Shown one piece after another: positions 1-64,000 of a DNA stretch of 64,000 nt; position 1 is the first letter of the stretch; the number at the start of each line of letters is the position of its first letter. The DNA is taken from assembly GCA_030407005.1 (NCBI GenBank), contig JAUDYN010000007.1, positions 2,914,001 through 2,978,000 on the forward strand. The letters run 5' to 3'. Source of the DNA: Desarmillaria ectypa (taxonomy: Eukaryota > Basidiomycota > Agaricomycetes > Agaricales > Physalacriaceae). The notes beneath the pieces are model-generated. The model did not search any database and was not told the origin of the DNA. It saw only the letters and a list, made by a program, of their open reading frames with translations. The translations under genes and the position numbers were made by a program.

Positions 1-1049
1 TCATGTAGGCAGGTTACCCACATCATCAGGATCCATTGAATCCACTTCCATTCAAGCCGTTGGTTCATTTCGATCCACCCGGCCATGATGGGTCCCACGC
101 CCGTGCCGCCAATAGCGGCTGCAGTGAAGATGGTCATGGGAAGACCTCGGCTGAAAATGAGCGCGCGATCAGAACCAGTACTTACAAAGATAAAGACTAG
201 CGCTTACTCTTCAGGGGCCCAAATGTCCGCAATGGTTCCGCCTACCATAGTGGCCCACGTTGAGCCAAAGCCGCCTTGCAGAAAGCGGGCGATGATCACC
301 GTTTGGATGTTCTTTGCCCTAAAGATGAAGTCAATATATGTGAAGGGCCGAAACACGACGCGCTTACAAGGCTACCATGATGTACATGAGGAAGAAACCC
401 CCTGCGGACACGACATACAAAGGCTGTCGGCCGAATTCTTCGCTGAAAGAGGCGGTAAAGAGGGGAACGATACCGAACCCGAGCGTAAACGTGCTCAATC
501 CGATAGTAGCTTGAAACCGTGTGCAGTTGAGGTCCCTTGTCATAGAGTCAAATCCTAGATTGTATCCAGCTGCTGTGGAAGCTAAGAAATGATTAATCAG
601 AGTTTCGACAGCGAAGAAAACGCTGCACCAGCAAGGAGAGTTGCAAAACTAGACAACACAGTGATCGCCCATTTTCTCTGTCGCGAGAAATTAACGGGAT
701 TTCGAGGATCGCCTATCTCAAATTCGACCTAGCCGTGTCTATAAGCAAAAATTACGCGAGATGAAGGGCGTTGACATACGTATAGTGGCTCGACATAGTT
801 AGGTTTCTTCTCCACATCACGGTCAGATGAGGTACGGCCCTGTCTTGGATGTACCAGCTGACTAAACTGGCGTGATAGAGGAGCGTCAAGGTCATCCGAG
901 GCGGGTAATATGGTCGTCGATAAGCTGAGCCGGGGGTCAAGACTGGTCTCGTCGACATCCTTGAGCGATTTGACGGCGAGTCCCTCAGGGTGCTCTGGAT
1001 CATTAGTAGGACCGCCGCCTTGAGAAGATTCTCCACTGCAGGAGTGCAT
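1..1049 (-). CDS. MFS transporter, DHA1 drug/polyamine-type, 5' part only
   Basis: This is a proton-coupled multidrug or polyamine exporter of the plasma membrane, cut by the window start so only the N-terminal part is present. The ATG at 1049-1047 opens a hydrophilic head. The first intron is 779-729 and joins EPLYVEF to EIGDPRNPVNFS, the conserved stretch before TM1 in the DHA1 group. Later exons encode GFGIVPLFTASFSEEFGRQP, VIIARFLQGGFGSTWATMVG and, across a further intron, IWAPEDRGLPMTIFTAAAIG, then GVGPIMAGWIEMN. These match loop 2-3 and TM4-5 of FLR1/TPO-like carriers. Family membership is clear but the substrate cannot be told. The exon joint near 590 is not certain. Confidence 0.85.
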
Positions 1050-2413
1050 CGTCGAATGAAAGAGGTACTGCACTAAGGTGGAAGTGAAGCCTTGACATTT
1101 GACAGCAGGGTTTTAAAGCTCTGACCCGGAGTCCCATCTTTCTTGACTCACCTTCCCCCTCCAAACGTATGGAACGTTCTATTTTGAGAATTTGTGGGCG
1201 AAAGTTGAAGCATACTCCAGGGTTCGGATATGGTTCGGATCTCGGAATTTCGGAATTTCGAGTGATGACCGTAGATATCGGCCCGGACCACAAGGCAGAA
1301 AATGTGTACCAAAGATATGAAAGACTACGAAGGACGATTCATCTCTTGTCGACGAGAGGTCGATGGTTGATGAATAAACCGTATAGAGTTCGAAGCCCAA
1401 CACTCCTGTCATGCCTGAGTTTCCGCACGATGGAAATGCATAGTGGCACTGAAAAAATTTCCTTGTACAGTTTCCGTCCGGTCAGAAACTGAATTTTCCT
1501 CGCCAAAATCTGATTTCCAACAGAAGGAAACGTGTCTAAAGAATCGTTTTCAGCTCCGGGAACCATTTCCGTTAAATTTCCTTTGGGCTGACATTATTAG
1601 AGGTCAAGAGTGCAAGGTACTATTGAATACTTGACTCGGAAACAACAGGGAAAACAAAATACTCATGGTAAACAGCAAGGAAGCAGATCTTCGCACCCTG
1701 TTATGGAATCGAAGATTCACTGGTGCAGTAAAACCTTTGAGGGTAAAAAAAATGTATCAGATTCAGCGTCGTGGTCCTGGCGCTCAGGGCCAACGATGAC
1801 TTGATTCCACAACGTCGCAGAAAATTAAATTCGGTGAGAACCGGCGACTTTCGTTAGCCTTGAATAATTTGATTCCTTCATGATAGTTTGTCAGCCATGG
1901 TCTGAAGATACAGTAATAGAACCGGCTTTGTAAGTAGCTGCCAGCAATAGCCTCGGGTGCTGCCGGCCCTAATGGTAAGAAACAAGAGTGGAGTTTGGCT
2001 TTGTTGACCTCAGTGTCTCCTTTTCGACGACGCGGAAACCCGATGTCGAGCTTGGAATTAAGTGCTCAAAATTTGGCCTGCAGAGGATTTGGTATATGGA
2101 GAAATAGCACACTTCATTTGGATAATTTCGACAGACATCGATTAGATGCTGCCGTACGGATTGCTGAAGACTTGGGACCATTTCTACGGCTACTGCGCAC
2201 TGCTTTGTGGTAGTACTTGTATTGCGTCGTATCGCAACATAGTATGGTGTTCTATGAAGTCGCGAAAATCGAAATTCTCACTCTTTTCTATAAATACATG
2301 TCGCATATGGAGCTCCCTCGCAACGACGCCAATCGAGCCGCTCCATATTCACCCCTGTCGCCAACGATGATGACGACGACCAGCGGACCACTCCTTTCTT
2401 CATTCTCACCACG
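1050..2413. other. intergenic region, no gene recognised
   Basis: Short open frames here show no recognisable family and no coherent intron structure. A TATA-like stretch (ctataaata) lies near 2288, about 120 bp before the start of the downstream channel gene, and both flanking genes would be transcribed outward from this interval. Confidence 0.5.
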
Positions 2414-4819
2414 ATGGGCGTCGAGGACGATACTTTAAAGATGTCCAAGCAGCACGACTTTGCCCCCCATCCTGTTTACCCTCTGCCGCACGCGGACGAC
2501 ATTAACCGCAATGAAATTGCAAACGATTCTGACGCCGCTAGTGATACCACTGCCACCAATACATCTGATGAGTTTGACTGGGACGAAAACGAGGAAGCTG
2601 TCGAAAAAAACCAGACTGAGGTTCGCGCTAGGAGGGGGAGGGCGATATACGTCGCTTTCATGAAGCTTTCCAGGCCTATTCGGGCCCTGTTAATTGGTGT
2701 GCTGGGTGCTGGAATATTAATCACTCCCCTGTTGGTGGTGCACTTCCGGTTTAGAAGCAGTCCTGCAAGGATTCACGTCCACGTCTGGTCCCTGTGGTTG
2801 ACCATCATCTGGGCGGCTGGATGTGCTACATATCTGGTCGTCGATTTACTCCCCCGACTAATAATTGCCCTTGTCGTCATGTTTGGAGGCAAGGTGGAGC
2901 GCCTCCAAATTCAAGTTGAGGTACGGACGCGCAAACCAGTTCTTTTCTCGTTCTGACCCTGCATTAGTTAGCTGTTGCCGTCTCGGGCTGGCTCAAACTG
3001 GCGCTAGACATATCCTGGGCGTGGATCAGTTTATCAGTCATTCGTAGGATCTATCACCCTCCTGGTTCTTATTGGACTATTGTCAACCGCATCATATCTG
3101 CATTATTCGGTGCAGGGATCATCTTCCTCGTCGAGAAACTCGCGCTCCATTTCGTCGCCATCAACTTCCATCAGAAGGCCCTTGCCGACAGGCTAACCGA
3201 GAATCAGCTTGCTTTGCGAGCTCTTGATAGACTGTCTAATTCTCAGCCCTGGGCATGGAACAAGAAGGGTCCCAACGTCAGAAAAGGACACAAGAGTCCT
3301 GCGAGCTCTGTTGATCTCAACACTTTGGCACAGGAGTCAGAGAAGACTCGGCCAAAGAATTTCAAAGGCCGCAACAGAAGGAGAAAAAACAAGGCCATGG
3401 CAAGCGTCATTGTGGATCAAGTCAGTGGAGTCATCGGACAGGTGGCGTTGAAGGATTCCAAGTTCAATCGGGCAGGTGAACTTGGGAACTTGCATTCTGC
3501 GCGTAAATTAGCCAAGAAGCTTTTCAGCGCTCTCAGCGACTCCTACCCTCCGAGGCAGCACCTCATTGTGGACGGTAAGCTCTCTGTCATGTATGCAGCA
3601 AGCTGACTGAACATGCCCTACAGATTTCTTCCCGTATTTCCATTCCACCTTGGAAGCTCAACAAGCTTTCGATATCTTTGACAAAGATGGGAATGGCGAT
3701 ATAAGCAAGAAGGAAATGCGAGAAGCTGTTCAACGAATCTACAAGGAGAGGAAGGCATTGGTAGCGAGTTTGAAGGTACAACCTTCCCTGCTCACTGCAT
3801 CTCCTGCTCATTCCAATATGAAGGATGCCGGATCTGCCGTGTCCAAACTCGATGCTGTGTTTCTTGCTGTCGCACTCGTCTGCATCATCTTTATCTGCCT
3901 ACTTATATTCAACAAAAGCGATACTCTATCATCGCTTGTGCCCCTGGGAACAATCATTTTGGGCTTTTCGTTCGTTTTCGGCAATTCTGCCTCGACCCTG
4001 TTCGAATCGGTGCGAGACTTGTGGTTGTCTGCTGCACATTTTCACTCATGTGATACTATATTTAGCTCATTTTCATTTTTGCTACGCATGTATTCGACGT
4101 CGGCGACCTCGTTCTCATAGACGAACAGGTAATGCAACATTAGCCCCCTATGTAGCGTCATGGACTGAAATTGTTCGTAGCCTCTCTTCGTACGTGAATT
4201 TGGCCTCTTTTCCACCACGTTCCGCCGTGTAGATGGCCAGGAAATCGTCGCACCCAATAAACTCCTGGCGAGCTCAAAATTGGTGCACAATCTGAGGCGT
4301 AGCAATTCCATGTGCGCTCCACCTGCTCCTTATCTGCCTGTTATTGTTGATCAAGTATTTCCAGGTGGGAAACGACGACCTTGATAGTCTCATACAACAC
4401 GCCTTTAGAGACTATCGAAGCACTCAGAGCGAAACTCAAAGCCTACGTCAATACCAACTCCCGCGACTGGTCTGGGTTTGACCTCAACATCGACAAGATG
4501 GTGAATCAGAACGCGATCCACCTCATCGTGGCTATGGAGCGTACGTGTATCTGTCTCTTTGGACCCATCAAGCTTGTTCTGAGTTCTCTTTCCGCTAGAT
4601 CGACCGAATTGGCAGGACTGGGGAGGGAGATGGGCTAGGCGGACAGCATTTATGAGGAACCTGAAGACAATTTTGGAGGAGCTGGATGTGGGGTACACAA
4701 TGCCTTTGCAGCCGGTGTTGTTGCCCAATGGTCCGGTCCCGGGGGGTGTGACCAGGAGTCCTCCGTTAGGTTTCAGTTTGGCGGGGGCTGCGAATGCGAG
4801 GATATCAACTCCTGGCTGA
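2414..4819 (+). CDS. MscS-family mechanosensitive ion channel with EF-hand (Msy1/Msy2 type)
   Basis: A stretch-gated channel of internal membranes (ER in fission yeast Msy1/Msy2) that releases calcium on hypo-osmotic shock. I read eight exons, about 680 residues. The acidic N-terminus is followed by several membrane helices, for example IRALLIGVLGAGILITPLL. An EF-hand loop, DKDGNGDISKKE near 3680-3717, follows a 49-nt intron at about 3575-3623. Next come two more helices and the MscS pore/beta-domain signature: FGNSASTLFES, then after an intron FATHVFDVGDLVLIDEQ, PLFVREFGLFSTTFRRVDGQ and SSKLVHNLRRSNSM. The final exon begins HRPNWQDWGGRWARRTAFM and ends at TGA 4817-4819. Introns include about 2921-2966, 3776-3822, 4128-4181 and 4542-4600. 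All joins keep frame, so the gene looks intact. Confidence 0.93.
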
Positions 4820-5235
4820 GTTTGATGGTGTAGACGGATCTATTGATATATCTCTTTTGGACATCTATTGGACGCTTTTTACAGAGAGGAAACTATTAAC
4901 AATCCAAAAGAAAAGCTATCGGGGAATAGGGGTTTTCTTCACCGTAGTGGACCAGTATTGCGGTCGCATTTATGAGGTACATTCTCAGTATAAACGGGGC
5001 CCTTTTTGTGGGCAAAAGTTCGGTGCCATTGGCTCATTGACATACTCAGAAGAGCTTCCTTGAGCGGGCTGCTAGGCCGGAAAGTGGCATAGTTTTTCCA
5101 TTCATTCATAGATACAGGGTATATCACCTACATAAATCCGATGTTCATCTCTATCCATCCCTAAACGTCTCATCATCGTAAATTCGTTCCCAATCGTTGT
5201 TCATGTCTTCGTGTTCTCAAATTCCAAAAATCGTA

Positions 5236-7425
5236 TCAATAGGTTTGCATTGCCGAGCGTGACTGGGTACGACCGTTAGATAGTTCATCGCAGGAAATGA
5301 ACGTAGACGTACATAGGCGATAAAACTCGTCCTTGTTCAGGTCCGGTAATCGTTGATCAGTTGAACCCAGGGTAATACCGAAGCGCTGGTGAATATTTGT
5401 TAAAATGATACCGGTTGACTCGCACTCATAGCGCACCTTGGGGTGTATAGTATGCGCTTCACGGCATCGTAGCCCCAACGTAGCAGTTGTGTCGTCCATG
5501 TCATGCTCCTGCAGATACCGCCAGAACGCGGGCTCGTGATCATAGAACGCATCTACAGATTCAATCATGTGCAGCAACAATGGTGATCTCAAACCCTGGT
5601 TGAACAAACTATTCGGTTGGGGCTATCAAAAAAGAATGAGCGGGTCTTTGGGTAAAATAGCGGATCGATAGTACTAACCAGACCGGGAATGTTACAATAC
5701 TTCTTCATTAGCCATTCGACTGTACGCGGATGAGCCTGCGCCGAACCATCTCGGCGACCTGCATGCCACGTTTTCGAGTGGATAAGAATAGCAGAACATT
5801 CATTCTGCCTGTTCAACAAAGGACTCCAGTCATTCAAGCATGCTCTGATACCTACAGAGTCCATCGTACTCGAGGCATCCACCCGGTCAAAGCAAGGACC
5901 CTCAAACGCCGGTACAACTCCGGCGAATAAACCCTTCGATAGGATCTTGGAATCAAACTGTGTGAGGTGGAGGTGGATATTGAAATCCTTCATCCTTCTT
6001 GCGAATTCGCGGAGTTGGTCTTTGACGTGGAAGAACAGACAACCGAAGATGTCAGCAAACTCCACACCATGCTTTTCGCCAGACAGCTGGACGGCAGACA
6101 TGTCCCAGCCACATAGAGGGTTCGCGGTTCCTGATGACAGCCAATCTCCATTCACTGAGAACAACAATCTGGAAGAAGATCAGTTTTTAGACTGATGGAC
6201 AGGGAACTCTTAACGAACCTATTCGGATGCATGAATGTATTCGTGTTCAAAGAAAAAGGCGCTAGAACGCCGGTTTCTCGAAAACGTTTCATAGCAAGTC
6301 GGTGTCCAGGAGTAAGTTTTGATAGCAACCGATCATAGTCATCTGACTTGGAGGCCTCGGCAAACGCTCTGCGCATGGATTTTAATGCCACTGAAAGGTC
6401 GTAAGAAGACCTGAACATCTCCACAGGATGCTTGATGCCCGCAGACGTCTGTAACGAGTAAATCTTCCCTGAGCCTCTAGTAGAGAGGACGACGCGGTAA
6501 GATATCTCCCCGTCAGAGTTGGAGCCATAGACGTAGTCGATGCAACGTTGCACAAAGGAGGCGCCAGCGGCAGGAAGTGCTGCGGAGTACATGAGATGCG
6601 TGGCGAGCTCAGCTGCTTCGTCCATGGACGGGCCAGAGCCAAGAAGTGAGAACAGGATGATGATGTTTCTGTTCACCACGATGGGATCGACATCGTTGAG
6701 CAAGATGTCGCACTTTCCCTGGTAATGCTTGGGGAGACCATTGACTGTCTCGACAAGATTACGAATGTCTCCAGAGGCTAATGTACTTATCAGCGCAATG
6801 TACGCTAGGATAAAGTGGACATACCAGCAAAACATAATTTGAAGTTTTGAGATAACGCCTGGTCATCCTCATTGAAGTCTAATCGCAAGATGTCGATGGC
6901 GGGGACATCTCCCCAAAGGTGCTGGGTAGATACGTCTCTAGACCGAAACCTAGGCTTCCTCTTTTCCAATATCCAAGCTGGTTGCCAATCACGCTTGAGA
7001 TACAAGTGGTTGCAGGTTGTACGGTGGCGAGGCCAATGCTGTTTTTCACATCTCTCGGAGCAATACTGATCGAAAGGTCAGCCGAGTCAGAAGCTTAGGG
7101 TTGAGTTACCGACTTTGACGAGAAAACACTGTGAAATCAGGTCGGCTATTGTTTGAATTGATGAGATTGGGACACGTACTCCAGCACAAGACAGCAACCC
7201 TGGCTCCATGCAGCCCTTATACCCGTGCATCCAGCCACTCTGATTCGCGCACATCACTCCCGATAACGTCCCCCCATTGGGATCTGAGCCCATCCCAAAG
7301 GACATGAGGCTCTCCAACGACAGCAGTCTCGAGCGACGAGGGAAAACGCCTAACTCCAAGTCGGACGTGGGCGACTCGGGCTCGGGTCGTTGGAGGCGGA
7401 TAAGCATCGACTTTGCTCTGTGCAT
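5236..7425 (-). CDS. MYND zinc-finger protein with DUF4470 domain
   Basis: A fungal protein of unknown role; the MYND finger suggests protein-protein binding. ATG at 7425. The first exon ends with a CMEPGLLSC half-finger. After an intron the second exon gives YCSERCEKQHWPRHRTTC, completing a MYND-type zinc finger. DUF4470 follows: LWGDVPAIDILRLDFNEDD, then across an intron (phase 1 at about 6833) CFAASGDIRNLVETVNGLP and ILLNDVDPIVVNRNIIILF, the family hallmark. The rest holds the usual long C-terminal region, including LLFSVNGDWLSSGTANPLCG and WHAGRRDGSAQAHPRTVEWL. Introns near 6220-6170 and 5655-5610 keep frame. Stop at 5238-5236. DUF4470 proteins are expanded in Agaricomycetes. No enzyme activity can be claimed. 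Confidence 0.85.
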
Positions 7426-8765
7426 GTCCAAGAGTAATGGTTAGTGCTTAGTAAGGTGGGAGATGCATCGATAATGTATTGCCTGCGTATAGGACGACGC
7501 CGCAAATGAACTAATGGAACATCCGCGGGGAACGTGTCGAAAGGCGGCATTCTTCGAGAACACGCAGCGCCGGTCTTCTTCGATGGTTACGTCCACATTG
7601 TGTCAAAAAAGCTACGGAAGGTCGCACGTAGTCGGTGTTAGCTGCGCGACGTCGGAGGTTAGGTGCAAGGTGGGTCCAGATATAAATGGCTTCACCGCTC
7701 GGTCCGGCTACTCCGGTATAGCAAACCCAAACTGTCATCTTCTCCGGTTCCGAGTTGTCTGTTAGCCTCTGTAATTATAAAGGCAGGACAGCGCATCGAA
7801 AGCTTCTCTTTAATATTAATGATAACCGAGGTTATTCATCAATTTATCTTGACTTAGGTCGGCGACTTGTTCTTCAAACCGTCTTGCTCAACCTCTATCA
7901 ATGTCCTTAATAAGGACGTAACGGCGCGATTGAAGTCCAAGTATACCATTAACGTCATCGCCCGGAGATCAGGACTTTCAATGAGCGATGCCAGATTAAA
8001 TAGAACATGATTCGCCCTACATGTTGGCGGTGGTAATGGATGCTGCACCATACTTGCGTATTGAATGTTCCTATTGTTACTGTGCAAATTAATGGAAGCT
8101 TTCGATAATAGGCGATCCCACGGTAAACACCAGTCGCATCTATTTGATTCATTCCATAGAAAAGTCTATGAAAGGTAAAAGGTAGCCAAAAGCTGATAAT
8201 TTGCCAGAAAGGTGTTCAACGGCGCTCCATCTCGGTAATTAAAAGTCCTATGGTTACACTTGGAGAACTTTATGGTTCCGGTTGGCGCGCGTCTGTTTTA
8301 TAGAGTACATAGATCACGTTGCTGTATGCGCTTGGTGCCCATTATTGTGGTGCAGTGATTATGTACATGTCTCTGACTCGGAGTCTCGGACAGCATAAAA
8401 TTATAATAGGATAGCCTTCCGGTGAGATTGTTCTCAGGCTGTCAATTCTTCCGTGATGCGTTTTCTGAGTGCTGGGCAGTAGAGTCCTGGCGACATCAAT
8501 CATATTTGGCGGATCGACTGAGTTTCTGATAGCTGGTCATCGGAAACAAAATTAAATACAAAGTCATCAACTAGACAAGAAAGCACTTGAATGCTTCACA
8601 ATGGTCAAGGGCACCGAAGAAGTCAGCAATTCCTTGGAAAGGCTAGGGCTGATCATAGTAGATTATCAATCAAAGAGACAACAACTTCCGTGGACGCGAG
8701 CATGGCTCCGGGTCGGGTTCATCTACTGTGCCTCCTCAGTATCTGTAGAGAATGATCTTTTGGTA
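7426..8765. other. intergenic region, no gene recognised
   Basis: This is divided between the promoter of the DUF4470 gene and the 3' flank of the kinase locus. It contains several short frames on both strands, none with a recognisable domain. Confidence 0.5.
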
Positions 8766-11004
8766 CTACACAGGACCCCACTCTCGAGGCTTCTGTCCTA
8801 ATACACGCACGAAGTTCTCAAAAGTGACGACTCCACCCAATGTTTTGCGGTCAAAGTCATTATTGTCTCCCTCGTCCTCAGCGTCCTCGGCTGTCCTAAA
8901 TCCTTTTTTGAACAGCGCCCTTAACGGCCGAATCCACTGGTCCTTCAAAGGGTCGAAATCAGGCTGGAAATAATCCAAAATCGAATCAGTAACGTCTTTT
9001 GTGAGCCAAAAGTCTCTCTTTTGGTTTCCTGCACGTCCGAATTCACTGGGTAGTTTGGCATCCCAGCATTTCAGTACAGGGTCAAACTCGTGGCAGGTCC
9101 CGTTTTTCAAGTCAAAGTGCACGCTGGCCCAGACGAGAAGATAAACGAACGACTCGAGATCATGACGATAAATGTGAGGTACAGGAGTCCCCACATTCTT
9201 CAAAATGTCCAACGCCATGAAGGGCACAGTGCCAGTACGCTGCTTCATGTTGGACCCAATGATGTCACCTTGTTCATCGACTCTGGAAGCGTTGTCGAAA
9301 TCGCTCAAAAGGCCCACGGCTATGCCTTCATTGTCTCTGTAGAACATAACGTTTTCTTCACTGATATCTCGATGAAGGACTTTCCCTGTCGTGTAGGCGT
9401 GGTAGTGACCTGAGAACCATCAGAAGGTCAATGATTTAGTGAAAGAACCAGTGAGCACATTCAACAATATCAATAAAAGTTTTTTTGAGCTCATCCAAAG
9501 TCTTGAGCTCATGAAGTCCCTGACATCTACGACTGACAGTGACCAGAAGATCGCGATACTCCATCGTCGTTTGGTCGTCGTTACTGTCAACGACGAAATT
9601 GAAGCGAGGAAGATGTAGATCGGTTTCTGAATTGTAGAATCTCTGGAAATGAATCTCTGGAAGATGTTTATTGAGCTCAGGCGCTGTGGTAAAAATTTCA
9701 TCGATCAACTGCGACTCGGTTGCTGGACTGTTACGACTCGGCCACTGATACTTCAGGACCGAAGGAGGCAAGATCTTTTTCGCATCACCGTCAGGGTCAA
9801 CAGGGGCTACGAATGTCCGTCGTCTTCGAAACTCATGCGCAAGAAAGAGAAGGTTCCCGTTAACTGTGAACACCCGCTCCTCGCCTGCTTCATCCTTGAA
9901 GATGAACCGCTTTCCTTTCCAGTTGAGCTCTTCATCGTCCGGAAAGTCGGAGGATTGAGAAAAGGGCTGAACCCGGCACGTTCAGGGGTGCAGATGCACA
10001 TCGCGTAGAGGACCAGAATGAGATTTTCGGTTGGAATTCGATATTAAACGAGACGGCGTGGAAAGCGCCCATGGGATCGTGGTACCACAGAGTGATATCA
10101 GTGTCACGAAGCGCAAGGCTGGTGATGAACATGCGGTAAGTGGCAACAGCACACTCGAGGGCATACGACGCCAGCTGGGTCACCTTGTTCGTGACCTTTG
10201 CCCGCTTTGAAACGCGTTGCTTGGTGGTATCCGCACCTCCGGCTTCATTGACATCCTCTCGTACCCGTTTCTTCGATTTACTAGTAAGCGGAATGGGGAC
10301 AGGTCCGAAGGAGACTACGTCTCGTGAAGATAGCGACGGAGCGATATTCTCGACAGCATGTGGCTGGTGCGACTGTGCACCTGCCTTGTGACGACCAATT
10401 ACTTTGACTGGAACGCGCATTTCACCAAGAACATCGTCTTCTTCTCCCTCCTCGCTATTTATTCGTCCTTTCTTTGACTTTGCCACTTCCATGGGAAATA
10501 CCGTCAGTCCCCAAAGGTTACGAATCCCTTTCATATATGCTAACGCGGAAGAGTATAGAAAAAGAAAATCGGGATTCCTAACGCCTCTTTTCGCCCCGTC
10601 GACGAGCTGGGCATCCCCCTTGCCATGCCAAGGTCTGATCCTGTGGCTGAGTTGGTCCGGCAAGTTTTGCAACTCCGACAGGCGGTCGATGATATCGTCG
10701 CAAATATCCTTGAACAATGGATATAGATCAGGCTCCCGTTTCCTTGGATCGGTAAGAGCAGCGATATATCTATCCATGGCCGACTTTTTGAGCCTCCAGC
10801 GGTCAGCGAGAAGACTTTCTTGATATCCTCTTTGCCCAGTCCCCAGACTAATTGCACCCAGGTTTCGACATCAAGAGCGTCGTCCGTGAAACTGATAGGT
10901 GTTAGAGTAGTCTGCAATTGAGACTGCTGTTCCGGAGCTGAGATTCGGATGCCTAATCGAAGGCGTGCGTTACGGGAGTAGTCATGTCTGTGAAGAGGAA
11001 TCAT
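8766..11004 (-). pseudogene. FunK1 fungal-type protein kinase locus, reading frame interrupted
   Basis: Kinase of the FunK1 family, expanded in mushroom fungi; physiological targets are unknown. The C-terminal lobe is clean: catalytic loop VLHRDISEENVMFYR, the family's DFD in place of DFG (LLSDFDNAS), TGTVPFMALDIL and IYRHDLESFVYLLVW, ending at 8766. A canonical phase-1 intron at about 9464-9422 joins it to the exon ending CQGLHELKTLDELKKTFIDI. The N-terminal half has the usual FTDDALDVETWVQLVWGLGK and nuclear-like KKRVRED stretches. I could not connect frames with normal introns near 10,830 (GKEDIKKVF to RWRLKKSAMDRY), 10,010 (EFQPK to LVLYAMCICTPERAG) and 9,935. Each looks like a one-base loss, so I call it a probable pseudogene. 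Sequence errors, or exons I mis-resolved, are the alternative. An upstream exon before 11004 is possible. Confidence 0.7.
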
Positions 11005-11606
11005 GTAGACACTATAGGATAAGGCAGTTAATAAATTACCTGAGAAATTTGAAGGCGAAGACCAGTCAGAGGAATTGCATGACTGCCAGCACTAGACAGC
11101 ACGTTGTCTGAGAGGCAACTTCGAAAATAGGGAATCCGTGGTGCGGGACTGAGACAGCAGGACAATGGAAGAGTTGTGTGGCCAAAACAAAACAAAAGTA
11201 GCCGCGATTGGCAAGAAAGTGAAGTGAGGGTGGCACTGGCAGTAATATTGACCTAGCGGTTCAAGTTCTTTCGAAGTCGTGTTGAGGTCACATGACCGAT
11301 CTTTTCGGTTTTCCGGCCCGGACATTGCGCAACCATTTTGGGAGTCTTCGTCGGTCGTATTAAATTTAAATTTCTCCCTCTACTTAAGTATGACACTTCT
11401 GGGGACGCCAAAATCTCAGATAACGAAAAGTGGCTCGTTCGGGGATCGGAGTGGTCCAAGGCCAACGAACAATCTGAACTCAAAGTATTCAACTCCGATT
11501 CGTATGGCTACCACGTGGAAGCGCTACGCCGGAACGGGTTGTGGGCGACGATGCCGGTATTCGTGCTGTCTCAATAGCCTCCATCACAACATGTCCTGAT
11601 ACCACG
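11005..11606. other. divergent intergenic region
   Basis: Lies between the kinase locus (-) and the App1-type gene (+). An open stretch around 11338-11577 has no recognised family; it may be 5' untranslated sequence of the App1 gene. No other feature seen. Confidence 0.4.
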
Positions 11607-13818
11607 ATGTCTGAAGAGATGCCCACTTCCTGGAAATCGCTGGCATCCTCTGCATCTAGTCGCTTAAAAGGATACATCGCGCAGAAGGACCTCCGGACTC
11701 GGAATATTAACCTTCAACGGCGACTTGGCGTAGATACCGAGAACGGGCAATCTTGGAAGGAGTGGGCTGGCCAGAAGATCAGCAATAAACTGTTATCGAA
11801 CGGCAGCCCAGGTATAGAGAAGATTGCTCTGTTCCCTGGATGGGCGGCGAGGAGATATCTATCCGACAACCATGAGAACGAAGGTGCGAATTCGTATTCT
11901 TCTTCTTTCGGGCACTGATTAAATTACTGGACACTGTTCAGGTCCATTCGAAGTTGACGTCTACATCTCGGGATTTGCTTCCGTTCATAGGTCGCAGGAA
12001 CAAGCAAGTCGGTCTCAGAAAGCCTTTATAAGTCTAGCAAAAAGTGCGGTCAACGCTCTTGCCTGCCTTTCTTGTTGACGGTATCATTAGGTTTTGCCTC
12101 ATTGCCTAAGCTAGACTCAGAAGGTGTGACAGAGGGCTCGTTAGGCCTATCCAGCTCTTCTACGGAAGAATTGCTGGGCACCATCAAGCTACCACCTCGG
12201 CCACAAGAAATCACGGAGGATTTTGAAGTAGAGGCACTCGAGAGACAATTTCAACATCTCAATCAGAGCCAGTCTTCTGTAGATATCTCGTGTCTGCCCT
12301 CACGGTCTTCCGCATACGACGCACAACCTCTCGCTGACCGTGACTCCATAACGAAGCTATCGGGCGACCTTCGCAAGTTTCACGCCAATTTGGAAGCTAG
12401 GCTGCAGCCTTTCTGGTCCTCGGTTCTTCCCGGCCGATTAGTGAACATCTGCCTCTTTCCAAAACCTCTTAATGTAGTGGATGATCCAACGAGCAACGGT
12501 CCTATCGCATCCCATGACATTTCTACGGCGGCAGATGGAAGTTTTCAAATACGGTTCACCGTCAGATGGGAAGATATGTGTCAGCACCCCGGCGCGCTTC
12601 ATATAGCGTTCGGGGAATCTAACATCGAACATGAGCTCATAGTTGCAGCTCGACTTTTACCACCACCGTCATCCCCTAGTACCTCTCCAGATATGGATTT
12701 TGTCGTCCCAAAACCTGTCTTGCCGATATTAACTGCTAGAATCCCTTTGACCCACAGCCCTATACGTGTTATATCGGACATCGATGATACCATCAAACAT
12801 TCGGACGTGCCTGGAGGTGCCCGCAGTGTTTTCCGCAACGTTTTTGTCAAGGATCTGGACGACCTTGTTATCCCTGGAATGGGACAGTGGTATACTAGGA
12901 TGTGGAATAAAGGTGTTCGCTTCCATTACGTGGTACGCATCTACCTACTCGTATGACACCAATGCTCAAAACGCCTCTCTTGCAGTCAAATGGCCCTTTT
13001 GAGTTGTTACCTGTTCTGGGAGATTTTCTTAACATCGCCTACCTACCTCCAGGTATGAGATTATAGTTCTTCTCGGAATGGAATGCTGATTAACCTCAGG
13101 ATCGATAAAACTCAAGTCCTACGCAGGCCGGTCCTTATTCAGTGGCTTACTATCGGCTCCCGCTGCACGTAAACGCAACGCAATTATGGACATTCTAGAT
13201 TCATTTCCCCACTCTCGCTTTATACTCATTGGCGACACCGGCGAGCAAGATATGGAGCTCTATGCAGAGTGAGTATCTCCCAAGAGAGTGAGCATCGGAG
13301 TTAATGGTTACCCTACTTCTAGATTTGCCAGTCAAAGGCCTGAACAGATTCTGGCTGTCTTCATACGACATGCGCATAATGGAGAACCGCTCGAAGATCC
13401 AACGGGATCACACCCTACCGGAGACATCGAGTTGCGCTCTGCGCCCCCAGCGTACGGCTCCGAGTCAGGAACTATGCGTGCTTCTCGGCGTTCGACTTCG
13501 GGAACGTTCCCTATGACGTACGCCGTTCGAACACCTACAACTCCCCACAAAGATTCGAGTCAGCCTAATAGCGACTACTTTGCGCACCCTTTAACTGACG
13601 AACCGGATTCGACCACTGAGAAAGAGCCGTCGGAATCGTACTTCTCGTCAAATCCCCAGACGCCTTCTATGCCTTCTCGTCTGACGGAGGTGGAGAGGAA
13701 GAAAATAGAGCTGCAGATGCGCGTTTATAGTGCGAGAGCGATGATCCCGAAACATATACCTTTTCGCGTATTCAGATCTCCGGAGGATTGTCTGGAGATA
13801 CATCAGGTTTTGTCATAG
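11607..13818 (+). CDS. APP1: App1-type phosphatidate phosphatase
   Basis: Mg2+-dependent phosphatidate phosphatase that dephosphorylates phosphatidic acid to diacylglycerol; yeast App1 acts at cortical actin patches in endocytosis. ATG 11607 (MSEEMPTSWKSLASSASSRL). I read six exons, about 650 residues, introns near 11882-11941, 12044-12091, 12932-12986, 13052-13098 and 13269-13320. The HAD-type catalytic motif is intact: VISDIDDTIKHSDVPGG (DxDDT at about 12777-12791). It is followed by GMGQWYTRMWNKGVRFHYV, then across an intron SNGPFELLPVLGDFL, SIKLKSYAGRSLFSGLL and FILIGDTGEQDMELYA, the conserved C-terminal catalytic block. The long tail is rich in Ser, Pro and Thr with PSTP/PPAY-like runs, plausible SH3 or WW partner sites as in yeast App1 (inference). 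Stop 13816-13818. Confidence 0.92.
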
Positions 13819-14194
13819 TTGTATGTCATGGGTGGTTTGTTTTGTATCGTATATTATCTTTCATTATTTCATGGTTGGATTGGGTTAACGTGCGTCACCG
13901 TGTTGGCAGGGCGCTTGGATTTAACGCTATGGATGGGATAGGAGCCTTCTCCGTTACGACGCCGTCGTCCCCGAGCTGCTTATGTGCCTAGGCCATTTTC
14001 TGTAAGGGACGAGCCTATAATTTGAACCTGAAGAATTGATTACTAGGCCATAGCTATGCATCGTAGATTGTGGACAAATTCGAGACTCCAATTCACCCGT
14101 ACTAGTGGACAGTATTAGTAGTTTCGCGTGGGGCAAAGCATAAGATCCCTGTAAGTCAACTTGGAGGTACCGATCACTTCAATTTTCAGAGATG
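13819..14194. other. App1 3' flank up to duplication boundary
   Basis: No gene seen. The last bases (AGATG at 14190-14194) directly precede sequence matching the LINE tail and recur at the far end of the inserted copy. Confidence 0.5.
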
Positions 14195-14930
14195 GTGAAA
14201 ACACATTGTAAATTAGTACAGAGGGACCGTCCTCCACAAGGAAAATATATCATGCACAAATCGGGTCGTAGATTTTAAAAGGCCATCCAAGAGTCGGTGG
14301 ACAAGAATTTCGGACGAACCCATTCCAAGATAGGAGGAGTGGACGGTATCAAGGAAGGGCGAACGACAGTAAGAGGCGGTGTCGTGAGGATATAAAAAGA
14401 GAATGTGTAATACATCCTCAATGCCATCGTGACACATCCTACATAGACGCCGTTATTGTATCGACGATCTCGTCTTTCCACATTGACTCCACCGCTGTAG
14501 GGCGCTGTAGGGAATGTTGCCGAGCCAGTTCCTTTTGTCCAAGGTCTACAAAGCTCTGCAAGCATCGATGGCGCAGGGGGCGACTTTGGATGGGGACTAG
14601 CGTTCTGAGAAGAGTCGTACGAAGTATCGAAAGGCGAGGACAAGCCTACGATAGCGTATTCGAGTAAATTCGGTCTCTGAGAACAGGATTGCTGCTATGG
14701 AGCGGTTATGTACATGTATCAGCCCACGGATGAAAGCAATCTGAACATTTTCGAGGTGTCGGAGAGTCGCAGGGATGACGACAACTTGCGTGCCATAGGT
14801 GATGACAGAGTCGATGCAGGTACCATGAACAGATATATCAGTACGCGGGTGAACATTATTGCTTAGGTATCGTTCCATTGCCAACCCGTAGGGCTTTCTT
14901 CGCGAGTTGTATTGAGTGAGAGCGAAAGAT
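14195..14930 (-). mobile_element. non-LTR retrotransposon (LINE) relic, C-terminal RT region, left copy
   Basis: Degenerate 3' end of a LINE. On the minus strand it reads LENVQIAFIRGLIHVHNRSI and AILFSETEFTRIRYRRLVLA, typical of the region after the reverse-transcriptase domain in basidiomycete LINEs. It then reads RMCHDGIEDVLHILFLYPHD, the zinc-binding tail, ending at 14213. It is interrupted by frame breaks. Compared with the copy at 46155-47081 it keeps about 190 bp near 14742-14930 that the other lacks, but has lost about 180 bp near 14450. The element stops abruptly at 14195 inside its 3' tail. The missing tail is found at 20569-20750, on the far side of the inserted block. Confidence 0.8.
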
Positions 14931-15335
14931 GTCCATTGTGGTAGAGCAAAAGGCTATTAGACCTAGGAAGCGCGTGTTGTCAGTCCAATCGGAAAAGAGC
15001 TAAACTCTAAGATGTCCATAGGAAATGCCAGAACCCTCTTGTTAGGAATACAAAGCAATGAAGGATACGACATAGCTTTATGCTATTTACTGCAAATTGT
15101 AATATGCAAGTTCAACCCACTCGCCTTGCTTGGCGTACTCTCGAAATTGTTCGGATATTGTTACTTATTCCACAAAGTGTTGAATTATATACGAGAGTAT
15201 ACCTAGACTAGACAAAAAGCGAAACATCGACGATATCAATAGGTACTCATTGGAAAGTAAGCCTTTGGCTGCGTCAACTTGGTGAAAATGAAACATTGTC
15301 ATAAAAATTGTGACCTAAAGCGGGTTTATTTCTTT
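14931..15335. repeat. spacer between LINE and NTPase gene, left copy
   Basis: No gene. It matches 45759-46154 in inverted orientation. Where I compared them base by base, most differences are C/T or G/A transitions. Confidence 0.6.
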
Positions 15336-18300
15336 TTACAGTGAATTCCATCGGTCAATGGCCGCCTCGAGTGCATGAACTACATCCTGTCTCGTCTTCA
15401 GGTCCTTCTCTTCTGGCACATTACGTTGCTCCGAGGGAAGCGACTGCTCATATAGCCGATGAAGCTGCAGCTGAAGCTTCAGCATGCTCATTGATATGCG
15501 GCTTGAGTCTTCAAGATCTTTCTTGTCGACAATGAAGTCAAAATTTTTATAATCGATGTGTGAATCGTTGTTCTGTGCATTGACTTTGATGAGCTGCTCC
15601 ATGTGAGATCGCTTGATGAGTTGAGCCCAGAGTTTACTTCCTGGCATAATGTTGTCCAGAATTGGGCCAACCCAATCCCAGTTGATGGCAGCAAGAGGTG
15701 TAGTAGTTGTTTTGAATGAAGATGCATTCAAGCATTGAATGCTGTGAAAGGCAGAGAAGATACAGAGCACCCCAATGGCATGATGAGATGCCAAGTCTGA
15801 TGACAGGACCTTATCAACTTTATCCGGAAGAGCATCAAGTGCCTTTAGGAATTGTTGGGATGCTGCTGGAAGTCCATCTACCTCTGCTCCCTAAGTCATT
15901 GATAAGAAGCCTGTTAATGATAATCAAGATAGAGACTCACACTGCTGTTTCTATAAACATTTTCTGGGATGACTGACTGCACTGCACTGACAAGATCTCC
16001 ATTGACAATTGTCTTGTCATTCTCTCGAACTTTTGTCTGGCCCAATAGCCAAAAATGTTTACCGCTATCCAACTTCACCAGACAGACAAGATCAGGCCCA
16101 GCTCTTGTGATTGGATAGCAGATGGAATATGGTGCTCCCTGGAATGTGAGCCACTGCAGAAGCTGTGAAGCACTGTCAAGATAGCTGCCTGCTTGGGGAA
16201 TATTTCTAGAGGAATAGGAATATGGGATGGTGTGATATCTCTGTGTTGTGTGATCAAAATGACTGGGAACAACAATCTGAGCCTTCTCATAGGTCCAAGA
16301 TGGTAAGACTGCATTTTCTGGAATGTAAAAATCTAGAACCTGATTGAGAGGAAGGCCAGATTGTAGAGCTCGGAACACAGCATATGCAGAGAACACTTCA
16401 GAGAGATTGTGTTTCAGGGAGATATCAAATGCCTTCTCCATGATATGAGTGTGGAGATATCCTGGCTCATTCTTCTCCAGCCAAGTGATAATAGCCGTTA
16501 ACACAAGTGGCTCATCCGTATGCACACTCCTGGTTATATCCATAAATCTGGAGATTCCAAGCTCGACCAATATAGAATTTTCCACTGGAAGTACAGGTAG
16601 TGGTGTTCCTATTAGCAAACAAGCTGGAAGATTTTCTTTGAGTTTTGAAAACACTCCTAGAGATAGTTAATAACTGAGAGGCCAACAAGATAGAGAAGAA
16701 GCATACCCAATTTTGAAAGACGCTTAACATCAATTCCACGAGATATTTTTGCCTCAATAAAGATATTAGGAGACAATGGTGGCTCTGCTTTAATAAGATC
16801 CTCAGCATCTCCAGGTTCAAATTCATCATCACAGAAGAATTTGATATAGGAATTGAGCACAGCATGTGGGGAGCGGAACCCTGATATAAGCAACAGTTCA
16901 ATAAGGGTAGCCGTGAAGCAAAATCTAAGGACAATCACAGTAAGAAATAATAATGGTATGTAGTTATAATCACAAACCTTCCTCTTGTCCATGTAAAGAC
17001 ACGTGCAAGAAAGTCTGAGAGGCCACCCTGCAAAGCAGGTGGAACAAACTTTCTAATATATGCAGCCTGGCTATCAGCATCTTCAAAAGATCCCATCTCA
17101 GAATGTTGCTCAAACTTTGGTTCACCACCCAGCTTTAATGCCTTTGACCCACTATTTTCCTGAATAATCTGCAGATTTGTGCCTGTCCCTGATAGGAACA
17201 AAAACCAATTATGAAGTGCAAGAGACTTGTGAAGGCATTCAGTGAGTGGTCTCAGGAGGGATCGAGAGGATCTTGATGAATGAGAATGGAATGCGTTAGG
17301 GGCCTGTGTAGCAGGTGCTTGTGCTTCATCTACAATGCAGCACAATTGACGTGAAGAAGTGGATAAGGGGAAAGTCTGGGCCAACAGATTCTTGACATCC
17401 TCGAGAGACTGCCTTAGACTGCGTTCCAAGTAATCATCGGTGGAATCTTTAAGGAGATTGATAATCCCACAAAATATATCCAGCCGAAAGATTTTCGTCT
17501 GATGGATTTGGATTTTTAGCCATGCCAATCGTAGGTTGTCCTCAGAGGAGCCTGGTTGACTCAGATTCAAGTTTAGGAAGTGGGTAAAAACAAATGTGCG
17601 TGCCAGTAGAACTTTAAGGTACTGTCGGCAGGCAATGGCCTCATTTGAATCGAAATCCTCCATGGAGACAGGGTCAGAATTGAAGCCATCATTCTCCTGT
17701 ATCCTGGAAAGAGCCTGTTCAAGGTCTGTTGAACCCAGCTCGTATGAGTCGCGGGTCCCAACAAAGTAGAAACCCCAGTACCGCGCCAACCCTTCCAGAA
17801 GGAGCCGCGACTTCCCAGAACCTGAGGTGTTGATAAGGACGCTACAATGAATAACGTCAGACAGGAGTACAACCGTGATTGCAGTTGTTGCCTTACATAG
17901 ACTTGTTGTGAACATTGAACAATGACTTCAGGTGCTTATCGAACACTTCCTTATTGTAGCAACCCAGCTCGTGCAACAGCAGGCTCGGATGGCCAAGGAC
18001 CTGAGGCAGACAGAGCCTCCTAAAAAAATCACCATGTTCGCCACTGTCACTCGGTCCATCCCATCGCGGGAGATCTTTGTCACCGGTAATCACGTCGAGC
18101 ATCGTTTGACTAAACTTTGACAAATAATTCTGTATGGCGGTCGTTATCACATCGTCCGGCTGCTTAATCGTTGGTGACCCCGTCCTTTCTATGGCATCTA
18201 CGGAAATGATTAGCGCAAGAATCCCAAAGAGAACGGGAACAATTACACATCAGCACCAAATTCTCCCTGTTTAAATAGACATTAGAAATGGGCCATACAA

Positions 18301-18719
18301 TGAACGCAGGCTTGAACAGACCATTTTGGATTCTCAGAAGATCCGATAGCAATAACATCTTTGTATACCGTCTCTGCATGTGAAGGGTTCTGCAAAAGAT
18401 CGAGGTCTTCGATGGGTTTGTACGGCCATTTAGGGTGGCGTTTCTTGTACTGGGTAGCTGCTTGGACTATGATGTAGGCCATCATCCCCAACAGCACCTC
18501 TTTTTCAACTCCGCTCTGTAGAAGGAAATGAATGCCAGGGAATGCCTGGTCGTCGCTGAAAAGTTGTCGAATTTCCAGGCGAACACTTGAGTCGTGTTCT
18601 TCGGTAGAGGCAGAAGCAGTGGAAGCAACGTCCATTCTGGCGTGTTTTGGAGAGGTCGAGGCAACCAGGGTACCACTGCCACCTCGCTTCAAGGCGTTCA
18701 AAGGGTCGGTATTGTCCAT
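15336..18719 (-). CDS. P-loop NTPase with PD-(D/E)XK-like C-terminus (CRN/RHS-like), left copy
   Basis: Inverted copy of the gene at 42375-45758, with the same six-exon layout. ATG 18719-18717, stop 15338-15336. Walker A is NTSGSGKS, the Walker B-like motif is CCIVDEAQ, and LFLSGTGT could be a sensor strand. The later exons encode FTWTRGRFCFTATLIELLL and a C-terminal AGPDLV...LLGQTKVR pattern resembling a PD-(D/E)XK nuclease core with Q for E. Exons 2-5 appear identical to the other copy in all reading frames. Exon 1 carries a cluster of replacements (for example LFSDDQAFPGIHFLLQSGV against IFINDKPFSAFHVLLQRGF) and exon 6 has about eight. Splice sites and frame look intact. The first intron uses a GTATGG donor in both copies. 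Confidence 0.8.
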
Positions 18720-18852
18720 CAGGACGGAGGTGGCGAACTCAGAACGCAACACAGTAACGATTAAACAGGATATGAAAGGCGTATATTGAACAGTTACGAC
18801 AGAGAAAGAGTTGGGAAAGAGGAGACGTATTTTGATTAGTCAGCATGCACAG

Positions 18853-18920
18853 AGATCTGATTATCGGTTACTCAACGTTCCCTTCGGACTATGAGAGTGC
18901 CCCCGAGGACGATGGTGTTT
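18853..18920. other. junction sequence joining NTPase 5' flank to POL1 5' region
   Basis: To the left, sequence matches the NTPase upstream region (counterpart about 42242). To the right, from TGGATGACTGGGCAG, it matches POL1 exon 2 (counterpart about 52201). These 68 bp match neither side at the right locus and I could not place them elsewhere in the window. They include an in-frame stop upstream of the POL1 remnant. Confidence 0.6.
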
Positions 18921-20568
18921 GGATGACTGGGCAGAAGCGGAAGCATACGACTCGGACGAAGACATAGAGCCAGACGGAAAAGGTGCGTGGATTGCTTTGC
19001 GTTCAGTGTTTCGCGTTTGACGCGTGTCTGTACAGCGAAAAAGAAATCGTCCAAGCCGGATACCAAGAAAACCAAAGCTAGACGACTCCCACCATCACCG
19101 ACTCCCATTGCACCAACAATCAGTGCATACCGGCCGAAGGTCTCGAAAGATGAAGAGGACAAGTTCATGGCTTCTCTTTTGGGGGACATGGACGCGGAGC
19201 TCATCCTAGTCATGGACTTCAATTCCTTGTATCCCAGTATCATTCAAGAGTACAACATCGATTTCACTACTGTTGATTCAATTGATAACGAGCATGAGGT
19301 TTGCTTATGCTTTCTTTTACTCCTTGTATTGCTGGCTGACATGCGGCCCTCTGTAGAACGAAGAAGAGCATATCCTGGATCCACCTGGTTCTTCGGTACC
19401 CCAGGGTGTTCTCCCTCGGCTCATTGCCACCCTCGTCAACAGACGGCGACAAGTCAAATCTCTTATGAAGGACAAAACTGCGACGCCTGCGCAGCTGCTC
19501 CAGGTAACATCAGCTTCTGCGTTTTGATTGACTATCTCATTCTGACACATTTGTTTCTAGTATGATATCAAACAGCAGGCCCTCAAGCTTACAGCTAATA
19601 GTATGTACGGCTGTCTAGGCTTCGAGTATTCGAGGTTCTATGCTCGTCCTTTGGCCGCCTTAACAACGTTCAAGGGACGGGAAATTCTGACGCATACGAA
19701 GGAATTGGCAGAGAGCATGCAGCTTGATGTCTGTCTTTGATTCGATCTTTTTCTTATGGTTGACTTAATCTGACAATGTTCAGGTCGTTTACGGTGATAC
19801 TGATTCAGTCTTTGTGAACTCTAACGTCACCGAACTATCGGAAGCGCTGAAAATTGCCGCTGAATTCAAGAAAGCCGTTAATGACCGATACAAGCTGTTG
19901 GAGATCGATTTAGATGGCATATTCCAGCGACTACTGCTTTTACAAAAGAAGAAGTATGCAGCTATCAAGGTCGAGGATGGGACTAGGACATCGACAGAAG
20001 TGAAGGGCCTCGATATGAAGCGTCGAGAGTACTGTGCGCTTTCAAAGAACGTTTCGCAGTAAGTGATGTCATTTCTGTGGCTCGTGCTCAAGCTCATGGT
20101 AATTTTAGGTACGTATTAGAACAAATTCTATCCGGAGAAGCTACCGAAGTCGTTGTGGAACAAATACATGAATATTTGACGACCATCGGGAAGAATGTCA
20201 GGGAGGGCAAGGTCAAACTCGACGATTTTATCATTTTTAAGGTTCGTACTGTGCCTTTCTCGCATCAAGTGCCTCTAACCAATACTCCACAGCGGCTTGG
20301 TAAAAATCCGGAAGAATACCCGAAAGTTCATGGTCTACCACATGTTCAGGTCGCTTTGAAAATGAAGGCGAGGGGAGGGTCGGCAAGGGCAGGAGATGTA
20401 ATCCCTTACATTTTCTGCCTAGCCGAAGGGGAAGAGTCGGTGAAGACTGGCCAGGCGGATCGTGCCAGGCATCCCGACGAACTTCGAAAGGCAGGATCGG
20501 AGCTCAAAATAGGTGAGTTGTGAGCACACTGACGCCTATATGTTATTGACATTTCCAGATTATGAACA
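18921..20568 (+). pseudogene. DNA polymerase alpha (POL1) remnant, internally deleted
   Basis: A partial copy of POL1 from 47223-52462. It begins in exon 2 ([16 protein letters not shown]), without the start codon, and continues [17 protein letters not shown] to SLLGDMDAE. There a deletion matching 49522-51919 (2,398 bp) removes the exonuclease-side half and fuses the stub, in frame, to [18 protein letters not shown]. The palm then follows with motif A DFNSLYPS, motif [10 protein letters not shown] and motif C YGDTDS, through to [15 protein letters not shown]. It ends just after the next splice acceptor at DYE, where a second deletion (about 1.07 kb; 47082-48153) removes the zinc-finger end and joins LINE tail. 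Apart from the stub, the remnant looks identical to functional POL1 in every frame I compared. It is probably not translated. Confidence 0.85.
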
Positions 20569-20750
20569 TTTGTTTTATTAATTGTCGGTGCTCCTGAACG
20601 GAAATGTAACGGCATCCGTACTACATGTGGCTATCTACGAAGTGCACTTTACTGTTAATGAAGCCATGGAGATGTCTAGCTGCTATAGGACCGAACCAAT
20701 CCTATGCTGCCCCGTCACAAGTACTCCTCGCAGCCTCGGCAATAGGATAG
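20569..20750 (-). mobile_element. LINE 3' tail fragment
   Basis: Matches the reverse complement of about 46901-47081, the 3' tail of the right-hand LINE, with scattered mostly transition differences. It completes the tail missing from the element at 14195 and marks the right edge of the inserted block. Confidence 0.75.
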
Positions 20751-21145
20751 ATGATACAAGCTCAGACGTTCAGGAACCTAATACAGGGATGTCTTGGTAC
20801 TGATGTGTCCATGTGAGTCCAAGCATGAATACAAACAAGCGGTCTCCGCCGCCAAAGTGACCCTTCATTCCAGCCTACATACACAGTACGAAAGCAAAAT
20901 ACTGATACAATAGATGCCAATTCCATGATATTCTTCCAACCAAGCCATATATAAAGCATAGTGTTTGTATGTCGATGCATAAGAATAGAGAGCGTAGCGA
21001 GTGTCGTCAATGATAAATTAAGCAATCATTCGGTCAGAGACTCGATGGTAATAAGATAAGGGAGAAAAGGGAAGAGGGGTCGAAAGTTGAGACGGTTGCA
21101 CCAGAGTCTAGTTCGTGATTAGGAACGAGAGGTAAGGGTCAGCCT
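20751..21145. other. intergenic region
   Basis: Unique sequence between the duplication edge and the 3' end of the next gene. No gene seen. Confidence 0.5.
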
Positions 21146-22694
21146 CTACAGTCCCCGATTTCTCAGAACTCGAACTCGGGCTTGCTCCATGGACTCCCGA
21201 AGCAGTGGACTCTCCGACACTTGAGAGTCATCACCAAACTTGAAGCTACTGGGAGTCGACACGAACCCAGCACCAGCACCAGCACCAGCACCAGCGTCTC
21301 TCGATTGAGATTTCGATCCAGCAATCGGGATTGGCTGCGAACCGAGGTCAAATCGGGACGTACGAGGGGATGCAGAAGGGGGTGCAGATGAGTAGGACGG
21401 TGGTGCGACGATGTCACGAGGCCGTCGTTTTCGTGGAGAGGCAGATCTTCGTAATGTACGTGGAGCGTCGTCTTCTTCCCAGTCGTCATTGCCATCATCC
21501 ACTTCGTCCGCTGGATCTTCGCTCATAACGACAACCTCTCTGCCAAGTGCCTTTTTGCCTTCCTCAATGAGCTTGGAAAGTTTGTCGCCGATCCAATCCA
21601 TCTATGGGCGAAGTTAGACAAGGTCAAAGCTTGATCAGAGTAGTCATACCTGATCCTCTACACTGTCTTCCGGAGGAGGACGATGCGAAGTGGAAGGGAA
21701 GATTGGAGTGGGCTGTGGAGGGGGAGATGTGTATGTGCTGGCCCGTAGTCGTGCTCGACGAAGGCTCTGCGTCCGTTTGACGGAGCCAACTGCATGCCGT
21801 TTACGTCGTGGGGTGGAAGGCATGACATTGAGGGCCTTGGGTTCTTCAACAGGTTCTTCTGGTGCAGACGACCATTCACCCTGTTGATAAGGGGGTGGTG
21901 GTGGAAGTAGTCGTGCTGGCTCCTTGCCACGGTCTCGCCACCTGCGAGGCCACCTTAGCTGCGTTTGACGATGAATGAAATAAACTCACAATCGGTAGAC
22001 GGTGATTCCAACAGCGGTCCCTATCAATGCAGCACTGAGAGCAGTCGAGACAATAGTGCCAGCAAGGCCACGACGGCGTTTTGCAGGTGGCGGAAGTTCT
22101 ACATGGATAACAAAAACAAGAGAGGGCATTAGCACAAGGCCTGGTAAACAACGAACGTGAGAGTGATGAGGAAGATGTACCAGGGGTGCTCGCCATCATA
22201 TATCCAACCACAGCATGCAACATACACGATGTGGCATGGGACAGAAGCTGAACTGAAGGCAGCCCTTGATTGCGGCAAGGCAAACACATGCAATGAAACA
22301 GAGACAGACTGAACTGGAGGATAACGGATAACACACCTGCCGACATCGCTTCAATCTCATGAAACTCGTCCTGGGTCAGCTCCGCCATGTCTCGGTATTT
22401 TGAAGGAGTGTCAAGATATCCGCTTGATGATGCCAGAGTGGTGGTAGAGAGGCTCGGCTCGGCAAAAGAGGGCTCCCACCCTCTCTTCCGCAATACTTGA
22501 GGAACTGGCGATGATGACCGCATCGGTGGGCGCTGTCTATGGACGCTCTTTCCATCATTGAAACCTTGTTCCGGTGCTGAGTTTGACTGATCAGGAATAG
22601 AGACACTGGAAGATGATGGAGCGGCGGCCTGGACAGAAAATGGATTGGTTATTCCTGGGACGGATAGCTTGAATGTAAAGGGAAACATGGACAT
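21146..22694 (-). CDS. hypothetical single-membrane-segment protein
   Basis: Function not recognised. ATG 22694 gives the N-terminus MSMFPFTFKLSVPGITNPF, followed by a Ser/Pro-rich region and DELTQDEFHEIEAMSA-type acidic residues. After introns of about 240 bp (near 22340-22100) and about 46 bp (near 21990-21945) comes a basic KRRRG. It leads into one hydrophobic helix, GLAGTIVSTALSAALIGTAV, then YRLWRDRGKEPARL. A Pro-rich linker and a last exon starting MDWIGDKLSKLIEEGKKALG follow. The tail has an acidic patch, an alternating Ala-Gly run (near 21272-21295) and ends RVLRNRGL at 21146. It is probably anchored in an organelle membrane with both sides exposed to solvent (inference). Confidence 0.7.
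21262..21297. repeat. short (CCAGCA)n hexamer run inside coding exon
   Basis: Tandem CCAGCA units encode an alternating Gly-Ala run in the last exon of the membrane protein on the minus strand; likely length-variable. Confidence 0.6.
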
Positions 22695-23458
22695 GACGCA
22701 GAGCTCACGACCGACGGTATCAAGTTGAAATCTCGCATTGAGCTCGCTATTTGCCTTGGTCGGGACAGATAAATAAGCGCAATGCGTAGCACAGCCACGA
22801 TTGGCCGATCTTCTGTTTATTACTGTTCGTCATTTCGGTTTACTTAAGGCTTGCCGCATGCCGTTTACAATCCTCTCTTAATTTTTGTACTGTCTTCATC
22901 TACCCAGAGATCACCTCTGTTCACATCTTTAAGCTTTATGCTTTACAGCTCATTCCGCCAACAACGACTTTACCTGTCCTGGACATCTGCAGTCTTCTAT
23001 AACTGTAGCTCCTTCAAGTTCTCCCTCTCCATTTGCATGTCTGCATAAGAAAATAAATATGGCTGCTGGATATATCCCCCTGAAGTCTTGCTATCATGGA
23101 CTTTATGCTGTCTGGGAACCTTAGCTTCAATGCCAAATGGTGACTAACCACGGACGAATCACTTTTAAGTACTTGACGCATTACTCGAAAAATATACTTA
23201 GTTGTCATCGATATTTTTATGAATTCTGACTTGTCTCAATTCACACTAGCCATTCCACGTACTCTTGATCAGTCTAATCGACCGCAGACGGTTAAAAGGA
23301 CAGTTAAACGCGTCTCATCACGTGCTCGCAACGCGACCGCCGGGGTCGACCGTCGGTCGGACCTTTACGTCTTGCTCGACCGATCACAAAGGATCCGCAG
23401 TCTTCCCCAGCCACCATCTTCAAATCTAATGCTCTCATTTTGAACTGCAACTATCGCC
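22695..23458. other. divergent intergenic region
   Basis: Shared upstream region of the membrane-protein gene (-) and the dehydrogenase gene (+). AT-rich with no recognisable gene. Confidence 0.5.
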
Positions 23459-26400
23459 ATGTATTCTTTGCGGAGACTGCAGCTACAGCATTCGTCACTG
23501 CGTCGTCTATATCACGACGAATCATTCGGATATCGCAAGCCACGGCCATTCGTCTTTCCTGATTGTAAGCCGTGTTCTATCTGCTATCTTACTATACGGT
23601 ATGAGGATACACAGACACGCCGGCTCAGCTCGAAAATAGAGCACATAATGCGGCTTTGTTGCGCTACGTCGATTCTGTCAGGGCTCACGGGCATAGAGCA
23701 GCAAGAATCGACCCGTTGGACCTCATACACCGCAAGGAGGTTGCAGCGCTAGACCCAAGCAGATACGGGCTCACTGATGAATCGAAGAAGTACAACGTCA
23801 ACGGTATCATATGGACACATCCGAACGTCGAGTCCCAAGGCGAGAACATGACAGAAGAGTGGTGGACCTTGGCAGATATCGTTCGCCACCTGCGGTCTAT
23901 CTACGTGGACTGTATTGCTTACGAGGTACGAGTTGGTCACGTCCTGTTCCTTTCCCTGACACTGGCGTCAGTACATGCATTCGCCGTCTAAATCCGAACG
24001 CCTTTGGTTCTCACATCGTCTGGAGTCGAAGAGCACACCAACGATATTGGATGTTGATACGAAAAAACGGATACATGGTTTGTTGGCTCGCAGTGAAGTA
24101 TTCGATAACTTTATGCAAGTGAAGTTCCCTAATCTCAAACGTGTACGTCACTTGTGTACTCTGCAGTTCACGTCTTACCCAAATGTTTAGTACGGACTGG
24201 AAGGTGGAGAATCAATGCTACCAGCTTTGGACTCGTTGTTCTCTTCGGCTGCTCAAGGTTTCTCATTTTTATGCATGCCGTGTCGTAGGTTTCTCATGTC
24301 TCTATCTACAGCTAATGTATCGCACATTGTTCTGGCTATGCCTCATCGCGGTCGACTCAATCTTCTCACTGATCTCCTCAACTACTCTCCCACGGCTCTT
24401 TTCCACAAAATTCGAGGAGGTGCAGAGATCCCTGAAGACTTGGGTGCCGAAGGGGATGTCATCAGTCATCTTGGTCAGTGTCCTTTTGCCGATTATCATC
24501 GTAGTGCTGACTCGGGTAACAGTTTCGTCGACGGTTTTGAAATATGGTAGCGATAATCAGGCCGTCAAGGTTTCCCTGCTTCCAAATCCTTCTCACTTGG
24601 GCAAGTTATTGTGATACGAGCTGATCGCGTCAAAGCTTATGCAGGCTACTTTTAGAGGCTGTTGCCGGTGTCGCATTGGGAAAGACTCGCGCAAAGCAGT
24701 ACTCCCTTTTGAAGACATCGCATGAAGATTGTAAACTCGGTGACAGAGTGATGTGTGTTCAATTGCACGGAGATGCGTCATTCACTGGTCAAGGCGTTGT
24801 CATGGAGAGCTTGGGATTGAGTATGCTCCCCCTTTAGAAGGTCAGGCAGTTACCGACCAAACGTTCTTCACAGGCAATCTTCCCCATTTTACAAGCGGCG
24901 GCACTGTTCATCTTGTCGTGGAGTAAGCTATTCTTATGACTGTCGATCTATCATCCTGGTTGATATGCCCTTTTCATAGTAATAAGTGTGTGCTCTTCCA
25001 GGAATGCTTCAGTTCATACATGTTAACCCTTCTGTCAGCATCGGCTATACTACGCCTGCGTCGCAGGCCCGTTCCTCTTTATATTGCTCCGATGTTGGCA
25101 AAATGATCAATGCTCCAGTGCTTCATGTCAATGGTGACTATCCTGAAGGTATTTTAAGATCCTTTCCTTTTTGCTGGCTCCTGAAAGACCGCTGGTAGAT
25201 GTGGTCAAAGCTATGGAGGTCGCGTTCCAGTACCGGCAGTATTTCCGAAAGGTGATCCTATTGGATGATCTCGATTTTTATCACTTAATGTTACGCAGGA
25301 TATTATCGTTGACCTCCTGGTTTATCGTAGATGGTAAGTTTTACATCCTCATTCAACTTTTATGTAGAGTCAACTGATAGCATTTCTTAATCTAGGGGGT
25401 AAGCCTTCTCGATTTGAACAGCAGACCGCACTTGACTCGCCTCCAGTCATAACGAACTTGATCTTCCGAACCTCACCAGCCCTCTCATGTATGACAAGAT
25501 CCAGTCCCGGCTCTCGGTCCCACAGCTCTATGAACGGAAACTCGTGGTAAGGTGATTATTGATTCAGCATATGCATTATACACGAATGTTTTTAACAGAA
25601 CGAACAAACACTTGCGACAGAGAATATCATAAATGTTAGGGAACAGCACAAATCAAATCTCAACGACAAACTCGAAAAAATTCCTTCGTATGTCCCGACT
25701 GCGTCAATGCTCAAAGAACAGTGGGCTGGGATGGTTTGGCCTTGGAGTAAGAGTGCGGTCCAGTCTCCGGATACTGGCGTCAACAAGGATACTCTTATAC
25801 GGGTCGGCAAGGCAAGTGTACAGGTACCGGAGGGCTTTGTAAGTTCTTAGAAGCAATCTCTAAAGGGACGTGTCCTTAATCGGTTATGTTCAGGAAATCC
25901 ACCCCAAGCTCCAGAGGCATATCAAGAGCCGTCTTACGAGTCTGGCAAGCGGCAAGGGCTTAGATTGGGCTACAGCCGAGGTTCGCTTGACACCCCCATT
26001 CGTATCGTCTTCTATCATGACAGTTCCCGATAGGCTTTGGCTTTTGGATCCCTACTTTTGGAGGGTTATGACGTGCGGATATCCGGGCAAGATGTAGGGC
26101 GAGGAACGTTTAGCCAACGACATGCGATGCTTGTTAACCAGAAGAACGAGAATACCATTGTTCCGCTGAATGATGAGCTTGGCGCTCCAGGGAAGCTCGA
26201 GCTTGCTAACAGTATGTTTTCTCTCACACCGTAGACGTCATGCTTACGGTGCTTAAAGGTTCTCTAAGCGAGATGGCCGTATTATCAGTGAGATTAGTTT
26301 TGACTACATTTTCCGCAGGTGTGTCTGACCGTTGGGATATGTATACAGTTCGAATATGGTGCAAGTTGGGAACGGCCTGACCTGTTGCCCATCTGGGAGG

Positions 26401-27457
26401 CACAGGTAAGCTGGCCTACCGGAGTCTTGGATGCGATCTAAATCTACGATTCAGTTTGGGGATTTCTTCAACGGAGCACAGGTGAGATGGCCGTGTCAGG
26501 CTGCCAGGTCAGAATTGACGGTTGGTTCAGATTATCATTGATACGTTCATATCATCTTCAGAGAGTTCGATTATTTTTCGATCAGCAACCCCCCGTCTGC
26601 TAATGTTTGACTCGTAGGCAAATGGCTGAAGCAAAGTGGTATTGTCATGCTTCTCCCACACGGTCTCGACGGTGCAGGACCGGAACATTCCTCTTCAAGA
26701 ATCGAGCGAATGCTCCAGGTGAGGGCGTTCGAGAATTCTTACGAACGGTTGCCCACGTTTTTTTAGTTATCCAATGACAGGTACACTTACGACGAGGACC
26801 TTTCATTCAATATCAACATGCATGTTGTTTTCCCGACGACGCCCGCGCAGTATTTCCATTTGCTGAGGCGCCAGATGAAGCGGAATTATCGCAAACCTCT
26901 GATTGTGGCAGGACCGAAGGGTCTTTTACGCCTGTCTGTAAGTTGTCTGTCCTCGCGGCACTGACAATCCCCAGTTGATGTGCTTCACGTAGCCTGCTGC
27001 CTCTTCTCTATCAGATCTCGAGACTGGGACATCTTTCCGGCCAGTCCTCGCTGATCCTTACGACAACACCGCCACTGCATCGCGTGTGATCATCCTTTCA
27101 GGAAAGATCTACTACGACCTCTTGAAAGAGAGACAAGCGCAGGGATTGGATGCTAACATTGCCCTTATCCGATTGGAGGAACTGTCACCCTTCCCTTTCG
27201 CAGAGTTGGCGGGGGTGCTAGAGGGATACACGAGCGCGAGAGAGTTCTTCTATCTGCAGGAGGAGCCGAGGAATCAAGGGGCATTTGGGCATGTAAAGGA
27301 GAGGATCATGTGGGTGTTGAAGGAAATGGTGGGTGCTGGGGATGTGGAGTTGGTGTATAAGGGAAGGAAGGAGAGTCCGCTGCCCGCGCCGGGTATTGGG
27401 AAGCTGTATCAAGCGCAGCAGAAGGCAGTGTTGGAGTCGGCGTTCGATGGATTCTAA
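23459..27457 (+). CDS. DHTKD1: 2-oxoadipate/2-oxoglutarate dehydrogenase E1-like protein (DHTKD1 type)
   Basis: Thiamine-diphosphate-dependent mitochondrial E1 that decarboxylates 2-oxoadipate (lysine/tryptophan breakdown), or a close 2-oxoacid relative. ATG 23459; the N-terminus [19 protein letters not shown] looks like a mitochondrial presequence. More than fifteen exons are needed. Conserved blocks in order: [159 protein letters not shown] [20 protein letters not shown] and [14 protein letters not shown]. The last exon ends [18 protein letters not shown] and [20 protein letters not shown], stop 27455-27457. The SKSERLWF form and HGH favour DHTKD1 over canonical OGDH. WGH depends on a 3-nt microexon. 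Confidence 0.9.
25396..25398 (+). other. predicted 3-nt microexon (GGG) in the DHTKD1-type gene
   Basis: The exon ending YRR + TG (25334) is followed by GTAAGT...TCTAG. Then GGG, then GTAAGC...CTCCAG, then T-CAT-AAC-GAA. Joining TG+GGG+T gives TGG GGT, so the conserved WGHNELD is restored. Skipping it would give RCHNELD, losing the family's invariant Gly. Retaining either intron brings stops. Confidence 0.65.
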
Positions 27458-29500
27458 GGAAGGAAGAACTCATGTAAGTGATATATGTTGCCTTTGCTCT
27501 TCACGCTTGCTTTTAAGCACATATGAAGGAGTTTGTACATATTACGCGTTGCAGTGCCATCTCTCCGAAATAAGAAGAATCCTTTTCCACTTATTCCTAT
27601 GATCGCCAAGTTCTCCGGATTTCCCCCATTTTTGTTTTTGCTATTTCGGGGAGTCTCTGTTTTGAATTCGGACCACATCAATGTCCTTGCCTATCCTCCC
27701 CCGCGGAACCGATTCCCGGTCATAATACCTCAAGGATGACAGAATGACAGATGTTGGCAGCGAATAGTCTTCCGGGCAACGTAAATCTCAAGCCGTGTTG
27801 TGTCAAGAATGCTGTAGACTGAAAGCAAGCGCTCATTTGAGTTTCTTCACTGTGGAGTAACTGGCTAAGAACAATAACCTAGCTAAAGTAGGGCACCAAA
27901 AATATGCTGTGAAGGACATCTGGCTAATGCGCAGATGTGGCCGCCCGCGTCTTTCCTTGCGCCTCTCACATTCGTAGGGGCTGCGCCAGTCTTTATCCTC
28001 ATGGAACGCTGGAAAAGGGAAAACGGAGATTTCTTCGGGGGCTGGAGCAGTCACTACCGTCTTGACCGAGTCTTCATTGTCCTTGTGGCCGCTAAGATTT
28101 CCCCAGACTGCTCGTGCAATTATAAATGTATCTTGAGTATTATCCACACTACACCCAAATGAGTAGTCGTCATTTTTCTTTGTTACCCATAGTCCTGTCA
28201 GCCTTAACGTGCCGAATGTGGTATTTTTTGTTCCACTCTTTCACAGCTACGGTCTGTCTAGCAGTGGTCGTCATCGTAGCACCCGCTTGCACTGGAACCG
28301 TTTGGTCTCGCTGAGGGAGACATGGCAGAGGTCGCCCGGGAACGGATAGGTTGGTTAATTAGAAAGGCAAAAGATGTCTTAGAAGGCTGGCGACGAGCAA
28401 ACGGGCGTGAAAAATGACCACTGTAGATCCTGAGGCCGTAGTGGACAACGTGGGGATGCCAGAGTAAAGAGTCGTTCATAAATTACCTGAATAGTGCCCA
28501 AGCGATTGGGAATGACCTCGCATTTACGCAGGACCAGCGGGTGATGAACACAACGACAAATATCAATTTGAATGTAAACGGGTTTTATTCATTTATACGA
28601 AATGGAGCTACTGCCTGGATGGTCTGAATGCTCCTAGAATGATACGGACGTTGTATTTGCTATTTATTTTTTATTACCATTGTGTACGTACTGGAAAACA
28701 TTGTATTTGTACCCAGTGTTCGATCTCTATTTCGCGGTTACTATTCGGTACACAATTTCTTTCTTTTGTATTTTTTTTAGTGAGAAATAATCTTTCGGAA
28801 TTTGCCGAAAGTCTTTCGCACAAATCATCCACCATGGCGATTGTCAATTCCTTTCTTACACGGTGAGAATTCTTATGGATTCTTCAACGTGAGTAGGCGA
28901 CGCTGAACTAGGATGCTTAGGAGCAAAGCAAACAATAATGCAATAGGAACTTGAATACGTAAAAATCCGAGCTCACAAGGGGCGAATAAGCTTAGGGGAC
29001 GTTCTGGCCCTGCTTCAATATCGGTCCTCGTCTGGGCCAAAGTTTCCTCGCCTTATTCTAACAGTGGCCACCGTGTCCTCGTCGCCTTCTCGGAGTCCCG
29101 AATGTGGACACTGCCGACGGAGCGCTAATGGCTCGGGACTCTTTCGATTGGGCCGTTGATATCAATGGAACCCGAGATATTTGACGGAGCGCCACCACGG
29201 GGCCATGGTAGCCGCTTCGGACTATACACATTGGAGAATTGTGGAACGTCCCAAGCCTCGAGGCAACCCCGTATTTGTTCGAGGGGACCCATGAAGGCCG
29301 TAAATATTTTCGAACGCGATTGGTGGCGAAAATAGGGAAAGATACATGGAAATGGGAATGTCATTGAGGAGGATATGTACAGCTCTAGTGGCTTTCCGGC
29401 TGTCACGGCTAAGGGGGCGCGCACTGCCAGCATGCGAAGCCTCGGCTCCCTCCACAAATGATGTTTATGATCGTATGGGCCCCTTTTGCTTTTCGCTGCT
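27458..29500. other. intergenic region, no gene recognised
   Basis: About 2 kb containing only short frames without family resemblance (for example near 27833-28147 and 28258-28479). Confidence 0.5.
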
Positions 29501-29540
29501 CTTCCCTTCATCTCACCACCCTTCCCTTCATCTCACCACC
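29501..29540 (+). repeat. perfect tandem 20-bp repeat abutting the F-box start codon
   Basis: CTTCCCTTCATCTCACCACC occurs twice, head to tail, and the ATG follows at once. The unit ends in a CACC context before ATG, so either a duplicated leader or a duplicated start context is possible. Confidence 0.9.
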
Positions 29541-30935
29541 ATGGACCTTGCCATATCGACACGAAATTTTGCTGATTTCCCCCAAGAAATAGTCGACGCC
29601 ATCATCGATACACTTTGCGACGATATATCATCCTTAACCACCTGCTCCTTGGTTTGCCGTCGCTTCCTTCCACGCGCCCAAGTGCATCTATTCTCAACAG
29701 TTGCGCTCGCTCATCAGCACCAATGTGTTGCCTTCCATTCCCTGATACAGTCGTCACCTTACCTCCCGTTAAACGTAAAGACTTTGAAGCTACGGTGTGG
29801 TTTCAGCACGCCTAATCGTTATGCATGGGATATCACCTACGAACCCCTTTTACAGCCCATAATACGCGCGGCGAGTAATCTCGAAAACCTTTATCTAAGC
29901 TCTATCCTTTGCCCCGTTCCCAGCGACACGAACTCGCCATTATCGTCGATCTTCTCGTGCTCGTTGACCTCGCTGGAATTGCATAGTGTTCGCTTCACGG
30001 ATTTCAAACACTTATGCGCATTTGCGCGTGCGTGGCCGACCCTGAAGAGCTTTACGTGCTCAGGGCAGATGTACACGCACACAGTGTCATGTGATCACAA
30101 GCACCCTCCTGGACCTCTGGTGGAATGGTTGGACATCGATGGTGCCTACGGACGCACGGACATATTGGATAATATAATTAGTTCAGGCTTATGCCCCGTG
30201 TCAGTTGGGATGCTTCGGTCTTTGGTTTTTCTCATCCACGAAAAAGAAGATATTGAACGGTTGCGAGCTTTGATGAAGCTTTGCGCAGACATGCTTCTAA
30301 GCCTTCATATCATCCATAACAAGTCATGTACGTCTCCACCTTCTTCAGTATCCAACACCTCTGACAATGCTGTAATAGCGTTACCGTTCCGATTACCATC
30401 GGAGTTGGCTCACCAGCGGCTCAAGGTTGGTAGTCTACGGCGTCTTACCGTTGAGGTCTACGATAAATCAGAAGGGTCTGATTCGAGTCTCTTGGACTGG
30501 TGGATAAACAGTATAGGTGCGGCAGAGATTCTTGAAGACATCACCTTCAAATACTTCATTGAGGAAGGTGCGGTGTCGACGGAGATAGCCAAGCCTCTTT
30601 GGCTTAAGATGGATTCTACGCTTTCCGGACTTACGGCACTGCGAATGTTCGCTTTTAACATTGTTTGCTGGGGATACACGGTGCCGGATAGGGGCTCGCC
30701 TTGCGAGGATTCCCTCTCTTTTGAGTCTAGAGACAAGCTTGAGAAGCTAAGGAGGACTCTAAATGAGGGCTTCAAGCTCTTGAGGACCAGGGGTGTGGTT
30801 ACAAGTACGACTGCAGAGATGTACGTATTTCTCGACTTCGTGCCTCTTCGGTCGCTCATAGTGTATTTTATTCAGAGACAATTATTTGTAGGAAGGGCCC
30901 GTGATTCAATGACTACTCGGCATTTTCTGCTTTAG
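29541..30935 (+). CDS. F-box protein
   Basis: Likely substrate adaptor of an SCF ubiquitin ligase. Apparently intronless, 464 residues from ATG 29541. The N-terminus carries FADFPQEIVDAIIDTLCDD and TTCSLVCRRFLPRAQVHLFS, the F-box form common in Agaricomycetes. The rest has irregular leucine-rich repeats, for example NLENLYLSSI, SLTSLELHSVRF and GMLRSLVFLI. Many such genes are present per mushroom genome and substrates are generally unknown. Upstream in-frame codons extend to 29346, but the ATG after the tandem leader fits the F-box position best. Confidence 0.85.
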   Translation: MDLAISTRNFADFPQEIVDAIIDTLCDDISSLTTCSLVCRRFLPRAQVHLFSTVALAHQHQCVAFHSLIQSSPYLPLNVKTLKLRCGFSTPNRYAWDITYEPLLQPIIRAASNLENLYLSSILCPVPSDTNSPLSSIFSCSLTSLELHSVRFTDFKHLCAFARAWPTLKSFTCSGQMYTHTVSCDHKHPPGPLVEWLDIDGAYGRTDILDNIISSGLCPVSVGMLRSLVFLIHEKEDIERLRALMKLCADMLLSLHIIHNKSCTSPPSSVSNTSDNAVIALPFRLPSELAHQRLKVGSLRRLTVEVYDKSEGSDSSLLDWWINSIGAAEILEDITFKYFIEEGAVSTEIAKPLWLKMDSTLSGLTALRMFAFNIVCWGYTVPDRGSPCEDSLSFESRDKLEKLRRTLNEGFKLLRTRGVVTSTTAEMYVFLDFVPLRSLIVYFIQRQLFVGRARDSMTTRHFLL

Positions 30936-32366
30936 ACAAACTTTTGTCAGTCCAATGGGGACGCGTCAAAGACTGATACATTCAGGATGACTTGACAGGA
31001 TCATAATGTGCTAGGATCATGTGGCGCCAATGGTCATTCAGATGTGTTTCTGAGCTTCACAGGCTTTCACACTCCAAAAATTCATTTATTTTAAGCTGTT
31101 TTGGTAATGGTTACCCGGTTCCCTATCCAGAACTAGTTTGTCTGCTTTGGGTACGTTTGTTTCGCATCTTTACTCGGCCCATTTATATCGTTTCATGGCA
31201 GAGGCGCTAAGCCCTACAATGGACTGAGTCAGAGACTAAGTACTGCATGCTGTGCAGTGCGTCGACTGTCTTCTAGCTTGTCCATCAAACTCTTAACAGG
31301 TTTTAGGAAAACACTGAAACTGACTATCACTCCGGTGAGTGTGAGCCGATCATTCGAAAAATCACGAATAACGTTATCTCATTATAGGTTCGAACTAGGA
31401 CTTTTGGCGATTAAGAGAAGACTTTCACAGATGTAGCTCCATCCAATGATCATCAACATGATCAAAAAATTTCGACATCGAACCGTCATGCATTGATGAG
31501 CAAACGCAGCGTTGATGGCTACTGACTTGTCCGCCCCGTGATTTACCATTCCTGTCGCCTTGTGGATATTGTTTTCGCTACTTCCCTCGGCCCGCTCTTC
31601 CCCCTCCTCGGAATATCTTTGACTCTGCGCTGAATGCCAGCATGCTTCGCGTTATTCTTGAGCAGTTGTGACGCCAGGACTGCCATCCGACAAAGCGAAT
31701 GCGAGTCGAAAGCTGCCATTTGCTCTTGAAACTCTAAAACCGTGGGATCCTCTGTATGTGTTTGTTTCTCTCGTCTCGAACTTTTCTTGCATCACTCTAG
31801 CTAGGAAATCATCGGATGTCTGGGCCCACCGGAAGGGAGAATCCGAGGCAGGTTTAACTGGTAATCGTTTTTGACGATCCATGAGAACAGCTTAAACCGA
31901 GGGGCATATCGGCGATACGCACCAGTCTCCGCATTTGCGTTGACACCCGTCGTAAGCGGGGACAAAAAAACTTGTCCAATTGGTCTGTCGAATTTAGACA
32001 AGTCGACAAACCTACCTATCGGGTGTCAGTCTTTCAAACTGGCGACTAGCATGCGGTGTCAATAACAAGACAGAATGTGTATCAGAATTGTCTGTGCCTG
32101 CCTGTTCAAGTTGGACGCTTCGCATGTCTGCAAGCTGTATAACAAGAATATCGACGAGATGCTTCCTATTCTCTTCCTGCGCTCGCTGAGTATTGATTTG
32201 GGATCTAACTTCGGATCTCGACTCACAGCTTGATCGCATCATCCCTTCCTCTCTTTGGTTGCGCGTTTTCATTTAGTATAATAGTGCGTGTGCTCCGCAT
32301 GGAGTCTTTTACGTCCCTTCACAGTATATATACCAGATCTCGGCCAGTCAAGGGGTGTATTATGCG
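30936..32366. other. intergenic region, no gene recognised
   Basis: No recognisable gene on either strand. Confidence 0.45.
32324..32332 (+). promoter_or_regulatory. TATA-like box
   Basis: A TATATATA-like stretch about 35-43 bp upstream of the ATG at 32367. It would imply a very short 5' leader for the downstream gene. Confidence 0.4.
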
Positions 32367-33530
32367 ATGCCGCCTTCAAGTCGCACCAGTACGCAACCCC
32401 CTCGTCGTCCTCGCTCACCTGTCTCCTTCTTCGCTGCACCAGACTTGGGCCAGCCAAAGCAGCCAAAACCGCTGGTCAAGATTGAGAAGAAACCCAAGAA
32501 GTCGAAGAAGACAAAGGCACCCCCCGTTGCGTTCTCTGACACGTCTTCATGCCAATCATCTCCGACGTCGTTTTCCCCGAGTCCACTTTCTCCTGCATCT
32601 CTCTCATCGATGTCGAGTCGCGCTCCATCTTTATGCACAACGCGCTCGTCTCGGTCTTCCGTTTCTCTTAAACCCTTCTTGCGTCGCATTGGTATCCGAC
32701 GCAGAAGCTCTGACGCGTCTTCATTGTCACCAGATGACATTCCCCCAGTCCCTCAGTGTCTCTGCATCCCAGTCAAAGAAAAGACACAAACGGTGGGGCA
32801 GAAGATAATATCCTCGTATCCAGCTACCGGATCGTCTTCGGATGATTCCTCCATGCATTCTCGTCCATCGCCTTCGGATTCTATCCAAAGGATTGTACCA
32901 GAACCGTGGTTAGCCCATGCACCACCCTCAATTAACCGCCTTCCGAAGCGGTCTGCTTTAACGACTTCGAACGACCATCGTCCGACCCTCTCACGCCAAT
33001 CTTCTTATGACTCTTCCCTTTCCTATGGAGACGTGCCGTGCCATTCTCACCGCCGTTCTCTATCGTATGATTCCTCTCCGTTGCGCACTCAATCTATTCA
33101 ATCCACGCTCCTTTCACCCCGGAATATGCACCCTCCTTCATTATTAGAAAGACGTAACCGTAACATCCGAGACCTCTGCCTCGCGACTTCCAGCACTCAA
33201 GCTTCTCAACCGGAGACTTCTCCCGGTCTATATAAGTTTCCACGAAGTCCGGATTCTCCGCTCTTCTTCAGAAGGGCGCCAGATGGGAATGGGAAGCTTA
33301 GGCGTCCTAGCACTGCACCTCATTCGCCTACGTCTCCGACGCATAGTATGCATCAGTTCACTAAAGAGACGTCATTCCTGCTTCCACCCCGTCCTGATTC
33401 ACCATTCATCCACAGCTTTCAGGACTCGAGTTCTTGTGTCGGCTGGGGGGAACCCGCGCAGAGTTGGAGCGGCGAGTGGAACAGGGATAATATGCAGGAT
33501 GTCATTAAGATGCTCCGGAATCTACGATGA
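32367..33530 (+). CDS. Ser/Pro-rich hypothetical protein with conserved C-terminal motif
   Basis: Single open exon of 387 residues from ATG 32367. It is low-complexity: a Lys-rich patch (KIEKKPKKSKKTKAPP), then long Ser/Pro/Arg stretches such as SSQSSYDSSLSYGD-like segments, with many potential phosphorylation sites and no predicted membrane segment. The ordered end WSGEWNRDNMQDVIKMLRNL resembles the short C-terminal motif of several basidiomycete Ser-rich proteins I have seen. That and the lack of internal stops argue it is a real gene. Function unknown, probably a disordered regulatory protein (inference). Confidence 0.65.
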   Translation: MPPSSRTSTQPPRRPRSPVSFFAAPDLGQPKQPKPLVKIEKKPKKSKKTKAPPVAFSDTSSCQSSPTSFSPSPLSPASLSSMSSRAPSLCTTRSSRSSVSLKPFLRRIGIRRRSSDASSLSPDDIPPVPQCLCIPVKEKTQTVGQKIISSYPATGSSSDDSSMHSRPSPSDSIQRIVPEPWLAHAPPSINRLPKRSALTTSNDHRPTLSRQSSYDSSLSYGDVPCHSHRRSLSYDSSPLRTQSIQSTLLSPRNMHPPSLLERRNRNIRDLCLATSSTQASQPETSPGLYKFPRSPDSPLFFRRAPDGNGKLRRPSTAPHSPTSPTHSMHQFTKETSFLLPPRPDSPFIHSFQDSSSCVGWGEPAQSWSGEWNRDNMQDVIKMLRNLR

Positions 33531-34413
33531 ACGTGGGGGTGACGTGATTTTTACCCTTGGGATCTTGGTGGGCGCTTATCATTTCTGTACGTTGACTTGC
33601 TATTAACCGATGACGGAAGGTTGCTGTTTTTATCTCTATTTGGGACACTTCAAGTCCATGCTCGATACACGATGTTGTACCATGTATACCTACCGTCTCT
33701 TTTTGAACCATCTGTAGAACACGTTTCCCATCTTTTTCGTTGTAGCATCACAAAAAACACTCAAGAAGCACATGCTTCGTTTTGTTAATGTTCGCTACCG
33801 ATGGGAACCGCGCAGAAGAAGCCGCCACCCACGCATGACTTCCGTTCCGTTCTGTTGTTTTTAAAGGCGTGTAATAGACAGCCACCATTATACACGTGAA
33901 CAGATGGTGAGATGTCGAGACGAGATGCTCGCAGTCTGGGCAGTGATTGGGATGAGTTCCATTCTGACACAAATTGTCTCTGTCAATTTCTTCTTTCCGA
34001 GATGGTAGGAGTTTGAACAATCTGCCTATGCCGGGCGGTCTGTTGATATATTTTTATACAACATACGTGGGAGTGGCTTTTAAAAAAATATCACATCAAA
34101 GAGGATGCATAGAATATAAAGATAAGAATTATCTCGATGAATCTAAGTAGTACAGCGTAGTACTATGCAGGTACAAACACAATAGTTGCAAAATAGTAAG
34201 TAGATGATGAATAGATCTGCATGCATGAGTGGAGCTCTGGGGCCTCAGCCGGAGTCTTTATTCACATCTCTACTGATGAAGATAGCACATTCACCACTTT
34301 CCCCCAATCACAGCGTACAGCGGATTCTCAGCTAAACCGGAACTTCGGAAGCTCCGGCAAATGGCGTCGGGAATAGCCATTTCGGGGTTACCTTTTTGCC
34401 TTCGGCTTTGGCC
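33531..34413. other. intergenic region with possible transposon relic
   Basis: On the minus strand, 34020-33748 reads LCQNGTHPNHCPDCEHLVST followed by HHLFTC, which resembles the zinc-binding tail of retroelement polyproteins. The evidence is weak. The rest is featureless. Confidence 0.3.
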
Positions 34414-35326
34414 ATGTTTACACTGAGTGCTATGTACCACGGACACTACGAGTACGGGCAACAGTACGGCCAGCAGCCATATCAGTACGCGTACCCGCCG
34501 CCACCGCCGCCGCCTCAATATTGGAGCAACGACTCCTACCAATCTTCTCACCACAATCAACGCCAACCTTCTCCACATCCACCTCAGCCTTCTCCGCACC
34601 AGCAGCCGTCGCCGTTATCTCAGCCGTCTCCGCATGCAGCACCTAGATGGATAGAAGAACCTGCTCCTGCTCCGCCACCTGCTCTTGATTTTCTCAAGGT
34701 GTGCTTATATGCTGTGCCCTGGACCCCTTGCTACGTACTTACGATATGCATCGCAGCTTGTTGATTCTTATCGAGTGATTTTGGACGCGTTTGCACCACA
34801 GGCACCACAGCCACAGGTGGATAGGCTCTGTGATGCAGCTTCCTCTGCTGCAACGATACTGGGAGGCCCTGATGAAGAAGAACGGGAAAGAGAACGAGAG
34901 CGAGAGCGCGAACGGGAAGAGAGACACCTAGAAGAAGAGCGAGAGCGAGAAAGGGAGCGAGAGCGCGAACGGGAGAGGGAACGTGAGCGGGAAAGGGAAA
35001 GAGAACAGGAGAGAGAGCGAGAACGTGTAGAGCAAGAACGACTTCGTGCTGAGAAGGAACGCGAAGAACAGGAAAAGGCGAAGGCCAAAGAGAGTGTCGA
35101 TAAGAAGGATGATTCTACGTCGACTGGCCAAGTTTGCCTCGGCTGTAATGCTACCTCTACGCCTGAATGGCGGCGAGGTCCCTTGGGACCGCGGACACTC
35201 TGCAACGCGTGTGGCCTGGTCTACGCAAAGATGATCAAGAAACGGCTCAAGGCGAATTCTGGTGCTGCTGACGCATCCAGTGGTGATAGCAGCGGCGAGG
35301 GTGAGGAAGAAGACGAGCTGGCATAG
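34414..35326 (+). CDS. GATA-type zinc-finger transcription factor with long Glu-Arg repeat
   Basis: Nuclear DNA-binding protein. Two exons (34414-34698, 34757-35326), 284 residues. The first exon is Tyr/Gln/Pro-rich with a run of eight prolines and repeated PSPH-type units. Exon 2 opens [15 protein letters not shown], then has an uninterrupted Glu-Arg block of about 55 residues (34877-35050), probably a single charged alpha-helix. The C-terminal finger reads [15 protein letters not shown] then CNACG, a Cx2Cx18Cx2C GATA finger of the WC-2-like spacing. No PAS domain is visible, so this is not a full WC-2. An acidic tail ends EEEDELA. ATG 34432 is an alternative start. Confidence 0.88.
34877..35050 (+). 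repeat. purine-rich Glu-Arg coding repeat
   Basis: Imperfect GAGCGN/GAACGN hexamers encoding ER dipeptides. The coding strand is almost pure purine over about 170 bp, so it is prone to slippage and strand asymmetry. Confidence 0.85.
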
Positions 35327-36963
35327 TTCGATTTTTGGGGTCTGGTATCATCTGTATGTTTGTTTTTCAAATGTCTGCGTTCCTTGCTTTTGATTGCGCT
35401 GGTTGAACTTTGGACTACTTGAATCTATTTTGTTTTTCAGGGATTTACATGTACTTATTTCATGGAAATATAACGTTAGGTACCCTTTTCATTTGGCGCA
35501 GTGTTATGAATTGCGTGTCTGGTAACACTTTGGTGTCTTACACTGGCAAGTACATCTTTGCAAGCTTGGCTCCGAGTACGTTTTTCTCTTCTCTTCTCCG
35601 GAGAGACGACTTATGTCTCAACCTAGGTCTACAAGTTAGCTTTCACGTAACTATAGAACAGGAGCCTTGAGTTTGAGGTGCGTATATCATCCGGGTACTG
35701 AATATACCTTGTTCACCGCGTCTAACGCTTCTTAACAAAACGCAAACTCGCACCAAGTTTACGACATACTACTGCAAAATGATCAGATTTAAGTTCTTGA
35801 TTGAATTCAATATCAAGACGTCCAAATGTTTCTTGTAGGTGGTTTTGGCAGGTTCCCAGAGTCTCAGGATCCTGTATCATCTGCTGATACATGCTGTCAG
35901 ACAAGAGAAGACATCTCCATTCGCGATGTCGGGCATGACCTTTATATATTTCGCTTTATGAGTTAGAGCCCGAGTATCGGTGTAACCGAATACCGGTAAA
36001 TTATGTTGGATGACGCATTCCGCATCTTTGGACGGCGTGCCCCGCATGTTTCTTCCTTCGCGCATATAACCGAGCAATTGGTAAGATGTTTACCTTTATG
36101 GGTGCATTTCGCAGCGCTGAACACGTTGGTCACAAATCAGACAAATCACGACACTTGTCACACTGACGCGACGCGCCCAAAAGTCCGGAACGCATGACTT
36201 GCAATCAGCTCCAGCGAAGAACTTCGTGAACACGGGCATATCTATCCGTAACCCGCGCTGACTTCGAAACATGGGGTTGGATTGTTTTCTGCTGGATGTA
36301 AGTAATGCTTTGAAACCATCGGCTCTTATATTAGCATGCTCAGCCGGTGACTATTTCAAGTCTCGCATTTCGTCAAAGGTCCCGGTTTGAAACATCTGCG
36401 GAATTTTTAGGGTAATGATATTTCCCATAGTCTTAGGCGCAGCACCGAATCGAAATTGAAAGAATTATATAACAGATTTATTCAAGAACAACATCGAGAA
36501 ACGAGTCACGAAGCACTGAATGAAACAGTATGACTGCTTTTATCAAATGCAAGGTTACGAAGTACGCTGAGGACGTCTACATGATACCATGTATAGCTTT
36601 ACCGCCAGCTCATACTGGCGTTTCATCGCCTTGTTTGTCAAGTTCCCAAGCCGCTATTGCAACCACGCATGTTCCGAACCGTCAAAATCGCGCCATCATG
36701 TCCCGCATTAGCAAAGTACATGCTCCGAAGGTTGACCCGTGAGTTGCCCAGGCTCGCTCTCCTTTGGTTGCCTCCGTCCACCACATGGCTTCAAGCGATG
36801 ACCATGCGCTCAATCCATCTATTGATCCCTCGCGCCAGTCGGGCTCAGTTGGCTAGACTATGATTCGCGATCACGCAATCGACACGTGAAATAGCGCGTA
36901 CTTCGCTTCTCAGTACATAAAAAATTGTTTGATGGCTGTTACACCACACATCTCAAGACACGA
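35327..36963. other. intergenic region, possible short minus-strand gene
   Basis: Minus-strand frames 36077-35877 and 35904-35722 (the second reading DPETLGTCQNHLQETFGRLD) could be exons of a small gene, but neither shows a known domain and I could not fix a start. Confidence 0.3.
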
Positions 36964-39003
36964 ATGTCAACAGTACTTACGGGCGCTGCCGAATTGCCTC
37001 TGGGGAGACGTCCATCCCAGAGTAGTTTCAAGAGCTCCATTGTCGTGAAGCATGTGCCCAAAGCAGACGAAATTCATGATCCACTCGCTGGCGCTGCCTT
37101 GACAAGAGATGACAGCATCGGTAGGTACCTAGATTTTATTCGGTAAATCTGTTCTCATTCTTTCCCGCAGGGCGTGATGGCGAAACTTTCGATGATGTTC
37201 CCCAGGAAAAGCGAACAATTGGCCTATGGTCTGCTGTATTTCTGATATTTAACCGCATCATTGGTACCGGGTATGCAACCGCTCTCACTCCGCCCATTAT
37301 CCCTAATACTAGACTCATTACACAATGTCAGTATCTTCGCAACACCATCGACTATCCTTTCAAGTTCCGGATCAGTTGGTCTGGCATTGTTCCTGTGGGT
37401 GATTGGCGGCATCATCGCCGCCTCAGGTCTTGCTGTATACGTCGAATTCGGCACTGGCCTACCACGATCAGGAGGAGAGCTCACATATCTAAGTTACATC
37501 TATCAAAGGCCAAGATACCTCGCAGTTGCCCTGTATGCAGCTTATGCGGCTTCAATGCCTTGGCCAGCAGGGAACTCCGTTGTTTTCGGACAATGTCAGT
37601 GTAATTCTCACGAACGAAGGACTGATTCATAATTGGATGCTCTTCAGATATTCTCCTCGCTGCTGGAAGGGATGTCACCCGGTGGAATCAGCGCGGCATT
37701 GGTATTGCCTGCGTTACTTTTGCTCTCATTATCCACAGCTGTTTCCTTAAATGGGGTCTCCGTCTACAAAACGCTCTTGGCATCTTCAAGATCGTCATCT
37801 TACTTTTGATCACCTTCTCGGGTTTCGCTGCTCTTGCAGGCCATATCAAATTGCCAGATGATGAAAAGCCCCATAATTTCAGGAATGCTTTCGACGGCAC
37901 TGAGAGCAACGCAAATGCGTTTGTCACCGGTCTTTATAATGTAATCTGGTCTGTTTGCCTCTTTCTTTTCCGTTGTCTGCGGGTTACTCATAATGCGCAC
38001 TAGGTCGTTTATCGGCTACTCGAACGTGAATTACGTGTTGTCTGAAGTCAAGAATCCTGTTCGAACTTTAAAGATTGCTGGGCCCCTTGCCATACTATCC
38101 GTTTCGGTCGTATACATCCTTGTCAACATTGCCTACTTTGCCGCTGTTTCTAAGGACGATATTCTGACGTCAGGTCAAACAGTCGCGTAGGTGTCATTTT
38201 GTCAAAAAGGTCCCCGTCCTTAAATTTTCTATAGTGCTCTTTACTTCCGCAACATGTTCGGAAGAAAAGCAGAGAAAGCATTGAATGTGTTCGTTGCCTT
38301 GAGTGCGCTTGGGAACGTCATGGCCGTTCTATTCAGTCAAGGACGAAGTAAGTGTCGCAGTCTAATCCTTGGGGTATCTAACACATCCTTCGTTCATAGT
38401 CAATCAGGAACTCGGTAGAATAGGAGTTCTCCCCTTCTCTCAATTTTGGGCATCAAACAAGCCCTTTAACGCGCCTGCGCCTGGTCTCGCTCTACAATGG
38501 TTGGTCACTATGATCATCATATTGGCACCTCCGCCGGGTGATGCCTATAATCTCGTGCTTAACAGTGCGTTCTGCTCCATGTGGCGTGAATCCGTGCTCT
38601 CCCGCTAACCTCGCATCGTTCAGTGGTGTCATATCCATTAGCCATAATCAATGCCTTTATCAGCGGTGGTCTGCTGTTTCTCTACAGTCCCTGGGGAGGC
38701 GACTGGCGGCCACCGTTCCGCGCGACATGGCCCGTTGTACTGTTCTTCTTCCTCTCCAACCTCTTCCTCACATTCGCACCTCTCGTACCTCCTGCGCCGG
38801 GTCAAAGCGTATATAAAAGTCTGCCGTACTGGCTGCACGTCGTTATTTCGGTTGGTGTCTTCGCCGTTGGAGGGGTATACTGGATCTTCTGGGTCAAGTT
38901 ACTTCCGAGATGGGGCCACTATCGTTTGGAAAGGCATCTTGAGCTCCAAGACGACGGCGTTTCAAGGAGTGTCTTCAAAAAGATTCCCAGTGAACTGTCA
39001 TGA
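36964..39003 (+). CDS. MUP1-type amino-acid (methionine) permease
   Basis: Plasma-membrane APC-superfamily transporter of the fungal high-affinity methionine permease group. ATG 36964. Exon 1 has a soluble head. After an intron the core begins EKRTIGLWSAVFLIFNRIIG; TG then IFATPSTILSSSGSVGLALF continues across an intron at about 37271-37325. Further helices include VIGGIIAASGLAVYVEFGTG with LPRSGGELTYLSYIYQRP, LKIAGPLAILSVSVVYILV, and the family block YSNVNYVLSEVKNPVRTL. About seven introns keep frame, and the C-terminus ends KKIPSELS at TGA 39001-39003. It is roughly 12 TM in all. Substrate is inferred from the family only; related yeast proteins take methionine, cysteine or other neutral amino acids. 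Confidence 0.88.
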
Positions 39004-40975
39004 CTTCAGTCTTGTGGTGCTTTCATTGTGATAACGGATGGCTTCGAGTTTGTCCGCAGCAGTAAGACGCGTAATCTCAGTTGTCAATAAGTAATGTATG
39101 ATCTAGTACAACTTCAAGTTTATTCACCCACTCCCTAATCTTCGTTACTCGTTTGTCTTCGACTTGGCGTGTTACCATTTCAGCCAAGAAAACAGAGACA
39201 TCTATTATATCATGCATGACATATTGCAATTGACTGTATTCTTTAAGTGATCATGGTTTTGTTACGCTGATGTATGATATTTCGGTTATTATGCTTCAAG
39301 TAAGCGGTAGGGGTTTGACTCCCCTTCAACGTACTTGTATGGCTTGCTGGTCTGTCAGCAGAAGTTCAGCGTTCACTGCTCAGCGCTCAGTCCTGGATCC
39401 GTTATTTACTGTTCACTTAGCACTGTTCAGACTCGTCATTCTTTCTATACGATAATATGACTTGAATTTTCCCAGCAACTATGCTTACTTAAAAAATAGG
39501 GGGGTTACAAAGGGTTTGTCAGACTGGAAGGGAAGGGAAATTTTATTATCCGATTGAAGAGGTGCATAAAATGCTTCAGAATATCAGGGAATGGACTTCA
39601 CTGACCATTCCCAGGCCTAGGGGGCCGGTCTTGAGCTTGAGCGTTTGAATCGATCTGCTGACTAAGACGACAAGCCTAACCCTGATTTTGCTTTCAATCT
39701 TTCTTGTTTACTGTTACTACGTGTACTCTCAGAATTGTCCGGTCGTTTCTGTCATATTTTAGGAAACCAGTTGGATATTCATGATTGCCATGTTTATTTC
39801 TCTTTAGTCTTGTTGTATTTCGGACTGTATCCTAGTACATTGTTGAAAGACCTTTAGTCTTTGGGTTACAAACTCGTGAGGAGTTTGCCCATTTACTTCG
39901 CATATTTATACTAATTTCTACCTATTCTAGTAGTTTCTATCCAATCAATTTCTTACTCAGCATGCCGGAATGCCGGATTGCTCGAACTTTCTCGCATATT
40001 CCGACAAGTCTGAATTGGACTAATGTACTTTCCAGGCAAGCTCTGTGCGCCTTCGATTTGACCCCAACTGAACGTCGAACCTTGTAATACACCTAAAGGT
40101 CGTTCCGTCACCCAGCTCTGGAATATCTGCAGACATAGATGCCGGTGGAGTAATGTTGATTGTGAACGTACGGCAGCCACGAAGGTGAACATCACAACAT
40201 ATGGACCAATACTTCTGCTAATGGCCGTTTCTTGCGCCTGTAATAGTAGTCGTGCTACCGGAAATACGTGTCTCTACAATGCTCCTTTTACATGCCGTAT
40301 TGAGGTTACACCTGGTTAAACACGCGGCCGCATCGGAGCTGCCCAAGGCTTGAACGCGAACGTCCTGAACAAGATTTTCTGGCTCGGCACTATCTCTTGA
40401 TGCAGCATCGAACGATATTGATACCAGCAGCAACAGAGGAGCCATCTGCACGGGGTAGACGCGGCCGTATATTCAGTCTCTTGGACTTCACCGCTTTGAC
40501 GACGTACGGCAACCCATCTTCGAAGAGGCTCGTCTATCTGTACTACGTCGTTGATAAGGACACTAGTTTTGCTTCTTGTTGCATCAGTACTGCTTCAATG
40601 GTCGGCTAGTTGTCCTCTAGACAAACGAACACACTGCTGACTATTCGACACATGGGCGAGATGGCTAGAAAATTCTTCCAGTTCTATTGGCACGCCTTGG
40701 CCCAGGTTCAGGACATGATTGTGCCATCACTATTTCTAAGTTGTCTTAATCACACGAGCGACATGTTCCATTCATGTCTATCTTTCAAGTGTTCAAATCC
40801 AACCTACCTTCCATTACTCTCCTTGCATCGTATTACTACTCTGCTCTGTAGTACGTGTGTTCTCCTTCGACATGTCAGTCACACACCGGTCAATGATCGA
40901 GGCAAGATCGGTGATATAAAACCAACCATGGATTGGGAAAACCAACATTATATATCTTTACCAAGGACCACTACA
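39004..40975. other. intergenic region, possible small secreted ORF
   Basis: On the minus strand a frame from about 40445 starts MAPLLLLVSISFDAASRDSA, signal-peptide-like with three cysteines, ending 40218. No family recognised and coding is doubtful. The rest shows nothing. Confidence 0.3.
40948..40957 (+). promoter_or_regulatory. TATA-like box
   Basis: A TTATATATCT stretch lies about 20-28 bp before the ATG at 40976. This is too close to leave much 5' leader, so its role is uncertain. Confidence 0.3.
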
Positions 40976-41499
40976 ATGGTCTCCTGTTCGGACCTCTCGC
41001 TCACAACGCTTTTCTACACACTCTCCGCCTCTGCATACGTCGCGTCCATTCCCACCTCCGATATCAGCAGGTGGGAAGGATCATCCGTCCTGGAAAACGC
41101 CCTCGCCTATGGTGTCGCCGTTCATACCGACACCGTTGACGTCACTTCGGACGAGGGCTTTCTTCTGGACGACACTCTAGCCTTAGTGGTCACTGACACG
41201 GTCAATGCCATCGTGGACGCCGTTATCCTAGACCCGAAGGATGAAGTGGTATCCCTTGTCGAGCCGGCAGCGTTTACGCCGACTGCGACAGTGGTCATCC
41301 AGAGCCCACAAACCGCAAAGCTGCTCCCAAGGTTGTGCAAGTTGCACCGACCCTAGGGATAGTAATGGTGATGGTACTGTTGACAATCGTTGTAGGCCTG
41401 GTGACCTCTGTGTTCGTGGTCAAGTGGGTGTCCAGGCCATCCTGTGGCTCCTTTGCCTCTACTCCCGTATCCCCGCCAACCGTCTTCCCTCGTTGCTAG
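40976..41499 (+). pseudogene. possible one-pass membrane protein with frame slip
   Basis: The frame from ATG 40976 gives a signal-like LTTLFYTLSASAYVASIP and an acidic/hydrophobic repeat-like body rich in Val, Asp and Thr. It runs on to 41356 in frame. In another frame, from about 41300, KAAPKVVQVAPTLGIVM leads into a strong membrane helix (VMVLLTIVVGLVTSVFVV) with a KW stop-transfer and a stop at 41497-41499. No GT-AG intron of normal length links them. Either it is a decayed gene, a sequence error, or two unrelated frames. Confidence 0.35.
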
Positions 41500-42374
41500 C
41501 TCAAGCCCTTGGGACTGCTTCTTCGATCTTCTTTCCCTCCCTTTTGTTCTGACTAGCCATTATTTATGAGTATATTCATTCTTCGGAGCCTCGACTCCGA
41601 TGTACCTCCTCCCGTCCTCGACTACCTTCTCCTACTTTTCGGTGACTTGTGTGAAGATGTCGTGATCGAAGTCATCATGACGATAGTTCCAACTGTATTT
41701 TCCATGCGATGGTGGCTCAAGGCGAGGTCACGGAGGCGAACCTGTCCACCACAGGTCGTGTAGAGTATTGCGTAGGTTCGCCTTTAGCTTCAGATCGTGA
41801 GATGAGTGTCATATAGCATGTTCTAGTCCTCGGTTTTTCACTGGTATACTTTCAGGTAACGAGCAGTACGGCGTCCCTCCGGTAGGCTTGTGGCGAGGGA
41901 GGACATCGTCGGTCCCACCGATTCAGGCCGCTGGATCAGGTCGCGCAGGCAGGCTATTACCGTTCCGCATCCTCGTCTGGTCTCCGTTTCTTTGTGCTAG
42001 TACCGAAAAAGCGCCATCAGGAAGAAAGCAGCTGCTCTGCGTGGAGAGCACGTCGCTGTATAAGCTTTCATTCTACTAGTTGTATTTTCCATGATTCTAA
42101 CTTTATTTCAGGTGTCTTGTTCTGAATCCACTTGATGCACCAGCCAGCCAGAAGCACTAACGAACGCACGGAGATGACGGGGAAGTCAGTCACGTAGCTA
42201 CTCCGTTGCCGTGTCGGGTTATCAGGGACGATCAGTAGTGCATGCTGATTAATCAGAGACAGCTCTCGTCTCCTCTTTCCCAACTCTTTCTCTGTCATAA
42301 CTGTTCAATATACGCCTTTCATATCCTGTTTAATCGTTACTGTGTTGCCCTCTGAGTTCGCCACCTCTGTCCTG
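41500..42374. other. intergenic region upstream of the NTPase gene
   Basis: No gene seen. The part from about 42242 to 42374 is shared with the left copy (18720-18852, inverted) and presumably holds the NTPase promoter. The shared block begins at the GCATGCTGATTAATC stretch. Confidence 0.5.
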
Positions 42375-45300
42375 ATGGACAATACCGACCCTTTGAACGC
42401 CTTGAAGCGAGGTGGCAGTGGTACCCTGGTTGCCTCGACCTCTCCAAAACACGCCAGAATGGACGTTGCTTCCACTGCTTCTGCCTCTACCGAAGAACAC
42501 GACCCAAGTGTTTGCCTGGAAATTCGACAAATTTTCATCAACGACAAGCCATTCTCTGCCTTTCACGTCCTTCTACAAAGAGGATTTGAAAAAGAGGTGC
42601 TGTTGGGGATGATGGCCTCCATGATAGTCCAAGTAGCTACCCAGTACAAGAAACGCCACCCTAAATGGCCGTACAAACCCATCGAAGACCTCGATCTTTT
42701 GCAGAACCCTTCGCATGCAGAGATGGTATACAAAGATGTTATTGCTATCAGATCTTCTGAGAATCCAAAATGGTCTGTTCAAGCCTGCGTTCGTTGTATG
42801 GCCCATTTCTAATGTCTATTCAAACAGGGAGAATTTGGTGCTGATGTGTAATCGTTCCCATTCTCTTTGGGATTCTTGCGCTAATCATTTCCATAGATGC
42901 CATAGAAAGGACGGGGTCACCAACGATTAAGCAGCCGGACGATGTGATAACGACCGCCATACAGAATTATTTGTCAAAGTTTAGTCAAACGATGCTCGAC
43001 GTGATTACCGGTGACAAAGATCTCCCGCGATGGGATGGACCGAGTGACAGTGGCGAACATGGTGATTTTTTTAGGAGGCTCTGTCTGCCTCAGGTCCTTG
43101 GCCATCCGAGCCTGCTGTTGCACGAGCTGGGTTGCTACAATAAGGAAGTGTTCGATAAGCACCTGAAGTCATTGTTCAATGTTCACAACAAGTCTATGTA
43201 AGGCAACAACTGCAATCACGGTTGTACTCCTGTCTGACGTTATTCATTGTAGCGTCCTTATCAACACCTCAGGTTCTGGGAAGTCGCGGCTCCTTCTGGA
43301 AGGGTTGGCGCGGTACTGGGGTTTCTACTTTGTTGGGACCCGCGACTCATACGAGCTGGGTTCAACAGACCTTGAACAGGCTCTTTCCAGGATACAGGAG
43401 AATGATGGCTTCAATTCTGACCCTGTCTCCATGGAGGATTTCGATTCAAATGAGGCCATTGCCTGCCGACAGTACCTTAAAGTTCTACTGGCACGCACAT
43501 TTGTTTTTACCCACTTCCTAAACTTGAATCTGAGTCAACCAGGCTCCTCTGAGGACAACCTACGATTGGCATGGCTAAAAATCCAAATCCATCAGACGAA
43601 AATCTTTCGGCTGGATATATTTTGTGGGATTATCAATCTCCTTAAAGATTCCACCGATGATTACTTGGAACGCAGTCTAAGGCAGTCTCTCGAGGATGTC
43701 AAGAATCTGTTGGCCCAGACTTTCCCCTTATCCACTTCTTCACGTCAATTGTGCTGCATTGTAGATGAAGCACAAGCACCTGCTACACAGGCCCCTAACG
43801 CATTCCATTCTCATTCATCAAGATCCTCTCGATCCCTCCTGAGACCACTCACTGAATGCCTTCACAAGTCTCTTGCACTTCATAATTGGTTTTTGTTCCT
43901 ATCAGGGACAGGCACAAATCTGCAGATTATTCAGGAAAATAGTGGGTCAAAGGCATTAAAGCTGGGTGGTGAACCAAAGTTTGAGCAACATTCTGAGATG
44001 GGATCTTTTGAAGATGCTGATAGCCAGGCTGCATATATTAGAAAGTTTGTTCCACCTGCTTTGCAGGGTGGCCTCTCAGACTTTCTTGCACGTGTCTTTA
44101 CATGGACAAGAGGAAGGTTTGTGATTATAACTACATACCATTATTATTTCTTACTGTGATTGTCCTTAGATTTTGCTTCACGGCTACCCTTATTGAACTG
44201 TTGCTTATATCAGGGTTCCGCTCCCCACATGCTGTGCTCAATTCCTATATCAAATTCTTCTGTGATGATGAATTTGAACCTGGAGATGCTGAGGATCTTA
44301 TTAAAGCAGAGCCACCATTGTCTCCTAATATCTTTATTGAGGCAAAAATATCTCGTGGAATTGATGTTAAGCGTCTTTCAAAATTGGGTATGCTTCTTCT
44401 CTATCTTGTTGGCCTCTCAGTTATTAACTATCTCTAGGAGTGTTTTCAAAACTCAAAGAAAATCTTCCAGCTTGTTTGCTAATAGGAACACCACTACCTG
44501 TACTTCCAGTGGAAAATTCTATATTGGTCGAGCTTGGAATCTCCAGATTTATGGATATAACCAGGAGTGTGCATACGGATGAGCCACTTGTGTTAACGGC
44601 TATTATCACTTGGCTGGAGAAGAATGAGCCAGGATATCTCCACACTCATATCATGGAGAAGGCATTTGATATCTCCCTGAAACACAATCTCTCTGAAGTG
44701 TTCTCTGCATATGCTGTGTTCCGAGCTCTACAATCTGGCCTTCCTCTCAATCAGGTTCTAGATTTTTACATTCCAGAAAATGCAGTCTTACCATCTTGGA
44801 CCTATGAGAAGGCTCAGATTGTTGTTCCCAGTCATTTTGATCACACAACACAGAGATATCACACCATCCCATATTCCTATTCCTCTAGAAATATTCCCCA
44901 AGCAGGCAGCTATCTTGACAGTGCTTCACAGCTTCTGCAGTGGCTCACATTCCAGGGAGCACCATATTCCATCTGCTATCCAATCACAAGAGCTGGGCCT
45001 GATCTTGTCTGTCTGGTGAAGTTGGATAGCGGTAAACATTTTTGGCTATTGGGCCAGACAAAAGTTCGAGAGAATGACAAGACAATTGTCAATGGAGATC
45101 TTGTCAGTGCAGTGCAGTCAGTCATCCCAGAAAATGTTTATAGAAACAGCAGTGTGAGTCTCTATCTTGATTATCATTAACAGGCTTCTTATCAATGACT
45201 CAGGGAGCAGAGGTAGATGGACTTCCAGCAGCATCCCAACAATTCCTAAAGGCACTTGATGCTCTTCCGGATAAAGTTGATAAGGTCCTGTCATCAGACT

Positions 45301-45758
45301 TGGCATCTCATCATGCCATTGGGGTGCTCTGTATCTTCCCTGCCTTTCACAGCATTCAATGCTTGAATGCATCTTCATTCAAAACGACTACTACACCTCT
45401 TGCTGCTATCAACTGGGATCGGGTCGGCCCAATTCTGGACAACATTATGCTAGGAAGTAAACTCTGGGCTCAACTCATCAAGCGATCTCACATGGAGAGG
45501 CTCATCAAAGTCAATGCACAGAACGACGATTCACACATCGATTATAAAAATGTTGACTTCATTGTCGACAAGAAAGATCTTGAAGACTCAAGCCGCATAT
45601 CAACGAGCATGCTGAAGCTTCAGCTGCAGCTTCATCGGCTATATGAGCAGTCGCTTCCCTCGGAGCAACATAATGTGCCAGAAGAGAAGGACCTGAAGAC
45701 GAGACAGGATGTAGTTCATGCACTCGAGGCGGCCATTGACCGATGGAATTCACTGTAA
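42375..45758 (+). CDS. P-loop NTPase with PD-(D/E)XK-like C-terminus (CRN/RHS-like), right copy
   Basis: Six exons: 42375-42795, 42897-43197, 43253-44116, 44170-44387, 44438-45153 and 45204-45758. They total 3,075 nt, so 1,024 residues with no internal stop. Walker A NTSGSGKS falls at about residues 245-252, Walker B-like IVDEAQ with D412/E413, and a putative sensor strand LFLSGTGT follows. The family block WTRGRFCFTATLIELLL crosses an intron. The C-terminal third has AGPDLV (D790) and LLGQTKVR (Q808, K810), resembling a PD-(D/E)XK core with Q in the E position. This architecture is like the NTPase-plus-REase proteins known as Crinkler/RHS-type effectors or transposon-associated genes. No N-terminal LxLFLAK or signal peptide is seen. 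Role inferred: a mobile or selfish nuclease gene. Confidence 0.8.
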
Positions 45759-46154
45759 AAAGAAATAGACCCGCTTTAGGTCACAATTTTTATGACAATG
45801 TTTCATTTTCACCAAGTTGACGCAGCCAAAGACTTACTTTCCGATGAGTACCTATTGATATCGTCGATGTTTCGCTTTTTGTCTAGTCTAGGTATACTCT
45901 CGTATATAATTCAACACTTTGTGGAATAAGTAACAATATCCGAACAATTTCGAGAGCACGCCAAGCAAGGCGAGTAGGTTGAACTTGCGTATTATAATTT
46001 GCAGCAAATAGCATAAAGCTATGTCGTATCCTTCATTGCTTTGTATTCCTAACAAGAGGGTTCTGGCATTTCCTATGGACATCTTAGAGTTTAGCTCTTT
46101 CCCGATTGGACGGACAACACGCGCTTCCTAGGTGTAATAGCCTTTTGCTCCGCC
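45759..46154. repeat. spacer between NTPase gene and LINE, right copy
   Basis: Matches 14931-15335 inverted. No gene seen. Confidence 0.6.
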
Positions 46155-47081
46155 ACAATGGACAATGTTCAGATTGCTTTTATCTGTCGACTGATACATG
46201 TACATAACCGCTCCATAGCAGCAATCCTGTTCTCAGACACCGGATTTACTCGAATACGCTATCGTAGGCTTGTCCTCGCCTTTCAATACTTTGTACGACT
46301 CCTCTCAGAACACCAGTCCCCATCCAAAGTCGCCCCCTGCGCTATCGACGCTTGCAGAGCTTTGTTGACCTTGGACAAAAGGAACTGGCTCGGCAACATT
46401 CCCTACAGCGCCCTACAGCGGTGGAGTCAATGTGGAAAGACGAGATCGTCGATACAATAACGGGTTCACCAACCACCTTCCTTCTTGCAGCACAATATCA
46501 TCACAGCAATGGCATGCAGGTGACTTTCCGACCCTACCTCGACGTCCGCATCCTCGCTCATCGAATTGCTCTAACAGGGGTTGAGAGTGCCATCCATGAC
46601 CTTGCCAGTAAGAAAGATAACTGGGTCGGACCCGCATGTCAATGGCGTCTATGTAGGATGTGTCACGATGACATTGAGGATGTATTACACATTCTCTTTT
46701 TATATCCTCACGACATCGCCTCTTACTGTCGTTCGCCCTTCCTTGATACCGTCCACTCCTCCTATCTTGGAATGGGTTTGTCCGAAATTCTTGTCCGTCG
46801 ACTCTTGGATGGCCTTATAAAATCTACACCCCGACTTGTGCATGACATGTTTTCCTTGCGGAAGACGGTCCCTCTGTACTAATTTACAATGTGTTTTCAC
46901 TATCCTATTGCCGACGCCGCGAAGAGTACTTGTGACGGGGCAACATAGGATTGGTTCGGTCCTATAGCAGCTAGACATCTCCATGGCTTCATTAACAGTA
47001 AAGTGCACTTCGTAGATAGCCACCTGTAGTACGGATGTCGTTACATTTCTGTTCAGGAGCACCGACGATTAATAAAACAAA
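46155..47081 (+). mobile_element. non-LTR retrotransposon (LINE) relic, right copy
   Basis: The plus strand reads VQIAFICRLIHVHNRSIAAI, then IRYRRLVLAFQYF, and after a frame change DVRILAHRIALTGVESAIHD and RMCHDDIEDVLHILFLYPHD, ending at TAA 46880-46882 with a 3' tail to about 47081. It lacks about 190 bp at its 5' side that the left copy keeps, but retains a middle segment the left has lost. The element is 5'-truncated and frame-broken, and sits 140 bp from the 3' end of POL1 in opposite orientation. Confidence 0.8.
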
Positions 47082-47222
47082 CTTCCTTCCTGTCGGAGAT
47101 TCCTATCACGGGTGCTATTAACCAATATTCTGCTCCTGATACGATACCACGCTTAAAAACTAAAACTACAACATGATATATCTCTAAATACAACAAACGG
47201 ACTATTGCAAATATAGGAAAAC

Positions 47223-50200
47223 CTATATTTTCATCATACAAAACAGCGTACCCATTTCCACCCACCGACGGCCACATTGATCTAAGTATTTATCCACACA
47301 ATTCGACATGGCCTTCAGAAGCTCTGCCTGTTGCGAAACAAGAACAGAAACTTCCTCTGTAACAGATGATAAACCCAGCAACACCAAAGAAGTAACATTG
47401 CATACCTTCGGAGCTCGTTCCCCTCGAGGCTTTCATTGCACGTTCTCCATCGAAAAGGGAGGAAAAGTAGCGAAGTTGGTCATACAGTTGGGCATCAGAA
47501 TACTGTGAATACCATTAATGCCAAGCAATCGTTCATACGACGACAACGAACCTCAAAAGCGACTTTTCCTTCACATCCCTTTTTGAGACACTTTCGACCA
47601 TCTACCCCCATCATGCGTGTCCGATTACCGCAAGTAACATCATTGCACACGGTCCAGCCTTCGTAATACGTCGAGATGTGTCCCCTCATCTGGACTTCAA
47701 GTTGCAGCTGTAGACTTCCTGACGGTATCGGTTTCTGACAGGTGGGACTGAGACACGCAGTACCATGAGGATGAATGATTGACGCCTAGGCACTCATATC
47801 AGTAGCTGGACATCGTAACACATCGATCATACGTACTTCGCGATCATTGAGCGGGGCGAATGCAAGTTCTCCTTTACAGGCAGGACACCGCACAATGAAG
47901 GGAGTGGCATCCTTGAACCGCTCTGCGTCTGATGTCCGCGAATCCAGAGAAGCGAATGCGCGTTCCTCTGAGAAGCTGCTAGATATAGCAGTTCGATAGC
48001 GTGAAGGATCCAGACCTGAGGATGAGTGAGCATCGTTCGCATCAGACAAAGACAATAAATTTACCGAGGCACTCTGCTAATCGTGTTCGATCCGTTCCTT
48101 CGATAGGATCACATAATCGTTCTATGGGGGGAAGAATCTGCTGAGAAAGATATTGTTCATAATCTGGAAATGTCAATAACATATAGGCGTCAGTGTGCTC
48201 ACAACTCACCTATTTTGAGCTCCGATCCTGCCTTTCGAAGTTCGTCGGGATGCCTGGCACGATCCGCCTGGCCAGTCTTCACCGACTCTTCCCCTTCGGC
48301 TAGGCAGAAAATGTAAGGGATTACATCTCCTGCCCTTGCCGACCCTCCCCTCGCCTTCATTTTCAAAGCGACCTGAACATGTGGTAGACCATGAACTTTC
48401 GGGTATTCTTCCGGATTTTTACCAAGCCGCTGTGGAGTATTGGTTAGAGGCACTTGATGCGAGAAAGGCACAGTACGAACCTTAAAAATGATAAAATCGT
48501 CGAGTTTGACCTTGCCCTCCCTGACATTCTTCCCGATGGTCGTCAAATATTCATGTATTTGTTCCACAACGACTTCGGTAGCTTCTCCGGATAGAATTTG
48601 TTCTAATACGTACCTAAAATTACCATGAGCTTGAGCACGAGCCACAGAAATGACATCACTTACTGCGAAACGTTCTTTGAAAGCGCACAGTACTCTCGAC
48701 GCTTCATATCGAGGCCCTTCACTTCTGTCGATGTCCTAGTCCCATCCTCGACCTTGATAGCTGCATACTTCTTCTTTTGTAAAAGCAGTAGTCGCTGGAA
48801 TATGCCATCTAAATCGATCTCCAACAGCTTGTATCGGTCATTAACGGCTTTCTTGAATTCAGCGGCAATTTTCAGCGCTTCCGATAGTTCGGTGACGTTA
48901 GAGTTCACAAAGACTGAATCAGTATCACCGTAAACGACCTGAACATTGTCAGATTAAGTCAACCATAAGAAAAAGATCGAATCAAAGACAGACATCAAGC
49001 TGCATGCTCTCTGCCAATTCCTTCGTATGCGTCAGAATTTCCCGTCCCTTGAACGTTGTTAAGGCGGCCAAAGGACGAGCATAGAACCTCGAATACTCGA
49101 AGCCTAGACAGCCGTACATACTATTAGCTGTAAGCTTGAGGGCCTGCTGTTTGATATCATACTAGAAACAAATGTGTCAGAATGAGATAGTCAATCAAAA
49201 CGCAGAAGCTGATGTTACCTGGAGCAGCTGCGCAGGCGTCGCAGTTTTGTCCTTCATAAGAGATTTGACTTGTCGCCGTCTGTTGACGAGGGTGGCAATG
49301 AGCCGAGGGAGAACACCCTGGGGTACCGAAGAACCAGGTGGATCCAGGATATGCTCTTCTTCGTTCTACAGAGGGCCGCATGTCAGCCAGCAATACAAGG
49401 AGTAAAAGAAAGCATAAGCAAACCTCATGCTCGTTATCAATTGAATCAACAGTAGTGAAATCGATGTTGTACTCTTGAATGATACTGGGATACAAGGAAT
49501 TGAAGTCCATAACTAGGATGAACTTGTCCCAAAGGCCGCGTTTTGGCTCGAAAACTAAACCACCCTTGTACTTGTCCCTTTTCTGTTTGTTAGATTTCCC
49601 GTCGTCATCGGCTTCCTCGTTCTCGGACTTCTCCGGCTTGCTCTTCTTACCCCAAGATTTATCGGGACATATGTACTTGAGCCTATGGAACTCGTGCAAT
49701 AGAATGTACTCGTTACGTTCGGCACGTCCACCGTTCAGAGTCTTGTTCCTGTGGTCGATGTGAAAAAACGACAGAGTTAAGAATGATGGCGAGCATACCA
49801 AGAATTTCCCGCAAGGTTAGTTAGTTGTTTCGTTAAAGGCAGGATCTGTACTTTGGAGGCAATGGCCATATGATAATGCGCGTCCAGTTCGCAGTGTTGA
49901 ACAAAGGTCATAAGCCTCTCGGGGCCGCTGACGGTACTGTCAAGGTAGCTTGCAGTATCGTCGGGATCGATGTCCTGTCGGTCACTTCTCAGGTGCGTCT
50001 TACACATCTCGGTTAGGGACCAGGTCGTTGAAGCGATCATGCTCTACAAGCAAATTGTTTAGAAAAATCGGATAGTCAAAGATTTAGTGATAAACATAAA
50101 CCTTTGCACCATCGCTAGCGAGATCACAAAGCATGCGTCCAGAAAGGAACTTGATGTTCGACCCTTGTTTCCCGATGTTGGGCCATTTAGATCGCCTGAA

Positions 50201-52462
50201 CCGTCCCAGTCTGGACCAATGGTCGACTTTCAGACCTTTTATACGATGTAAAAGGACATCTAAGGAAGAGCCCAAAAACTCGTGGCCAACGATAACGTCA
50301 GGGTCAGCTTTATGCAATGCCACTGTGAGAGAGCATGTGAATAAGATGCATTTTTTCAGTGACCGAATGTGTATACCCAACAGACTGCTGAGGAGCATGC
50401 GTTCATTTTTTGCAGTCAATATATGACCTTTGCCGTGCGCTTTTGCCCGAGTTTCGAAATTTGGCGGGAAACGGTCTAGAGGGCGCACAAAAGTCTGAAC
50501 GGTACATGGCAACTGCTCCGGCGGTTTCGGATCATCGATGGCCACTGTTCCTCGTCAGCAAAGCAAGCGTCACTGAAAACGAAGACTGACTGTTATGCCA
50601 TATCCTCGCAGTGGCGCAGACAACTTCTCTCATATTCTCAGCGTGATTAACAATTGTTCGAACGCTTAAGCTCATGACTGTCAATGGTGGAGTGTCCTTC
50701 GGTACGCTAGGATCAGAATCTGAGAAGGGATTGAAATCCTTTGGGTCTGACACTGTGACCTCTAGTTTGCACCAGGATATCTGGAAACATATATAAGATG
50801 GAAGGTCAAAGGAGAAGAAAAATATGCCCACCCCCTGATTGTCAATCTTTGGGTTCTTGATTTGAAGCCAGCACGGACCCATAATCTTCCTCTTGAGTAC
50901 GAGGAGCTCGAAAGCACTAGTATTGGTCCCAAAGATCTTTGAAATGTTGGGGCTGTTGAGCGTACTTGGAAGTTGTGGTTCTGACACTGTTGTTGAGCGA
51001 TTGATGTGACTTCGAATAATGAAAAGAGACCTACGATCAAAACCATATATCACTTTCATCCACTGACGCTCCTCCCTAGGCACGTCCGTCTCACCAAATG
51101 CATACTTTCGTTTCACAAACTTGCCTTTGAAGCTCTTGATACTGACCTTCTTCCGAATCGCATCGAAATCGCGGTATACATCCTGCAGTGAGGGAACTTC
51201 GTCGGTCTCATACATGTTGTTTTCTTCGTCAACTTCCACGCGTTTATCTCGTGGTAGAACGAAGATATTGCGCTCCAGCCCTTCAACCGTGACACAGCAA
51301 GACACCCACATACCCGTTGCCTTGTCCTTTAGCTTGCCGACAAAGTATAATTTTCCTTCATGTTCAAGGTAGTCGAGCCAGAAGAAACGCAAGGAACCAT
51401 CTGGTTCTAAGGCTGCGATTCTGCTGCTACTGGCGACGGATGAAGAAGATTCCAAAGCACCCAGCGGGTCAGATTCAGCGACGGCAAGAGAATCATAAAC
51501 CGAAAGCCATGATGGTAGGGCATCGACTTCCTTTTTCTTCGGTAGGGATGCAACCACGGGCTCCTTCTTGACCGGTTTGAAATCATCATCATCATCAAGG
51601 TCATCGTCCATTTGATTAAATGCGGCCATATCGAAATCGAAGTCATCCGGAATGTCCAAGTGCGAGTCCGACTTCATGTTCATCCGAGAAAGACGTTGAG
51701 TGGCCGGTGTCATCCCCGCGACGTTGGTCTTGGCTTTTTTCTTGGGGCTGAAAATTAGATCGTCACTCGGAATATCAACGAAAGGGCTATCCATGGGACC
51801 ATCTGAGGAAGTGTCGTCGTAGGGTGTATGGCTACGATAGGGTATGGGAGAAGAGTCATTGCTATAGTCATAAGAAGGAGATGTTTTGCGTTTCCGCGAT
51901 TTAGGAACGGCGGGTATGGGCTCCGCGTCCATGTCCCCCAAAAGAGAAGCCATGAAACTGTCCTCTTCATCTTTCGAGACCTTCGGCCGGTATGCACTGA
52001 TTGTTGGTGCAATGGGAGTCGGTGATGGTGGGAGTCGTCTAGCTTTGGTTTTCTTGGTATCCGGCTTGGACGATTTCTTTTTCGCTGTACAGACACGCGT
52101 CAAACGCGAAACACTGAACGCAAAGCAATCCATGCACCTTTTCTGTCTATCTCTATGTCTTCGTCCGAGTCGTATGCTTCCGCTTCTGCCCAGTCATCCA
52201 TGCCATTATCCATGTAACCGTCCACGCCATCATCGACAACAAAGTCGTCTCTCTGTAAACGCCCCTTGACGATGTTACTGTATTGGTCTTCTGATACTTC
52301 ATCGTAAATTTGAACGTCTTCTTCCTATCAGTGTTTGGTGTTCAACACGTCTGTATTGCGGTCGTGGACTTGACTCACCTTGAATTTACGCGTTCCGCCC
52401 GCCCTGGCACGTTTCAGTTCAGCCAAAGCCTCTAGTTTGGACTTTTTACCGCGTGAGGACAT
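47223..52462 (-). CDS. POL1: DNA polymerase alpha catalytic subunit
   Basis: Catalytic subunit of DNA polymerase alpha-primase, which extends RNA primers at origins and on the lagging strand. ATG 52462 ([20 protein letters not shown]), stop 47225-47223. The N-terminal region is acidic and Ser/Lys-rich. The exonuclose-like domain region includes [19 protein letters not shown]. The B-family polymerase core carries motif [18 protein letters not shown], motif [21 protein letters not shown] and motif [11 protein letters not shown], then [11 protein letters not shown]. The C-terminal zinc modules are [13 protein letters not shown] and [20 protein letters not shown] with CLKKGCEG. These bind the B subunit. 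The last exon encodes [18 protein letters not shown] and ends CMMKI. More than fifteen introns, and frame is kept at the C-terminal joints I checked. Confidence 0.93.
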
Positions 52463-53427
52463 CGGAAAGAATGAGAAAGGGTGTCAATGTGGTACGTAGA
52501 CGTCGTCGTCAGAAAGCAAGTAAAGCCACTGTAGGGGTGTAACGTTACCCTGTGTGACACAGACACAGGTGCACATTACGGCAAATGCCAACGCACACTT
52601 TTCCGCTGCTGGCACCGTGGATAAGTACACCAATCAATGTAATTTGTGGTACATCTATGTATGATATTTCAAACAGCCTTGTGGCATTAATTATACATAC
52701 CTCCTTACAGTGTGCTAGCTGGAGAGTATATCACCTGTAGGTACTCTTTTGGAACACTGACTTATCATTCTCACAACCGCCTGAATGAAATGGTTTATTC
52801 TACGCTCGCTGACAGTAATCTCGGTGTCAACTACAACAACATTACGCTGGCAATTCAATGTGTTTCTCGATGGTAAGCATTCTTTACTTCGCCGTTATAG
52901 GTGGCCTGAGCACTGCCGTCATTTCGAAAAGCTCACCACTTCCATAACCCAATATTCCAGGTTCGTGGGTGCCATTTTCCGCGAAGAAGGGCCTTCTGGT
53001 CGCCGAGGGCTGGAAATATTCTCAGACGATTACTGAAGGGAATACTGGCAAATACCGCTTCAAAGTTATCAAACGGTTCTCGGCATTCATTGGCCGAGTA
53101 CTTGTTCCTTCTTACCAGTGAACCATTCTGAGCTATTGTTATAAGATCCGGAATCGCTCTAAGTATACATCCTGGTCCCTAGCGATCACCGCCAAAGGAA
53201 AGCAGTCTAGGATATTTACTTATATAGGCTAACTAATGCTAGTAATCCGATCTCAAGGAGGATGCTCACACGACAGTCGTGCAAAGCAAGGAATGACTAG
53301 TTAAGCGACAAGCTAAACACAGTCAATTGATATTTTTTGCATGCTACGCCGAAAAAAGTGGAGCGTACTGATTGAATTTTACAATAATGATAATACTACA
53401 TTTGAAGTCATTATATGGGTAGACTAA
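52463..53427. other. POL1 promoter region / 3' flank of quinate permease
   Basis: Holds the POL1 5' flank. No recognisable gene; one open frame at 52785-53036 shows no family. Confidence 0.5.
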
Positions 53428-55637
53428 TCAACCGTAGTGCATCACCCTTTCCACTTGTTCCTCAAAGCTCTTTGATTCTGGGGATCGGTCCCGGAGCACT
53501 TTCCCATGCTCGGCTTCGTGGTAATGGTCTTTCATACGCCCAGTGACAATTGCGTGAGCACTCCATGCCTTGACATCAGGTGCGAATAATTCGTCCATAC
53601 GTTCGAGAGGTACTTGCTTCGTCTCGGGTAGAAGGAACTACGACGCCGTCAGCCCGACAAGCCAGACAGTGGAAGAGAGGTGTACTTACGAAAACGTAGA
53701 AGATGGATATTACCATCAAGCTTGCGAAGAAGAGGTATACACCGTAGCCCATCGAAGTGAACATTTGAGGCGTGAATCGCGCAATGAGGAAACTGATGAT
53801 ATGCGTCAGCTTTCATCCCATTTACACGGAGAATATCAGGCTCACGCAAACAGCCAATTCCCTGCAGCCATGCACGCTTGAGTGAATGTGCGAACATGTT
53901 GGGGAAATATTTCAGCGCCAACAACCCAAGGAGTGCCATTCCAGCTTGGAGAATAGAAGATGGTCCAAAGGTAAAAGAAGGCAACTGGAGAGATGAGTCG
54001 TAAAATCGCTTGTGGAAGTCCCTGACTTACCGGCACTTTTCCCTCCAGCATCAACAGTATGTGTCGAGCTCGATTCTGGGTGGGCAATAGCAATATATGC
54101 TCCGATATAGTACATGCATATCGCACCACCCACGGAACCAATTATTAGCAAAATACGACGGCCTAACTGGTCAACAAGGTAAAGTAACCAGATCATTGCG
54201 CAAACAAGTTTGACTGTATTTATTGGTCAAATGAAGCATAAAAAGAGACAAGGACGTACTGAGACCGTAGACGCCAGTGGTCAGAAGTGAGGTACTTGAT
54301 CCGGTAATTCCGATTGATTTGAAGATAGTTGGGCTGGTATCGAATAAAGTCAGCGCAAGTCTCATGCAGTAATAATAGACACGCACGAATAATAGTTGAT
54401 GGCATTGATACCAGTGGCATTCTGCCATGCAAACAGACTAATTCCAAGGAGAAGTCGCTGAATTAACTTCATGTCCGCCATTACGGTCTTGACTGGTCCG
54501 AAGAACCCTGCTCCGGCCAGACTTCTTTCGTGTGCAACCGCTGCTTCAATCTCGCTGAACTCTTGAACAATGTAGGGTGCGTCATGAGGGAGATTGCGCA
54601 GATAACTGAGATTTCTTAACGCCTGCCCATTACGATCGCGGGTGACGAGGAAGCGAGGCGATTCAGTCATCAAGGGAGTCCCAATCAACAGCAATCCTCC
54701 GGGCTATCGGGAAATTTTGGTTCATGCATAGCTTTGGAGCATTGATGACTTACAATGAGCTGCACAACAAATGCAATGATCCACTGTTTGTGGCTGGGGG
54801 CAATGTGCTCCGTAACGCCATAATTAATCCAGAAACCTGACAAAATTGGATTAATCCTACTGGGATAACAGCTTCAAATGATCGAAACGTACCGATGACA
54901 CCTCCAATTTGCCAGCACATCTCATACAAACCAACAAGACGTCCGCGAATAGCAGGAGGAGAAATTTCGGCCACATAGATAGGCTGTAACATCGTTATAA
55001 GAGTATATTCGATAAGTTTAACAGTGTACGTACCGCCAGATTAGATGCGACTCCAATAGCCAGGCCGACGATGACTCGTCCAGCGTACATAATTCCAAGT
55101 CCAGTATGGGATCTGTGTAATACATCAGTAAGCGTTATATGAAGGGACAGGGTTCACACTTACGACGCAGCGACTTGCAGGGCCGCACCGACGCAGAAAA
55201 CCGCCCCGGTGATCATCAATCCAAATTTGCGTCCATAAAAATAACCAATAGGATAACCGAAGATAGCGCCGAAAAAGCACCTGGATGAAAAAAGGTCAGA
55301 ACTTCGGAGAAATAATCCGATAAAGTCCGACATACCCTGCTTGATACATGGAGACGATGTTGGCGGAAATCAAGTTCAGTTCGGACGTTGACTTGTCAAG
55401 GAGGTCGAACTCTGTCTTGAACGATGTCAACGATATGGACGTGCCAATGAAGGCCGAGTCGTATCTGCCACGAAGGACAAGAAAAAAGGTCAGATTCAAC
55501 GATACCGGAAAAAACGGGACGAAGACCAACCCAATCATAATGGCCGCAAAGGTAGCAATCAGAGCATTGACATACACTCGCCAGGAATATACCTCTGGCG
55601 GGGTTGGTCTGTCTTCGAGGCGAGCGAGCTTGGCCAT
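53428..55637 (-). CDS. quinate permease, QutD/Qa-y type MFS sugar-porter family
   Basis: Plasma-membrane proton symporter of the sugar-porter group, with closest resemblance to fungal quinate transporters. ATG 55637. The start LARLEDRPTPPEVYSWRVYV is the quinate-permease signature, then after an intron YDSAFIGTSISLTSFKTEF. Further exons give FGYPIGYFYGRKFGLMITGA, AGRVIVGLAIGVASNLA, IYVAEISPPAIRGRLVGLYE (PESPR-type motif later as TESPRFLVTRDRNGQALRNL), WQNATGINAINYYS-type loop and GAEIFPQHVRTFTQACMAAG. The last exon has FLLPETKQVPLERMDELFA and ends RVMHYG at 53430-53428. About nine introns, with no frame break seen. It is oriented away from the enzyme genes to its right, and the cluster supports quinate as substrate. 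Confidence 0.88.
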
Positions 55638-56379
55638 AGATGAGAGCGAAGTGGAGGTGGGATGTGGGATGAAGAAAAAAGCAGCGATTTAGCTGCCATT
55701 TCTTTTTGTAGCTGACTGATGCCTTCCACGTGTTACGCACCCCGCAAAGACGGAGGTGGGGTTGATGAGAAGTAGAAACGGGAGACGGTTTTTCCCAACA
55801 GAAGTCAATGTGATTGGAGGGCCGTCATTTGATGTCAGAGGCGGCCTATCGGACCTCGGTTATTGTTACAGCAATTAAATACACTCCCCCCGACGCACCA
55901 GGGAACCAATGACTGCTAGCTGGAGTATTCCTGCCTAGGATTAAGGCCGTTAAGTGCCATTAATGGTAAAACATTTTAGCAGTGTCGATCATGGAAGAGT
56001 TCAAATACGCTGATGTAACCGCCATATGGAGCCCTGCGAACACATGGAGGGGGTGGGTTTGGTCAAGGTGCTGTCGAGAATGGACTCGGAATGCCTGGGT
56101 TACAGCCTAGTGAAAATGATTTAGCTGCGTTGCGGGTCAGAGAAACTAGCGTGGTCACCAGGATGAATTTTTTGCTCCAGAACCAACGCCACTGCAGGAC
56201 CAAATAGCAAATAGGAACAACTCATCATGACCGCGAGGTTCTATCTCCTTAACAAACAGTTTGCTCGAAAAAAAACGCCGGAAGGAAGTCCAACCTACTT
56301 CCTCAGCAGGATTTTATATTACTACCTCATGACGAACAAAAGTCATAGGGTTGGATATCTAGGAGTTTGTATACACGAC
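55638..56379. other. intergenic region
   Basis: Upstream of the quinate permease. No gene seen. A cluster-specific activator site may lie here but none is recognisable by eye. Confidence 0.4.
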
Positions 56380-56970
56380 GTTGTTGTCGTCCCTATATGT
56401 CTGCCGTATTGGCCTCCTTTCGCTAAGAAAGAAAATCTCTTACCCACGGAGCCGCAACATGTTTGATGTATCATTATCGGTTTGTCCTTCTCATAGAAAT
56501 GCCTAACGTAGCGCCTCCCCCCACTTTCCAGAGGTATTCTTTTCGAAGAACATACAAAAGCTAAAGAAGTGCTGTCAGCTGCGCTCTGATGTGATGCAGA
56601 GAAGATTATACTGACCGACAGTCGGATTCCGTATTTACCAGCGCGCTGCACAAGGCCGAGTCAGTATTGTACACATGACAAGAGATAGGAAAAGCTCGCA
56701 CCCATTGGGAGGCAACTCAAATCACTGAGTAATCGTGGCCTTCATTTTTACAACCGCCCGCGTGCCGGCAAGATCAGCGATGCATGATACTCGCACTCTT
56801 ATCCATCCCATCCTGCGACACCTTGATGAAGTCTTCTATAGGCGTGCGACCTGTCCACGTAGTATAGACGAAAGCACCAGGATGGAACAGCGAGCGAAAG
56901 TTTGTCCATTCCCGAGCGTCGCTGCGGCACGAGTCAAAATACGAGCTATAACCAAATAGTCCAAGATACG
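56380..56970 (-). pseudogene. degenerate SnoaL-like (NTF2-fold) gene
   Basis: The minus strand preserves the family in pieces but in changing frames: [20 protein letters not shown] and [20 protein letters not shown], ending MHR at about 56776. Then, in another frame, [18 protein letters not shown], and again after a shift FFEKNTSGKWG and RRYVRHFYEKDKPIMI (about 56550-56480). The order matches fungal SnoaL_4-type proteins, whose roles vary (isomerase or dehydratase-like), and at least three frame changes are needed. It is therefore a relic. It lies between the permease and the other quinate-cluster genes. Confidence 0.65.
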
Positions 56971-57359
56971 CACCAGTACATAGGCCATACCTCGGCAAGT
57001 TCCCTAAGCTTGAATCCCTCCAGCACCAGATCATCCGGCCCGTTGTAGCATATTGCGTGGTCAGGGCATGTTCCAGCGGGTAGAGAATGAAGGTAGGGCA
57101 TGATCTAAACTTTGACGTGGTCTGCGATATCATGGTGTGAGATGACGGTCCGGTACTTATATAGACATCGTAGGGAATCCTCACAACCCGTGGTAGTTGC
57201 TGCGTCGTCCGTCCGACCTGAGAGCGATTGGACACTGGGTGCACGACCGTGTTCAAATCGGCATCCCCGCGGACCCTTCTTTCATCATTTGAACCCACTT
57301 GTCATTCCTTCTCCAAATGGGCTTCCTACCATCTTGTCTTCAACTTGAGCTGGGCATCC

Positions 57360-57566
57360 ACAATCTCTGCATTATCTGCACCTGCGTTGTTAGGCGCTAT
57401 CTGGACTGTTCAGCGGTGTATTTGGTGAATAGGGATCCTGGGAAGGCCAAACAGGTTATCACGGAGACGACAGCAAGCGAATTCGCCGATGCCAAGGAGA
57501 AGGTCATCGTTGTCGAGAGCGTGGAGCAGGCAAAGACTTTGGACGCGCCATTCTATGTCGTGGGGT
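57360..57566 (+). pseudogene. fragment of quinate/shikimate dehydrogenase
   Basis: Reads TISALSAPALLGAI in one frame and VYLVNRDPGKAKQVITETT in the next, then VEQAKTLDAPFYVVG followed by a good splice donor (GGTAAGT). The intact gene at 63338 has TRSAAHALTLLGLSPIFLIN plus RDPEEVR at the same point, so this is a duplicated, frame-shifted piece of the NAD-binding domain. No catalytic domain is present. Confidence 0.65.
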
Positions 57567-57669
57567 AAGTATCTATGAGCCAAGATCGACAAGGAAAACT
57601 CTAGTACAAAATTTTAGAATCTAGAGAAATCAAATTCTTTAGAAACGGTCATCAACATCGAAGTCGTGT

Positions 57670-58158
57670 TCATCTGGTTTTTTGGTGCGGATGTTTCGGG
57701 TGTTTTGGGTGTTGAGAGAAAGAAAAAAACTTCGGGCCGGAGAGCCGGGCATTCTTCGCTCGGCACAACACAACGCTCGCGCACCATCCATCGCGTTGTG
57801 TCTTTGGCTTTTCTTCGAGCTTCATTTCGAATATTTCAAAAGATTTCTGCCCTTCTGCACACAGCCTAGTGTGCATAAATACCACTCTGACAACGTATTC
57901 TGGACTCGGATTGCTACCTTTCAACTCAGACCTGCCTCTGTTTTGTTCCTGGAAGCTATGGGGTCCTGAATTCTTCAAGGCCAGATGCATGCTCTCTTCG
58001 AAACAACGGCCACCATCTAGCTCGCATATCACCGCGATTGCCTCCCCGAAAGCCTTCATCTCGTCAGTCCGTGATACTTCATCTGAGTACACATCAGCCA
58101 GTAATACATCAGCTCCAGGTACTTTCTGACAAACATCATTCAACCATCTATCATTCAA
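57670..58158 (-). CDS. hypothetical ORF of unknown family
   Basis: Open minus-strand frame reading VPGADVLLADVYSDEVSRTD and EMKAFGEAIAVICELDGG, RCFEESMHLALKNSG, then a low-complexity, probably non-coding tail. There is no good ATG; the frame may open after a splice acceptor at about 58133. The composition of the first half looks protein-like, but I recognise no domain. Confidence 0.3.
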   Translation of the reverse strand: MNDRWLNDVCQKVPGADVLLADVYSDEVSRTDEMKAFGEAIAVICELDGGRCFEESMHLALKNSGPHSFQEQNRGRSELKGSNPSPEYVVRVVFMHTRLCAEGQKSFEIFEMKLEEKPKTQRDGWCASVVLCRAKNARLSGPKFFSFSQHPKHPKHPHQKTR

Positions 58159-58425
58159 CGCCCGTTATTCAACTGTCCATTCAATCAATCTTTCAACAGG
58201 CAGTACCGAAAGGCATTTAGAAGAGAAGAAAACGTCAGGTGGAATGTCTTAGGGCCAACAGAACAAAGATGTTGAACTTGAAATCGCATGGACAATCCTC
58301 GTTTTGGGTCTCCATTCCCTTTCCCGAAACACTCCGGGCAATTCTTATCCTATATTAATGGACCATTTTGCTGGAATTGATTTCCCTCAGCACTTCTGCG
58401 CGAGTTTTCGCTCAAGGCCTAGTGA

Positions 58426-59215
58426 ATGTTGGCAATGACCTTGTCAATGTTTTTCTTCTTTCTTCTTGGCGTACAGCTGCAAACCTACGTAACAGCTTTG
58501 TATCCTAGCACTCTGCCATGGAGTAGAGCGCCCCATTTTGCCGGTCGACAAACACCGCAACTTTGTCAGACGCTGACACCCTGCTCTAACATTATGGTAC
58601 GCAGGTTCCTTCCTCTAAAATTATTTTTCGTCTCGTTGATTGTATGCAAAGGCCTGTATTGTGCCCCCAATTGGACTTGAGTGCTGCACGTCTGACATTG
58701 AAAATGACTATCTAACTTGCATTGAATGTCTTTACAATACGAACACCATGGACTATGCCCCGTTTCAAGAAATTATTGACCGTACGTTCGTTGTATTCAC
58801 CCCCTCCGCATTCAAATCTCACTGTTCTATAGAGTGGGTCGCCGACTGCTCAATTCAGGGAATAGCGTTACCCAAATTAACTTTCCCCCGTCAAGATGAG
58901 AACAGGACATTGTCTACTTTGACCGTAGCCCCATCTACCCCAAGCGCAGCATCCGGTACCAGTAGTGGCAGCAGCACGTCAATTTCTCATTCAAAAATAT
59001 CGGAGACTTCGGTTATCACAGCTGCTACATCCCAAACCTCCACCTCCACCTCCAACATTGCACGAAGTACGCTAATCCCGGTATCATCAGTGTTTGTAAG
59101 CGGATCTTCGAGTGCAACTGCACTTTCAGGAACCGCCAGATCGGCCGTGGCAATGGAGAGTGGGATGTTCTGGATAGTACCTGCCTTGGCTACCTTTTTG
59201 TTCTCCTTGGCGTGA
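58426..59215 (+). CDS. probable secreted Ser/Thr-rich GPI-anchored protein
   Basis: ATG 58426 opens with a hydrophobic signal (TLSMFFFFLLGVQLQTYVTA) and CQTLTPCSNIM. One intron of about 70-80 nt after the GTACGC donor at about 58600 leads to LECCTSDIENDYLTCIECLY, giving a small cysteine-rich head like the CxxC modules common in basidiomycete surface proteins. A long Ser/Thr run (GTSSGSSTSISHSKIS) and a C-terminal hydrophobic tail (SGMFWIVPALATFLFSLA) suggest GPI attachment. The exact splice acceptor is uncertain. No enzymatic role is indicated, and its presence inside the quinate cluster may be coincidental. Confidence 0.6.
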
Positions 59216-60360
59216 AGCCTCGATGATCAGAGAATCTAGCCTCGCTTTTGAATGGGGGCCAGTAGTTTACGTGTATGACACTGTGTATTGATTGTCACCA
59301 GGGACAATGGTTATCATCTGACAGTTTATCCTTACTATGTACGTATACGCTCTTAAGAATTGAAGTATTCCGCTTCCAAGTTTAATCACGGTTTCAACAC
59401 AGGGAAATTTTCGAGGCACGTCGAGACTGTTATGGATATCGGATCTTCGCCAGATTATACATGAGTCAACACATGTCTGCTCTCGGTCTTCTCGGCCTTG
59501 ACCTCGGGCTACCGGTACTTTCTCTTAATTTCTCTATTCTCCTCACTGTTACTAGAATACCATGGAACCTTGTAGAACAATAATGACTCGATATAGTATA
59601 TAAACACTATCCATACCATTGTATTAGGAAACCTTTAAGCTAATCAACTCATCTTCAGCTCCACTTCATTGTGTGAACTAAGCATTTGATCGGTTACGCC
59701 TAGCTCGGCTTTCGGACATCCTCGCTTATGACTCGGGCTTTACTTCGAGTACTCATTCAACTCGTGTATTAGCCCAAAGATCATATTCTTAACAGAGACC
59801 CGAATTTATTGAAATCAGTATCACCTATGGGCTGGGGTGCCTAGTTACTCATCTTCCCTCCACCAACATGAACTCTTCTATGAAATCCAATACCCACATG
59901 TGAAAGCTTACCGAGTCATAGACGTGTGGATGCAAGGGAGACTTCTTATAGTTTGACTCCTCAGCTTACATTTCCAACTGATTAGTTGGCAGCACCGAAA
60001 ACACATCTCGTCTTCTATCATCATGGGAGCAACCTCATCCCTCCAAGACTTAGCGAGCTTTCTGACGAAACAACTTCGTGCTTGAATATCAGCGATCGTG
60101 ATACCAAAGTTTTCAAGCAAGTTGGTTTCCTTTGAGTCGCTTCCGAGTAAAATACCGCCACACATCGAAGTTATGTTCACTTGGTCATTCAACGGTACCA
60201 TTCGAAAGAGAGAGAATAAAAAAACATCCGGAATTAGGTCGGAACAAATTCCTTCCAGTCCGGTTGAAGGATTAAATTAAATCCGATATCTGGTCTCCAT
60301 CACAGAGTGTGATACCGAAACAGAAGCTGTTTCCCGCGTCTTTATTTCGCTGGAACCCCC
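59216..60360. other. intergenic region
   Basis: No gene recognised; a minus-strand frame at 60201-59908 has no family resemblance. It includes the promoter of the dehydroquinase gene. Confidence 0.5.
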
Positions 60361-60933
60361 ATGTCGTCGAAACGCACCATTCTGCTCATCAACGGGCCCA
60401 ACCTCAACCTTTTGGGCACACGTGAGCCTCATATCTACGGATTTGACACCCTTGCCGATGTGGTGTTGAATACGAAGGCCATTGCGGACAAGTATGATGC
60501 GACCCTCTATGATTTCCAGAGCAATCACGAGGGCGCAATCGTGGACAGGATCCACCAAGCGAGAGATGAGGGCGTTGATGGGATCATCATCAATCCTGGT
60601 AAGTCGTCAACCAATTCTTTCGTATTTATCCAATAGTTTATTTGTTCTAAGGTGGTCTTACTCATACATCGGTGGTGGTCCGTGACGCGCTTCTTGGCAT
60701 TTCAATACCATTTATTGAACTCCACGTAACGAACGTTCATTCGCGAGAACCGTTCAGGCATCATTCATACTTTTCGGATAAGGCGGCCGCCATTATTGTC
60801 GGCTTTGGAGTTAAGGGATACGGTATACTCTGCGGTTCCTCTTCCATCCTAGCACTAATAGTATTCTGTCTCAGAGTACGCTATTGATTTTATTGCTACG
60901 AGCCCGAAGTTCGGTAAAACGGAGAAGAAATAG
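60361..60933 (+). CDS. qutE: type II 3-dehydroquinate dehydratase (catabolic dehydroquinase)
   Basis: Converts 3-dehydroquinate to 3-dehydroshikimate in quinate catabolism. Three exons, about 155 residues. Exon 1 has [20 protein letters not shown] with the Tyr loop and catalytic Arg (GTREP), then [20 protein letters not shown] and [10 protein letters not shown]. After an intron (60600-60651) comes [35 protein letters not shown] with the conserved His, then [20 protein letters not shown] phase-1 intron leads to [22 protein letters not shown] 60931-60933. Length and motifs match fungal QutE/Qa-2. The biosynthetic enzyme sits in the separate pentafunctional AROM protein. Confidence 0.93.
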
Positions 60934-61441
60934 AGTAGAAGTGCCTTTGGCGAGAATACATAAAATAATGCTGATTACAATGCAGAAACCTTTCATCTTC
61001 GAAACGGGCCATCTTATTCATTCACTACGCAATCAGGATTTGAGGATCGACAGGTTGAACGGCAAACCACAAAGCAAATCCCCGCTATATCCGGCTTTAG
61101 ACGCCACTTCATCTGTTCGTGACCGCGTGGTTGGACCGTTCTGCGAACTTCTTCTCTACGTTCATCATCAATCGTTCTTATGACCGACAGTTCGTGTACA
61201 ATGTGGGCTAAATATTGTCCACTTCACTCACGCACCATCGGGCCAAGGGCTGGCCCCCAGTATAAACTTACTAAGTCCTTTGCTCCAGTGCGGTAGTACA
61301 GTGGCGTTCTTCTAGTCACTTGCCTTGTCGCTCTGTATCGGCCCGCCTCAAACCTTCTGAACTGGTTGTCACTGTTCGACGGATGTCCTTTAAAATGGCT
61401 GCTTTTTGCTTGTTTCTTGCTATCCTCGCCTCGAAGCAATC
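60934..61441. other. intergenic region
   Basis: Short spacer between two co-oriented cluster genes, with no feature seen. Confidence 0.4.
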
Positions 61442-62824
61442 ATGATCACCACCTCTGCGCAAACTGCCGAAAAGATTTCTTCGCTCGATGAGGTCCAAGC
61501 CATCACAGAGATGGTCCATCTCAGCTTTTCTAACTGTAGGTTCTATTACGGTTGGTATAGTCACCATTTCTAACGACAGACAGGCCCTGATGAAAGGATG
61601 AAGTTTCTTTTCAAGAACTTGGTACAGTATTTCCGACGACCTTTCGCCAAATCATCGGCGTGACCATTTGCTTAGATAGATCATATTCACAATTTCATTC
61701 GGGAGACGTCTGTGACCCACGAGGAATGGTCGTAAGTTGGACCATCTACATGGTACTTGATGCTGAATTTACTTCAGGGCATCGATCGATTTTCTGGACA
61801 GATTCCGTCGGGAGGATCGATGTGAGTCGTGTGCACCTAGCAGCGGCGACTTGCTAACTCACACCACATGTAGATATCATGTTCATGTCTGACATCCTTG
61901 GCGTGTCAGCCCTCGTTGATTTAGTGAACAACAACAAGCCTCATCACGCCACGGAGCATACAATTTTAGGTCCTCTCTATACCGAGAATACTCAGATATG
62001 TGGGTTGGAAATCAGATTGTTCTGTTCTCGCAGCTGATTATCTGCAACAGTGAAGAACGGCGATTCCATCGCTTCTGAGGGTAAAGGTGACTACCTGTAC
62101 ATGTCCGGACGTATCTTGGACGTCCAAGGAAACCCTATCGCTGGCGCGGTCATGGATGTATGGGAGGCAGATCAACACGGAGTCTACGACATGGAGGTAG
62201 ATACCCCATCGCTACGATACATTGTACACTAACGAAGTCTGTAGTATCCCGACTACAACGACAAACCTGATTGCAGAGGACGCTTCATCACCGGAGAGGA
62301 TGGCGTATTTGCATTCAGAGCTGTGAGGTCAGTTCTTTCATGGTTAGGATACCTCCTGCTGATTCGTACGATAACTAGGCCATTATCGTACCCTTTCACT
62401 GAAAGTGGACCTGTTATAGATCTGCTTGATGCTCTGAACACTCACAAGTGCAGACCAGCACATCTTCATTTCAAGATTGTCGTAAGTTATATTGTCTGAT
62501 GGTTCTCATGTCATAACTGAAGATATGTCGTATACAGGCACCCAACTACGTGGAACTCGTCACTCAGCTGTACTTCAAGGGTGATCAATATCTAGAGATC
62601 GACACTGTATTTGCTGTCAGGAAGTCCCTCATTGTGGTGCGTTTGATTTATGCCAGAATTCATCGGACATGCACTTATAACACCTCCAGGACCCGAAGCT
62701 GATTACAGACACGTCTATTACCTTGGCTCGGGGTTTCAAGGAAACAAAGCCGCACCTTGAACTTGAGCGAGACTTTGTGCTTGTCAGGGATCAGGACCTC
62801 ATCAAGCCGAAACCCAAGGCTTAA
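61442..62824 (+). CDS. intradiol ring-cleavage dioxygenase, hydroxyquinol/catechol 1,2-dioxygenase type
   Basis: Fe(III) enzyme that cleaves ortho-diol aromatic rings; in basidiomycetes this class typically acts on hydroxyquinol (or catechol). ATG 61442 (MITTSAQTAEKISSLDEVQA). About nine exons read in frame: TGPDERMKFLFKNL, HIHNFIRETSVTHEEW, MFMSDILGVSALVDLVNN, ATEHTILGPLYTEN, GNPIAGAVMDVWEADQHGVY, then DYNDKPDCRGRFITGEDG with the RGRF motif, RPLSYPF and RPAHLHFKI. The iron ligands Tyr, Tyr, His, His are all present (GVYD, SYPF, RPAHLHF). The tail is SLIVDPKLITDTSITLARGF and the stop is 62822-62824. It lies next to and in line with the quinate genes, which points to aromatic breakdown. The substrate is not determinable from motifs alone. 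Confidence 0.9.
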
Positions 62825-63337
62825 TCCTACAATGAGGTGGACGCAGGTCGTTCTCGGTATATCTATGTAGATGAACAAATTACTTCGAACGAGTTCGCTC
62901 TGAAAAGTAGCTGATTCAGAACTGAAAGGGATTGCCGAAATTTCCGAACATATGTTCTTTGTACCATGACAAACGAAAGTATATATTAGCTGTGTACAAG
63001 TGGTACAAGTGATTGATTTAGGAACTAAAGGGATCTGGGCTGAAGCTGTCGAACGTATGCTCTTTGTTGAGTTGACGACACCAGGGCCTAGCTCAACTGG
63101 TTGCGAAGAAGTACTAACTTCATTGTTTACATGGGATGGTACGGCGAATGATGCTCGTGGCGTCAGAAAAGAACTTGAACTCGAGCAGCTGAGTCTAAAC
63201 TTCAACCAAGAAAGGCAAGACCGGCTTTTGGTCCGATTCTCCGTTTATCTCCTGATCTCTGCTAGAGTGCAGAAACTTTCCTCCGACATATAAAATGAAA
63301 CGTTCTCCGCATCGCATACCCCAGTTACTGTCCCGCG
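62825..63337. other. intergenic region
   Basis: Promoter region of the dehydrogenase gene. No gene seen. Confidence 0.5.
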
Positions 63338-64000
63338 ATGGCCTCCCCAGTCGCACCCCAGAACAAACGATTCCCTCTGTTTGGATATCCCATTGCACAT
63401 TCGTCTGCTCCCGGTCTGCATAATACCTGCTTTGACGCCTTGGAGTCGGGCAACAGATACGAACTGTGGCCAACGTCAAAGATAACAGACGATGTATTGG
63501 AGTTCATCAAGAGCGACGAGTTTGGTGGATGCGCGTACGTCGGGCGCTTTTAATAAAACGAGTTCTGATCTAAAAAATGCAGAGTAACGATGCCCAACAA
63601 AGCGGCCATTATACCCTATCTAGACGAAGTATCGCCTGAGACTCAGGTTACTGACGCGTGCAACACGATAGTGAAGGTCCGAACTGAGAACGGATTCAAG
63701 TTCGTCGGGCAGAATACCGACAGTATGTCACTATCTGACCACAACGCGATAAAGGCTGACTTTTCCTAGTCCTCGGTGTGCGAAACGCGTTACTCAACGC
63801 TCTTCGTGACCAATATCCTGGGGGAAAGCTATCTCCACAGTCCTCCTTCTCTTCGTCCGTCAAAGGTGCCGGCCTTGTGATAGGAGGAGGAGCGACGACG
63901 CGATCTGCTGCACATGCCCTTACTTTGCTTGGACTCAGCCCGATTTTCCTGATTAACCGGGACCCAGAGGAAGTGCGCGTTGTTATGGAAGCAATGCCCC
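63338..64000 (+). CDS. qutB: quinate/shikimate dehydrogenase, cut by window end
   Basis: Oxidises quinate to 3-dehydroquinate (and shikimate to 3-dehydroshikimate) with NAD(P). ATG 63338. Exon 1: FPLFGYPIAHSSAPGLHNTC, the substrate loop, then FIKSDEFGGCA. After an intron (about 63533-63581) comes VTMPNKAAIIPYLDEVSPE with the catalytic Lys, DACNTIVKVRTENGFKFVGQ and NTD. Another intron precedes a Rossmann segment GAGLVIGGGATTRSAAHALT and LINRDPEEVR, where the window ends. It is the third co-oriented gene of the cluster; the C-terminal part is outside. Confidence 0.9.

What the first reader, a model, noticed from the sequence alone, without database searches (positions are those of the whole stretch)
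14195..20750. Circularly permuted inverted duplication of a 10-kb locus containing POL1
Seen: the left block carries the same three units as 42.24-52.20 kb, in inverted orientation and rotated order, and its outer ends fall at adjacent positions within the LINE tail (about 46,900/46,901). The NTPase and POL1 5' ends, 10 kb apart on the right, are fused on the left. The length budget (9,960 - 2,398 - 1,072 + 68 = 6,558 bp) matches the block of about 6,555 bp. A rotated order with contiguous ends is what a reintegrated extrachromosomal circle would leave. Simple tandem or inverted duplication does not produce it in one step. An origin from a circle is inference.
Basis: partly seen in the sequence, partly recalled or inferred. 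Interest (0 to 1): 0.92.

Follow-up and report, generated by a model that had tools for sequence, protein, structure and literature searches.

The report
Gene block duplicated through DNA circles
In a mushroom genome, a gene block next to the DNA polymerase alpha gene was copied to two nearby places with its order rotated, each time opened at a different point, as expected if the block passed through a DNA circle.

Summary
Confirmed and extended. The left block (L, 14195-20750) is an inverted, rotated copy of the right locus (R, 42238-52200); its ends abut at 46900/46901 of R. The window lies on contig C30 of a 40.6-Mb genome, Desarmillaria ectypa by its proteins. A third copy (T), 31 kb beyond the window, is rotated too but opened elsewhere, at 46638/46639. 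Two rotations with contiguous ends and different openings are hard to explain without a circular intermediate. R, with the complete POL1 (DNA polymerase alpha) gene, is the donor. T keeps the circle-closing junction (POL1 5' part joined to upstream repeat F), and T's F begins where R's F ends, at a ~660-bp, 6-bp-microhomology deletion in R: a donor scar. L shares T's POL1 deletion and carries 56 bp resembling C31. L and R are identical over 2,307 and 1,357 bp where T differs at 59 and 23 sites: later gene conversion. The kind of event is known from yeast, cattle and humans; my searches listed no filamentous-fungus case, and a screen of 306 rice-blast genomes found none.

The parts
14195..20750 (-). 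L: rotated copy of R (whole block)
14195..14449 (-). L: LINE tail 46646-46900; its outer end is the opening point
14450..14963 (-). L: LINE 46130-46463 including the 165-bp piece (14765-14929) absent from R
15336..18713 (-). L: NTPase gene, open over 1,024 codons in the model used
18864..18919 (-). L: 56-bp filler, 54 of 56 bases as C31:1873578-1873633
18920..19204 (+). L: POL1 5' fragment (51916-52200 of R)
19201..20568 (+). L: POL1 fragment (48154-49521 of R); 1 difference in 1,368 bp
20569..20750 (-). L: LINE 3' end (46901-47081 of R); outer end is the opening point
40609..42243 (+). R: F1 repeat, cut off at GTGCAT (42238-42243), the donor scar
42375..45758 (+). R: NTPase gene, six exons, open over 1,024 codons
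46130..47091 (+). R: LINE remnant (5' edge approximate); T opened at 46638/46639, L at 46900/46901
47223..52462 (-). R: POL1, DNA polymerase alpha catalytic subunit, native copy (exons read by eye, N-terminal part not modelled in full)
52353..52358 (.). R: donor position of the closing junction seen in T (POL1 side)

Best explanation
A segment from the F1 repeat through the NTPase gene, a LINE remnant and most of POL1 was released from R and closed into a circle (POL1 position 52358 joined to F with one extra or changed base). This circle, or a circle re-formed from the first insertion, opened within the LINE at 46638/46639 to give T and at 46900/46901 to give L, both by non-homologous joining and both inverted relative to R. 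POL1 lost 2,394 bp before T and L parted. L then lost the closing junction, which was patched with 56 bp like C31, plus 1,072 bp of POL1. Later, sequence exchange between L and R erased their differences in the NTPase core and the POL1 core. Shown: both rotations, contiguity of both end pairs, the closing junction, the shared deletion, the filler match, the identity tracts, and that R's F1 ends where T's F starts. Inferred: the circle itself, the order T then L, the direction of exchange, and that one break made both the circle end and the donor scar.
For: Rotated order with contiguous ends in L and T. Closing junction in T; R's F1 ends in GTGCAT and T's F starts at (AT)CAGG, which are contiguous in copy F5 (GTGCATCAGG) and nearly so in F2 and F3. 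L and T share the 49521|51916 junction and the 165-bp LINE piece. L's LINE deletion ends 2-7 bp from T's opening. No LINE at the target flanks: L flanks 1 match each, T flanks 1 and 2 matches, the extra one a 75% match of ~135 bp on C3. T-R differences in POL1 exons between 47330 and 49521 are 8 synonymous, 18 nonsynonymous and 1 stop of 27, as expected for an unconstrained T copy; only R holds POL1 whole.
Against: Both insertions lie within 45 kb of the donor, about 5e-6 if random in the genome, so a freely diffusing circle is unlikely. Sequence does not group L with T: of 9 three-way segments L-T is the largest distance in 5, tied with R-T in 3, and smaller than R-L in 1. Divergence is patchy, for instance R-T 0.7% (4 of 557) in the NTPase 3' coding part but 9.7% (36 of 371) just after it, and exchange has not been mapped fully. 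T retains pieces L lost and the reverse, so neither is a plain copy of the other. No reads or other strains were available.
Confidence: 0.83

Rival explanations
1. A local tandem array of the unit existed, and pieces of it were left or moved as T and L; any one-unit piece of an array is a rotation.
For: All three copies lie within 89 kb on one chromosome; a tandem junction would look like T's closing junction.
Against: Both copies are one unit long to within about 1 bp, with different openings; array pieces would have arbitrary lengths. No array was found: POL1 sequence matched only at R, T and L.
Confidence: 0.09
2. Replicative template switching (FoSTeS/MMBIR) assembled T and L piece by piece without a closed circle.
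For: 56-bp filler resembling C31, microhomologies of 2-6 bp, several internal deletions, and local placement.
Against: Switching gives no reason for the two ends of each copy to be adjacent in R. It may nevertheless have opened or inserted the circle.
Confidence: 0.06
3. Assembly artefact: collapsed or mis-joined copies, or two haplotypes merged.
For: Long stretches identical between L and R could come from collapsed reads.
Against: Each copy has its own flanks, deletions and private differences; no N in the 124-kb stretch; 32 contigs for 40.6 Mb. T's POL1 differences look like real drift.
Confidence: 0.02

Closest known systems
Circular-intermediate segmental duplications of the human genome (Chicote et al. 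2020, PMC7450558; abstract, Results and Discussion read)
   Same: A-B/C-D to B-A/D-C order change; closing junctions that are flush, have 1-bp insertions or 2-bp microhomology; no homology at insertion; most breakpoints in unrelated repeats; one pair only 0.09 Mb apart.
   Different: Here two copies with different openings come from one donor, and the donor has a deletion scar at the closing point; the unit is about 10 kb instead of 22-3918 kb.
Region B of wine yeasts (Galeote et al. 2011, PMC3053389; passages read)
   Same: Circularly permuted copies of one block at several sites with little or no similarity at the breakpoints, read as circle insertions.
   Different: There the block is a 17-kb foreign segment from Zygosaccharomyces bailii with a working replication origin, on several chromosomes; here it is native and local, and no origin was tested.
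Cattle colour-sidedness, serial translocation via circles (Durkin et al. 2012; not read, known from its title and citing passages)
   Same: Successive rotated copies made through circular intermediates.
   Different: Different organism, and a phenotype is known there; none is known here.
lcr16a/SVA circle insertion in apes (PMC9132208; passages read)
   Same: Circle-mediated duplication with a retroelement at the opening point.
   Different: There insertion used recombination with a retroelement at the target; here the target flanks show no LINE match.

Membership tests
Circular-intermediate (A-B/C-D to B-A/D-C) duplication | Rotated block order with both pieces in the same relative orientation | tested here: met
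   L and T
Circular-intermediate (A-B/C-D to B-A/D-C) duplication | Ends of the derived copy adjacent in the donor (opening point B/C) | tested here: met
   L at 46900/46901, T at 46638/46639
Circular-intermediate (A-B/C-D to B-A/D-C) duplication | Donor end points joined inside the derived copy (closing point A/D) | tested here: met
   T: POL1 52358, one base, F. In L this junction is gone, replaced by filler
Circular-intermediate (A-B/C-D to B-A/D-C) duplication | Only microhomology or small indels at junctions, no extended homology with the target | tested here: met
   the donor scar has 6 bp, more than the 1-2 bp of the human cases
Circular-intermediate (A-B/C-D to B-A/D-C) duplication | Empty target site in a relative | not testable with these tools
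   no second strain, relative genome or haplotype was held
Circular-intermediate (A-B/C-D to B-A/D-C) duplication | Circle molecule observed | not testable with these tools
   needs outward PCR or circle sequencing
Circle insertion by recombination between retroelement copies (lcr16a/SVA type) | Retroelement sequence at both target flanks | tested here: not met
   no LINE locus among the matches of 4 flanks searched (750-900 bp each)

The most novel reading that the evidence does not exclude
This locus preserves both products of one break. At a single point in F1 one product became the end of a DNA circle, and the other was rescued by a 6-bp microhomology joining that left a ~660-bp donor scar, as if the broken chromatid re-entered its sister. 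The circle then reinserted in two steps in cis: the first insertion (T) was re-excised near its own ends, and that circle reopened 262 bp further along in the same LINE to make L.
Probability: 0.3. Interest if true: 0.8.

Novelty: new member of a known kind. Interest (0 to 1): 0.62.

Why it matters
Circle reinsertion is usually inferred from a single rotated copy. Here one donor, two openings, a closing junction and a donor scar can be read at base resolution within 89 kb, so models of how chromosomal circles form and return become testable. It would also place the process in a mushroom: my paper searches (titles and abstract starts, 12 of 19 papers listed) showed no described case in a filamentous fungus or basidiomycete, and a screen of 306 Magnaporthe oryzae genomes reported none (PMC9694575, passages). 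It shows how fragments of an essential gene and a fast-changing NTPase gene can spread locally.

Tried and rejected
Simple inverted or tandem duplication: rejected because the order is rotated and both copies are one unit long. Insertion by LINE-LINE recombination: not supported, no LINE in the target flanks. Retrocopy of spliced RNA: rejected because introns are kept in the NTPase and POL1 copies. CpG decay as the sole cause of uneven divergence: rejected, non-CpG divergence is uneven too. Direction of the L-R exchange: with D. tabescens P0003 as outgroup, 41 T-unique residues gave 22 with R/L ancestral, 5 with T ancestral, 2 matching neither and 12 without data; this does not fix the direction. 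R to L is favoured for POL1 because L is an unconstrained fragment without a private change there. NTPase in Pfam: no family at E 0.001 for the R protein; at E 1 only two sub-threshold hits, in the D. tabescens relative. A paper search for Crinkler-type basidiomycete effectors gave 0 papers. In one search the L row was misaligned over 46901-48153, so its L counts there were dropped; one search replaced them for 46901-47081 (L lacks 47082-48153). The first NTPase splice models had a wrong first intron, corrected.

Full report
Observation. Comparing the window with itself gives six inverted matches between 14191-20754 (L) and 42238-52200 (R), and one unrelated 104-bp repeat. Read in R's orientation, L runs 46901-47081, 48154-49521, 51916-52200, 69 bp of other sequence, 42238-46463, ~46646-46900. 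This is R rotated, with its outer ends at neighbouring bases 46900/46901. The flanks carry CATC at both edges, which could be a 4-bp target duplication. The two L flanks searched (895 and 750 bp) match only themselves in the genome.

Identity of the parts. The POL1 reading holds: a spliced C-terminal part (562 aa) matches DNA polymerase alpha catalytic subunits at E down to 4e-147, ahead of archaeal B-family polymerases (2e-45) and polymerase delta (2e-37). In R the gene can be read from 52462 to about 47223; I chose exons by eye and did not model the N-terminal part in full. The NTPase gene is open over 1,024 codons in R and L; T has three stops. Eight relatives were found among 7,990 scored candidates: two named Desarmillaria ectypa on a contig as long as C30 (3,534,863 bases), one at 71% in D. 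tabescens, five at 24-29% in other basidiomycetes. Invariant SGSGK, DE.Q and GPD...Q residues in a 7-protein alignment suggest a P-loop NTPase with a possible nuclease-like part; resemblance to Crinkler-type proteins is recalled, not tested. Two LINE copies elsewhere (L048, L049) align straight through 46900/46901, so 46901-47091 is the LINE's own 3' end.

Third copy. The genome has 40,588,909 bases in 32 contigs and the window is C30:2914001-2978000. A copy, T, lies at C30:3008977-3017202, minus strand. In R's orientation its order is LINE from 46639 with the 3' end, POL1 to 49524, POL1 51916-52040 and 52243-52358, an F piece, NTPase, LINE to 46639. T is therefore also rotated, opened at 46638/46639, with one base of overlap; it lacks about 120 bp of LINE near that end. 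POL1 sequence matched only at R, L and T; the other matches of that search fall in the LINE 3' end.

Closing junction and donor scar. F is a repeat that lies directly upstream of the NTPase in T and occurs at several other places on C30. In T, POL1 ...GTATTG is followed by one base and then ATCAGG of F. In R, F1 ends ...GTGCAT and runs on as the NTPase upstream sequence GTGCATGCTGATT: a 6-bp microhomology, with about 660 bp missing compared with T. In copy F5 the two ends are contiguous (GTGCATCAGG), in F2 and F3 nearly so. The part of F that R lacks thus begins where the part that T carries begins. I read this as the donor end of the circle (point A) and its repair scar. T's F piece and R's F1 do not overlap, so identity cannot be compared; adjacency is the evidence.

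How L relates to T. L and T share the POL1 deletion junction 49521|51916 and the 165-bp LINE piece, which is LINE by its 70% match to copies on C2. L's LINE deletion ends 2-7 bp from T's opening point, which fits re-excision of T near its own ends; within 6 bp the chance is about 0.4-3.5%. A common circle feeding both sites remains possible, and T lacks LINE and POL1 pieces that L keeps, so L does not come from T as it stands now. L lost the closing junction; in its place are 56 bp matching C31 at 54 of 56 bases, inside a frame with an HETGH metalloprotease-like motif, and 14 bp of the sequence upstream of the NTPase as in T.

Sequence history. L and R have no difference in 42894-45200, where T differs at 59 sites, and none in 48154-49510, where T differs at 23. 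At the rate next to these tracts about 88 and 30 differences would be expected. I read this as gene conversion between inverted copies 21 kb apart. Outside the tracts, in the NTPase-LINE half, private differences number 55 in L, 63 in T and 17 in R. L-T is the largest distance in 5 of 9 three-way segments, tied with R-T in 3, and smaller than R-L in 1, so L and T share little private history and parted early, if they shared a circle. T-R differences in POL1 exons (8 synonymous, 18 nonsynonymous, 1 stop of 27) match the neutral expectation (30%, 67%, 3%); introns have 14 more and there are 2 indel positions.

Mechanism. A circle with one closing and two openings explains all end points. Both openings fall in the ~1.1-kb LINE (about 1-2% by chance), and both insertions lie within 45 kb of R (about 5e-6 if random). 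This argues for a circle kept near its source, or a local repair event, rather than a roaming eccDNA. Small junction changes and a filler fit end joining and template switching, as discussed for human cases (PMC7450558).

What is known. The order change and the closing and opening junctions meet the definition of Chicote et al. Wine-yeast region B is the fungal precedent (PMC3053389, passages). A pipeline run on 306 Magnaporthe oryzae genomes found no such translocation (PMC9694575, passages). My searches for further fungal cases listed none; they cover an open-licence library and I saw titles and abstract starts only, 12 of 19 papers. Seven papers mention D. ectypa (listing only).

Verdict. 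The finding is real, and its interpretation is supported and strengthened. It is a new member of a known kind of event, unusually well preserved.

Noticed in passing
40609-42242, and C30 2.87-3.11 Mb (loci L020, L021, L024, L051): An F repeat family, about 67-78% alike over the longer matches, occurs at several places, some upstream of NTPase-type genes or remnants; coding capacity unclear.
   Followed up: partly
L050 49-2288 and 5962-8201 (C2:1915900-1924100): Two 2,240-bp inverted copies, 99.96% identical, each holding a LINE 3' end, about 3.7 kb apart.
   Followed up: no
L022 (T copy): The deposited 957-aa gene model P0001 matches T with 1 mismatch and 67 gap positions over 1,024 aligned; the translated T copy has three in-frame stops, so a broken copy appears annotated as a gene.
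   Followed up: partly
42504-42634: Dense cluster of mostly amino-acid-changing differences between L and R near the NTPase N-terminus: patch conversion or fast evolution.
   Followed up: no
45759-46130: T differs from R by 9.7% here but by 0.7% in the preceding 557 bp; unexplained patchiness.
   Followed up: no
11994-12953: Frame with a partial APP1 phosphatidate phosphatase domain near the L insertion.
   Followed up: no
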